From: Tubulanus polymorphus
Taxonomy: Eukaryota; Nemertea; Palaeonemertea; Tubulaniformes; Tubulanidae
DNA length: 64,000 bases
Assembly (NCBI RefSeq): GCF_964204645.1
Contig: NC_134030.1
Span: forward strand, 9,794,278-9,858,277
Reading direction: 5' to 3'
Shown here: positions 1 through 64,000 of the stretch, piece by piece
Layout of the letters: the number at the start of each line of letters is the position of its first letter
How positions within the stretch are numbered: the stretch's first letter is position 1
Made by a program: the position numbers and the translations under genes
Notes under the pieces: generated by a model
The model's input: the letters and a program-made list of their open reading frames with translations, nothing else
What the model was told of the DNA's origin: nothing
Databases searched by the model: none

Positions 1-2
1 TA

Positions 3-166
3 TTATATCAACGAATACGAAGACTTGAAAAATGAATTTGTACCAAGAGATCCACCAGAATGCATCGCGGAGCCTCCAGACTGGACACTGCCCTGTTCCG
101 TGACTTTCTGCATACATGATGAGCTACCAATCTGTGAGTATCCTTCGGGACAAGTGAGGATCGGTT
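3..166 (-). other. Exon 20: C-terminal tail with two cysteines
   Basis: The acceptor TGTTCTATTTGCAG at 167 joins in phase to the donor at 946. The exon encodes PILTCPEGYSQIGSSSC and then a Gly/Ser/Gln-rich run, ending in TAA at 5-3. The tail has no recognised domain; CPEGY...C resembles short cysteine loops of secreted proteins. The plus strand is also open here and carries four cysteines, but only the minus reading joins a known gene in phase. Confidence 0.6.
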
Positions 167-3100
167 CTGCAAATAGAACACCAAGCAAAGCATCTGAGGC
201 CGGTTCCTATAGTCGAGACTTAATAGCATAAGTTGTCATAAATCTGAAGACTGAGCTGACGTTTTTCTAGATTAGCAACGTCATATCCTACTATGGTAAT
301 CTTAGAGTGGTCTTAAAGTCTAAGCGACGACTATGGAAACGGTCCAAGCAGAATAACGAAGCTTGAAATGCATCGTAAGGAAAAAATATCGCATGGTTTT
401 ACGCTCACTCACCCCCTGCCGAATTGATGCAATAAGGTGTCTGCTCCACCAATTTTGTGCCGGCCGGACATGTGACCTTCGCGCCCTTGACCGCCAATTT
501 TTCCAAACAATAACGCCCTGCTTGTACCATGTCCGCTGCACAGTGATGAGTTTGACCTTTGATATTGAAAATAGTTACTTAAGAGTTCTACTACATTCTC
601 TTATGTAACTTAATGCGTTATTTAAGGGGTTCTGCGTTCGAGTCGATGTGCACTACGTCATCAGCCGTTTAAAAAGTAGCAATTTCAATTGTGAATTTCG
701 GATGTGATGGATTTTAGAGATGATGTGCACCACGTCATCAATATATCGGGGCTACATTGGTTGATATATTGAAATCCGAAATAACCATCTTGATCCTTAT
801 GATTTATATTTAATTTATATATTACTTATCGTTTGTTTTCTTGTTCATCGGGGATTCAATGGCTATTAGATATTGGATTTACATGTTTCCAAGGTTATTT
901 TGCAAACTATCCATTTTAAATCGATATCGTTTCAACATAACTTCACCTGGTTTAACGAACGTTCTAGTCATATGTTTCACGTATCCTTCCATTGAGTTGA
1001 ATTGGGTGAAATATTCCACTAACCAACTTGCGCTCCACCTTTCGCTCCCAGACAGAATGCGGAAGAAGCCGAATTTTTTGGCTTTGAGTTTGAAGAAATA
1101 CGGTTTCATCTGGTGTTGCACAGGCGTTGGAGGGCTGTAGTACCCGACGACAACGATGCTTCTGTCGAAACCATCTCGTAGTCTAAAATGGAGAATAACT
1201 GGTTACAATCTCAGCTGGAAGTTGTTAAAAATTCAAATAATCAAAGCACACAGCCCAGGGAATCGGGAAACAGTGCAACAGAGAAATACAGAATCAGACA
1301 TGTTCAATCCCGAAACCACGTTTCTCGTTTTACGTAAACGCACGTGACCAGGGAAACGCTCGTAAGCATTGATATTTGATTCCGTGTTTCTGCGTTTGCT
1401 GCCTGTTATCCTGTGCCGGGTTCGTTGGGCTTAAGATTATCACATCGAATCTTACGTACTCGATATTGGAGGCCATTTTCCATTGGTTGACGTAATCGGG
1501 TTGACCAGGTTCCCGCCTCAACTGCATCAACTGCATCACGTAGAAATGCTTCTTCGTTTCGTCGGTAAACTCGAGCTTCACGTTCGGGCTCGATTTCATT
1601 CCTGATGAAAATGGTGACCACTATCAATTAACACTTTGTTAACATGATACACCAAAAACAAATACGAACGGGACTTTGATTTCATTTTGATACTATGCAC
1701 TAACAATGGGATACTGGGGCCGTAATCACGAAGCACCCGTAATCCCACGTGTCACGTAACTCTGCCCGTAAGTTCGCCCGTATATCTTACGTGACACGTA
1801 ACATACGGGTGCTTCCTGAATACGGTCCCTCGCAACACCAGATGGCACTACAAAACACTAGCTTAAATTGTTGTAAATAGTGTATATATATTATTAATAA
1901 CTTTGTTATATTATATCAAGACAAGCTTATATTTTCTGTCGAACGTAAATATTGTATACTTTACAGTCTCCCTCCATGTACCACAGAAAAGATTGTAGTG
2001 TAATAAAATCTTTATCCTTATCCTTATCCGTAGTGAAAATTGGTTCATTTTCAATGAAATTTGCACCTGAATTTTGGGCTTCCAAATCCGAAAATTATCG
2101 AACGATTAATCGGATAGATATAACATTGACATTCTTACTCAGTGTATGGTATAGATTTTACTGAAAATTGATTTACTAATCGAAATAGTTCACTCGAATT
2201 TAAATGAAATGTAGAAGAAATTGAAGTGCGGTAGCCTAGTGCCACTAGCGATCACCGAATCCTCGCTTCCCTCGGTAGCCTTGCCGGTATTCCATTGATA
2301 GCTTTTCTAATATGAATAGTTTGATTACGACTTTCGCGTACTACACTGACCTGTGATAATTACATACATCCGTGTGTACTTTGGCCCTAATCGGAATAAC
2401 TGGACGAGGAATTGCAGGAATTGCACGGCGATTTGGAATTCGCCTTCACCGACCGATGCATCGACCATGAAAATCATATCCATTCGCATTTCCAGCATCA
2501 AACCTGTTATAAAATCAAGTGGATTGAACGAGGGATATGTGTTACGTTACGTTGTTAAGAAGACAATAAGGAAAATGATAAACAATAAGCATAGAAAAGT
2601 TACCGGTAAATTCGAACTGAGCTTCGCTTGGCGCCAACGATTGCATCATTTGTGCTGACGTGCTGACGCTGCTTATCACCTCGAAATTTGTAACCTTTTT
2701 CAAGAATTCCGAATCTACGCTTTGTCCAATGGGGACGATGTATCCTCGCGCGTTGTTTCGACTCAAAGTGTTTTTGTAAGTTTCGGAGAACAACGTTTTG
2801 AACTGCGGTTTATCTTGTTTGTCCGGGTTGAAGGCCCCGATCAGAATCGTAATTACACCAGCCGATGGCTCTGGTCGTTTGAATTGCCTTAAATGAATAT
2901 GTAATCACCTGAATTTTACTTCAAATTATGATTTCTGTATTAGTATTAGTATTTGAAAATAACTCAATCGCGAGACATGTTGCGCCATTAGTGAATTCAA
3001 TCGCAGCAATCGATGGCAGGCGAGGATCCACCAGGTTCGCTAGTAGTCGCTCTGTCTTGCGCGATTGATTTCATCTTCATTTCAAATGAAACTGAATGGA

Positions 3101-6100
3101 TTTTTTCTTAAATGAATCAATAATTAATGAAAACAATACCGATATCTGAGAAAGAAAAATGACGAAGATAATATATAGATTCGGGAACCTCAAAATTCAT
3201 ATCAAAGTTCATGGAAAATGAACTAATTTTTACAACGTAAGACTGAGTGCTCGTCCCGCCATCTGGTGGCCAGTTCCCCATTCAAAGGCCCTTTTTACCA
3301 GCACAATCGGAACAGATTAGCAATTTGGATTATGTAGCCCATTAGTTTCATTTAATAACCGGGTATGTTGGTTGATGTGTAAGGAAACGTACTTGGAATT
3401 AATCAAATTGATTGCAGTTTTCACCAGTGACGTGTAGTCCGGTTTGTTGCCAGTGTACTTAATATTCTCAATCGACGTGACGTAACCCGTGATGTCATCC
3501 GCCGTCGGAGACTGCTGCTTTTCAGCCCGCGGGAATCTAGACGTTAAAACCTTTTCGGAAACACCTGTGACGGAATAATCAAGAATCATACGAGCAAGGC
3601 AATAAGCGAGGTAGAAAAAATAGCGACCTCCTTCATACGCAGATGACTGGAAGGTCAGTTTGTACGGGCTACTTCATCAAGGCGAGTTCGATTAGTCTCT
3701 GCCTTAACCGGAATTCTCTTCTCGCCGACCAGAATACGCTCCATACACCTTTCCGTAATATCATCAATCTGTTAACATGGCATAACGTGGCTGATTTGGG
3801 CCATTTTTTCTGTATAGGCACGATGACAAATTTTTAGACAAATGTTTTCTGGCGCAAGAACTCAAAAAGGTTTCCAAACGAAAAAAAAACCTTTTTGTGA
3901 GAATTCTCGCGCGAGAAAACAAAAAAGGACCAGCGAGAAAAGTTTTCTATCGTGCCTAATGCCGTACAGAAAACAATTTTAGTATCTTAGTATGGGCCAA
4001 ATTAACCACATGTCTAACCTGGTATGTCTAAGTCCGGTAATCCGGCATAGCCATTCATAAAATGGAATACGTTCATTCGAAACCAGACCAACTCGCTATT
4101 CTGCGTGAAAAACTCGATCACGATAGCATTCGATATGGATATATTGAATTTCATTCTTTAATGATTAGGTTCACGTTTACCTGTGATGAAGACAAATATC
4201 CGTGTATTTCGTGGTAACTGTTTTATAGTTCGTAAAAAGCCGATCAGCATAGTTTTCGCTTTCTTGAAACCATCCAGTCCAGTTTTTCTCGAGGCGTCGA
4301 CGAATAATATGAAATCTAGCGGTTTATCGACAGCAGCTACAGCGAGATATTAAGAAACAAATACGTAATGTACATTATGTAGATCGCGTTAGAAGTCGTC
4401 ATTTCGGAAATCGTTCCGGGGCTTTTTCAGCGAATGATTCCGAAGGCGCAGTTTAAACTCAAATTGAGACGTATTACAGTGCAGCCGCGTGTGTCAACAA
4501 AATGGTGTCGAATCCGTTCAAATTTTCAGACAAAAAGAGGGCTACTTTGATGGTTAACAAGGTTTCATCTTGAGCGCGAGTTTCCACTACCATAGCGCGG
4601 GTTACCTGGTGAAGCCACTATACACTAGCGAAAGCCCGTACTTTACAATAACATTACAGTTACCCTTCAAACTATTGTCCTATTTGTCTTCACGTTTGCA
4701 ACGTAGACAACCAGATCGGTTTCGCCGTTACGTAGTTTGGCGATATCTATCCGAATCCTTTGCTCGTTTTCCGTGTATAAAAGAAACGTTTTATTCCGAA
4801 CGGAATGTTCACATACCTCCTGAGGGATATGGAATTCCGACATTATTTGCATGTAGATTTCGTAGTCCCGTTTCTTTTAGGGCTCCTACTAAGAGAAGAG
4901 AATGACAGCAAATTGAACAAATTGAACTACGAGACCTAGCTATGCTCACTGGCTTACTCGTGGACATACATCAAGTTTATTTAGTTTGTAAGTTCGTGGT
5001 TTTATAATAGAAGACATTGGTTGATTTGCTTCTTCACTGAAAATATAAGTTTGGTGGACTAAATATTAGATAGGATGAAGGAAACGAAAAAATATGTCCT
5101 TCTCTTACAGAGCTTGTATCATCAGGAAGGTGAATAACTAAGAATACTAATATTTCCGCTCACCTGGTTTTCTTCCAGTTGGTGCCCCTCCAGTTGGTGC
5201 CTTTCCAGGTGGTTTCACTCCTGTTGGTGTCTCTCCAGACGGTGTCTCTCCGGATGGTATCTCTCCATGTGGATTCCCTCCAGTTGGTGTCTCTCCAGAT
5301 GGCGTCTCTCCAGCTGGATTCCCTCCATTTGGTGTCTCTCCATGTGGATTCCCTCCAGTTGGTGTCTCTCCAGATGGCGTCTCTCCAGCTGGATTCCCTC
5401 CATTTGGTGTCTCTCCATGTGGATTCCCTCCAGTTGGTGCCTCTCCAGATGGCGTCTCTCCAGCTGGATTCCCTCCGTTTGGTGTCTCTCCAGATGGTGT
5501 CTCTCCAGGTGGATTCCCTCCAGTTGGTGTCTCTCCGGATGGTGTCTCCCCATGCGGATTCCCTCCAGTTGGTGTCTCTCCAGATGGTATCTCTCCATGT
5601 GGATTCCCTCCAGTTGGTGCCTCTCCAGATGGCGTCTCTCCAGCTGGATTCCCTCCGTTTGGTGTCTCTCCAGATGGTGTCTCTCCAGGTGGATTCCCTC
5701 CAGTTGGTGTCTTTCCATGTGGATTCCCTCCAGTTGGTGCCTCTCCAGATGGCGTCTCTCCAGGTGGATTCCCTCCAGTTGGTGTCTCTCCGGATGGTGT
5801 CTCCCCATGCGGATTCCCTCCAGTTGGTGTCTCTCCGGATGGTATCTCTCCATGTGGATTCCCTCCAGTTGGTGTCTCTCCAGATGGTGTCTCTCCAGGT
5901 GGATTCCCTCCAGTTGGTGTCTTTCCATGTGGATTCCCTCCAGTTGGTGCCTCTCCAGATGGCGTCTCTCCAGCTGGATTCCCTCCATTTGGTGTCTCTC
6001 CATGTGGATTCCCTCCAGTTGGTGTCTCTCCAGATGGCGTCTCTCCAGCTGGATTCCCTCCATTTGGTGTCTCTCCATGTGGATTCCCTCCAGTTGGTGT

Positions 6101-9100
6101 CTCTCCAGATGGTGTCTCTCCAGGTGGATTCCCTCCAGTTGGTGTCTCTCCGGATGGTGTCTCCCCATGCGGATTCCCTCCAGTTGGTGTCTCTCCAGAT
6201 GGTATCTCTCCAGCTGGATTCCCTCCGTTTGGTGTCTCTCCATGTGGATTCCCTCCAGTTGGTGTCTCTCCAGATGGTGTCTCTCCAGGTGGATTCCCTC
6301 CAGTTGGTGTCTCTCCGGATGGTGTCTCTCCATGTGGATTCCCTCCAGTTGGTGTCTCTCCAGATGGTGTCTCTCCAGGTGGATTCCCTCCAGTTGGTGT
6401 CTCTCCGGATGGTGTCTCCCCATGCGGATTCCCTCCAGTTGGTGTCTCTCCAGATGGTATCTCTCCATGTGGATTCCCTCCAGTTGGTGTCTCTCCAGAT
6501 GGTGTCTCTCCATGTGGATTCCCTCCAGTTGGTGTCTCTCCGGATGGTGTCTCTCCAGGTGGATTCCCTCCAGTTGGTGTCTCTCCGGATGGTGTCTCTC
6601 CAGGTGGATTCCCTCCAGTTGGTGTCTCTCCGGATGGTGTCTCCCCATGCGGATTCCCTCCAGTTGGTGTCTCTCCAGATGGTATCTCTCCATGTGGATT
6701 CCCTCCAGTTGGTGTCTCTCCAGATGGTGTCTCTCCAGGTGGATTCCCTCCAGTTGGTGTCTCTCCGGATGGTGTCTCCCCATGCGGATTCCCTCCAGTT
6801 GGTGTCTCTCCAGATGGTATCTCTCCATGTGGATTCCCTCCAGTTGGTGTCTCTCCAGATGGTGTCTCTCCAGGTGGATTCCCTCCAGTTGGTGCCTCTC
6901 CAGATGGTGTCTCTCCAGGTGGATTCCCTCCAGTTGGTGTCTTTCCATGTGGATTCCCTCCAGTTGGTGCCTCTCCAGATGGCGTCTCTCCAGCTGGATT
7001 CCCTCCATTTGGTGTCTCTCCATGTGGATTCCCTCCAGTTGGTGTCTCTCCAGCTGGATTCCCTCCATTTGGTGTCTCTCCATGTGGATTCCCTCCAGTT
7101 GGTGCCTCTCCAGATGGCGTCTCTCCAGCTGGATTCCCTCCGTTTGGTGTCTCTCCATGTGGATTCCCTCCAGTTGGTGTCTCTCCAGATGGTGTCTCTC
7201 CAGGTGGATTCCCTCCAGTTGGTGTCTCTCCGGATGGTGTCTCCCCATGCGGATTCCCTCCAGTTGGTCTCTCTCCAGATGGTATCTCTCCAGCTGGATT
7301 CCCTCCGTTTGGTGTCTCTCCATGTGGATTCTCTCCAGTTGGTGTCTCTCCAGATGGTGTCTCTCCAGGTGGATTCCCTCCAGTTGGTGTCTCTCCGGAT
7401 GGTGTCTCTCCATGTGGATTCCCTCCAGTTGGTGTCTCTCCAGATGGTGTCTCTCCAGGTGGATTCCCTCCAGTTGGTGTCTCTCCGGATGGTGTCTCCC
7501 CATGCGGATTCCCTCCAGTTGGTGTCTCTCCAGATGGTATCTCTCCATGTGGATTCCCTCCAGTTGGTGTCTCTCCAGATGGTGTCTCTCCAGGTGGATT
7601 CCCTCCAGTTGGTGTCTCTCCAGATGGTGTCTCTCCAGGTGGATTCCCTCCAGTTGGTGTCTCTCCAGATGGTGTCTCTCCAGGTGGATTCCCTCCAGTT
7701 GGTGTCTCTCCAGATGGCGTCTCCCCATGCGGATTCCCTCCAGTTGGTGTCTCTCCAGATGGTATCTCTCCATGTGGATTCCCTCCAGTTGGTGTCTCTC
7801 CGGATGGTGTCTCTCCAGGTGGATTCCCTCCAGTTGGTGTCTCTCCAGATGGTGTCTCTCCAGGTGGATTCCCTCCAGTTGGTGCCTCTCCATGCGGATT
7901 CCCTCCAGTTGGCGCCTCTCCAGATGGCGTCTCTCCAGTTGGATTCCCTCCATTTGGTGTCTCTCCATGTGGATTCCCTCCAGTTGGTGTCTCTCCAGAT
8001 GGTGTCTCTCCAGGTGGATTCCCTCCAGTTTGTGTCTCTCCGGATGGTGTCTCCCCATGCGGATTCCCTCCAGTTGGTGTCTCTCCAGATGGTATCTCTC
8101 CATGTGGATTCCCTCCAGTTGGTGTCTCTCCAGATGGTGTCTCTCCAGGTGGATTCCCTCCAGTTGGTGCTTCTCCAGATGGTATCTCTCCATGTGGATT
8201 CCCTCCAGTTGGTGTCTCTCCGGATGGTGTCTCTCCATGTGGATTCCCTCCAGCTGGATTCCCTCCAGTTGGTGTCTCTCCATGCGGATTCCCTCCAGTT
8301 GGCGCCTCTCCAGATGGCGTCTCTCCAGTTGGATTCCCTCCAGTTGGTGTCTCTCCGGATGGTGTCTCTCCAGGTTGATTCCCTCCAGTTGGTGTCTCTC
8401 CAGGTGGATTCCCTCCAGATGGTGTCTCTCCAGTTGGTGTCTCTCCGGAAGATTTCTCTTTTGTTGGTTTCTCTCCAGACTGAGTGTCTCTGTTGGATGG
8501 CCCCCCTTCAGCTGGTTTCCCTCCGGTTGGCTTTTGTTTACCTGGCGTCTCCTCGCTCGATTTCTCTTCACTGGAATTTTCTTCACCCGATTTCCGTCGA
8601 CTCGTAATTGACATGATCATTTTTCGGACCGAAATGAATTTGATAATGTTGTATTTCATCAGCCATCCCGGAATTCTAGCCCTCCCCAATGGAACACGAG
8701 CAAATTTGAATTTTTCCTTAACGAGTTTAGAAAAATATGGTATCATTTGCTTTGACATCGTCTCAGCAGGATTGTAACGGCCGACGAATACGATGGCTCT
8801 CTTAGGGACATTTCGAGGTCTGTAAGTGAACATAAATGAATGATTTCATCTGCACTGAAAATTCGAAGATTTGTCCTCACTCCATGGCGGGACAATAAGG
8901 GACGACGTGCATGGTTATATATCGCAGCCGATTCGTGCGTAGCGTAAAACGATGATATACGCACGTCGAAAAGATTTTTTTTTTAATATCGTACTTTGAA
9001 GATGTATATTTTTATTCGAATCGGCTAAGAAGATAATGCACAACGTCCACGATAAGCCGCCATACTTACTGAATGTCGGTAGCCGTTTTCAATTGGGTGA

Positions 9101-12100
9101 CGTAGTCGGGTCGTCCAACCTCGTACTTCAAGCTTGCCAACTGGGTTAGATAAGATTGCTTGTCCTTTTCATCGGTAAACTCTAGTTTTACGTTGGGGCT
9201 CGATTTGATTCCTGTTAAGATGGTGATGGTGCACAAGTGATAACAGAAGTTAGTGATTCCTGGTTAGATGGTAATGATGGAATATTTTACGGAAATTTTA
9301 GCAGAGAGGGCCAAGTGCAATGTTTTCCCAGATAACTGCTTTATATAACGATGAAAAATGCATTCATAAAAGTTTATGGACTACATACAGCAATTACCAA
9401 CAGATTGATATCGCTATAAAAAAATCGAGAATGGAATGGGGTCAAGACTACCTAAACCTTCCGCCTTGGATCCGACCTGGGCCCTGGTGACCACTGAAAT
9501 CTACTCACCTGTAATTATAACGTAAAGCCGCGCGTATTTGGGTCCCAATCTAAATGTTCGGACAACGATTTTCACGAAGTTCACGGCATCTCGGAATTTT
9601 CGTTCGTCGACCGATGCGTCGATCAGGAAAATCAAATCCATGTGTATCTTCACTCTTGGTAGAGCTGGTTATCAATGTTGCGTTAGGAAATTTGAAAAAG
9701 AAATTAAAAACAGCGGATAAAAAACGAGAAAAAAAGATTTTTCGTTCGCTTGAAAAAATGTGGACCGGTTTTCAGAGCTGCCATCTGTTCCTAATTTTCA
9801 GTATTTGTTACTATTTCATTATGAAAAACTGATTTATTTAATGCGTACAGAAATATGAAAGATGTTACTGAAGGTCTGACTGTTGATTACTGATCAACTT
9901 TAACATTTCCTTCGATATTTCAACGGAATGTTACTGAAAAGAATTCAATTTGTTACTGATAGCACATTTTTGGAGGTTGGCGGCCCCGAGTTTTGCTCGA
10001 GCAGTCGACTAACAGATCTAGACGCTGTTAGTAATGAGTTACAGATAGGGAAAAGAAACCCCTAAGAAATCGAAAAGTGTGCTTCAACGTGGACAAACAA
10101 TACACAGCTCCCGTGCAGATGTAGTGTCCGTTTTGGGTTTGGTATTGATTAAAGTGGAGACAAGGTCTGGAAACTAGAAAATGCCTGGGCCCATTGTCTA
10201 GAGACGGTACGATACGTCCCCCCCCCCAAAAAAAGTCTGTATACAAATCCTGAATTCATCGAAAACGAAAATCTTTATCAATGATTTAGATTCTGAATCA
10301 ACCGCAAGTGCGTGAGTCGATAAAACTGATACATACTGCAAGGCAATGTCATTGATAGTTCGGTTCATACCTTGATTTGACTTTTCTCTACTTATTTCTT
10401 CACTCGATTTCTTTCTTTTCGATTTATTCCTATTCGCTTTTCGTTTGTTTGTTTTTTCTTTGCTTGGTTTTTCTTCACTACTTGAACTCTCTTCACTTGA
10501 ACTTTCTTCACTTGAATTTTCTTCATTCGAATTACTTGTTTGGTCTGCGACGTAAAATTAAAAAGGTTGCCAACTGAAGTTCATTTTCTACGCGAGTTTA
10601 CCGTAAAGTTGATTAGCTCAAAACAGTTGAAGATACGTAGATAAGAAAAGTTACCGGTATTGAGTGACGTTGATCGTAGAAATTTTCGAATTTCACTGCT
10701 AGGAATAACCCGGAAATCTGTGATCGTTCTCAAGGATTTTGAATCGACGCTGACTCCCATTGGCACGATGTACCCTCGTACGTTTTTCAGACCCAAGGTT
10801 TTAAAGAACGTCATAAAATATGGTTTATCTTCGTCTTCCAGGTTGAAAGCGCCGATCAGAATGGTCGATACACTCACCGGTGGTTCTGGTCGTTGGAACT
10901 GCCTTAAATATAAAGAATAAGCTCCACACTTTATACGACTGATCGTCCTTTCTATACTGATAACTCAAAATCGCTAAATCACAAGGCGATTTCGTGCTGC
11001 CATTGGTGAATGCCTGGGGCTGGTTTTATAGGCTGGTAATCTGAACCCTGGGTTTAACTCAATGAAATTATATCGCATTTACCCGCGGATTTAAGATACT
11101 ACCAGTCTATAAAACTAGGGCCTGGTCATGGCACATCGAAATGGTCACATTAACCGATGCCCGTTATCGTAATTCAAGTATTTTAACGTACTTCGATGTG
11201 ATAAAATTGACTGCAGTTTTCACCAGTAATGTGTAACCCGGTTTGTCACCCGTGTACTCAACAGTTTCGATAGATTTGACAAAACGTGTGACGTCATCCG
11301 CAGTCGGAGACCGTTCATCAGTTGGTGGAAATCTTAGCTGTATAACTTGATTCGTAACACCTGCAAAAAATCAAATTCAGAATTTACACGAATCATTGAT
11401 ATTTGAATTGATGATTATTTTATGAATATTCAACTTGATTGGCATCCTCGTGCAGGAGGAATTCGAACCTCGCTACTTCGATGATGTCATTCTAAGCCAA
11501 TCGTAAATCCTGTTTTATTCTAACCCGGGTTTTTCCATCTACAGTTATACAACAAGCAATCTGATTGGTGCCGCAAGTTTTCTTGCATGTACCCACGCAC
11601 CCGGTCAAGTGAGGCGAGGGTTCGTACCGTGGTTCGTTCGTGGGGTTCGTTCGTGGCTGAATGTAGCGATGCCAGAAGGTTCTAATCCCTGCCGAATGAG
11701 AATGCTCGATCGGTCACTGAAGCCCCAAGTATAATGATTATCAAATGGCTAAGTATTGTTTATTGTATGTCATTGAATGTCCAGAAAATGACGCTATGGA
11801 ATAACTAACTTTTCAAATCAAAATGTTTATCAGTTAGGCCTTCTGCAAGGGGACTTAACAGAAATATATGTTGTATATTGATGGGCGCTTAACAACAATA
11901 TATGTATTACATAAGAATATCGCAACTTTGATCAAATAAGGCGAGTCGTGAACCGCAGAATCGAGTAATCATTCCGTCCCAATGAAAGCCATTTGAAAGG
12001 CCGACTTCAGGGTTCACTCACCTGTTATAAAAACGAATATCCGTATATTTTGCGGCACCTGGGTTCCGCGACGTAACCAGTCGACTAAGATCGTTTTCGC

Positions 12101-15100
12101 TCGCTTGAAATAAATCGGACCGGTTTTGCTGGAGCCGTCGATGAATATGATGAAGTCTAGACGCCGCTTACCATGCTGAACTATAACAAATAACCAAATA
12201 ACGAATGGCGTGTACCTAGATAGGCCTCGATTGCAATGAATGTTGTAAGATGCACACGCCAAATGGGCATCATTTTAGCCAGGTGTCCTATGAGTACTCC
12301 CCAGGAACAAATTCGAAAATTGAATGCAAAGAGAGGAACTATTTCACTTCCTCTGATTTTGGGGTGAAATCTATGGTGGCTGGTAACGGCCACGTGCATC
12401 ATTTTTCTATGCCCTCGATTACTTATAAAGACCGAAACTTATAAAGTAAAGACGAAGTTTTCATTTTTGCTATCGGATGAACATCTTTCTTCGAAAAAAA
12501 AGTTGAAGAAAATTCGGCGAAAAAGTGATCGTAGGATACATTTCTATCAGAAAACAACCACGCGATAAGTCAGCGGAACAGTAACTCATACGTTGGCGAT
12601 TACTTTTTTGCGTGGAAAAGTGAGTCGTCCTTGACTTATGTCCCCAAGACGCCACGGTAATCGGATTTTTTTTGCAAAACGAAAATTTTCTGCGAGAAGA
12701 ATTTCCAAAACAAATGATTTATCTCAATGACTTGAATCCAAAAATTCCACAAGAAATCATTTATCTCCCAGGACTCTTTGTTACTAAACAGCCACCATAA
12801 ATGGCCAATAGCATGCAAACCACAGAACCACAGAAGTCTTTTCTACTTACTGTCTATACTCGGCAAATGAACTGCAAAATTTAGAAAAAAAATGAATATC
12901 AAAACGTAGTCCTTATTTGGTCCATGGACCTACGTGCGTTGTCCTAATTTTTACAATGACGACAAAGTAGAACAAGCTTACTTACCAGAATAGCCCTTCG
13001 CGTATTCGGTCAGTCTTGGGAAACTCGATGGAAACTGAATTTGATTTCCTAAATATTGAGAGATTTAAAATGTTCAGTCGTGACTGCACGGTAAATTCTC
13101 AACCGCAACAAATTTGGAAGCGAGCGTGAAATCAACAAAAAGAAATATTTTTCAAAAGATTTTGTTAAGTAAGTGACGTGCAAACGATGATGATATCGTA
13201 CCAATTTTGGGAAGATTCTTCGCGATCTGGATTCCGATAGATTGTGGATCTTTCTGCGATATTATCGGAACCTGCGATGGCAGCGCACCTGGTTCTATGG
13301 TCGCCGAGAAAGGTATGACATAAACGGAGACGTATTTCGTCAGCGTCAACCAGACGAAGTCGAACATCATTTTCGTCTGCGTGGTCGTACCCTTTAAAAC
13401 GCCGCCAAAATATAGAACCATTCGAGGATTGGCGTCGGGCGAGCGAAAAAAGTAACCGGTTCTCAGGACGTAATTTATGTACGCTAGTCGAAGATCCATT
13501 TTCATAGGCGCATACTGATGATAGCTTCTGCCGATAGCTTTCAGTAAAGCCGGTACCCGTTTTGGTCTTCTCAAAACAGCGTGAGTTACCTTTGCGCCCC
13601 TGCCATTCAAAACTAATACCATCAGGTAGATTATCTTGGTTTGTCGTAACATTTGAGGGAGTGCAGCTAGGAGGGTTCGCTGGGTTTTATCGATAGTCGG
13701 TTTCGAAGATTCGTCGATGACGACCATTAGTTTCAACGCAGAGCTTGATTTCTTTTCATGCGATTTTCCCTTTTTGCGTCGCTCTTTGCTCGAAGAACCA
13801 GAACTTTCTTCGCTTGATGTTCCCGTATTGCAGCCCATTCTCCCTTTACGGTATCGGCGTCGTTGGTCCATTGAATCAGGAATGTCTTGCTCGTCGCTCA
13901 TTTGACCATGCCTTAAAATCGTCGATGAAAAAAATGTTCATGCGTAACGTGTTTGACTGTACTATACGGAAGCGCCCTGGCGACACGATTTAAAGAAAAT
14001 ATAATTTTTCTAATGAGTTTTTTCTGACCACGAAATCATTTACGATTAATAAAAACGGTTTCTTCGATTTAAATCGGGTTAAAAACTCGCCAACGAAGGT
14101 TTTGCCGATTTCGCGACGAGTTATCGATGCGAATACTCGAATTTAGAATCGACAAAACCTTTTACTGATCGTAAATGAATTTGCGTTGAGTCAGGAACTC
14201 AACATTAAATCTGAAAAAAAAGATTCTATAATCGAAAATAATTTACGTTGAGATATGACTCGAATTTCTATTTTTCCTAAATGATCTCCACGGGATGCTT
14301 CCGCACTTTACATTCAAATATACTGAGATAAGTTCGATTCCATATTTTTGTTCCCTTAATTATCAAGTATTACAAAATACAGAATCAGCACGTACATGTA
14401 CCTACAACGATATCACTAGCGTTATTAGGCCGTTATCTTTTTAAGTTATAAGAATTATTGAATCGGACGTACAAGTTGGGGATTATAGATGGCTTAAACA
14501 TTGTGAGACGACTTAAGCAAGTTTGACTTTTAGTAACGACGCAGCATTAGACCGTTTTTCTATTTTTTAGATAACGGATCAGCCACCGAACATTTCCTAT
14601 TTCTAGGTGTGAAAAAATACAATTTCTAGGGGTGAAAAAACTTCATTTTCATTTTTCCCACCGCCCCCGTATTTTCAAGCATAGATATGAAAATAGAAAT
14701 AAACATTTATAATTTTTTCCACTGTCACATCATCCTTTGACATTACACACAAAAAATCAAAGTGGACGATGGTGTTCTAATGGATATTTTGTCGGTTTCG
14801 TTCAGTAAATAGCCTGACTTGCAAAAAGGCGGCATAGTAATAATATAGGCCATAAATAGACAATATTCGGGTATCATTATCCAAAACGACCTCCAAAATA
14901 AAGCAATCTGTTTCCAAATTCTATTTTCTAATTCACCCCCTCCCCAATCATGTCAAGTCTATCAAACCAGTAATTCAACTTACAATAAAAACGGGCTTAC
15001 TCCCATAAAAATATTTCTAGCTATATTGAAATAAGAATATTTGTTACCATCGGTTTGATATCGAGTTTTTCTTAACAAAATAAATATTCAAGATATCAAC

Positions 15101-15501
15101 TCAGATTTAATGATTCATATTTCAAGTTATGAGTTGCCTTACCGTTCATTGTGTCGCGAGATGACCTTCTTTATCTTCAGACATTTTACGCTGCCGAAAT
15201 CTTTAAAATTTGAAGAAAAATAGTGGAAAAAATGTTCACGTGAATCTCTCGAAAGCGACTAAACAGCTTAGAAGTTTATGACAGTCGTCTCTTCGTATAT
15301 TGCTGAATAGCGCGTGAGATATAACTCCGGATATCAATAATAGACTATAAGGCCTTGTATTCCATAGATAAATTTGCATAAAAAGATACTAGCTGGCAGA
15401 ATTCATTTTTCAATTGTTCAAAAGATGATTTATGCGCGTAACTTACTTGAAAGATTGACAGCGATGTACAGAATAAGGATCGCCAATGTCCAAACCCTCA
15501 T
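3..15501 (-). CDS. Secreted five-vWA-domain protein with giant Gly/Pro pentapeptide linker (20 exons, 2,329 aa)
   Basis: Coding exons, 5' to 3' on the minus strand: 15501-15447, 15200-15143, 13911-13202, 13048-12986, 12871-12851, 12180-12022, 11360-11192, 10902-10655, 10544-10371, 9664-9509, 9211-9070, 8819-5164, 4888-4817, 4336-4181, 3564-3393, 2887-2604, 2503-2351, 1601-1460, 1182-947, 166-3. Seen: every junction is AG/GT, every phase matches, and the 6,990 bases end in TAA at 5-3. Layout by residue: signal peptide 1-18; vWA1 about 96-270; vWA2 306-490; Ser/Glu linker 495-552; vWA3 555-724; pentapeptide linker 725-1870; vWA4 1895-2098; vWA5 2099-2275; Cys-containing tail 2276-2329. vWA2/vWA4 and vWA3/vWA5 align along their whole length and share exon structure. 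vWA domains are extracellular protein-binding modules found in collagens, byssal thread matrix proteins and shell proteins. The role here, an extracellular matrix, adhesive or biomineral protein, is inference. No transmembrane segment is seen. An annotation pipeline could split this into two genes at the repeat, but phase continuity across 5164/4888/4336 argues for one. The poly(A) site lies outside the window. Confidence 0.85.
618..770 (+). repeat. Dispersed repeat shared with 20200-20520
   Basis: GGGTTCTGCGTTCGAGTCGATG, CACTACGTCATCA, and then a second ACGTCATCA followed by GTATCGAGG/ATATCGGGG-type sequence, appear in the same order in both copies. Non-coding; class unknown. It lies in the last intron of the vWA gene. 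Confidence 0.4.
1716..1829. mobile_element. 114-bp foldback MITE
   Basis: The two ends are near-perfect inverted copies over about 44 bp (GGGGCCGTAATCACGAAGCA against GGGACCGTATTCAGGAAGCA read from the other end). Almost the whole element is palindromic. It lies in the intron between the 2503-2351 and 1601-1460 exons of the vWA gene. No transposase is encoded. Confidence 0.6.
2030..2300 (+). repeat. Dispersed repeat, copy 1 (family also at about 2940-3260 and 19190-19510)
   Basis: A diverged copy: TGGTTCATTTTCAATGAAAT, then CACTAGCGATCACCGAATCC and TCCTCGCTTCCCTCGGTAGCC. It shares order and spacing with copies at 2940-3260 (opposite strand) and 19190-19510 (same strand). It is non-coding and its class is unknown; a SINE or MITE is possible. 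Confidence 0.4.
2604..4336 (-). other. vWA domain 4 (exons 4336-4181, 3564-3393, 2887-2604)
   Basis: Strand 1 is LDFILFVDASRKTG and strand 2 TRIFVFITG. GNKPDYTSLVKTAINLI is the threonine loop, ITILIGAFN strand 4 and GYIVPIGQSVDS strand 5. It aligns with vWA2 over its whole length and has matching intron phases. Its last exon (284 bases against 248) runs directly into vWA5 with no Ser/Glu linker exon between, which differs from the vWA2-vWA3 arrangement. Confidence 0.8.
2940..3260 (-). repeat. Dispersed repeat, copy 2
   Basis: On the minus strand it carries ACTAGCGAACCTGGTGGATC followed by CTCGCCTGCCATCGAT, matching 19425-19475 closely. It lies in an intron of the vWA gene between exons 3564-3393 and 2887-2604. 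Confidence 0.5.
4817..4888 (-). other. Exon 13: 72-base linker exon before vWA4
   Basis: A strong pyrimidine tract (CATTCTCTTCTCTTAG) precedes it and the donor GGAG|GTATGT follows. It encodes ETGLRNLHANNVGIPYPSG in the phase needed to join exon 12 to the vWA4 exon at 4336. Length is a multiple of three, so skipping it would also keep frame. It occupies the place that the 63- and 21-base exons hold before vWA2. Confidence 0.6.
5180..8460 (-). repeat. Coding tandem array: 15-bp / 45-bp units encoding a pentapeptide linker
   Basis: About 3.2 kb of 15-bp modules, usually in threes, forms a 45-bp higher unit that encodes GGNPPGETPSGETPT. The general pentamer is G-[G/E]-[N/T/I/A]-P-[P/H/A/S/T], about 215 copies. 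Variants occur in recurring blocks: GGNPHGETPNGGNPAGE, GEIPS, GEAPT and GKTPT. The array lies wholly inside exon 12. The unit has no stop codon in three of the six frames, so long open frames on both strands here are by-products. The true frame is set by vWA3 upstream and the CCAG|GTGAGC donor at 5163. Thr-Pro density suggests O-glycosylation, and Glu makes the linker acidic. Both are inference. Confidence 0.9.
8600..9664 (-). other. vWA domain 3 (exons 9664-9509, 9211-9070 and the start of 8819-5164)
   Basis: Strand 1 is MDLIFLIDASVDERKF and strand 2 ARLYVIITG. The middle exon (142 bases, the same length as its vWA5 counterpart) begins GIKSSPNVKLEFTDE. The third part, RAIVFVGRYNPAET, is strand 4, and the domain runs out near SVRKMIMSITS. 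The same exon then continues without a break into the Ser/Glu and pentapeptide linker, so the repeat reading frame is fixed by this domain. Confidence 0.8.
10371..10544 (-). other. Exon 9: Ser/Glu-rich linker between vWA2 and vWA3
   Basis: The 174-base exon encodes a low-complexity linker with ENSSEESSSEESSSSEEK followed by a Lys/Arg-rich half. The acceptor is GTCGCAG at 10545 and the donor CAAG|GTATGA. The many Ser-x-Glu motifs match the consensus of secretory-pathway Fam20C-type kinases. Phosphorylation is inference from that consensus. Confidence 0.65.
10655..12180 (-). other. vWA domain 2 (exons 12180-12022, 11360-11192, 10902-10655)
   Basis: Strand 1 reads LDFIIFIDGSSKTG and strand 2 IRIFVFITG. 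The middle exon ends in a helix after GDKPGYTLLVKTAVNFI, the position of the MIDAS threonine loop. The third exon gives STILIGAFN and GYIVPMGVSVDS, matching vWA strands 4 and 5. Introns fall at phases 1-1-2-1, the same as in vWA3, vWA4 and vWA5. The aspartate normally found at strand 4 (TDG) is replaced by GAF. Its closest relative in the window is vWA4 (2604-4336). Confidence 0.8.
11016..11122. mobile_element. 107-bp MITE in a vWA-gene intron
   Basis: Inverted ends: GGGGCTGGTTTTATAGGCTGG and, from the other side, GGCCCTAGTTTTATAGACTGG. Non-coding, between exons 11360-11192 and 10902-10655. Confidence 0.55.
12372..12799. mobile_element. 428-bp MITE with TATGGTGGCTG ends
   Basis: Begins TATGGTGGCTGG and ends CAGCCACCATA. 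The same ends delimit two short neighbours at 27178-27215 and 27217-27336, so this is a family. It lies in a vWA-gene intron, just before the micro-exon in gene orientation. Confidence 0.45.
12851..12871 (-). other. 21-base micro-exon between vWA1 and vWA2
   Basis: A 21-base exon (TTCATTTGCCGAGTATAGACA) is flanked by TTTTGCAG and GTAAGT and encodes VHLPSID. It keeps phase 1 between the 63-base exon at 13048-12986 and the vWA2 exon at 12180. It could be skipped without changing frame. Confidence 0.6.
13202..13911 (-). other. Exon 3: Ser/Glu/Lys linker plus vWA domain 1
   Basis: One 710-base exon holds the whole first vWA domain, unlike the other four, which are each split over three exons. 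It opens with a Gln/Arg/Ser/Glu-rich stretch containing SSEESSGSSSKERRKKGK. The domain then begins at LKLMVVIDESSKPT (strand 1, degenerate MIDAS). PRMVLYFGG matches vWA strand 4 and YVIPFSA strand 5. The acceptor is TTTTAAG at 13912 and the donor TTG|GTACGA at 13201. The ATG at 13901 lies inside the exon, but codons before it are open and in phase with exon 2, so it is not the start. Confidence 0.75.
13920..15140 (-). other. Intron 2 of the vWA gene; nothing else seen
   Basis: AT-rich intron between exons 2 and 3. No further coding segment, RNA gene or clear transposon end was recognised. The other vWA-gene introns not described separately are likewise without visible genes. Confidence 0.5.
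15447..15501 (-). other. Exon 1: signal peptide
   Basis: ATG at 15501 opens MRVWTLAILILYIAVNLS, a typical short secretory signal with a hydrophobic core and small residues at the end. It is followed by the strong donor A|GTAAGT at 15446. The one-base overhang joins in frame to the exon at 15200, whose 58 bases carry a basic stretch with one cysteine and end CG|GTAAGG. That in turn joins exon 3 at 13911. This exon is too short for ordinary ORF detection and was found by searching upstream of the first vWA exon for a matching phase. Confidence 0.7.
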
Positions 15502-15737
15502 GACTATGCAACGTCCACTAACTATTCGCTGCTACTCACTGAAATCGACGAATATATCCCAAGTTTATCACCAGATTCTTACAAAGCTTACCTTGCGAGG
15601 TGAAGCGAAAAGAACAACAAGAAACATACCCACTAACAGAGTAAAAACAACGACCAGATGAACAGTAGAGGAGTTTCGAAGTTTCAATGCGTTTTGTGAT
15701 ATTGAATGTAACGCGTAACTCCTTTGCTAATCGCCTC

Positions 15738-15744
15738 TTTTTAT
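15738..15744 (-). promoter_or_regulatory. TATA box of the five-vWA gene
   Basis: The minus strand reads CTATAAAAAGAGGCG here, a canonical TATA box about 240 bp before the ATG at 15501. A start site about 30 bp further on would leave a 5' UTR near 210 nt if it is unspliced. The distance is inferred; the motif is seen. Confidence 0.5.
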
Positions 15745-15759
15745 AGCATGGAATTATCG

Positions 15760-16780
15760 AGGAGTGTTGTTAATTAGCGATTTGCTCAAAATTATTGGCT
15801 AGAATTTCTTAAAACACAATAGAACACTTAAACATTTGAAAACGTTTGCCAGATGGTCGAGTGTCACGAATCGCTGGCTCGTCTTGACGTGTTTTATCCA
15901 ACCACTTACAGATAATACTCTCGAAAAGGTAATGAATTGATTAGCTGAAACCCTTCAACGGGAAGTTACATCGTAATGTCAGCTGTCGGTCATTGAATTT
16001 CCCCACTCTAGAATAAGATCTTATTCGATAAAACGGATAAAGTTCTGAATAGTGTGAAATTAATTGCTAGCAAACACGACCTCTTCAAGTCTATGTGAGT
16101 GGTTTGAACGCATGGTTTTCTTGGGTGTGACCATATCGAATCGATTCGGGTTATAAAGCTCTGCATTTCTGCTAAGAATGGACGTGGTAGGTCCTACAGT
16201 TAATTTCGTTCTTTATTTGTATTGTCTATGGTTTTCTTGATTGAAGAAAGTCGAATGATAACTTGTAGAGCGATTAGAGTATCTTTGTGATACTACCATA
16301 GCGAATGAGTCACAAACGATGATCGGCAAGATTTACATCTTTTTTGAATAATGAAATCGTTTCTACCTTGAGCAAAGCATTCTGTAACCTTAACTTGCAC
16401 TTTTTATCAGAAAGTTTACCCAATCTGCGGTCCAATTCTCTCCAGGAAAAAAAATGATAAGTATAGTTTATTAGAAATGTACAAATTTATTATAGTACGT
16501 CACTGCATAACAACATCTGGGGCCAGTTCCATAGCCAAGACTTAAATCCAAAAAGTGGTCTTGAGTCTTAAGAATTGTCTTAGGTTGCTAGATCGCCTAT
16601 AGGATTGTCTTGGACTTGTCTTAAGTCTTTGACAAAACTAAAATGATGTATTTGATGAGCTTCAAAATGGCTGATAGAATTGAATCGAGACGTCACTTCT
16701 CGTAGAATCTTATCGTGGGTTTTTCTATATTTTCTATAATGTTCGTTCGTGTGTCGTCACGACGGCAATAACTACTTATT
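15760..16780. other. Intergenic stretch with poly(A) signals of the 431-aa gene
   Basis: No gene was recognised. AATAAA signals on the minus strand at 16492-16487 and 16472-16467 lie about 300 bp past the stop codon of the 431-residue gene and probably serve it. The start of a possible repeat (GGGGCCAGTTCCATAGCCAAG) is visible at 16513, but no matching end was found. Confidence 0.4.
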
Positions 16781-16791
16781 CGGGAGTGTCT

Positions 16792-18490
16792 TTAATTGAT
16801 TGTCGAAGAACTACTTTCTCGCCTATTTGAGACGTTAATCAACGTGCTCTCCAGATTTTTCCATCGAGGATCGTCGACCATGTTCATTCGACTGATCGTT
16901 TTCGCCTCGTCCAACATTTTCTGTTTTCGGGCGTACAAAAGCCTGTTCAGGTTTTCGTTCGCTTTCACCATCATCCTCGACGGCAACGTCTTCGTCAAAC
17001 GCACGATCACTTCGTCGTCGCATATAGGATGTCGTTTGTCGCGGACCGTCGGATATCTTCTCGACGAAGATTCTCGGCTGCGAGGAATGTCGTGATCGAC
17101 CTTCTCCTTTTCGAACGCGTCACATGTATCGCAACTATCGCCGATCGAAGTATCTTTGAAAACGCCATCGTCGTGCAGCTGCGGTCGAAGGTCTCCAGCC
17201 CTTTCCCGGTCAGTTCTTTTGCTAGCGATCAACCATTCGTGAATTTCTTTCGACATATCGGTTTCCGCGGTGTGAAAAACGTTGTCGCAATTTTCTTCGA
17301 TTTTTTCATGCTCTGGCGGTGCCTGATTACTAGTTCCATTGTACATTTTTCCAACCCTACACCGACCGGCCTCTTTTTCTGGAATGGCTGGGAATTCGGC
17401 CGCTATTTGTATCTTAGTTAGGCTCGCCAAATCCTTCATGCTACAGAACGATAACCGTCGCAACTTCGATAAAGGATCGTCTATTTCGCCGATGATTTCA
17501 TCGTTACTTAAAGTCTCCCCGCGGGTGGTGGGAACGATATCCTTAGCGCGGTCATTGAATGCGGCCAGCTTTTTCTTTCTTTGAACTTGAAGCGAATTGG
17601 CGAATATCCCGAAAGCTTTTGTTTTGATCAACGGTAACCGGAAGCGATTTTGTCCAGCCCCGGCTGAATCTCTTTTCTCACAAATGGGTCGGTCCGGTGT
17701 CACGTCTGTAAGACACTCGACAGATTTATCACCTCTCCTATTTTCTATATCTTTCCAGATGTTACCTGTGGAGAAAAAAGAAAAAATACGACTCAAAAAG
17801 TAATACTTTTTGGAAATCGAACGAGTGTTTGAGAAATCTGTAGCCGGTATGCGAACTTTCGAACACTGTGGTATACACACGAAGAAAAAATACAAGTTGC
17901 TCGCATTCGTTTCCATTTTGTTTCTACAACCATATATTGTCGGGATCAATCGCCAACTTAAAGAATATCCGTTAACTTGCCTGCAAATCTAAGTCTGAGA
18001 TCTTGGTCGAATATTTGATTCATGAAGAATTGTCGTTGAAACCAGTTCATCGTGTTCTCGCGGCGCCTCTTTTCGATGCGAATCTGGCGCAGTTTTTTGT
18101 CGAGTTCCCTTTCTTGCCACGGGTTGCTGTTGAGGATAACGGTGGATATGGACGCCTTGCCGGCTGGCGTACGCTCCATGGGAACCTTGATTCCGCGCTC
18201 GAACGAGCCGGACAGCTCGGCCTCGAGGTCCGGTGATTCCAATACACAGCGCTTTCTTTCTATTCGGTGTCTACCTGTAATAAGAATGTTTCTAGGAAAT
18301 TGTTTTCGGATAGAAATGTCTCGATATTTGGGAACCCAAAATGCGAACAAAGTTGATCGTATGACATCTATGAAATTTTGTTGTACGAGTGACAGGGTGG
18401 AAAAAGTCATTTCAATTTATTTCTGCTCTGAAGTCAAAAAGGCTGAAAATACTGCTTCTTACCATTCAGGTAGGCTCCGAAAGCGGCCAT
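16792..18490 (-). CDS. Unrecognised charged protein, 431 aa, three exons
   Basis: Exons: 18490-18463 (MAAFGAYLN plus one base), 18274-17981 and 17765-16792. They give 1,296 bases in frame, stop included. The ATG has no upstream in-frame alternative that I can see. Exon 2 is strongly basic, with RELDKKLRQIRIEKRRRE probably forming a helix and NWFQRQFFMNQIFDQDLRLR after it. Exon 3 is acidic and Ser/Glu-rich, with no recognised domain, signal peptide or membrane segment, so it is probably cytoplasmic or nuclear. The second intron starts with GC (CAG|GCAAGT) and ends CTCCACAG. This gives continuous phase, whereas the neighbouring GTTAAC is a poor donor. Read-through would instead end six codons later (KLTDIL). 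I do not recognise the family; function unknown. Confidence 0.6.
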
Positions 18491-18539
18491 CGTTTTCAAA
18501 ATTCGGCTTCGCGTCTGTTATCCTAAAATGAACGTTCGC

Positions 18540-21215
18540 ACGCGACGCGAGCCGTCGAAAAATCCGTCTGCGGCAATGACATTGCTCGACATGTTCATGT
18601 CAGTAACAGTTTACATCTACACCGGACGCGCAGACGTCACAAACAATCAAACAATTTAACACAGCGTTACCCTAGGTAACCACGTTACATATATGACCAT
18701 TTAGTATACGTATGTATATATATATATAAGGTAAATGCATCCCACCATCGATATTAATTGAAAAGTTTCGATTAATAATTGATTTGTAAGGGCGACGTTG
18801 TCGAAGAACCCATTGTTTTGTTGTACAGCCCGACGGTGAACTGCAGTACCGATCGAACAGCTCATGAAATGGAATCCCACCTGCCAGGTTTGCCGCTTGT
18901 AATCGTTCCAGGTTACTTCTGTTTTTCTCCTCGATATATCATTCTAGTTTCGGTGATATGTTGTGGGTCTCGCGATTCATAATGGAAAATAAGATTTATT
19001 CATTCTTTTCAGATATTTCAGAACCAGATTTTTTTCTCCATCTTGAAATAGGGATTGACCCAGTTATTCATTTGATTGGTATAGATTTCGTTTTGTTCTG
19101 CCAGGAGCGAAATAGGAAGTTGTATTTTTAAATTGGAAATTGAAGCACATATTGTATAGTTGTGTGATCTGCGGACGAATTCACATATCTTTTGTTTAAA
19201 TCTGAGTACAAAAACTAGTTCATTTTCGATAAATTTTGAAATTAATTTTTAGACTCCCGAATCCATATGTTATCACAGCGCCCACCAAATACATACTTTA
19301 TTCATTTTTCTCCTCAAATATGGGTATAATTTTCGTTATAAATCGATCCATTTAAGAGAAAAGTGCATTCAGTTTTAATTGAAATACAGAAGAAATCGAG
19401 CACCAAAGACCGCCGACTATCTACTAGCGAACCTGGTGGATCCTCGCCTGCCACACGTGGAATCCTCGATAGCCACGAGCACTACGGGTACCCCATTATT
19501 GTACCATACTTATCACAAGATGATAGAAGATAAGACGTTATTTTCATATCGATGATTATTTTTTTATTTTTACATTTTGTGTACAAAGTATCGTATTGAA
19601 TTTACAAAATGAATACTCGAAGCATGATTACATCATTATTCATACACGTTATTTATCAAAAAGCACATCTTATATCACACGTCATGCATGCACACTTTTA
19701 CCACTTATACTTGGAAGGCTCGTAGTTTCACTAAATATATACATAAACTCTATTTTCTGAATCCCCACTGGATCGTTATAAATACATAAATATTTCTTCA
19801 GTGATTTTGAGCGATTATAGGAAAACAAAGTTCGTTGATCTTACAAAAATTTGACCCAAGCGCTGTTGTGAAAACATCCATTTTAATGACTAGTTCCATT
19901 TCAACGTTTGTAAATTTGATTTTGCTTTATAGTCTAAATTGTCGTCATAGGTAAACGGAAACAAATGCCACCAGAAGATATGCCACCGGAAAAAAACTGA
20001 CTCAACTATGCAGCATAGAAATGCCAATTTTGCGTAGTAGCCGAAGAAGTGCCTTCGGGAAAATAAAATCATACTAAATTCAAGTTCATCTGCTACGCTA
20101 CAATCTACAAGTTATGTGTCCTGTCAGTCAGTGGGATGTTTTGATGCCGTAAAAACCGTTACAATAATGTTTATATACATTGATACCAAGTAGGCGTTAA
20201 GTAAAGGGTTCTGTGTGAGTCGACACGCACTACGTCATCAATACTGGCCGTCATCAATACTACTTCAAAATAGCAATTACAATTGAGAATTTCTCGGTGT
20301 TTATGTTGTAATTGAATATATTTCATATCTCTTATCTCGAGTCGGGAAGATACACAACATCCGTGTAAGATGAATATACGAGAAAAATCCCACAATAAAT
20401 CAAAGATGATTTTGGCTGAATATCTTATCTTATTTCCGATAAATTCTAATAAGTATTTTTGAGAGGATGTGCAATGTACATCATTAATGTATCGAGGCTA
20501 GACTGATACATGTTATTGTTCAAGGCGTCAATAGACTTTAAAGTTGGTTTTCTTGTTAAAAACAGTAATGGCGGCCATAATATCCGACTGACATTATCAC
20601 ACAGACTGTGACAAACATAAAGATGACATGTCTATTGTTATTTCAAATGAAATTCATAATTAGTAGTCGATCATACTATGAACGTGTATAGAGTCTGCAA
20701 GTAGTCTGAAAGTAAACTGTACCATTTTCATATCGCAATTTGTTTGTAAATTGATGACAAAATCATTGGTACCAATTTTACGGTGGCATTTTCTCCCGGT
20801 AACATTTTTCGTCTTACCGATTCTAACTGAATGATTTTCTCTTCTAACTAAGCGATTTTGTATCGCTAGTAATTATCAGTGTCGGTATCCCTATAAATCG
20901 CTTGCAAATATCGAAATCTCGAAAGTAACGGCGTACGAACACGCATCGTTGTTTTTTAGAGACTTGAAAAACGATTTTAAATTATGAAATTTGCAGAATA
21001 TGCACGGAATGTTATCAGAAAAAAATACAAATTAAAAACATTATCACTATTATTACCAAATGCGATGAAACTCGTATCAGCGTTCTGGGAAAGTTTATTT
21101 TCGAATTACTCTAGCAAATTGAGGATTGTTGCAGCAACCAAAAAGCACAATAATATCATAATGGTTTAAAATTCCAGCACTCAGTTCAACAGTTCTGAGT
21201 TCTGAGTAATTTGAC
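18540..21215. other. Intergenic stretch with dispersed repeats
   Basis: No gene was recognised. It contains a (TA)n run near 18711-18728, dispersed-repeat copies at 19190-19510 and 20200-20520, and short open frames without splice or homology support. AATAAA on the minus strand at 21099-21094 is a candidate poly(A) signal for the LRR gene, about 330 bp after its stop. Confidence 0.4.
19190..19510 (+). repeat. Dispersed repeat, copy 3 (best preserved)
   Basis: Carries TAGTTCATTTTCGATAAATT, then ACTAGCGAACCTGGTGGATC and CTCGCCTGCCACACG. The core is almost identical to the minus strand of 3010-3045, and the flanking order is also conserved with 2030-2300. Confidence 0.5.
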
Positions 21216-21224
21216 TACAGTTAC

Positions 21225-21409
21225 TAGCCGCGATCACACAGACACAAAGCGAAGCGGATCATTTCCGGTTCCAGTTGCAATTTAAACGCAATCATTTGTC
21301 TGGTGCTAAAATTTTGCTCGGGCCTGGTCCGACCTTTTTGGTCGGGCCAAATTTGGTACCCGTGTGAACAGTTTTTCCGGGTCAAATTTGCTCGTGTTAT
21401 CGCGGCTTC
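21225..21409. mobile_element. MITE with TAGCCGCGATCACAC ends, in the LRR gene 3' UTR
   Basis: Left end TAGCCGCGATCACACAG; right end CGTGTTATCGCGGCT. A longer relative lies at 36050-36400 and a fragment with the same GGGCCAAAT / TGTTCACACGG sequences at 47010-47070. It ends only about 20 bp from the stop codon of the LRR gene, so it should be transcribed in that gene's 3' UTR. Confidence 0.6.
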
Positions 21410-21428
21410 TATCTGCCCAGGGCGCTTG

Positions 21429-24226
21429 TTAAATCAACATTACGACATTTACATCTGGCTCAATGCCTTCGTCAATTTTTGAATCGATTACGTTTCTCTG
21501 ACGACCAGAATCATTTTCATTAAGTGTCAGGTTATTCAGTTCTTCGTATGGGCCACTTCTGGTTGAGTCGCCCCTTTGCACGGGATGTGTCGGTAGTTCG
21601 GACGCGTCCTCACTCGGCACGGGCGGTAACGCCGACGTCCGCCTATCCGTACCGGAGACGCCCATTTTCGGGCGCCTTTTGCGTCCCGGTGAGTCTGATT
21701 TCCCGTTAATTTCGTCGGGCTTCAGGTAGTCGGACGACGCAGACTCGCCGCCGGTAGCCGCCTGCTGGCCGTGCAAGTTGTGAATCTGCGAATACCGAGG
21801 CGGGCGCGGAGACTGGTCGTAGTCTACGTATAGAGGATCGTTCACGTCCGGTGAGTCGCAACCACTGCTGCTGTCCGAACTGACGTCACGCGGTTCTAGA
21901 TAATCCGGGTCGTATGCCTGACGTTTTAGATACGACGGTTGTTTGCCTTGGGGAGAGACGAGCGGACTCCTGCCGGGCAGCACTTGTCCCGGTACCGGTT
22001 TGAGTTTTTCGTATTTTCTTTCCTTAGCCGCTGCCTCTTCTAGCGAACTCAACGAAGTGTAATCCGTCTGTTGAGATATACCGTCACCTACGCGCGCGGT
22101 ATGGATATCGGGACTGACGGAGGCGCCCTCTATTACTTGCAGATACGGCTGGTTGTGTATAGACGAACGAGGGGACGTAGAATTCGAATTCACGTCCGTG
22201 CTCCTCATGGAATCGTCGTGTTTCGCGTACGCGCCGTTCACTCGCCCGTTGGCGATAACGACCAGCGACGACTGACTGGTCCCTAAATCGGGCGCCATTT
22301 TCATATCACGTGGTACGCGTCTGAAGACGGTATAGTAGAATTTGTCGGATGTTCTCGTCAGGGCGATGAACCCTCCGAGAAACAGTGCGACGAGGAAAAC
22401 GGTTACTACTATTCCAATTGTGAGATTTCGGGATGAATCGTCGGGCGAGCTTTGGCCAGACGGCCGTGACGTCATGACGAACATGGTCGTCTGGTAATCG
22501 TCGCCGATAGTTCGAAAAACCGAACACGATTCGTAATTGCAGACGGGCAGTTTGATGCATATCGCGTAATACGTGTTCGGCGCCAATTCGAATAACGGGA
22601 ACGTACGTCTTGCTACGTCGACGCCTCGCGCCACCGTTTCTACGGTACTTTTTCCAGCGTCGATGTTTCTCAAGTTGATATCCACGTCGGCGCCACCTAT
22701 TGTACAATCCGAACGCCATTTGAGAACGGTACTGACGTTCGTGATATTTGATGTGCTCAATTCGTACGGACGTAGGCGCTTGCAGTCGGCTGGGGACAGG
22801 GTTGGCAGAGTGGTCATTCTGGGCTCGGGTTCCGCCGACGGTGAGCTAATTGGTCCCGTTGTGGTTGCCAAGGAAGGGCAGAACTGCGACAGATCCGTAG
22901 ATTGAACGTCGAATGGCCTTTCGTTTTTCGGCACGTAGCACGCGGCTGCTGCGGCAAAAATGATACTTCGACTAGCGAACGTATCCTTCAAATCGTTCAG
23001 CGTGCAATCGCACAAAAACTTATTTCCTTCGAGATTAATTTGCCACAAACTCGACAAAGGTCGCACCACGCCCGGATTTATCGTGCTCAGTTCGTTGTTA
23101 GATAGGTCTATGCGCTGCAACGCTGTCAAGCCGTCGAACGCCCGAATGTCGATAGTTTTCGTACCCATCCGCGACAATGAAAACGTCACTAAACCAGTCA
23201 ACGTGGTAAAATCGCTCGGCAACAGTTTGACGATCCTATTCCCCGATATATCCAAACTGCGCAAAGCACTCGACCCTTGAACCGATCTTATCAGCGATTT
23301 CGGGTCTATTTTGTTGTCGGAAAGGTCTAGCACGGATAGATGGCTACAGAATGAGAAAATGCCTCCGAGTAAAATTTTGATAGCGTTATGACTAATGACG
23401 AGTTCTTGTAGCCTAGGTGTACTGGACGTGCATAGGTCATCGGGTAATGTCGTGAGCGCGTTGAAGCTTACATCCAACGTGACTAGATATCGGAGTTTAC
23501 CGACGAAATCTGGAAAACAATACAAAACATTCTAACGATTAACATCTTAAAGTTGGTGAAAGGGACACTTGAATTTAATTTTGAACTCAAAACACTGCGA
23601 TATCAGGCCCGTATCAACTGGGGGTAGCGAACGAACCCATAGAATTTTTTAAGTGCCCTTCAAAAAGTCAGTATGAAAAAAATCGGGTCAAGAACTTTCG
23701 AAATTTGGATTAAACTTTTATGTTTTCTTTGGAAAACGAAAACTAATCAATTCTCAAATTATCTATTCAGGTAGTCCCGAAAAATCGCGTTTAGGATCCG
23801 TTCTTTTTTCGATAGGAAAAAGCCCCTTTTCGTTGTGAAAAAGGGCCCTTTTCTTGAGATAGAATTGCCCCTCAAAAAAGCTAGGCACCGGTCTGGATGT
23901 ATCATAGCCGGCTTCTTTAACTCAAACGTTTTATTTATCTTTTTTTTTTCTCCTAGGTTAGTCTGAGCATACTTGGTATTTTTCACTGATCTCTGGTGGC
24001 TTTATCACCGTATTACGCCTAGAAACTTACCTAACGAAGGGATTGAGTTGTTGGACAAGTTTAACGCGACAACGTGTCCACCGATTCCAGCGGGGACGCT
24101 TGTCAGACGACGGCTACTGCAGTCTATCGTATTGTCCGTCGGGCACACGCACTCGGGCGGACAGGCCGCCGAAGCCCGATGAGCGACAACTGTGTATGCG
24201 ACGATCCACAATACTGTACAACTCGT
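21429..24226 (-). CDS. LRR and fibronectin-like single-pass receptor (5' end missing, 758 aa seen)
   Basis: Two exons are seen: 24226-24031 and 23509-21429, joined in phase across TTAG|GTAAGT and TTTTCCAG. The first gives the end of a signal peptide (LWIVAYTVVAHRASA) and an LRR N-cap, CPPECVCP...DC. Then come about seven leucine-rich repeats (LxxLDLSxNxI type), an LRR C-cap (NKFLCDC...C...C), and a Thr/Pro stalk. A cysteine-bearing fibronectin-III-like segment follows, then one membrane helix (GIVVTVFLVALFLGGFIAL, about residues 429-449). The roughly 310-residue cytoplasmic tail carries tyrosine motifs: YEKL, YLEP, YSQI, YLKP, YEEL. Layout resembles neuronal or immune LRR adhesion receptors. 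No in-frame ATG precedes the signal sequence, and the acceptor at 24227 opens in phase 0, so at least one short upstream coding exon remains unfound. Ligand unknown. Confidence 0.75.
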
Positions 24227-24357
24227 CTGAAATTAAAAGAAACCTTATCAGAAACGTGTTAGAAACTCAATTGGATGTGTAGTATGTGTTGACGTGAATC
24301 GAAGTTTAAGCAATTCCTATAATTCCAAAGTGATGAGGAAATTCGAAATATTGTATA

Positions 24358-24615
24358 CAGTAGACTTCGCTCAAGTCGGATCTTTTGGGACCGTAAAAAT
24401 GTGTCCGACTTGAGCGATATCCGAGTTGGATGTTATGTATTTCATAAATACAGTAAACCTCGCCTTGCTCGGACGTGGCCAACTCGGATTTTCGACGAAC
24501 TCTAACGTGAACCTCGCCCTTTACTAACTTCCAAACTCATTTTCCTATCCTCAACTCTGACGGTTTGAACGGTTATCCGAGTTGGTCGGATCCGACTCGG
24601 GCGGAGAGTCTACTG
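24358..24615. mobile_element. Tc1/pogo-type MITE, TA target duplication
   Basis: Left CAGTAGACTTCGCTCAAGTC and right GAGTCTACTG are inverted ends, both flanked by TA. A second CAGTAAACCTCGC end lies inside at 24452 and a third CAGTAGACTCCG begins at 24620. This points to nested or tandem insertions. The TIR style (CAGT... with TA duplication) is that of pogo/Tigger-like elements; there is no transposase. Confidence 0.55.
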
Positions 24616-25484
24616 TATACCAGTAGACTCCGTATGATCATTGATGATAACAACCATGTATAGGAATTTGAAATGCATTTGGTATCAACATCTACTTTCG
24701 AGCGATGTTACTGATTGACCCAGGAACATGTAGAACAACGACGCTCAGAAATCTTGACTGTATGAATTTCATTCCGTAACCGTACTATGTAATTTGTTAA
24801 AAAGTATTAACTGTTCGTGTGATTATATGCATCATGGTTTACGAAAAAGAAAAAGGAAATAAAAAATAAAAAGTCATCGATAAAGATACGTAGAATAGTC
24901 CAATACATATGTATTACCATTTTTGGATTGCAGTGTCACATTGAAATCGCTCGTTCTATACACCTACCAGCCTTCAAAGAAGGTCAAACAAATATTGGAT
25001 TTATCATTCGTCAACCGGTACTAATTAAACGCCCTTATTACCGTATTACCAACATTCGCAAAGCAAATATATATATATATATATATACTTATAGAAAAAT
25101 GTATCAAAATGTCGGAAGCTGGAAAAGGTCAACGACAATCAACGCTTCCTGTCGTTAACGATTAAATGGGTGACTAGAAATACAACGAAGCAAAGTAATT
25201 GTTTCTATGTTCTAATAAGAAAAGTGTATCCATTTTAAGTTTTTGCCACGACGTTCACGTTGCGCATTTTTTGTATCAATCATGAACGTTTTCGGGAGAT
25301 CGAAATCTGAGACCACAGTCGCACAGTCTATGAAAGGTATCTATATACAGATTAACGTTATCCTGGGACTAGACATCGATCTATTATCTAATGTCGACAA
25401 AATGGGATTTCTGCTACTGAATAACAGTTGTGTCACAATTAGTGTATGTGGATTTATATCAGCTGCAATGAAACTTCACAATTC

Positions 25485-25942
25485 AATAGGGAAGTTTCCA
25501 GTTACCAGGCGCCATTTGAGGCGGTCCCACAGGTCCCGCATTGTTTGACAGATTTAAACTTTTTTTGAACTAAAACCTCTACCGCAATAAATTGTCGTCC
25601 ATCCCCCTGTAAGCACAATATTTAGTGAGAAAGGTGACAATTTCTATTTTCCGATGGTGTTTATTCCATTTTTCTCGGTTGCAACAATCGAGCATAGTTA
25701 CAGTTTAAAAAGATACGACACTTTTAAAAGGCGCCTCAAAAAAATGGTTATTTTTTGTCATTCGCTGTCATTTTTTGAGATACAATTTAGAATTTTTCAC
25801 GGAAGATATAGTTTTATCTAAGGATTTTGTTGATACTGCACTCGTAAAAATATCTTCTTAAAAACGCGTGTGGCCACCGGTTGACCGCGGGACCTGTGGA
25901 ACCGCCTCGAAATGGCGCCTGGTAACTGGAAACTTCCCTATT
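25485..25942. mobile_element. 458-bp MITE with ~55-bp inverted ends
   Basis: The first ~55 bases (GGGAAGTTTCCAGTTACCAG then GCGCCATTTGAGGCGGT...) are repeated inverted at 25880-25942 with a few changes. TA flanks both GGGAAG ends, so Tc1/mariner-type insertion is likely. A lone end of the same family sits at 30677-30731. Confidence 0.7.
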
Positions 25943-27177
25943 TTATCCATTTACTACGCTACTTTAAACTTAAAATCGGAATTAGTTGTATATGTCACAT
26001 GTTTGTTGTGTAACTTGTAAAGTGTGTCTTGCAAGCCGGCCTTATTATAGGCGGTAATAAGATTACACAATACAATGATCCAACAACCAAAATCTGTTAT
26101 CCTGACATTTCGGAAAAAAATCCCTCCCAAATATACACTAATCTATACAACTTTCAATCAACAAACAACATCGTGAAGGATTTTATATAGAATTATATTG
26201 AAGAATCTATAGGTTTAGTGGTACCGTTCTGTGACTTCAATTTGAGCCATTCCAGATTCATCAGAAGCTTTTATTTACCGAATAAAATGATAGCAAAATA
26301 GTAGAAAGTTACATCATACAAATATTGACGAACCGATCCAAATATAAGCACAAAGAATAGCGGAAATAATTGCAAAACGCTAATAGAAAATGTAATCTTT
26401 TCCGCACAAACTGAATATGTTATGATTACATATATTGCTAAAAAGGTATGTCGATCGAACCTTTATGTAAATGCAAAACAAAATAATATTATTCCATTCG
26501 CTTGTTATTATTTTTACTGTATTTATTCAACGCTGAGTCAGCCGTCGTTCGCGTATTGGTGCAGCCGGAAGTGTTGATTCACGTGCAGCGCTGTGGAGTG
26601 CGCGAGATAACACAAGACTATTTTTCGGAAATGTGCCCTTCAAAATCGACGATATCAATTCGTGATACGATAGATTTTTCGCGACACGAGCACAGGAAAC
26701 GTCGTCTCGACCGAAATGAAAGAATGTCACCAGGGCCGTTGCGGCGGCGGTGGCAGTGGCACTTATATTCAAATATTGACGACGGACAATTCCTTGAAAT
26801 ATGCCGAATATTTGCCTATATCACACACTAAACAAGAAGGACTTGTCATTTTTTCTGCCTGATTGTATACCAAGAATAGGCTGACATTCATTTGATATCT
26901 ATTCATATTTCTATATTTATATAAATAGATAAACGTCCGTTTACTATATTTCGGTTAGTGTCATTTAATTTAATAGGATGAATACGAAGTGAGACGATTG
27001 ATTGGGATGACGCCTTGGCCAAATTATCACGAACTCATTTGATTGATAAAAACGAATGATAGTATATCTTTCTGATGCACTTTACTTAAAATGAAAAATA
27101 TCAATAAATCGACCAATAGGAATTAATCGGGAAAATAGTCATAACGTATTCGCAATACTAAGCTTATAAATCACATC

Positions 27178-27336
27178 TATGGTGGCTGATTCGGGACAGG
27201 TCAATAGCCACCATACTATGGTGGCTGATTCGGGACATGTCAATATTTTTTTCATCCTCCACGAAAACGCGCAGAAACAAATATACCCGCGCAAAAACGC
27301 ATATTTAGTTTTTGCGGATTAAAATCAGCCACCATA
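27178..27336. mobile_element. Two adjacent TATGGTGGCTG foldbacks
   Basis: 27178-27215 and 27217-27336 both start TATGGTGGCTGATTCGGGAC and end in AGCCACCATA. The first is only 38 bp, little more than two ends. Same family as 12372-12799. Confidence 0.5.
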
Positions 27337-29173
27337 CATATCATATCATCATATCATTCTCAAAAAAGAATTTTATACTGATATGGCGTCATTTTATGAT
27401 ATTAGATTTGTTTATCAATTGTTATAAACAAAGGCAAACTGCCGGGTAGCAAATAATGCATATTTGTACCGTGATAATATCCTTCTTTATGAGGCCTGCC
27501 TTGAAACTCACACCGCAGATAACTCATAACTCATTATCTTAAGAGTCAAGCGGAAATTTCTAGACTCCTCATGTCGAAAGAGGCTACACACAACTTTATA
27601 AATTAATCATGTCAGGAGGTCAGAAAATATCTGGACTAATCTCGAATGTTGAAAAAATGGCGAACGCGTTTTGGCAGGAAGCAGATAGAATAGTGACACT
27701 TGACCCTCGATAAACCGTTAAACTATAGAATGTATTTACGCGGAAATTATGCGTATAATTTTCGCTGGAGAGCGCATTACGTCAAAGCGACATTTTCGAC
27801 AAAAATAGTGGCCGATGCCTCAAACGCGGAAAATATTCTTTTAACTATTCCCCGCTGGTTCAGGTTTGTTTACCAATGCCAATTTGTTAACCTTCTATCA
27901 CGCCAAACGTTCTTATGAAGAGAATTATTCATTTTACAAAACTATACCGTAGAACTGTCGGTTATAGTACAACTTTAACCATTTTAGCTCAAACTCTTTT
28001 ATACGACCCGATGACAGTGAATCGACTTGTATCATTAAAAAGGTACACCTCATTGGTTTCATAGATGCTATAAAGGCTAAACAAAAATGATACCTTGCGT
28101 CTCCGCCGGGTCATTTTTGTGAAATACAATAAGATTTGTCAGTCCATTTCTATAGCTGCCGGGTCTCTTATGGCAAAATTGATCACGATGTTGAAAAACC
28201 GTAACATACAGGGTAGATAGGCGACCGGCCGGGCCAAATTTTAAGCTCAGCAGAGCGGAGAAACAAGGTATCAATTCTTTAGGCTAAGCATTAATGTATA
28301 AGCCAAAACTTCTTTAAGTGTAGTAATGCGTATTTTTCGAGAGATTTATATCGTCGAAAAGAAAAGGATGACCGATGACGTTACTTCCAACGAACGTGAA
28401 TTAAACCAACATTTTATTTAACAAAGGCGAATCAAGCGTTCAAACTGCATTTTTAACTTTTGACTAAATCTATTTCTTCATAAAAGCAACACGAATCCAC
28501 CTGAAAGATCGTACGCGTATGATATCGTTCACGCGTAATTTTCCATAACAATGGGATCACCAATATCACGCCGTCGTATTCATAAGTGAATTTCGTAAAT
28601 ATATATTTGTTTAAAACAACTAGACTCGATCTATTTTTTGATAAAAGGAACACCAATTCACCTGAAAAACTTATGATCTTGTTCACGTTGATTTTTTCAT
28701 GACACAATGAGATCACCGCTGGAGTTTGGAAAGTTTACAATAAACTTCATTACAAGCATATGTCAACGTGCGTGAAATCTAAGATGGTATTATATCATCA
28801 TATCGTATTTTAGCGGATTTCGTAAATATATTTATCTATTCAAAACAAGGAGTATATACGTTTTTCGTTAATTATTAACGAAATGCGTCTATAATCCTCA
28901 TTACATATTAGATGTATTCATGTTCTTTTTTATGATAAGGGGTGTATACGTATGTTTCCTAAAAGAAGGTACTCACTTTAAATTCCATTACGGTTTTCAC
29001 AAATTTTCGAATCAATCGTTAATATATTCTAGCCCGAACTAACATCCGATATGTGTATATGCACACGATGTACGTTAATAATAATGAGAATATTGGTCCA
29101 GCGTTATCAGTCAGAATATATCTGTGTCACCTGTGTTATTATCGCTAAATACACACGAATACTCAATGTTTAC

Positions 29174-29372
29174 CTCTGACCAAACCGGCGCTTTAAATCA
29201 GAGAATCGCTGACACCGGCGCGATACCGGGAAGTCATAAGTAATGAAAATTCCACGGTTACCCCCGCGTGTATAATATACGTAAACCACTCGCCGCCCGA
29301 TCGGGGCATGTATCACAGGTGCGTCTATGGGTCTATAATATGTACGCTCTTCCAGCCGGCCCGGTGTAGACA
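29174..29372 (-). other. Possible exon of unknown gene
   Basis: An open segment is flanked by TTTTTTTCCAG and GAG|GTAAAC on the minus strand and encodes ERTYYRPIDAPVIHAPIGRR and further Arg/Tyr-rich sequence. It does not continue into the LRR gene in frame: an in-frame TGA with no later ATG prevents it from being that gene's first coding exon. It could be a 5' UTR exon of that gene or belong to another. Confidence 0.25.
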
Positions 29373-30429
29373 CTGGAAAAAAACACTCCGCAATATATCG
29401 ACTATACCCCTCTACGGATACGCGGTGTCAAGTGGCCTGGGCTTCCTAGAAAATAATGCAAGAGTACAAGCACGCACACATACCGGCGAGGCGCTGAAGC
29501 ACCCTTGAAACAAAACACAAATTGCTCGTGCATCACCTACCCAAATCTAACCCGCCATTGTTTGGTTAGTAACACGATGAACGTGGAAAATATGGTAATA
29601 ATCTTCTTCGTATGATATTGCGTACGGACGATCGAACGTTCATTTGTGTTGTCATCACACTTATAATCTGCCCGCCAGAATTCTGCAAAAATCATCAAAA
29701 TCAAAAGGGTAAAATTCAAAATACTCAGTTGATAAGAAAAATTTGTTTTTATTGTTTTTACTGACTGCGTGTACCAGAGCTCGCGTGCGACAGCGATACG
29801 CCACTGACATTAAGGTTCTCGGTGAAGTACAAAGGGGAAGGTTGGACAGAACAGACCCCTTAATTTTGAATAGGTGTAGCATGTGCCTCGCAAATGTACC
29901 GGCCTCCCTTCGATTTTCGAGGCAGAAAAACTCCGAACCTTCACATTTTCAAAGAAGCCATCTCAACTACACAATGCTATGTTGCGCCATTGTGTATGAC
30001 GAAAAGGCGTATCGAAGATGTCAGCACTATCTGGTTGGTAGAATAGAGAAATTCCGTTTTGCCACGCGGGTCCATTTTGCCCCGCATCTTTCTCTGAATC
30101 CGCATCGGACGAGATCCAAAAGACAGCTAGCCTCAATAGATCAAGACAATCAATCCACATTAGTCCGGACGCAAATAGTTAGAAGCGTTTCTTTGTGAAA
30201 ATAAAAAGAACTCGCCTGTCAGTATATGCTAGTAATTGTTTCCGACCATTCGATTCGAACGCTTCCAGTTTTGTCCCAGAAAGGATAAAGATTTGAAATC
30301 TAGTGAGCTAAAATCTAGGGAAGTTTATCCTTTCTTTACTTTCTTTAGGAATTAGGAAACCCATGTTTACTGGCCGCGTGCTTGCATTGTTCAAGCATTG
30401 AAAACGACAACCCCAATAAATGAGTTAAT

Positions 30430-30852
30430 TGCCCGTTCAGACTGGTTGGAAGATTGTTTGAATGAACCAAAACCGAATTTCTCAATACTGTACTTCGATT
30501 AAACAAAAAATTATATAATTTCGACCACCGATCACACGCAACTATATCTGTTATCTGCATTTTATTTCCTTTAAAATGCTGTATAAATTAAGTTCATCGA
30601 GCAAGGGGCTGCAGAACTATATGATATTCAATCTAAACTTATGTTTTAAAAATGAGCGCAAATCATCGCAACAATCGGGACCTCGAGGGACCGCCACAAA
30701 ATGGCGCCTAGAAACTGGAAACTTCTTTATTGCCCGTTCAGACTGGATGGAAGTTTTTTTGAATGAACCAAAACCGAATTTCCCAATACTGTACTTCGAT
30801 TAAACAAAAAATTATATAATTTCGACCACCGATCACAGGCAACTATATCTGT
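30430..30852. repeat. 122-bp direct duplication around a MITE end
   Basis: 30430-30551 and 30731-30852 match base for base except a few changes (both begin TTGCCCGTTCAGACTGG and end GCAACTATATCTG). The spacer ends with a TIR of the 25485-25942 family (30677-30731), which directly abuts the second copy. Confidence 0.65.
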
Positions 30853-30887
30853 ACTTCGATTTCCGATTTCAAAACAAACCCTTTGTT

Positions 30888-30970
30888 TCGCTCCCGGCAG
30901 GTGTGGTGGGTATATAAGGGACACCAAAACAAAAACAAAAATCAAACGAAATCTACCAATCAAATAGAGG
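30888..30970 (+). repeat. Dispersed repeat with TATA motif, inverted copy at 55723-55795
   Basis: GCAGGTGTGGTGGGTATATAAGGGACACCAAAAC matches the reverse of 55723-55795 (GGTGTCCC...CCACACCTGCC). GGGTATATAAGG looks like a promoter and AATAAA follows at 31018, so a solo LTR is possible. That is speculative. Confidence 0.35.
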
Positions 30971-31255
30971 GCGAATCCACAAACATCTGTCGCTGTTGCA
31001 CTGCATTAGTTATCGAAATAAACATTATAAATTCAATCTAATGCGTTGTTCGAGTACGTTGTAAGTTGTGTTTTATCAAATGTTGAAAATCAATAGCAGG
31101 GTCAATCCCTATTATAAGATCGAAAAGATCAAAAAGAAAACGATATGACAAAATTGCGCCCTTAGTACGCACTATCTAGGAGCCCCAAGACTAGTATATC
31201 AGAAGATACGTACCGCGGTACTAATCACGCGAATAACGGCAAGAATCATAATAAT

Positions 31256-31380
31256 ATGATCGCAGTTCTGCACGCGCAAGCGCACCTTTACTCAGCTCAA
31301 CAAACTGCAACTCGCCAGCAAATTAGCGCCGAAACTTCTGCCACACAGACGGCGACTCACCATCCAGTATCCAGTATCCA
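31256..31380 (+). other. Possible first coding exon, Gln/Thr/Ala-rich
   Basis: ATG at 31256 opens MIAVLHAQAHLYSAQQTATR and runs to a strong donor CA|GTAAGT at 31381. The frame is open back to 31166. No downstream partner exon could be assigned, so this may be chance. Confidence 0.2.
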
Positions 31381-31923
31381 GTAAGTATCCAGTTATTTTC
31401 CACTTTTTGATCATTTTAACTTCATATTTCATTAAATTTACTTATAGTGGCCCGTCATTCAATCGCTAATTGATTATTTCAGTTAAATGTTGCGTTTGAT
31501 AGAATTCGTGAAACATCGTAAATCTCAGCCGCTTTTTCTCGTTCGATTGTTCGCGTCAGGCTCGGCTGAAAATCGGTTTTCGCGATCTCTTAGTGAATTT
31601 AAGAAATAGATTTCAATGGATCAAAAGTTTGTTAATAAAACCAGTCTCAATTAATTGTAGAACAGTTTAATAGTCCCTATTTCCTATTTTGATAATTCTA
31701 GAGGTTGCGTACACGCAATATGTGTTAACTGTTTCCATGTTCATTACACGCGGTACATCTTTTAATTTACGCTGTAAATCATGAATTCGTTCCTGTTTGA
31801 TTTGATAACGAGTTTTAACGATAGATTCAATATTTGTCTTCGTTCTAATGAACGAAACGATGTCTGAAAGAACTCCGTGTAGTGATACGGCATGAGATAT
31901 TATATGAAGACACGAAATGTACA

Positions 31924-32105
31924 GGGGCGGGCGAAAACCATGTTAGTGCTAACCGTGGCAAGTAAACTGTGGCTAGGTGTAAATGGGTGAAGGAAAACTC
32001 TGTTAGTTAACTATATTGTCTTCGTGCGATCGACCTCTTAGCCTAACGACGGATAAGCCACCATGAATCACGGTTAGACTGACAGGGTTTCCCTGCGCCC
32101 GCCCC
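31924..32105. mobile_element. 182-bp MITE with GGGGCGGGCG ends
   Basis: The left GGGGCGGGCGAAAACC...CTAACCGTG is mirrored at the right by CACGGTTAG...CGCCCGCCCC, arms of about 35 bp. Non-coding. Confidence 0.6.
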
Positions 32106-32109
32106 AGGA

Positions 32110-34890
32110 TTTCGAACGGCAACACATTTCTCAATTGACTGGTCGCGTGATGATGAAACGAGACACGACTAGATCTGCTGCAATCATTTTGAATACTTTC
32201 TACTCATTTCAATATTGTTCTCTTGTTTGCATATATTCCCGCCGCTGCCTTTTCTCTCATGCTTATCTTAGATAACTAGAGAAATAATCGCGATAGTTCG
32301 GAACATTTTTACGAAGAAATAACGTGTATTATACCAGACAACCTGCAATATACCCAAGCAGCGTAAGAGTATAAAAAGCGCGTGTAGGAAACCGTATTTG
32401 GATGGCTGTGCACTTCTGCCAGCAAATATCAATAAAGTTTCATATATAGCACCAACTTTATTGTTGCTTTGTGCCTTGCGCACATGTGAGATTTATCGTC
32501 ATCTGTGGAGTGATAGCGTGGAAAATATTGTGAGCGAAAATTCAATATTGGCTCCATTTCGCAAAAACTGATGCAACATGCCTAATTCATGACATCGATG
32601 TTCGACGTGACCTGTACCTTACGATCTTTATCTAGTTTAGCGGGTTATCTAAACTATTAAAAGTTTGGTCAAAACAGCTTTCAATACGACTGAATCGTGA
32701 TTCTAATTGTGAATTATGAAAACCTTTAGTTGGTTTCCACATCTGTGCGTTAGATTTGACTTTTGCGACATTATAATTTAGTTCATCATGCAGTGCTCCC
32801 AGTGTGAACTCCTACGCACGTATCAAATCTATCACGCAATCAAAATGAATGACATTTTAAGATTGACGTGACGTTTAAGTTGGTGTTTAAAGTGCTAGGT
32901 GTTAGGTCCGAGGTTAAGACTGAATGGTTATTATTAGAACATGACGTGTTATGTACGATACCCATTCCAGTTCCATATAAGAGGTGCGCGCATGTTTATG
33001 TTTTATGTGAAACCTTGCCGTACCCCTGTTGCTGTGAACATATGATATTCAGCAAACGATAGACAATTTTCAACCTCTACGGTTCTTTATGTCTTCCTTA
33101 AAATCAGCCGGATAATCTCCAATTTGTGACGCACTCGTCAAACTTGAAACTACCGACTTGAAAATCGAAAAAAATTTTTCTCCCAAAAGTCTTAAAATGT
33201 GGACTCTACTTCGATGACACGACGTTTGTTCGAAAATGCCAATAAATCGTCAGTGTTTACGACTCAGTCGGGCATAATAATAATAATAATAATAATAATG
33301 ATAATAATAATAATAATAATAATTTATTTACTTATAAAGCGCATTTCTATAAAACATAATCATTCCACTTCACATTATTAAAACATATAAGACAGAAGCA
33401 GATTAAAACACTAATTGTACAGGTTTCTAAAATCGAATAAACAATATCGCAAGGTCTTATACGTGCGTTTTTCTTTGATGTTGACTATCAACGTGATCAG
33501 AGCACGAATTCGGGGAACAGTAAATCATGCTGTCAATGATGTACGATGGAACCAACACCATCATTATGAAATTCTGACCTCGATGCTTTTACGCGGGCAC
33601 ACCGTGGCACCTGTTACCGTGACGGTTCGATGCGCTCACTCTTAGAACAAAGGGTTCTAACGAAGAACCTTTAGGGGTTCTTGGGCTTGCCTCCAAGGGA
33701 GAACTCGTAAATAGTTCTTCGATGTTCCTTAAAGAACCCCTGGAAAAGGTTCTTCGAAAACCATTTCGTACAAAGGGTTCTTGTAAGAACCCCTTTCGAT
33801 ATCATCAGATGGTTCTTGACAAGGTTCTTTCGAGAACCATTAAACTTAATTCATTTTTAGGGTTCCTCGTTCATTCGTAGACTGCTCAAACCATTCAGTA
33901 TTTTCAATACGGCTCAAAAAATGCTCTATTACTCTAAAACCCCGTAAATGCGATTCTGATAAAGACGAAACCCGAAAATCTCCATATCAATCAGGATTTG
34001 GATGATACGAAACCCGTTTAATACGATAATTTCACTTTTGCCCACAAGATTCGTATTAACGAGGTTCCGCTGTATAAAGCCATGAATGAATATCAATTGA
34101 CGGAACACAATCCGTGTTGTGGTCATAATAGAATCTCACGCTTATAACGAAAAGAACTATCATTAACTCGAGGAAACATTTCAGACTCATTTTTTCGTTA
34201 TAAGTGTGTTATTTCTATATATATATATATATTTATAATGGCCATGGATGATTGAATGTGTGGTGAATGGTTAAGGGACATCGAGATGCATTCTCGACAA
34301 AAATATTTCGCCTCCATGAAAAACAAATTTGGCGTTTTTCTTTTTTGGCCACGAAATCCGAGCTGATCTTATTCTTCATATAGTGTAATAGTGTGCCTTA
34401 TCAGACACCATAAATATAACGATATCATTGGGTAGCGTTATAAACTCGAAAGTAATACGGAAATAAGGAAATAAACTTGAACAGTCAAACGAAACTTAAT
34501 GCCAGATAATCAGACTGGGATTTTCTTTCTAATGATTTATCATACTGAGACTCGTAGACAATTTTAGAGGAAATTTAACCGTGACCATTAAAGCTGTTTA
34601 TTGCCGATAAATTTGATATGTATGCAATAACATCGATGATAACGGTGACTTCGTTTGTTCAAAGCAGCTGATATGCCCCGTTTATTCAAAAATTCAATGG
34701 AGCCGAATGGCACGCGTGGCGGTTTCAGAAATGGCGAGGAAGTTAATAATGATAATAGTAATAATAATAATTATTGTTATTATAATTTTGATAGTGATAA
34801 TGATATCTCGTCGTCAAAGTAATTAATACTTGTACAATCTTACATCGATTTTACAGTTGGCGTTTTACCCTCAATGTACATATAAATCGT
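32110..34890. other. Gene-poor stretch with microsatellites and element remnants
   Basis: No gene was recognised. It includes a possible LTR-like block at 32270-32490 (TATAAAAAG and AATAAAG in order), an (AAT)n run at 33275-33325 followed by a LINE-tail-like TTATAAAGCGC, and the GGTTCTT-rich element at 33638-33860. A pogo-like end lies near 34050-34080 (AACGAGGTTCCGCTGTA), with (TA)n at 34216-34231 and (AAT)n at 34745-34775. Confidence 0.4.
33638..33860. repeat. GGTTCTT/AAGAACC-rich element
   Basis: About 220 bp is packed with GGTTCTT and its complement AAGAACC in alternating orientation, beginning CACTCTTAGAACAAAGGGTTC. Multiple hairpins are possible. Resembles, from memory, GGTTCTT-rich MITEs of fishes that also begin CACTCTTA. 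The resemblance is not tested here. Confidence 0.45.
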
Positions 34891-34897
34891 TTACATG

Positions 34898-35146
34898 TTA
34901 AGTAACCGTAAGAAGCAATTTCAAAAGATTGTTAGATGTTGTATTCATCCAATCTATGAATTTATAAATGCTCGGATTATTCCAATAAGTATTGGAGGAT
35001 AAAATTGCGTCTTCTCGTGTTATATAGTGGATACGGTATAGTAAAACATGGTATTCGTCTTCGATTTGAATCGAGTTACAGCTAAACAAACGTAAATATA
35101 ACTCGATATTTTGTGTTCGCGGACACCGGTCATTTTTCGTCAACAT
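34898..35146 (-). mobile_element. LINE fragment: C-terminal Zn-knuckle region
   Basis: The minus strand encodes IEDEYHVLLYRIHYITRE and NNPSIYKFIDWMNTTSNNLL. These align with the C-terminal LEDEYHFILKCPRFHDLR and PSVHKFTQLLSTQNEYELL of the LINE at 51441-53700. Truncated at both ends, with the cysteines of the knuckle partly lost. Confidence 0.55.
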
Positions 35147-35593
35147 TCGAGTTCACACGAACACGATCGCCGGCATACTTTAGCCTGCTTTCATGTTTAT
35201 GGAAGAAAAATGGTCCCTGGGAACATTTCGAAATTTGTCAGTTATAACCATGGTTTCTCATTGTTACTATGGTGATTGTCAACCAGATTAAGGATTTACT
35301 CCTACTAAAAAAGAAATCCATCCTGAACCAAAAATGATTCATCTACAATAGAAAAAAAGAAACACGTTTCCGACATTCCGAACCAAAATAATATATCTAG
35401 AATAGAAATCTAAACACAGCCTTCACAAAGGATAGAGAAACCATCCAAACCTATATGTAGCCTATACACATTCATCGGTGTGATTTTGACGAAAAATCCC
35501 GTTTGCACTACATGTATACATGTATATGTATGTGAACGATATCATTCCCATCTAACCATTGATAATTGCTCTTTCGATTCAAGGAACGTCAAT

Positions 35594-36634
35594 ATGAAGG
35601 CACATCTCTTAATTCTGGTGACTTTGTTGACAATTTTGCATTGCGTAAAAGGTGGTCTAGTTACGTTGAAGCGGAGTCCGAAGTCTAAACGATCTGCTAA
35701 TTTCTTGTCCTTGTGTCAGTCATTTTGCAGGTAAGTAGTCACGCTGTGATCATTGACTGTGCGAAACAATCGATGCTTTATTGTTACGAGCTTCAATTTC
35801 TACGACCGAAGAAAGTTTTTTACGGTACAATGTGTGCATTTTTGTATATACGTCACATTTTGTATTTTTCAGAATCCAAAAGTTGTGCCCTCCGGCATGC
35901 TCACCGAATAGGACGGCAATGAACAAAAGATTTCAAGATTCGCCTTCGTTAAGCGAATATAAGTAAGATCATGTCTTGATGGTGCAATATACTGTTTTGA
36001 TATCTATTTTACTTTCAAAAAATAGTTGAATTAAACTGGGGCTCTTGTATAGCCGCGTTCACACTACCACTAGTTAAACCGTTTATTTTGCTGGTTGCAG
36101 TTTGTATCAATCTATGGAAAATTTGGTACAGCGGTTCATACGTGTGCCAGATGGGCACGAGACTAAAAACGTCGGACCAGGCCTGTGCCAAATTTTAACA
36201 CCAGACAAATGATTGCGTTTGCATTGCAACTGGTACTGTAAATGTCTCACTTCGCTTTGTTTAAGCATTGTCTAATAGAATTGGCCCGGGCCAAAAAAAC
36301 ACTGAGTGGGATCGCGGCTATAGGCACGGGCCAAATTTTGCTCGGACCTGATCCGTGCCAATTTGCCCCGGGCCAAATCGTCTCCGTGTGATCGCGGCTA
36401 TGGACTCTAGGGCTGATTCGCATGTCTTATCAACAGACGCATTCAAAGGCGTATAAAGTAAAATAAGAATTATCATCCTCTATGACATGATATTCGACCC
36501 TGCTTCCACTGTTGTGTGCACCTTTCTGCTACTCATTGTTTATATTGTTAACGAAACTAATAATATGCGATCTGCGTATTTGTAGTTTTGACGATTACGT
36601 GCTGTACAAGTTGCTAGGCAGCACTTTTAGATAA
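35594..36634 (+). CDS. Secreted four-cysteine peptide precursor, 91 aa, three exons
   Basis: Exons 35594-35730, 35873-35962 and 36586-36634 join in phase (GCAG|GTAAGT / TTTTTCAG; TATAA|GTAAGA / TTTGTAG) and end in TAA. Residues 1-20 are a signal peptide (MKAHLLILVTLLTILHCVKG). Lys-Arg sites lie at 26-27, 32-33 and 64-65. Between the last two is a 30-residue peptide with cysteines at 41, 45, 51 and 55, spacing C-x3-C-x5-C-x3-C. The C-terminus is NFDDYVLYKLLGSTFR. This is the build of a neuropeptide, hormone or other secreted-peptide precursor, cut by prohormone convertases. I do not recognise the family. The third exon is the least certain: an alternative at 37283 also fits phase but gives only a short different end. 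Exons 1 and 2 are well supported. Confidence 0.6.
36050..36400. mobile_element. 351-bp MITE with TAGCCGCG ends, in intron 2 of the peptide gene region
   Basis: Left TAGCCGCGTTCACACTACC, right GTGTGATCGCGGCTA. A further internal end (GATCGCGGCTATAGG, near 36312) suggests two insertions. Internal GGGCCAAATTTTGCTCGG is shared with 21225-21409. Confidence 0.6.
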
Positions 36635-36699
36635 AGTTGTACCGGTGAGTATAATTCCTCGGAAATTTCTCCTTCGATCTCGAAATAGGTTTCTTCCCG

Positions 36700-37700
36700 C
36701 TTAGTTATAATCCGTCGTCAATGATAGGCAGCGTGCGATGATGATGATGATGGTTTTAATCGGATTTCGTAGAGAACGATCGATCGATGAGCAGAACGGT
36801 CTAGTGAGACCTATATTTAGTAACAGACACGGTGTGATGCATAGAATTGTTTTCTCGAAATCGATTTCATTCATTTGAATATCGTATTGAAAAATCTCAG
36901 CAGACGACGTTTCGTGTTGGGACTTTTCTGGGCTGTCCATAAAATACGTCCAAAGTCGAGGGGGAGTGGCTGGTGAACTTTGGAATTTCGTGGACAAGGG
37001 TCTTTTAATTCCTGTAATAAGCCAGAACAAATAATTTAGTGCATTACATGAATTATTACTTCTTCGAATTAGGAGGGGTGAGTGCAATTTGGACATATGG
37101 GAGAGGGAGTCAGAATTTTGCAATTCTGTGTGGACGTCTTTGATGGCGAGCCCCTTTTGGGAATCTCGACTAAGAGTCAAGGAGTGCTTTCCCATGAGTG
37201 TATTAGTGTTAGAACCAGAATTTTTGAATATTCATTGGTGAAAATGCATTGTTTTATTGAAATGATTTTCTTCCATTTTCAGAAAGCTTCCAGCAGCCGC
37301 ACAATAATTCCAGATCGTCTAATTTTCAGCATCCACCAGAAGCTAGGCCGCAAACCGAAGCATTCCGGATCACAAGTATCACAAGTCCAGTAGTAGCCTA
37401 GAGATATCCAACCATCTAATTCAAACAACAATATGGAAGCAAGTTGAAGAATATCTTACGAGTACGAGAATGAGGCAGGTTTCGATAGGTCTCAGTAGCG
37501 ATTTTGGAATGCATCCTTCTGGCGCGACCGTTTCGACCAGAATAGACTCTTCTGGAATAGCCTATATCATCTGTAAATATGATTGAAGGTCGTGTTTTAA
37601 TCTGGATTATCGCTATACTTAAATCTAAATATACGTACAGCCCCTTTTATGAACATTAATTACATAATATTAATGACGACTCATTAATATGTCCAGCAAA
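36700..37700. other. Stretch after the peptide gene; no confident gene
   Basis: A 164-codon minus-strand open frame (37195-36701) exists but has no recognisable domain. A plus-strand acceptor at 37282 (CCATTTTCAG) could be an alternative last exon of the peptide gene. Confidence 0.35.
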
Positions 37701-37716
37701 GACCCTTGCTTTATTA

Positions 37717-38159
37717 GGGAGCGTTCAAATAGTACGTACGTACGGGGGTAAAAATTATGTGCTAACTTCGTTTGGGGAAGGGGGGTAATGAAAAAATGTA
37801 CGTACCTTTCTGGTAGGGGGGTCTCCCAAACATGTACGTACTTAATGGACGAGAGATATCCAAAATTACGTCAAACATATGTCTGAGACAAAATAAATTA
37901 CAGTAAACCGATCCTTATCTCATGAAATCCTACTTCTTAGTTAATACTAGCCTTATATAGTAGGCCTAAGTGACGGTAGGTCAAAAGTTCTATTAAGTTG
38001 GATTAAGTGTCATGTTATGTCTAATTTGTTGATTTGGGGGGTCTTTCAAAATGTACGTGCGGGTGGGAGGGGGTCAATGAAATAGGTACCAAGATCATAC
38101 AAGGGGTAGGGGGTCTAAAAAACGGATAAACTGGCCGTACGTACTTTTTTAGCGCTCCC
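37717..38159. mobile_element. 443-bp PIF/Harbinger-like MITE, TTA target duplication
   Basis: Ends GGGAGCGTTCAAATAGTACGTACG and CGTACGTACTTTTTTAGCGCTCCC are inverted. Both are flanked by TTA (37714-37716, 38160-38162). Three-base TWA duplications are typical of PIF/Harbinger elements. The interior carries more copies of the TGTACGTAC motif and GGGGG-rich tracts; there is no transposase. Confidence 0.65.
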
Positions 38160-38164
38160 TTATT

Positions 38165-39570
38165 TGAAATAAGATCGAGCAGGGGTGGATCTAGGAAAAT
38201 TGATAGGGCGGAGTCCAGAAGAACAAAAAAGGGCATCATGTCAAAGACCACTAGCGGGGTCTCACCCACGGTATTGATGACATTCTCGAAGAAATACGTC
38301 CTAAAAAATTTTAACTGCGAGAGGATGAGTGACAGATTTACTTACGGGTTTACTTATCTCTGTCTTGGCCAAAAGGGCAACCTCAATGGGAAGGCTGGGG
38401 CCCGGTTCCTCGAGACCATCCCGTAAATCCGCACCTATGGTAATTCGCTCGATCGATCCACTTCAAAGTCTATATATATATATACATATATATTGGAATG
38501 AATTATATCCGATTGTCGAAAAGAGCATTTTCAGAACTGCTGATTTTCAATGGTAAGACGGTGTAATGTATAATGTATGAATAGCCAGTTATCTAAGATA
38601 TAAAAATTATTTTCAATAGGCAAAAACACAAAATACATCATGTAAATTAGTATTCAAATAAAATGATTTCGTTCGTCTTCGTAGGTAAAACAGGGAGCTA
38701 AGGCTTGCACGTGTGTGTTAAGAAGGTATGTTATCCGCTTCATGCAGGGACGACCAATATAGGGCCGTACCTAGAGGGGCAGATTTTAGAAAAGCGCCCT
38801 TTTGCCAATATTGTCATCCAATAGAAGCGCCTTTTTTCGGGATTTTCTGCAACAACGAATTTGACAAGCCATAAATGAAATAAGATGACATGATTAAAAG
38901 ACCCATGGCTTCCATTTTGTCCAAATTAGAACACGACACATTAGATGTATATCCACGCCGCCACCGAATCATAATCTCCGACGAAACGACCTCGACCTCA
39001 ACATCGTCCCTCTCAATTGCATTTACAGATTCAACTACATAATTCTAGGTTCATCACGATTTCATTCCGCGAATCTATGAAAAGCAGTAGCTCGCAAGAT
39101 AGAATGATCGTAATTATGTATTATCAAACAAACGAAGAAAGAAAAATTGGGAGGCGCAGAGATGGAGATATTACGAATCTACGTCTGCGCTGATAGTTCA
39201 GATGTGTTGGTTACGATTCAATTACGCTCCGCTCCGTTCGTTCAAACGAGCGAAATATCACAAATACGCTGTAATTTCCTTTCCCTCGCAGGTGCGAGTC
39301 GGTACAGTTGATTCCTGGCTAATTCTCGACACTTTCATGCCTGTCTAACAAGACGAAGATTGACCACGTCGGCACATTTTTTTCAAAACGAGCGACTCGG
39401 ATAAATAGGTTTTATGAATGTAGATTTCGTCATTTGATTAAGGAGACCAATTTGTGCCGCAGAGTCGACACTATTTTTTTTTTCGCTAAGTATTGTTCGG
39501 GTAACTTTTTTTTCAAAGGACACCCGAGAACAGCTCGAACAGGCAAACTCTCCATTTACTTCGTGTTTTC
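38165..39570. other. Gene-free stretch
   Basis: No gene was recognised. A degenerate GGGGTGGATCTAGG end at 38181 recalls the GGGGCGGATCCAGG family, and a (TA)n run lies at 38471-38492. Confidence 0.4.
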
Positions 39571-39576
39571 ATGTTA

Positions 39577-40109
39577 CAGTCGAACTTAGTACGATTCGGC
39601 TTACAACGAAAACCTCAATACGATGAATTTAAGAATTCCCGGCTTTCCGTTTAGCGTTTACCTATAAAAAATGTTTGCTCACTACGATTACGTTAATACG
39701 AAATTCCCGGTAATACATTCAGTAAAATCTACGAACTCCCGTTTAAAACGATCGTCCACAATGAGTTCCCACTTTTTAAAGATGAACTCGTCCGATGCGT
39801 CGTCTTAGCTTGTCAGTTACCTTATCGTTGGTGGTAAGCTTTTATAATCGGATGGGCTTCTGCCAACCAAATTTATGGTTTGTGAAAATATCCGATGGTG
39901 GTGAAACTAAACCACAGACAGGTTACCGACTACGTCTGAGCTGTCTATTGTGTGGTGGCACTGACCGCATGTGCAATAAATTCTTTATGGTTTGTCTGTT
40001 ACATGTGGTATGTTTAAGGTAATATGGAATATTGTTTTGATTAACAAAATTCGATTAGTACGATGATTTCTCATTTCCCAACGGGCGTCGTACTAACGAG
40101 GTTCGAATG
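39577..40109. mobile_element. pogo/Tigger-like element remnant
   Basis: The left CAGTCGAACTTAGTACGATTC is mirrored by TCGTACTAACGAGGTTCGAATG on the right. TA precedes the left end. A related end lies near 34050-34080. The interior shows several further TACGA(T/A) motifs and no transposase. Confidence 0.5.
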
Positions 40110-41920
40110 TGTTCAACTGCCAAACTTACAATTAACTATTCTAAAGCTATGATGATACATTATCACTTATCGATACTACTAATGTGTCAAATATCTTTCT
40201 CCAAAGGTGCTAATTGCTTGATCTCAATAGTGTCTATACAAACCATCTCACGTACTGCTTGAATATATACCCTTATTTCATATCTACGACAACAAACGAT
40301 CATCGCATGATCGCGTGCGGGTTTTAGAAAGTAGCTTAGAAGCTTCAACTTGCAGTCACTTAACTATGATGCTAAAACAATTTGTCGATCAAGGCAAGAT
40401 CAACGTGATTATCTCCACGATAGCGATTAACGCATCAAAGCCACTGCTAGTTACAACTGTAATAAACCATTTTACAGTTGCTAGCCGCCATTTTGTTAGG
40501 GTACTTTTGTCCCGTATTGTTGGGTCATTTTTTTCTCTTTTTTAAAAACTATCCGTGATGTGTATTGTATCATATTTCATCTGTCGATGGATAGATTTTG
40601 ACAACTTCAGCAACATTCAAACCGCGTGAATCTCAAGTTTTCAGTTTTGTAAAAATAATTTCTCAAATTTACAACAATGCAACATGAGAGCGATATAAAA
40701 ATCGGTGGTCAGTTTTTGCCGAGCGCATAGAAATCCAGGGTACTGAACTTTGAAGTTCGTTATTTTCAGAAATAATTTTCTAAAAAATCCAAACATTTCA
40801 AGCACTGTGCGCATAAACAGCCCCTTTTAGGTGAACTTTGAAATTTTAAGATATCTTGCCTAGTTTATTTCCTATGGCACTTTAACTGCAGCGCGTGTAT
40901 TGTCATTCCGAGATTCGGCGCTGTTTTCTTTGCGTGTATTTCAGTATATGGGTGTTATTTCTTCATTTTCACTACACTTGTCTCTACGGAAAATGGTTTT
41001 AATTGTTGGTACGAGTATCAGGTTTAAATATCACGTCGTTTATGCAATATAATAGATCGAAGACATTAGAGATGTTGGGGTTTAAGGGATTTTTCTGACC
41101 AGTTTTAGCAGCGAGACTGAACGGCATTTTGATCACGCATTCGAAGTTGCGCACGGGAAGAGAATATATGGGCCTATATTGAGATGGAAGAAGAAAAGAA
41201 ATATAACACTCAAAATCGAGTATGATGACCATTTAAATCAGTAGTCTATCAATAAATTTACATAAAAATCTACTGAAATTAGATGGATGGAGAAGTGGTC
41301 AAAAAGCTGGACAAATGGGGTGGGGCAAATATTCAGCTACTTTCTATGAATACTTTCTATTAAGTACACTCAAGATTGATTAGATTGGGAAGAAGATATA
41401 GGAAAACGTTTTCTTGTTTTGGTGGTGAAATATCAAGTATCAAGTTCGAATGTCAGACGCAGGTGATAAAAAGTAAAAAGTGACATCTACCATCACAAAA
41501 ACGCAAGAAGTGTGTGGATTGCATTTACAACAAAAGAGTGATATTTTGGGTTTTCTTGGGTGCATGTACGTAAGCCTCTGCCTATATTGTATTGTGAAAA
41601 CGTAATGCCATCTACATTTATAATTTTGTTCAGTTTATTATTATTGTCATACAAGTGTAAACACTTTGACGAAATAAACATTATATCAGTTTTGTTCCCG
41701 ACAATAAAATCAACGTGTTTAGACTTCTTTCGCGACATTTGATTTAGAGTATCGTAACAACATTAGAATTTTCCCTAAAACGTAATGGAAATAAACTGAA
41801 AACGTATTTTTGAGCACCCACTCGTAACACCGTAATTTACGTAGTTGGCAGGACTGCAAAGTATGCTCGAATTGAAAAAAATGTAAAATGCCCCCATACA
41901 CACTGTGTAACAGTGAATTG
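40110..41920. other. Gene-free stretch
   Basis: Only short open frames without splice, domain or homology support. Nothing else seen. Confidence 0.4.
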
Positions 41921-41927
41921 AATTTTG

Positions 41928-42650
41928 CGGTTGTAGGTAAACATCCCCTGGGTAAAAATCCCTTAGGTAAAAATATCCTAGGTAAAAATCCCCAAATCTT
42001 GAAAGTAGGTAAAAATCTCCACTTAGCGAATTTCCAAGAACATTTCAAAGCAAGATATTTCTTCAATTCTATTCATTTGCAATAAAACTGCAACGTACAA
42101 TGAACTCTTTCGTTGCAATAAATTTGTAAATAAATTCTTAGAAGTAATGGAATTAATGAACTTTTTATTTGTAACTTTTTTTAATTCGAACTGAATAACT
42201 CTTTTTAACGTGGTATAGGCCTATTTCACTGTGCGATGCGATAAATTATGAGAAATGATTAACTTTTAATTTGGAATATTTCATATTAAAGCTAGTGTAA
42301 ATTTTAACTGTGCGATGAACTCTTTTTTAACTTGCGATATACTTGAACTGTGCGATAACTTTTATTATTAATTTAGTATTAATGAACTGTGTAGTATTTT
42401 CTAATTTCAATTGTACAATAATTAATATGCTCATGATATTCTTTTGCTATACCATACAATAGAATATGAATAAATTGGATATATCAATTTGAATTAATTC
42501 ACCTTATGATTGAATCTAGTTGCACACTGTAAGTCAAAAGGTGGGGGATTTTTACCCACTTGAAAGAATTAGGAATTTTTACTGAGGGGATTTTAACCTT
42601 GGGAATTTTTATCTAGGGGATTTTTACCGCATACTGAATTTTTAAACTAA
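41928..42650. mobile_element. Element whose inverted ends are arrays of GGTAAAAATCCCC
   Basis: The left end repeats GGTAAACATCCCCTG, GGTAAAAATCCCTTA, GGTAAAAATATCCTA and GGTAAAAATCCCC between 41935 and 42020. The right end carries the inverted form (GGGGATTTTTACC and variants) between 42543 and 42630. Both sides carry GAATTTTGCGGT / GCGGTAAAA...AATTC flanks. Inside, 42220-42400 repeats AACTGTGCGATGAACTCTTTT. A second pair of arrays at 43682-43745 and 44955-45000 marks a relative. Confidence 0.55.
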
Positions 42651-43681
42651 ACCTCAACAATAGAAAATCAGATATTGAAATCCTAAAACAAATTACTACA
42701 GATCGTGAGCATTGGAGAAGTAAAGTACACAACATCTTGGCGCAGCGGCGCTTGCTGTGATGATGAACCCGCCAGAACTTTCTGGCTAATCATTCCTTTA
42801 GGTTTATGTTTGATACTCTGTTCAATCATTCCAGTTTCAAACTTATGGAAATGTTATTGAAAATCTTTACAATGCTGCCATATTAGATGTTTTAGATGTA
42901 ATAGGCGTCCTGAAAGTTAATTTATCTAACAAAAACTAAATTATGAGTTGGAACAATATGGATTAAAAGCTTTGAGCAATTTAACTTTGGACCTTATAAG
43001 TGATTTAGACCATTACAGATTATCAGTGAAATCTGTAGTAGCAGGACCTTTCTATATATAACAATGTAGCCTCATCCACACTTACAAATACAGAACAGTT
43101 ATTCTATTAAGCAAAAATCGTCGTCAATTATAACTACAGTCCGTTTCCGCAGCGATGAGTGAAAATTGAATTAATATTATATATGAAGCTAAAAAAAATG
43201 CGCGATCCAAAGATACAATTCCACTATAAATGGCTAACACCCATCAATGGTGACTGCACTGGTATAATACCAGTGTATTTCTGATCGGAAATATGTTTAT
43301 GCTTGCGGAATAAAATCGATTTGAAATAAGTTCTGCGGAATTCAGCTTTGCAGTATAGTACAGACCAGCGGAAACCACTTTAGGTGTCTGTGTAGACCGG
43401 TATGCAACATTCAAAACTTTTCTGACGCACACTGAAATTAATATAAGATGTACCAGTACCAAATAGTTCAGGCTCAATCATAACACAAATAGACTACGAT
43501 CTGTTTAATACACTATTGGAGCTTGCCACGTCAAGAAATCTAAGGCGGCATAAAACGAACGTAGATAAAAGTCGCAGATAATCAAAGGTGCACGAATATT
43601 GTAAAAACACTTTGAAATTTTTAAGTTTTTCAACATAAGAATATTAGAAGTATTCTATTGAATTTTGCTGTGAAATCAAAT

Positions 43682-45000
43682 TTGGGGGATTTTTACCTGG
43701 GGGATCTTTACCGGGAGGAGGGGGGAGGGTATTTTTACCTGGTGGAATCCCTCCCCGTTGCTTGCAAAAAAATCAAAGTCAAAATGTGAGAGAAATTAGG
43801 CCAAAAGCTTTCAACCGGCCAAGCCATTCGCCAAATTTGCATTCAATAACCAGTCGTTTAGCTTAACGACTGGTTAGAATTAAACAACCTTTAAGCAACC
43901 GGCCCCAGCAATATAAGTCAGAATTTTATCAACATTAGACCCGAAATTGCCTGACTTAGAACATTCGCATTTCATATATTCGGCACAGTAAACTAACAGG
44001 GGAGTAGCAACCAAAAGATTATTGGTCAAACATATAATATAAATAAATCATTGCCTCGGAGCGTGGAACCGGGGGAAGAAACTTTCGAAAATTGACTATG
44101 TAATTTAGTGCATTCTGAGGATTTTTCAGACCTGCAAAGAAGAACCACCTTGGTAATTATTGGTCCGACATATTTCGGACCAACCGCACCGGTAGCTACG
44201 CCGCTGACTAAACACAATTACCTGCCTCACATTCATCAAAATTGCGACGCCGTCCTTGTTCAGCTTTAATCGTAGCGATATCACCGTAGCAAGCTTGAAC
44301 CGAAGGACGCAAAAATAGACCCATGCCCACCGACTTTTTTCACTTAAAATATGTCGTTTTTTTAAATACGATGTGCCACTCTCTGGACAAACAGTCTCAG
44401 GATCTGATTTTCAGGAAGTTAGCATGGAAAGAGTTAAAATGATGTCGTAAACTGATGACCTATAGCAATGCTATAATTCTCAAGTGCAGAATCATACGAG
44501 CATGTCCGATTCATTCCCTGAAATGTAGGCATCCATCAAGGGAACATATTAAGCCCTTTACTTTTCAATATTTCAATTAATCATATAATTTACATTTTTT
44601 ACGACTGCGATACACCTCCTCTTAATGATATTTTAATCCCCTGTTTAATGTATGCTGATGACCTGGCAATTTTCTCGCAGACGAAAGTTGGTCTACAGAA
44701 AGTTTGAATAAACTTAGTGAATACTGTAGTTCCTGGGGTATCGAAGTAAACTCCAAAAATTCTGCTGCGATGGTACAGAGCCGGGGTGGTACCCAATGGT
44801 GGTACCTTCCTTGATGATGATATCGGTGGTGACGATATTATCATCAAGACGATATTACAGTTTTTTCATTTGATTTGATTTGACAAAAAGATGTACAAAA
44901 GAAAAAGAAAACATAATCTAACTAGAAAAGCAGAACGCAGACCTGACGGTTTCACCTACGGGATTTTTACCTAGGGGATTTTTACCACATACCGAATTTT
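43682..45000. mobile_element. Second GGTAAAAATCCCC-type element, interrupted
   Basis: GGGGGATTTTTACCTGGGGG and relatives at 43682-43745, and GGGATTTTTACCTAGGGGAT with ACCACATACCGAATTTTG at 44955-45003, are ends like those at 42543-42650. A retrotransposon fragment (44500-44780) lies between. Both arrays are in the same orientation, so this may be two truncated copies. Confidence 0.4.
44500..44780 (+). pseudogene. Reverse-transcriptase fragment (LINE)
   Basis: The plus strand, with frame changes, encodes QGNILSPLLFNI...LMYADDLAIFSQT and then a SLNKLSEYCSSWGIEVN-type segment. It carries the YADD catalytic motif and flanking blocks of non-LTR reverse transcriptases. Heavily decayed. Confidence 0.6.
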
Positions 45001-45599
45001 GCCAACCGTCACTATTCTTATTACAGAGAAACAGCAGCTGTTATAACATCATCATCTACTCTAACCATATAACAAGAGGCCTATCGATATTGAAGCGTCG
45101 GTTATGATGTTATGCATTGATATATTCATAACCAGGGGACATCATCAATATCGGAAAACTTCGCATCGTTAAATGATGGTAACCAATTGTTTCAAAACAG
45201 TATTTCTATGCGTTTAGGACCGGAGTTACTTTTTGACGAGGCGTAGTTGATTTTTACCGGTATGCTTTTGTCCTTCCTTATAGAATGGCTCACAGTAAGA
45301 ATTATGTGTTTCGACCAAACAGTAAACAAAAAAAAAACAGTCCCAAATTATTTTTTGGGGGACAAATAACCCGCCAGAACTTTCTGGCTAATCATTCCTT
45401 TAGGTTTATGTTGTACAGTTCGCTGTACAGTTTCCTGTGATACATCAGACACTAAAAGGCTCTTAGTGAATGTCACACAAGATTGAATTTCCTATTCCCA
45501 TCACCTATTTTCCTATCACCGTTCCTAGAAAATCTCACAGAAGTCCGTGCATACTTTTTAAAGTTGTTTAGCTTACGATGCAATTTTGATTGGATACAC

Positions 45600-45960
45600 A
45601 ATTAAACAAACAGAAAAATAGGCGGCGGAAAACCTCCTTGGTAGAGTAACAGAACTACCTGTTTATTCACGTATCGAATACAAACTATTGCTAGGCCTTT
45701 AGGGCCTTAACATGGAGATTCTAATGGTGACGGATTCGGGTTATAACCTAAAATTCCACGCACGCAAAAAACAAAGCGTTTTAGCGAGCGTTTTTTTGCG
45801 CAAGTGGTACCTCGCGTATGGAATGCGTATGGCTTATGTCGAGTTAATTTCAAATGTGCATTTAAGAATCATCTTTTCGGCAAGCTTTTTACCTGTTTGC
45901 TCTATTACTGGTTTTTTTAATGGCTATTTCTATTCCGTATGATATTTTGATTGTTTCCTA
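45600..45960 (+). mobile_element. LINE 3'-end fragment, near the orphan sulfotransferase exon
   Basis: LPVYSRIEYKLLL (45650-45690) and, with frame shifts, a PRVWNA-like and KCALK-like segment match the C-terminal end of CR1/L2-type LINE proteins. The following AAAGCGCTTTAAAGCCTTCGGGAATG is shared with 49440-49475. Confidence 0.5.
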
Positions 45961-46490
45961 ATTGTAGTTCTCTTTAAAATTTGGTAAAGCGCTTTAAAGC
46001 CTTCGGGAATGAGGCTCTGTAGATGAATGCCGCGTCTGTCATTTGTGCATAAACGTTTCAAGTTAGTTGAGTCGTTTTCGTTTAGTAACGAAATTTGTTA
46101 GCAAAACCCGAGTACTCTAAATGTACATTCAACCGTGATTATTCAGTTTTTGTCTCGTAAATCCGCGTACCTGAGATTCTTCCATATGCTTTTTGCGTTT
46201 ACAACAACAAGAACATTTTCGATGTTTAATCTGTGTTTGCTATGTCGGAATAAAAGTTTTTTTTATTTTTCGAGTTTAAACAATTTATAATTACCTTTAT
46301 TTTTAGACTTGAATCGCTTGTATTTCGAAAGAGATGAAAAATGACTATTATCCCTACTACTGGAACTGCAAACAACCACACTTTGCGCAACATTTTTTCA
46401 AAATGATTTGAACATTGTAATGAAAGCAGATCATGTAGATTCATTTAGTCAGCAGGTATAAATACCACCACAGCTGTTACTATAGTGTAC
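45960..46490 (-). repeat. Segmental duplication, downstream copy (partner 49430-49990)
   Basis: The block runs from a LINE 3' tail (AAAGCGCTTTAAAGCC, AAATGCCGCGTC) through the exon-1 copy to the upstream CCACAGCTGTTAC. It is matched in the same order and orientation by 49440-49980, about 3.5 kb away. Confidence 0.6.
46295..46393 (-). pseudogene. Orphan duplicate of the sulfotransferase membrane-anchor exon
   Basis: ATG at 46393 opens MLRKVWLFAVPVVGIIVIFH, then LFRNTSDSSLKIK and the donor AAG|GTAATT. It is 33 codons in phase 0, a clear copy of sulfotransferase exon 1 at 49894-49793 (MLRIKAWSLAIPTVVTLVIL...LFRN...KIK). Upstream sequence (CCACCACAGCTGTTAC) and the downstream LINE tail are also duplicated. 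No exons 2 or 3 for it were found below it, so it is probably a truncated duplicate, although it could splice to an unseen exon. Confidence 0.6.
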
Positions 46491-46716
46491 GGATAGACCG
46501 AATAAAAAAAACAAATGTTTCAGCACCTGCTGAAAACGACCATTTGATTTTAGCCACACTCTGAAAACCATTAGGCGAGAAGAACGCCAGAGAAGAACGC
46601 TAGAGAAAGAACTGGGCGTCATGCTCAAGTAAGGGGCCGTAGAAGAAGTCGATCATCTTCAGGTCAATTTTAAGACATTGCTTCCATTATAGGCCCCTGT
46701 TTACAATACCTACGTA

Positions 46717-46985
46717 TCGGTCGGTCGGTCGGTCGGTCGGTCGGTCGGTCGGTCGGTCGGTCGGTCGGTCGGTCGGTCGGTCGGTCGGTCGGTCGGTCGG
46801 TCGGTCGGTCGGTCGGTCGGTCGGTCGGTCGGTCGGTCGGTCGGTCGGTCGGTCGGTCGGTCGGTCGGTCGGTCGGTCGGTCGGTCGGTCGGTCGGTCGG
46901 TCGGTCGGTCGGTCGGTCGGTCGGTCGGTCGGTCGGTCGGTCGGTCGGTCGGTCGGTCGGTCGGTCGGTCGGTCGGTCGGTCGGT
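46717..46985. repeat. Perfect (TCGG)n tetranucleotide array, about 67 copies
   Basis: 269 bp of uninterrupted TCGG. Read on the minus strand it gives an open frame of Pro-Thr-Asp-Arg repeats; this is a by-product of a 4-bp unit with no stops. It lies about 110 bp past the 3' end of the sulfotransferase gene, next to a fragment of the TAGCCGCG MITE family (47010-47070). Confidence 0.9.
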
Positions 46986-47077
46986 TTGACAATCACACGT
47001 GGGGTGTTTTTGGCCCAGAACAACTGTTCACACGGGCGCCAAATGGGCCCGTACCTGTTTGGCCCGACCACGATAAC

Positions 47078-47083
47078 TTTATT
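47078..47083 (-). terminator. Poly(A) signal of the sulfotransferase gene
   Basis: AATAAA on the minus strand, 13 bases after the TAG stop codon at 47098-47096. A very short 3' UTR is implied if it is used. Confidence 0.5.
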
Positions 47084-47095
47084 CAAAATAAATTA

Positions 47096-49894
47096 CTATT
47101 TCTGCAAGAAATTTAAATCGTAATCAAACAATATGAAATCGGCTTTGTATTCTTCATACAAATCATCGATCAATTTTTGAGGAAGGTCTTTGTAATATTT
47201 GTTCAACTTTTCTGAGGAATATGTATGAGGGAGTGTGGCCGTTTTTGCCAGTTCCGGTTCCAGGTGGAAACGATTTTGAACAAGTTTGAAATCATTTTCG
47301 ACCGTATCTCCGTATTTCCCGATGAAACTGTAAGCAATATCGCATGGACGACAAAGCCTTTCGTATGATGCCCAATGTATATCATCAACATAATGAAGAA
47401 GGATGAACTCAGCGAATTCTTTAAACGTTGCTCTGTCTCCAGGTTTGACATCATTTCGGGCTGACCGAATAATCATTGGCTCGAGGTCTGCGTATCCTTT
47501 ATCGTATTTACGCACAATTTTATCCAAATACGCAGATAACAGTCTCTCAAAAGGATGTCGTACGAACAGAAATTTGAAGTAGGTTTTTAAGCGTTCGGTT
47601 TTTTCATCTTGAGAATAACTCGATAGTGGCCTGATTAAATCTAACGACGTTAAGTAGATACTTTGTTTCGTGTCAAGGTTATTTATGAGGGATAGGTTTG
47701 TCGTGCGAAGTTTTCCGGTCGTGTGTAGTAACGTGTATCTCCATATCGACGTGCCCACTTTGGGAATTTCGCAATAAAGGATCTTGTGTACGTCATCGAC
47801 CGTAAATCTCTTGTACGTGTACGTGTATGGACCTAGAAAAGATAGCGAGATATGTTTCGAAATTAAACACTCGAGACTTAATGACACGATGGAGAGTCCC
47901 AGGCCACAAACATTCATCCCACCTGTCGATGTATTGGTTAGTTTTTCACATCCTGATTTTACATGCGCGAGTCTCTGATGATAGGTAGCATTCCAATCAC
48001 GAATTTTACTGTTCTGTGTCTGAAATATACATGTACGTATATAGATTTTACCAGCGAAGCGATCGACTTTTATTGTTTAATGTAGATTTCCACCGTCACA
48101 TTCAAGTCGCCTGCAGCGGTTTATATCGTAGTAGTGGAGAGGTTGGACGCGCTGGCCTTTCCATTATGGACAGAACTATATTCGTCTAAAAGTTGGACCA
48201 TACCACAATGCACAATGCATATTTGAAATATTGCAAATGTTCATTAGGTTTATTCCGGAAAATTTACGAAATATCACAACGATGAAATTGAATGGGATTT
48301 GAATTTGGTGGAATTGAATTACAGTATTGCCAGATTTGAAATGCTGGTTAATCTAAAACAAAACTCCTGTTGTGACATTCTAGGATCTGAAAACAACCTG
48401 GAAATTTCGTGAAGGTCCGTTAAGAAACTTTTTAAGATATTCTTGAGGAAGAAAAGAACATGGGAATGAGAAACAATGGAGTTTCTGCAGAAACCGACAC
48501 GCTTTGTGTAGCAGTGAATTGAATGTCGTGGCGTGTGGCGAGATAAAGATCAACCAACGTGTATAATTTTTTTTGGGAAAAATATAGAAAAGAGATTGTA
48601 CTGATACTGATTTCACTGATCTGATCACAGAGCCACCACAGCTGATACAACATTAATATCTACTCTTTCTTGGCAGCTTTTTTTTTCATTTGAACATAAA
48701 GGAGTGCATTAGTATGGATCTAACGTGGCGTTACACCGTGTTATGTAAAACAATTTAATTGGTACAGTCTCATATATTTCAATACAGAAATATCAGTCAG
48801 AAACTTAGTGTTAAAGGCTGATATGCGCTTTGTGAGAAGAAGAAGTCGGTGAAACGTACTCTTTATTGGTAATGTACAAAACTGAGACTAATCACCCATT
48901 TTTAAGTAACTAAGCTTGGTATGGTTTTATGAATCTCGTTATATACGCCGGGTCGATCCGTTAGATCTGTTATACAGGTCCAGTCAGGCCACGCAAAGAT
49001 AATGGCTTGTTTCCCACCAGTTTCATTTTCCCCGCGCGTCAAAAAAGGTTCGTCAGTAGGTAATAGAAATAAAAATGAAAGTGAAAAAAAGTAAAAATAA
49101 AGAATAGTCGCCCTCGTCACTTTCGGAATTTGGAAAAAAGGCTTTCTACATCTCTCTTCTTTCAAAGAGGGAGGTAAAAATAAAAACCTGCTGTATTTTT
49201 TTGCGTGGCTTTCACTGTGCCACGAACACAACAACCTAGGTTTTGGTGACCGTTCTTTTGCGCAAGGTGCAAGGCGTACCTCGTATGAAGAATGCGCAGG
49301 CCAGGTCATTTAATGCTTTCAAATGTGCATTGAAGATTCATCTTTTACCTTATTGCTCTAATTCTGGTTTTTGTATGGCCAGATTCTATTTCGTATTACA
49401 TTTTAATTGTATCTTAATTGTATTTCTCTTTTAGATTCTATAAAGCGCTTTGGAGCCTTTATAAGAATGAGGCGCTGTAGATAAATGCCGCGTCTATCAT
49501 CATTTGTGTACAAAAGTTCTTAGTTAATAAGTCGAATAGTTTTCAGTTACAAGATTTTCAATATTCAAAATTCGAGTACTCCAATTCGTGCATTCTAGTG
49601 TGAAATAATCCACGTTTTGTTTCGTCTATCCGCACACCTTGTTATGATTATTTTCTTCCATATGTTTTCTTTTGCAGTTTATACACAACAAGAACATTTT
49701 TGAGAATATCATTCCGAGTTAGCTGTGTCGGAATACAAACTATAGTTTCTCAAATGTAGTGTCCTATTCGAGAGTTAACAATCTATATTTACCTTTATTT
49801 TTGCACCTACATCGATTACATTTCGAAAGAGATAAAGAATGACCAGTGTCACTACTGTTGGAATTGCCAGCGACCACGCTTTAATGCGCAACAT
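47096..49894 (-). CDS. Carbohydrate (HNK-1/chondroitin-type) sulfotransferase, 311 aa, three exons
   Basis: Exons 49894-49793, 48019-47923 and 47832-47096 join in phase (KIK|GTAAAT, TTTCAG; ACAG|GTGGGA, TTTTCTAG) and total 936 bases. Exon 1 is a type II anchor: MLRIKAWSLAIPTVVTLVIL then YLFRN. The lumenal part carries the 5'-phosphosulfate loop EIPKVGTSIWR (residues 88-98) and the 3'-phosphate site FVRHPFERLLSAY (156-168), the two PAPS-binding motifs of the Sulfotransfer_2 family (CHST8-14, HNK-1ST). A Golgi enzyme moving sulfate from PAPS to a glycan is the family role. The acceptor sugar cannot be read from sequence. Family members are often longer (330-420 aa), but both motifs and the C-terminal DYDLNFL block are present. 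A LINE 3' tail lies in intron 1. Confidence 0.85.
49240..49480 (+). mobile_element. LINE 3'-tail in sulfotransferase intron 1
   Basis: Encodes SFNAFKCALKIHL, the LINE C-terminal block also seen (decayed) at 45800-45880. AAAGCGCTTTGGAGCC and AAATGCCGCGTC follow. It is on the opposite strand to the gene. Confidence 0.5.
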
Positions 49895-50212
49895 AATTTC
49901 AAAATGAATTGAATAATGTCATGTCTGCAGATAGTTATATCTAGTTCGCATGAATAGCAGCCGCCACAGCTGTTACATAAGTGATAATCAAACAAGACGG
50001 ATGCTTTCAGGAATTGCAGAAAACGTCCAGTTGTTTTCAACAATTCATTTAGAACAAAATCAGTTCCAGAAAACAATTTTACTAAGGTTTATATCCCTTT
50101 GGGAAAACAACGCCAAATGTCTAAATGCACTAACTGAGAATAACGCCCTACAGAAGAAAACTGAGAACTGTTATCCACAATGGGTATACATGCAAAATAC
50201 ATGCAAAATAAA

Positions 50213-50288
50213 TTCGTTGGTTCGTTGGTTGGTTCGTTGGTTGGTTCGTTCTTTGGTTCGTTGGTTCGTTGGTTCATTCATTCATTCA
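50213..50288. repeat. (GGTTCGTT)n minisatellite
   Basis: About 76 bp of TTCGTTGG/TTGG/TTCATTCA units. Imperfect. No further content is seen between it and the MITE at 50458. Confidence 0.7.
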
Positions 50289-50457
50289 AACGATGGGCAT
50301 CGTTTTGACCGATGATGCACCTTTAACGACGATTCCCGAAGGGGTCATGTGGTTATGTTTGTAACTGAATAACTGTAGGGTCAAATGTAAGTTGAGAATT
50401 GTGAAGGCGGGTTCTTGACGTGTGTCACCCTAACAACCGTAATGTAGAGAACACTCT

Positions 50458-50582
50458 GGGCCCAGTTTCACAAAGATTTAGGCCTAAATCGATTTAAGAT
50501 TAATGAACTGAATTAATTAAGACTGAATTAATGAAGAAATTAAATCGATTTAAGAGTTAAACTTTTTTGTGAGACTGGGCCC
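50458..50582. mobile_element. 125-bp MITE with GGGCCCAGTTTCACAAAG ends
   Basis: Starts GGGCCCAGTTTCACAAAG and ends CTTTTTTGTGAGACTGGGCCC. The interior is AT-rich, with the palindromic AAATCGATTTAAG repeated at both sides. Confidence 0.65.
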
Positions 50583-50950
50583 TGCCGCTGTTTCTAGCAT
50601 TACAATCCAGCAGCTATTTTCACAAAGTTGCACCTTTGAACCCTTGAAACTTTTATCAAAAGAAATTAACAATGAACTTTGAACTACCCACTGGTTAACT
50701 CTAACCAAATTTTGAGCAAAAGGTGTACATAACAGTCCACGGAGCTGTTACCACGTTACAATATCGTGACCTTTTGTCGTATATGCCAAACTGGTTTGGT
50801 ACCATAAAAATACAACAATACCATATTTTAAAATTCTCAAGATTTCTCACGAGTGGTCTTCTGATTATTGTTCACCAAGAACCAAGGCCGGAGTAGAACA
50901 TGGGCAACTAGCCGGATACGGCCTGCGACGAGTCGGTAGGCGTCGGGTTG

Positions 50951-51095
50951 CCGTCGCAAGCCGGCTTATGTCGAACCGATAGAGCAGCAACTGGCGGCCT
51001 CTCGTAGGCCGCTAGTTGCCGCTAATCGGCGATAAACCCAGTTGCGTCGGTAGGCGTCGCCTTGCTTGTCGACATAAGCCAGCCTTTAAATTCTG
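50951..51095. repeat. Nested foldback with a 14-bp hairpin
   Basis: GCAACTGGCGGCCT (50987-51000) pairs with AGGCCGCTAGTTGC (51006-51019) across a 5-base loop, with one mismatch. The outer arms GCCGGCTTATGTCGA and TCGACATAAGCCAGC also pair, and GTCGGTAGGCGTCG occurs in direct copies on both sides. Probably a small transposon. Confidence 0.55.
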
Positions 51096-51440
51096 ATTAC
51101 GCTAGGATCGTAGAGCGACAGAGATCTCTGCGGAGACAAACACATTGCCATGACTGGGCGAAGATTATCGTCGCATTGAGCGTGAACAAATTAAGGTTAG
51201 ATGGTCACCTAAAATGATTATTGCAATTATATTACAGGTAATATTAGGAATCATTTCTCATCCTCTATACGAGACCACTTTAGAGACAGATGAGCATAAT
51301 TCTGTAGATGCTATCGACCACTGGTGTCTTTGTTGTGTAACTTCTGTCTCGATCCGTAGATATCCTCAGGCCGTTTCTATACCTGTCACTTTGTGAAGTA
51401 GTAAAGGATATAAAAACATTAATCATATACATGATTGGAT

Positions 51441-53700
51441 TCATTTTAGACCTAAGAAACAGTAATTACCTAATTTTAGCAATTCGTACTCGTTCTGTGT
51501 ACTCAATAATTGAGTAAATTTATGTACAGATGGGTATCTATAATAATAATGTTTTATAAATTTCTGTCGTAAATCATGAAATCTAGGGCATTTTAGAATA
51601 AAATGGTATTCATCTTCAAGATCAGTTCCATCGCAAAATCTACAGTTCCTCTGTTGTCTCTCCAGTAGTGGTCTTTGCCACCTCCCCGTTTCGATTAATA
51701 AGATATGGCTATTCATTCGTATTTTAGCTATACTTTTACAGTAATTCGTATAAATCAGTCTTAAATATGTTTCTTTTTCAAAAATTGAATTTGATTCTCT
51801 GTCGAATGTAACTTTTCTGTATTCGTTTAGTTTCCCATGCCAGGTTTGAATGAACTGATCTTGAAGACGACGTTTTACAGTATTAATAAAGGTTGTCACA
51901 TTATTTACATAACCATTAATCCATGCGTATTGCAGACCTAAACCATACAATATATTTTTAATATTTGATGCCCAGTTATTTTCATTATTATTTATAACTT
52001 CATGCCTCATAATGAGGTAGAGTCGTCTGTTTAAAAAGGAGGTGTTATTGTCTGTAAGTTTTGGCCAGTATTTTATAGCTCTTAGCTGAAAATGAAAATA
52101 AAGGGGGAATCTCCCCAAATCACCATATATACGTCCTATAGGTGTACTTTTCTTTACCCCTAATATATCTCGGCAGTAGTCTAAGTGTATCTTCTCGATC
52201 AAAGATATTTCTTTTGTTCCCAATATCTCACACCCATAACTTACGATGGGCACTACTAGTGAGTCAAAAAGATACATAATAGTTTCTATTTTTAGATATC
52301 TAAAATTGTCAGTGTATTGTTTTATCGCAAACAGCGCACGCTTTGCTTTATTAATTATATATTCATGATGTCTCCCAGTTTGACCGTTACTTTGCATGAT
52401 ATAGCCCAAATAGTTGTACTGGGTCACACTACTTCTATTTCTTTTCCATCGATATGGAATATATAATTTCTGCCGCCTTGCCTCTTAAAAATTACGATTT
52501 TGGTTTTCTCAACATTAATTTCCATTTGCCACTTTTTACAATACTCTAAAAAGTGGTAAAGACCGTTTTGTAGACCTTCAGCCGAGTCTGCAATAAGCAC
52601 CGTATCATCGGCGTAAAGTAATACATACAGTTTTAGCATATAATAACTAACTTCGTTGTAGCCAGCGTTTATAAGTTCATCTTGTAAATCATTTAAAAAC
52701 ATAGTGAAAAGAAATGGCGAAAGGCTCTCTCCTTGCCTAACTCCACTATTACAGATAAAAGGGTTAGAGAAACCATTATGCTTTACTACTGACTTCACTA
52801 AAGAATACATACTTCTAATAATCTTATATCTTATAATAAGTATTTTACCATCTATACCTAAATGTATTGATTTAAACCATAATGCGTCTCGGTTAATGTC
52901 ATCGAACGCCTTAGAAAAATCTATTTAAGCACAGTACAGTTTCCTGCTGTGGATAATAAAATTATTAATTACTGACTGTAAGGTAAAAATATTGTCCATA
53001 GTTCCACACTTGGGTCTTAACCCGGATTGAATATCAGAGAAGACATTGTAAGCTTCAGCCCAAGTTAGTTAGTAAGATGAGTTTGCCAACAATGCTAAGG
53101 ATGGTTACCCCTCTACAATTATCAACTTTGTCACTGTCACCTTTTTTTAATATGGGTACAATAATCCCTTCCATCCATAGGGCCGGATAAATTCCAGTAT
53201 CGAGTATTATGTTGAAAATTATGGTTAAATGTGAAGTCAGGATATCAATTCCATTCAACAAAAATTCAGAGATAACATCATCACATCCCGGAGATTTTCC
53301 TTTTTTAAACGTCTTATACCTAGATCAACCTCTTCCTTTGTAATTGGAAATTCTGTTTCCCATGACAACAACATCGACATGTGATTCTAACAAGTTATTA
53401 AATTGTTTGTGTAAATTCTGAGGCAGGAATATCTGGGTTATATAAACTTTGAAAATAATCTCGGAACTCGTCGGTTGCAATGGAATTATTTACGCCTGGT
53501 TTTCTATTAATCCTTTTTAACTGTTTCCAGAATTCCTTATTATTATCACTCCTTAAATTTGATATTTCTATAGATTTCCTCTTGTTGGCACCTAGACGTT
53601 TCCTTCTAAGTAATTTTTTATATTCCCTCCTTTTAATAACATACAAATACCTATTAATTTCTGATGGCAATAGTCTATAAGTTTCATACATATTACTCTT
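51441..53700 (-). mobile_element. Truncated, frameshifted non-LTR retrotransposon
   Basis: Four minus-strand pieces in order: a pre-RT basic segment (53691-53398), an RT N-terminal part (YPALWMEGIIVPILKKGDSD, 53261-53055), the RT core with SGVRQGESLSPFLF and LLYADDTVL (52810-52424), and a C-terminal part with CRFCDGTDLEDEYHFILKCPRF (52427-51441). Frame breaks separate the pieces, and the endonuclease part is missing at the 5' end. Clade not assigned. Inserted into copy 1 of the GPCR duplication only, so it is younger than that duplication. Confidence 0.85.
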
Positions 53701-54194
53701 CGCATTTCAACACACTCACTATATAATCGATTATTCGTGAAATGATGCATTAACAAGCAAATTCTCGGAGGTTACTTGCAGTCCAATATATGAGATACGA
53801 AACATTGTGTGGCAAATGCCAATGGTCAAAATTTGATCGATTAACGCGAAAAGATAAAAAACCTAATTGAATTTGGTATGATAATCATTTTCACTGGAGG
53901 TTTAGCATTGACCCGCAACTCAGTCAATACAACGCTAATAAAACGTCTCCTCATTGGTGGTCCATTCAGTCTTTCCTATTCAGAATGGTCTTACGAATAT
54001 AATATGATACAAAGCGCACAATAGAATAATGAAACTGTTTGTGCGGAGATTTAAGTTGGGCGGACGTAGAACAACGATTTGAAGAATCGCAGCCATTCGA
54101 CACGATAAGTTGAGCGATTTTGTCTGAATTTCAAGTACTTAGGGTTTTCGTCGTGTTCTTTGACTTCGGTGCGTCTGGCTCCACGGCTTTTTCA

Positions 54195-55277
54195 ATGTCT
54201 GATAACAACATCACTAGTACAAGCATTGCATTGACAACAACTCAGCTCATCACCTGGTGTTCAAAAAGAGAGAAAACACCAATCAAATGGATCAACAAAT
54301 TCTGCGTATCAATATACTTAGGCTGGTATCTACCGGCGACTGTATTCGGTTTGATATTCAACGCATTCACGTTGTTAGTTCTAAAACGGTTTGAATATGA
54401 TAATTATTTTCTCATCAAAATTCTGGCTTTTACTGATCTTTTGTTTATGATCGCTACGTTCATTCTGTATCCGCTGAGAACTGCGTACGTTTACACCGTT
54501 TTGGGTGATATGGTATTTCGCTGGAATGACTGGAATTTTGGTAAGAGTTTTATCACGGTCTCTTTGCCGTTTTTCTACGTGTCTCAGATGACACGCAACT
54601 GGTGCACTGTACTGCTCAGTCTAGAGCGGTTGATCGTAGTATTATTTCCACTGAAATCGCGTAAAATTCCCAAGAAGTTAATATCACAATGCGCAGTCAT
54701 GTTCATTTCACTTTTGGGTTTTTGTGGCCATTTTATTCGCTTCATACCTGAGCGTGAACTAGTATTTATCAATTGCCCGGATGAGTGGCCATATATTATG
54801 GTACTCGGTAGGTATTATCACTATCCCCAGTGGTTTAACCACGCAAGATGGCGTTACACAATCTCTGGAATCTATCTATCGATGTATCTTACTGTTATGA
54901 TTCCAATTTGCTTTTTAGTTTTCATCAATGTTATCATTATTGCGGTGATATTTTTGCGTCGTATTACTCGACGTTCAGAGCTCGGTGTAAGTGATAAATC
55001 GTCCAGAAGGGAAATTAGGGTTTTAAGGATGGTTTTATCGGTTGTGTTTTTGTTTATCATCTGTGAAGGTTTTGGTTTTTACGAACGTTTAATGCATCTA
55101 GGTTATGTCCCATTTGTGCACACCATGAACCAGATAGCGATGGGATTTTCTATCATCGATTCGTCAGGAAACTTCATCGTCTACTGCACGACGAATATTC
55201 AATTCAGGAAAGTAGCCATTGATATTTCAAGCAATGTCTGCCACAAACAACGGGCTCCGCTGAATCGAAAACAATAA
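54195..55277 (+). CDS. FMRFamide-receptor-like GPCR, copy 1 (360 aa, intronless)
   Basis: ATG at 54195 gives MSDNNITS..., an extracellular N-terminus with an N-glycosylation site (NIT), in line with the ATG of copy 2. The frame is open 25 codons upstream but has no ATG there. Seven hydrophobic segments are present. The TM3 end is LLSLERLIVVLFPLKSRK, with E-R-L in place of D-R-Y. TM6 holds FIICEGFGFYERL, and TM7 DSSGNFIVYC replaces NPxxY, all in the style of the invertebrate FMRFamide/neuropeptide rhodopsin-class receptors. A conserved Cys pair is likely between the TM3 top and the second loop (INCPDEW). Ligand not determinable. The second gene (62207-63289) has the same length. Confidence 0.85.
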   Translation: MSDNNITSTSIALTTTQLITWCSKREKTPIKWINKFCVSIYLGWYLPATVFGLIFNAFTLLVLKRFEYDNYFLIKILAFTDLLFMIATFILYPLRTAYVYTVLGDMVFRWNDWNFGKSFITVSLPFFYVSQMTRNWCTVLLSLERLIVVLFPLKSRKIPKKLISQCAVMFISLLGFCGHFIRFIPERELVFINCPDEWPYIMVLGRYYHYPQWFNHARWRYTISGIYLSMYLTVMIPICFLVFINVIIIAVIFLRRITRRSELGVSDKSSRREIRVLRMVLSVVFLFIICEGFGFYERLMHLGYVPFVHTMNQIAMGFSIIDSSGNFIVYCTTNIQFRKVAIDISSNVCHKQRAPLNRKQ

Positions 55278-55594
55278 AATGACTGAACAGGACAGTTGGC
55301 AGTAGACATCCTACAGTTTGGTGACGACTGTACCGGAAAGTTGAAGGTAGACACCCTACAACCTACGTACATAATTTTACAACAACAACTTTGGCGAAGG
55401 ACTCTTCAAAATGGTCGACGCTCAACCCGACACCCTACATGTATCACTCGTCTGTGCGACGGAGGAGAAAAGCACCAGTTAGGAAATATCCTTGCCATCT
55501 TCTGTTCTAATGATAATTATAATGCGATCTTTTTCCCAAAAGCACTTTGCATAAAGATCACTCTCACAGCTCTTTTACAACGATAGAAAGAATT

Positions 55595-55644
55595 GGCACC
55601 AAGGAGTACATGTAAAATTGACACCAAGGAGTACATGTAAAATT
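55595..55644 (+). repeat. 25-bp tandem duplication in the GPCR 3' flank
   Basis: CACCAAGGAGTACATGTAAAATT with two leading bases occurs twice back to back (one base differs). Confidence 0.6.
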
Positions 55645-55722
55645 AGTTAAGATAGCATTCTCTAAATAAAAATGTTTTTTTCCCAGTTTAAAAAAAGGAT
55701 TGACCATGTTATCTGTTTGACT

Positions 55723-55795
55723 GTTAGATTTCGTCCGATTTGTTTTGATTTGGTGTCCCTTACAAACCAACCACACCTGCCAGAAGCGAAACAAT
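55723..55795 (-). repeat. Dispersed repeat, inverted relative of 30888-30970
   Basis: On the minus strand: GGCAGGTGTGGTTGGTTTGTAAGGGACACCAAATC, matching 30897-30930 at roughly three of four positions. AATAAA occurs at its plus-strand end. Confidence 0.4.
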
Positions 55796-56017
55796 AAACA
55801 TTTTTAACCTATGATATTAAAGCCTCAAATGATGATGTAGCCGAATGGTGTTTTGGCGAACTATCTTAGACGAAAGGGCAGATACAGAAAATGATCTTAT
55901 ACCAAAAGACTCTGTGTGATAAGGTTCAAAGAATTGGATTTTTTACGAACGTCTGGTTACATTTGATCAAACACTAAATCCGTGTTGTGACGATAATGTA
56001 GAGAGAATTATGAAGTT

Positions 56018-56360
56018 AAACGATACTTACCTGTAAGTTGATGTTTGACCGGAATTCTCCTAATTATACCGATGTGAGTAATTACATGAGATAGTCGTCA
56101 CTTCCTTTACGTCACTCTTCTAAGATTCTGACAATTCGGAAAAATAGTTGATTATCAATCTTACTAAACAAATCAAATATCTTAAAGATAAATCAATATG
56201 AATATGAATACATGAAATTCAAACATGTTATAGAACAGGGTGATGGGAAAAGGACGTATTATTCCCAAATAAAAAAAGAGGAGGGCATGTAATTATTCAC
56301 ATCGGTATGATTAGGAGAATTCCAGTCAAACATCAAACTTACATTCTTTAAACTTCATAA
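56018..56360. repeat. Long inverted repeat beside the tyrosine-recombinase remnant
   Basis: The left arm 56018-56092 (TTATGAAGTTAAACGATACT...) and right arm 56280-56360 (...CTTTAAACTTCATAA) pair over about 75 bp. They share an almost intact core, AATTCTCCTAATTATACCGA / TCGGTATGATTAGGAGAATT. The spacer is about 190 bp. DIRS-type retroelements carry inverted terminal repeats, and the remnant recombinase at 56489 is adjacent, so this may be its terminus. Confidence 0.55.
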
Positions 56361-56488
56361 TTATCCTGCATTACACCTAATGCTCGTAATTCCACGAGAT
56401 TTCAAGTCTCCGAAGCGTCTGAATAATAAAAAAACTCAGTACATACATACCAAAACAAGCAATCTAATTAGTAGAATTCAACACAGCA

Positions 56489-57521
56489 TTAGCAAATTGC
56501 TGAGCAGGATGAACTTGAATCGGCTTCTGATAGGTATGACGCAAAAGTTGTTTCACAATTCCAACTAACTGCAGTCATGATAGTAGATATGGGTATCGTT
56601 TTAGCCGCTGCCGAAGCTGAAGCTGATCTAGTCGAATGTGAAGAAAAACGATTAATGTCTATTCCAGCAGAACGAAGAACGTCTTTAATCCAATTAGATA
56701 AAGTTTGTGTCGATGCACAACTGAACGGTTTTCTCGTTATAATAAAAAATCCATCTGAATCATTCGAACGCAAATGTTTTGTTACATCGAGATAAGTTAA
56801 AATACAACGATAAACGCAGACATGATCATCATATGTATATTTAAAAAACGATATAGGTTTAATAACCTTCCCAGGCCGATCTTGTTTTTGTTTAATGAGG
56901 GTAAAACAAATATGGTCGGTGCACATTTTCATATTAGAATTTGTTAGTTGATGAAGTACTTTATACCTTTTCCCCGACGGCAAAGACATTAAACAAATGT
57001 CTTTTTAGTCAAATCCGACAAAAATAACTTATTTAAAGGTTCGACTGTCTTCAGGAAACGTAGAACTTGGCCAACATCCCAAGTCTCATCGTAACGCGGA
57101 GTTGGAGGACGATGTTCAAACACTCCTTTGAGTAACCTCGTAATAATTGGATGCGACCCAATATTTGCTTGATCAGAAGAAAAACAGAACGTTGAAACAG
57201 CTGATCTTGCAGTATTGATAGCACTGTATCAAAGTCCTCTTCGAAACGACGAGTTTAAAAATCAGCCAACGATTCAGGTGTAGGCGACATATAATTCTCT
57301 CCCATGTCAATCGCAAAATCAATCCATTGTAAATAGTACACTTCATATTGTCGTAATGTCGATTCTCGCAACGATGATAAAATCAAATCAATAGTCTGTT
57401 CTGACGAGCCTCTTGCTCGTAAATTAAAACTTAAACTCGACAAACCAGCAGATTCAGACGCTTGGAAATCGTATGAATTCGTTGCGAATCTTGTGGGAGA
57501 AACAATAGATTTTTCCTGCAA
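56489..57521 (-). pseudogene. Tyrosine-recombinase remnant (DIRS-like)
   Basis: Three minus-strand pieces: an N-terminal core-binding part with SLRESTLRQYEVYYLQWIDF (57521-57255), a middle piece with RYDETWDVGQVLRFLKTVEP (about 57240-57000), and a catalytic part with SGKRYKVLHQL and SSHSTRSASASAAA (56989-56489). The H-x-x-R motif is present and a YLSEA stands where the nucleophile helix should be. Frame breaks separate the pieces. From memory, such sequences are typical of DIRS-type retroelements of marine invertebrates; Cryptons are an alternative. Confidence 0.7.
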
Positions 57522-57540
57522 GACATAATGAACGAATCAT

Positions 57541-59819
57541 TACTCATAGATACTTATCTTGGGTTAACTTTAGATATTTACGTTGAAATACTGATAAACT
57601 AGTAGAATTACGAATCGGTTTAGGGATAGTATTCCAGAGAAGAGGTCCAGAAATCTTTACAGTGAATTGTCTAGAATTAGTTCTATAATTTGGCGGTCAA
57701 AAATTATCCATCGTCCGGGTGTTTCGATTGTGAATGTGATGACCGAGTTGCCAGTTCTTTGAAAAACGGTAGGAAGTTTTGCATTTACGAAGTTATAAAC
57801 AAAGGAAGCTAGTTGTAATTTGTTGATATGTCCTAATTTCAATATATTCAAACGGTTAAAAGTGGGGTCAGTATGAGCAAGGTACTCCGATTTACTGATT
57901 AAACGAATCGCTCTTTTTTGAAGAATAATTAAAGGGTTCAAGTTACATTCGTAGTTTCGACCCCAGACAATGTTACAGAAAAATTGTAGAAAAAATTTGT
58001 AGAAGAGACTCGGTCAATCTCTTGGCCATCAATAGAGATTTGCGTATTACCAATATACGACTTACTGAATATAATGTAACATGTCTTTTTTATATTAATA
58101 GATAGCTTATTGGCACGAAACAAGATTACAAGATATTTCAATTTGATAATTCACAGTTGACAGTATTAACAAGACGATTAATATTTTGATCGGAATAGAA
58201 ACAATTCGTGTCATCTGCGAACAAAATGAAATTTGAAATATCAGATGAATTTGTACAGTCATTCATATTAGAAACAACAAAGGATCTAAGATAGAACCTT
58301 GGAGCACTCCAATACCAATACTAAGCGAAGTTGATTTAAATGCTTCAATTTGAACAATTTGACGACGGTTACTCAAGTATAGTTTTTGAACCACCAGTGC
58401 GTTACCTTTTATACCATAATGGTTTAATTTATGTAGTAAAATGCTGTGATTGACAGTATAAAAAGCTTTGGAGAGATCTAAAAATATCCCAATCGATGGT
58501 GTTTTTAGATTCAATATTAGCTGAAATTCTATCTATAATCTGAGTCAAAGCCATTGCTGTTGAGTGGTTTTTTTAAATCCAAACTGGTTGCTATTTAAGA
58601 TTGAGAATTTATCACAAAATGAGGTTACTCTATTGTATACAATTTTTTCCAAAATCTTGAGAAAAAGGGTAGGATTGATATAGATCGATAATTATCAAAA
58701 CAATGAGCGTCACCTTTCTTATAAAGTGGACGAACTCTGGCGATTTTTAGTTCAAACGGAACAATACCTGATTGTAGGCTGCAATTAAATATATGAGAAA
58801 GTGGGTCTTTGATTGTGTCAATAATTTTCTTAATGATTTTCATTGAGATTTCATTAAGTTAAATTCATTGGCAATATTATAAGAACCACTTACGGCAGAC
58901 CCATTCAAATAAAAAACATCTGGTAACTTTGAGTTCCTAGACGATTTCCCAATAACCGAGTTAAGGACATTCCACATACCTTTCATGTTACCTTTGAAGA
59001 AATGCAATTTACGTTCATAATAATTTTTTTCTGCTAACCGTAGTAATCTACATAAGATGCGCTTATAGTCTTTATAACGTGTTTTTATCTCAGGGTCTGA
59101 ATTACGCAAAGTTTTTCTAGACAAACTGTTCTTACATTTGATGGAATTAATTAAGCCGATTGAAAGCCATGGTTTCGACCATTTACTTTTTGATGTAGAC
59201 CGTTGTTGGATGAACGGAAAACATTCATTTAAAGACTAGTAAATTTGGATAGAAGTAATGAGTATGACAATCGAGGATCCATATTATCATAAATACTAGA
59301 CCAGTCCACGGCTAATAAACATCTATAAAATCTTTGTACATTATGATCACCCATATTTCTAGTGGGGGGTTGCGAACTATTATTATACACGATTTCGCAT
59401 CCACTATACACAGTGAATACTGGGAAATGATCAGTGAAGTCACTACAAAGAATACCAGATTTAAACTGTTTATAAATATCATTACTAAAAATGTTATCTA
59501 TAATGGTGGAAGAAGAATTGGTTATCCTTGTTGGTTTATCAATAAAAGGGATAAATGACAAGGCTACCATATTATCAAGAAATACTTCTGCTGGTTTATG
59601 GTTATCAGCTTTTAATAAATCAATATTAAAATCTCCAAGAATATAACAGATCTTATTCTCAGCATTGAGCTTATTCAACAAAGAATACAAATCATCATTA
59701 AAAGAACTAATATTAGATCCTGGCAGACGATATATTACACCAATAATTTTATTTTTTGCCTTGCCACCATCAATTTCAATAAAAAGAGACTCAAAACTAT
59801 TGTAAGCAGTAATATCCAA
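57541..59819 (-). mobile_element. Decayed non-LTR retrotransposon (CR1/jockey-type order)
   Basis: In minus-strand order: endonuclease with ILGDFNIDLL, SSTIIDNIFSN and SDFTDHFPVF (59819-59229); a linker part (59124-58840); RT with RPLYKKGDAHCFDNYRSISI (58843-58625), FLDLSKAFYTVNHSILL (58514-58263) and FILFADDTNCF (about 58225); and the C-terminal GPLLWNTIPKPIRNSTSLS (about 57630). Several frame breaks. The N-terminal end of the endonuclease is missing. It abuts the tyrosine-recombinase remnant, suggesting insertion next to or into that element. Confidence 0.85.
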
Positions 59820-59880
59820 CTAAATATTTGGATGGATATATGAAAGCTGTGGGTACTGGAGTGTGTAATGGGTAGTGTAG

Positions 59881-59919
59881 TGTGATCTGTGTGCATTTGT
59901 GGCCAGCACACAGATCACA
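59881..59919. repeat. Perfect 14-bp hairpin
   Basis: TGTGATCTGTGTGC and GCACACAGATCACA are exact inverted copies around an 11-base loop, just 5' of the LINE's truncated end. Confidence 0.7.
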
Positions 59920-59929
59920 TTGTTCATTG

Positions 59930-60415
59930 GGGTTTGGTCCAGGACTCGCGAGATTTTCAACAACACGGAAGTAACGTGTAATAAATGATGACTTGAATTG
60001 CTTGACTACTCACCACACCTCATTATTGTTGGAAAACTAAACGTTCCGCACTGACTAAAAATTAGTAATAACATTTTAGAAATGGCCAGAATTTTAACTT
60101 AGGTTCTATCTCATTTTTATTTTACAATTGCGATTGGTATAATTTTTTTTTTAAACGGCCGTTAAGGCTTCATGTTTCGTCTGCAATTCACTGCAAATAG
60201 TTACGCAAATACGCAAATTTCAGTGTTTTTGGCAGCTGTACACTCAATCGGCACCGTTCGTAACTAGCTTCACTGCGGAATTATCATTAATTAATATCGC
60301 CATATCACATCATCAACTTATATTGTGCCTTAAAACCCTAACATCCGAAATAATTGAAATGCACACACGATTTCTATAATTGAAAATTGAGAGAGTGGCC
60401 ATGTTTGTGTTCTGC
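59930..60415. other. Gene-free stretch
   Basis: AT-rich; no open frame with support, and no repeat ends were recognised. Confidence 0.4.
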
Positions 60416-60420
60416 TGCTT

Positions 60421-61266
60421 CCAGGGGCGGATCCAGGGGGATGGGTAGACAGTATTGGAAGGAAATTTAAGGGCACCTTTCTGATCTTAGGGCACACCCA
60501 GTATCCAGGTCAATGCGAGCGCCGAAGGTGCGAAGTCCTTAGAGGGGGGTTTGGGGGCCCACCCCCAGAAAATTTTGAAAATATGGTACCATTTAAAGGC
60601 TTTTAGAGGGCTTCTAGAGGCTAGCAGAGCAATCCAGGATAAACGAATTCGAGACAAGATTTCAACACATGCGGATAAAAATGAAGCTGGTGAACCCATG
60701 AAAGAATGGTTGTCGCCAACTTCGCCTAGTGCCCCTATAATCTTTCAAAGTGCCCCTTAACAATTATACAGAATACGGCTAAGTGCCCCTTCATTGTTAA
60801 CAATCGGCAAAAATTGCCTCGTCTTCACATTTATCCTTATGTCGTGCCATCTTCCAAACCAAAAATGCCCCTAAAATTTTAAAAATTAGGCAAAAAAGTG
60901 CCCTTTTCTTCAACATTTTCCGCATATAGTGCCCTCTTCTAAAGTACGAGTGCCCCTTTAGCCCTCCCTGAAAAGGCAAGGAAGGACAAGGTGCCCTCAT
61001 CTAAAGAATGAGTGCCCCTTGCAAAAGGAAAGTGCCCTTTTTAATTTATCATGATTAAAGGCTTTACAAATATGATTATCTCTCCTCATTTTCTCGGCAG
61101 CAGTATATACCGATTAATTTTATAATTATGCCCGGATTACGGACACGGAATTAGCGGTTGCTGAAATAATGCCGTCAAAAATATTGCCGGTGAAATTTCG
61201 AAGGGCACTTAAAAATTCTAGACCGTATTGGGCAATACGGCTAATACGGTCTGGATCCGCCCCTGG
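60421..61266. mobile_element. 846-bp element with CCAGGGGCGGATCCAG ends
   Basis: Left CCAGGGGCGGATCCAGG and right CTGGATCCGCCCCTGG are inverted, flanked by CTT on both sides (possible 3-bp target duplication). The interior carries at least ten scattered AGTGCCC(C)TT motifs between 60725 and 61040 and a GGGTTTGGGGGCCCACCCCC palindrome. No transposase. A second left end begins at 63480. Confidence 0.7.
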
Positions 61267-61389
61267 CTTCGCGTAAATACCGCGCGGTGACGCAACCGCG
61301 CGGAGTGGGGCCGGTACGTCCAGAATACCAATTATTACTCCACAAACGCACGATAATGCCGTATACTGGACTAGCACCGAAGAGGGCAG

Positions 61390-63300
61390 TGCATTATGAA
61401 TTGTTTGTCATCATCTATACAGAGCACTTTAGAGACAGCTGAGCATTATTAGATACTATCTCCAACTGACATAATTGGTTAAACTGCTAGTGAAATACGT
61501 AGTTTCATCTGTTATGGATGTTGGTTTTATGTATCATTGCAAAATATGCAATTTACATTATTTTCGCATCCATTTAGGCCTACCACGAATCATAGTAAAA
61601 CATTAACATACGAAGCCTTCAATGAAATATATATCCAGTTGAATAATGAGATGGGAAAATTTGTGTGGCAACTATGAATGGTCAAAATTCTATTTGATCA
61701 TATCAACGCGAAAAGATACAAAACATAATTGAATTTGATGCGGTAATTATTTTCACGGGTCGTTTTAACAAAGCAAAATGTGTTCAAGTTTAATATACAA
61801 AATGTCTCAACAGAGATTGCGCTTTACAGCTCACTGGATGTTCGATAACAGCATTAACTAGAACCGGTACCGCATTGACATTACCGCAAGTCCCAGTCAC
61901 TATAGCGTTGATCAAACGTCTCCTCGTCGGTGTATCGACACAGTGTTTCGATAACGTATTCAGACTCATATAAAACGAATACCACGTTATTAATGAGCGC
62001 GCCATAGAATAAGCAAACTGTTTGTACGGAGGTTAAAGTCGGGCGCACGTAGACGTGCAAAAACACGAAACAAAAATAATTCGAAGTATCGCAACTATTC
62101 AACACGATTAGTGGAGCGATTTTGTGCCATTTTTAAGTACCGAGGGTTTTTCGGTTTGAAACGTGTTTTCCAACTGTTCTGGGCGTCCGGCTTTACAGCT
62201 TATGAGATGTTTGATAACAACATTACTAGTACAATTCCTGCATTGACAACAACTCAACTCATCACCTGGTGTTCGTACAGGAAAAGAACACCAATTCAGT
62301 GGATCAACAAATTCTGCGTATTAATATACTTAGGCTGGTATCTACCGGCAACTGTACTGGGTTTTATATTCAACGCATTCACGTTGTTAGTTCTAAAACG
62401 GTTCAAATCTGATAATTACTTTCTCATCAAACTTCTGGCTTTTACTGATCTTTTGTTTATGATCTTTGCGTTCATTCTGTATCCGCTGAGAACTGCGTAC
62501 GTTTACGCCGTTTTGGGAGATATGGTGTTTCGCTGGAATGACTGGAATTTTGGTAAGAGTTTTATCACAGTCTCCTTGACGTTTTTCTACGTTTCTCAGA
62601 TGACACGCAACTGGTGCACTGTACTGCTCAGTCTAGAGCGGTTGATCGTAGTATTATTTCCACTGAAATCGCGTAAAATTCCCAAGAAGTTAATATCACA
62701 ATGCGCAGTCATGTTCATTTCACTTTTGGGTTTTTGTGGCCATTTTATTCGCTTCATACCTGAGCGTGAACTAGTATTTATCAATTGCCCGGATGAGTGG
62801 CCATATATTATGGTACTCGGTAGGTATTATCACTATCCTCAGTGGTTTAACCACGCAAGATGGCGTTACACAATCTCTGGAATCTATCTATTGATGTATC
62901 TTACTGTTATGATCCCAATTAATTTTTTAGTTGTCATCAATGTTATCATTATTGCGGTGATATTTTTGCGTCGTATTACTCGACGTTCAGAGCTCGGTGT
63001 AACTGATGAATCGTCCAGAAGGGAAATTAGGGTTTTAAGGATGGTTTTATCGGTTGTGTTTTTGTTTATCATCTGTGAAGGTTTTGGTTTTTACGAACGT
63101 TTAATGCATCTAGGTTATGTCCCATTTGTGCACACTATGAACCAGATAGCGATGGGATTTTCTATCATCGATTCGTCAGGAAACTTTATCGTGTATTGTG
63201 TGACAAATGATCAATTCAGAAAAGTAGCCATTGATATTTTAGGCAATGTCTGCCACAAACAACGGCTTTCGACAAAACAGAAACGATGAAATGCAGACAA
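61390..63300 (+). repeat. Segmental duplication, copy 2
   Basis: The uninterrupted partner of 51240-55290. It contains the second GPCR gene and about 800 bp of shared upstream sequence, so it shows the state before the LINE entered copy 1. Confidence 0.6.
62207..63289 (+). CDS. FMRFamide-receptor-like GPCR, copy 2 (360 aa, intronless)
   Basis: ATG at 62207 gives MFDNNITS..., the counterpart of the copy 1 start; upstream codons are open but lack ATG. All GPCR landmarks of copy 1 are kept: LLSLERLIVVLFPLKSRK, INCPDEW, FIICEGFGFYERL and DSSGNFIVYC. The N-terminus, TM1-TM2 region and C-terminal tail (LSTKQKR against APLNRKQ) differ, while the middle is identical over 245 bp. Both copies have intact frames and equal length, so both are probably functional. 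Copies may have diverged in ligand preference or expression (inference). Confidence 0.85.
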   Translation: MFDNNITSTIPALTTTQLITWCSYRKRTPIQWINKFCVLIYLGWYLPATVLGFIFNAFTLLVLKRFKSDNYFLIKLLAFTDLLFMIFAFILYPLRTAYVYAVLGDMVFRWNDWNFGKSFITVSLTFFYVSQMTRNWCTVLLSLERLIVVLFPLKSRKIPKKLISQCAVMFISLLGFCGHFIRFIPERELVFINCPDEWPYIMVLGRYYHYPQWFNHARWRYTISGIYLLMYLTVMIPINFLVVINVIIIAVIFLRRITRRSELGVTDESSRREIRVLRMVLSVVFLFIICEGFGFYERLMHLGYVPFVHTMNQIAMGFSIIDSSGNFIVYCVTNDQFRKVAIDILGNVCHKQRLSTKQKR

Positions 63301-63479
63301 TAGAGCAACAATTGGATGCCTTGTCCTTGGTCTGATGTAGGGGTTTATAGTGCGATGTACAGGGTTACTTTTTGAGCAAATCGGGGAATCTAGGAATCTA
63401 TTATTGCGCTAGTAATATGCGAATCTATGAAAAAAGATCCTTGATAGGTGACGTATCCTACAGCTGATGACAAGCGACT

Positions 63480-64000
63480 GGGGCGGATCCAGGGGCATAT
63501 TTTGACTGCCTTCTAAAAGAAATGAGGGCACCCAAAGGGGGAGCGCGGGGTAACCCCCCTCGCCGGTGGGGGTTTGTGGGGTCTCCCCAAGAACATCTTT
63601 AATTTTCATGTCCTCAGATGCATTTTCCCAGCATCTAGGACATATCTTTCTCAATCCTCACAATCCAAAATAAAGCCTTAAACACTGATGTAAGCAAAGT
63701 CTCCAACCAAAAATCCAAAATGCAGAAAGACATATGTTCAAGATTTATATATATTTATTTTCAGTTTCATTTTCAGCATTTTTATGGTATGGTTACAACT
63801 TACATAATATTACAAGATTGCATAAAGTGAATATTTGTAATACATACTGGAAACAACATTTATGAAAATGGCAATTTAAACATTTCCTTATTTAATATAG
63901 CATTTTGAGATAATTATCTCAATTATATTATTATATGAGTACATTGCACTAGGATCATGTTATATAATGTACAATGTATCCATAAAATACTATTTTCAAT
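63480..64000. mobile_element. Second GGGGCGGATCCAGGGG element, left end only
   Basis: Starts GGGGCGGATCCAGGGGCAT and continues with GGGGGTTTGTGGGGTCTCCCC, like 60421-60560. The right end is outside the window or lost. The remainder to 64000 is AT-rich with no gene. Confidence 0.5.

Follow-up and report, generated by a model that had tools for sequence, protein, structure and literature searches.

A predicted secreted multi-vWA protein with a 215-unit pentapeptide array in Tubulanus polymorphus

The window analysed here is a stretch of 64,000 nucleotides from Tubulanus polymorphus. Its first 15.8 kb raise the question of whether the minus strand encodes a single protein that combines several vWA-type domains with a long Gly/Pro repeat, and of what kind this protein may be. 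Our analysis indicates that the gene is real, of animal type and probably secreted, and that it combines about five vWA-type modules with pentapeptides repeated over 1,075 residues. We consider it fairly likely that the gene encodes one secreted extracellular structural protein.

Exon structure of the gene

The gene was rebuilt as a minus-strand chain of 21 exons and 20 introns, encoding 2,376 residues (window 1-15.8 kb). Splice sites were picked by hand. All 20 introns are GT-AG with consistent phases, and the frame runs from an ATG at 15501 to a TAA at base 3. A TATAAA box 244 bases 5' of the ATG (15740-15745, minus strand) is a candidate promoter. It is only suggestive, because the same strand of the window contains 42 TATAAA sequences.

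The N-terminal region is assembled from small exons and one large one. Exon 1 (55 bases, 15447-15501) encodes the start codon and a hydrophobic, signal-peptide-like N-terminus, MRVWTLAILILYIAVNLS, with a maximum hydropathy of 2.79 in an 11-residue window. Exon 2 (58 bases, 15143-15200) ends in a GTAAGG donor. A Ser/Glu/Lys linker and vWA1 share the single exon 3 (710 bases, 13202-13911), which has no Pfam match and was assigned by profile alignment. Exon 4 (63 bases, 12986-13048) and exon 5, a micro-exon of 21 bases (12851-12871), were placed by splice sites and phase. vWA2 is divided among exons 6 (12022-12180), 7 (11192-11360) and 8 (10655-10902), supported by splice sites, phase and paralogue queries. 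Exon 9 (10371-10544), placed by splice sites and phase, encodes an SSEE-rich Ser/Glu/Lys linker.

The first two parts of vWA3 are located in exons 10 (9509-9664) and 11 (9070-9211), both covered by a PF00092 match. Exon 12 (3,656 bases, 5164-8819) lies inside the open frame 5147-8845 and contains the end of vWA3, a further Ser/Glu/Lys linker and the array. Exon 13 (4817-4885), placed by splice sites and phase, measures 69 bases, or 72 if the upstream TAG of a TAGTAG double acceptor is used. vWA4 is formed by exons 14 (4181-4336), 15 (3393-3564) and 16 (2604-2887), supported by splice sites, phase and paralogue queries, and vWA5 by exons 17 (2351-2503), 18 (1460-1601) and 19 (947-1182), supported by splice sites, phase and sequence queries. 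Exon 20 (144 bases, 413-556, phase 1 to 1) encodes the first half of a Cys module and has homologues just beyond the window. Exon 21 (3-166), placed by splice sites and phase, completes the module with a CPEGYS...C segment and adds an S/G-rich tail and the TAA stop, with the 3' end unsettled. Pfam gives no match above cut-off for the Cys segments, NCBIfam none for three protein pieces, and Rfam no gathering-score match in the window.

An earlier, sequence-only reading had described 20 exons and 19 introns. The count is corrected to 21 and 20; exon 20 (556-413) had been missed. The minus-strand gene itself and the small exons of 55, 58, 63 and 21 bases given there are present in the rebuilt chain. 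So is a fifth small exon, given as 72 bases, which can also be read as 69. The 2,329 residues reported earlier equal our 2,376 minus the 48 residues of exon 20, plus one residue from the 72-base form of exon 13. Apart from the missed exon and the unsettled 3' end, our evidence agrees with the earlier description of a secreted structural protein that combines multiple vWA domains with Ser/Glu linkers and a Gly/Pro array. The mantle and foot, proposed there as tissues for expression analysis, presuppose a mollusc, to which nothing in our analysis points. Models of mollusc haemocyanin and of the annelid linker gave no match, but neither did their controls, and COX1 was not found in the assembly. 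As the case shows, phase-based reading can skip exons and claim too much about a 3' end.

The vWA domains and the metal site

The earlier reading counted five vWA domains and proposed a PF00092 search of the translation as a check. One of the five, vWA3, scores above the cut-off of 23.8 (33.1 bits). vWA5 (21.5), vWA4 (15.8) and vWA2 (13.7) stay under it, and for vWA1 the Pfam scan of window protein pieces gave no PF00092 match. An exon-by-exon PF00092 search of the whole genome listed 126 matches, none of them in the window. A joint profile of vWA2-5 matches a von Willebrand factor chain (E 2.5e-5) and a chain named as its A1 domain (8.2e-5). A profile of ten domains, composed of vWA2-5, one domain from the paralogous C5 locus and five from the C1 locus (see below), matches the same two chains at 1.3e-13 and 3e-13, respectively, and collagen VI alpha 3 across ten stretches at E 6.1e-66. 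The strength of this profile is not the window gene's own, because five of its domains come from C1, and one of these by itself scores 41.3 bits against PF00092. Among solved structures, those of the vWA domains in von Willebrand factor (A1) and in collagen VI match the domain profiles best. By sequence comparison, vWA2-5 jointly are assigned to the vWA superfamily (PF00092).

The remaining domain, vWA1, is weakly supported. It aligns with the ten-domain profile over 156 columns (hhalign, E 1.7e-4) at a probability of 49%, which falls to 0.7% against vWA2-5 alone and 1.5% against the first C5 and C7 domains, and hmmsearch gives E 0.055. Because of these values, vWA1 is at best a diverged vWA. 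No paralogue of vWA1 was found, and its single-sequence structure prediction (pLDDT 35) is too low to use.

The other four domains are related in pairs. vWA2 and vWA4 are 53-55% identical, vWA3 and vWA5 48%, and we assign both pairs to internal domain duplication on this similarity. In all four domains the introns are in phase 1 and then phase 2, and the phase-1 intron follows the (F/I)ITG strand. A false gene model is unlikely to yield such regularity. The dN and dS values are 0.31 and 0.92 for vWA2/vWA4 (ratio 0.34), and 0.40 and 1.35 for vWA3/vWA5 (0.30), which points to purifying selection on the vWA domains.

The MIDAS motif consists of DxSxS plus an Asp in the third loop. We scored the second Ser of DxSxS and the third-loop Asp, leaving aside the second-loop Thr. 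In the ten-domain alignment, no domain has Ser at position 5 of DxSxS, and none has Asp before the invariant Gly of the third loop (0 of 10 each). vWA1 reads DESSK and FGG and keeps neither element. As judged from these alignments, all five vWA domains lack the two MIDAS elements. The A1 domain of von Willebrand factor functions without a metal site, as we propose for the vWA modules here. The third-loop Asp is also absent from all nine domains read, of 15 matched, at further multi-vWA loci that carry no arrays.

The pentapeptide array and three paralogous loci

The array (5222-8446, minus strand, residues 777-1851) lies within exon 12 in a single frame with the end of vWA3. It consists of 215 units of 15 bases, 3,225 bases in total, with the pattern G-[EGK]-[TNIAR]-P-[TSHPAN]. 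Gly is found in all 215 units and Pro in 213. The array contains 136 acidic and 4 basic residues (net -132), and the remainder of the protein 117 acidic and 198 basic (net +81). S-x-E occurs at 87 sites in the protein, of which 27 lie outside the array. A 26-base array probe, allowing up to three mismatches, gave 78 matches, all within the same array, and a literature search with the repeat strings returned no papers.

A query with vWA4 matched C5 at 27% identity (E 2.4e-5), which marks a distant relative, and C1 more weakly. Querying with the C5 sequence then located a third locus on C7. The three loci were read in genomic sequence as ordered, unspliced exons. At the C5 locus, two pairs of vWA domains flank tandem Pro/Ser/Lys exons (a 256-base repeat, 2.5 copies), and the second pair is followed by a Cys segment and an S/G/M-rich tail. 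At the C7 locus, an 87-base repeat in 10.2 copies separates four vWA domains from two more, after which come a Cys segment and an S/G-rich tail; the third and fourth vWA domains are nearly identical and separated by a 27-base repeat (at least 5.7 copies). At the C1 locus, at least ten vWA domains precede an open frame of 784 residues, which contains a 129-base repeat in 7.7 copies together with 96-base repeats. This frame is followed by CPxG...C segments, two vWA domains, additional CPxG...C segments and a Pro/His-rich tail, and a shorter Lys/Glu/Thr/Pro stretch is located among the earlier vWA domains. At C7:14483824-14486640, two near-identical vWA exon pairs flank a repeat of nine residues (GGTTTPTGN), apparently a recent duplication within the gene.

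In the common layout, vWA domains are followed by a Pro-rich array, a further two vWA domains, Cys segments and a low-complexity tail. At all four array loci read, the main array precedes the last two vWA domains, followed by the Cys segment or segments and the tail. At C1, Cys segments also separate the array from these two domains, and C7 carries a further, smaller array in another place. With 4, 3, 5 and 11 inter-domain gaps, the shared slot would arise by chance about once in 660, a post hoc figure that uses our own counts and loci that may share ancestry. The earlier reading could not name the combination. It is not singular, as three other loci carry the same layout with different arrays. 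By eye, the four arrays have no common unit. Their net charge per 100 residues is -12.3 in this gene, +11.9 at C1, +10.3 at C5 (for three exons copied by hand) and -2.0 at C7 (from an array of the 29-residue unit).

For comparison, three other multi-vWA loci of about 8 kb each were picked by clustered Pfam matches, leaving out the remaining PF00092 clusters, and none of the three has a tandem repeat. The genome may hold additional array genes, since further PF00092 clusters lie outside the reading. Tandem multi-vWA loci without arrays are found at C2:24956-24962k, C6:6335-6341k and C2:15964-15971k.

The sequence comparison suggests that the four loci form a family that evolves fast and encodes structural or adhesive proteins. 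The array seems able to vary freely in sequence and charge from one paralogue to the next, with the vWA scaffold and the slot retained. Such a series within one genome, in which scaffold and slot seem fixed and repeat sequence and charge are replaced, is a natural test of which array features matter in structural secretion. The paralogue arrays also provide new repeat motifs for use in biomaterials.

The coding status of the array and the unity of the gene have to be weighed together. It is very improbable that the array is a non-coding minisatellite in a chance open frame, spliced out or left untranslated. Its openness is not by itself evidence of coding, because the 15-base unit leaves five of the six frames free of stops over 3,225 bases and the remaining frame with a single stop. 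Between unit types, 10 of the 23 single-step changes are synonymous in the coding frame, against 6.3-6.9 expected; one plus-strand frame also gives 10, and the synonymous excess is weak. However, the array extends the unbroken frame of the vWA3 exon and keeps its Gly and Pro almost throughout, and long open arrays are found in the corresponding slot at C1 and C7. The coding strand of the array contains a single GT, against 361 on the other strand, so that the array offers almost no splice donors. An improbable reading, less so than the minisatellite, is that two adjoining genes, one with vWA1-3 and the array and the other with vWA4-5 and the Cys module, have been wrongly fused. The small exon 13 with its ambiguous acceptor would allow this in a model built from genomic DNA. 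Against fusion, exon 12 exits in phase 1 and exons 13 and 14 carry on in phase. An array before two more vWA domains at the three other loci, likewise read in genomic DNA, also argues for one gene.

A longer gene is a considerably more credible alternative, which we place somewhat below an even chance. The gene would extend past the window, exon 21 would not always be terminal, and up to three Cys modules would be included. This concerns only the 3' end and is compatible with a single secreted structural protein. Two further copies of the exon 20/21 pair (20', 21', 20'' and 21'') are found downstream on the same strand, in order and in phase, at about C6:9792.5-9794.1k, outside the window. The dN/dS values are 0.42/1.09 for 20/20', 0.11/0.32 for 20'/20'' and 0.24/0.75 for 21/21' (ratios about 0.26-0.39). 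Exon 20 is supported by this double recurrence of the Cys-module pair with dN well below dS. The 'complete' gene of the earlier reading is not established for the same recurrence past base 3. Where exon 21 continues to its stop, exon 21' has the donor GTAAGT. Exon 21, in contrast, has no GT donor like the gene's own 20 (best score 3.3, against a range of 4.5-12.1), so base 3 can be the true stop. An AATAAA at C6:9793919, 361 bases beyond the stop, also speaks against the longer gene. The gene may end at base 3, or some transcripts may use the downstream Cys modules.

Proposed function and known systems

The predicted features most likely describe a secreted structural or adhesive matrix protein. 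The vWA modules would be folded, metal-free anchors that bind partners or one another. The Gly/Pro array may form a disordered, hydrated and possibly elastic spacer whose strong acidity contrasts with the basic remainder of the protein. Phosphorylation of the Ser-x-Glu linkers is a guess from kinase specificity, and the Cys modules may cross-link the protein ends through disulphides. Anchors, spacer and Cys ends together could produce an extensible material, for which we rate an elastic matrix, a coat and a glue as equally possible. Opposite array charges could attract paralogues to each other if they are co-expressed. We regard as unlikely, though worth stating, a model in which a metal-free vWA scaffold with a swappable slot allows paralogues of opposite charge to co-assemble by complex coacervation, with vWA-vWA contacts and disulphides locking the product into an underwater matrix or glue.

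Several known systems resemble parts of this architecture. In spidroins, conserved folded ends frame a fast-changing repeat array. The plan is similar here, although the folds differ and vWA domains are located on both sides of the array. PTMP1 of the mussel byssus is a secreted vWA protein of an adhesive thread; to our knowledge, it has no such array. Its name is absent from the 46 PDB matches of the vWA2-5 profile and from the best 60 of 131 of the ten-domain profile. Unlike collagen VI, the gene has no Gly-X-Y helix; all 215 array units are five residues long, and the partner domains differ. A literature search combining vWA with adhesive, shell, repeat and phylum terms, covering titles and the starts of abstracts with most subscription journals outside its scope, found no description of the architecture.

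It is highly unlikely that the protein is a shell-matrix protein of the Pif/BMSP family. Bivalve BMSP has four tandem vWA domains (PMC11291548). Tandem vWA domains and low-complexity regions are common to BMSP/Pif and the window gene. BMSP/Pif differ by CBM_14 and laminin G domains, whereas the window gene has the 215-pentapeptide array and Cys modules. No CBM_14 or laminin G match was found in six window protein pieces, which leave out exons 1-2, exon 9 and the array; the laminin G search covered these pieces and not the C1, C5 and C7 loci. All three CBM_14 matches found in the genome lie in one cluster on C11 (C11:5814609-5828081), with none close to any of the four genes; weak matches may have been missed.

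The slug glue of Megaustenia siamensis contains matrilin-like vWA proteins linked to adhesive secretion, described as vWA plus EGF (PMC11178922). vWA domains and adhesive secretion would be common to both, and EGF is theirs. No EGF match was found in the six window protein pieces, and a matrilin was rejected.

The rest of the window contains several other features. Upstream of the gene, two minus-strand frames of 398 and 152 residues (16792-18416) have no Pfam match at E 0.001. A 700-residue leucine-rich-repeat frame (LRR_8) is found at 21429-23531 and a sulfotransferase (Sulfotransfer_2, E 3.5e-43) at 47096-48076, both on the minus strand. A tyrosine-recombinase-like fragment (56489-57004, minus strand; Phage_integrase 25.0 bits, cut-off 27.1) lies near a weak endonuclease-reverse-transcriptase match (59229-59819; 20 bits, cut-off 27.4). 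A perfect (TCGG) microsatellite at 46717-46985 (67.2 copies, 100% identity) leaves several frames open on both strands. Two very similar rhodopsin-type GPCR frames on the plus strand (54114-55277 and 61997-63289; 7tm_1, 36.3 and 34.3 bits) are apparently a tandem duplication.
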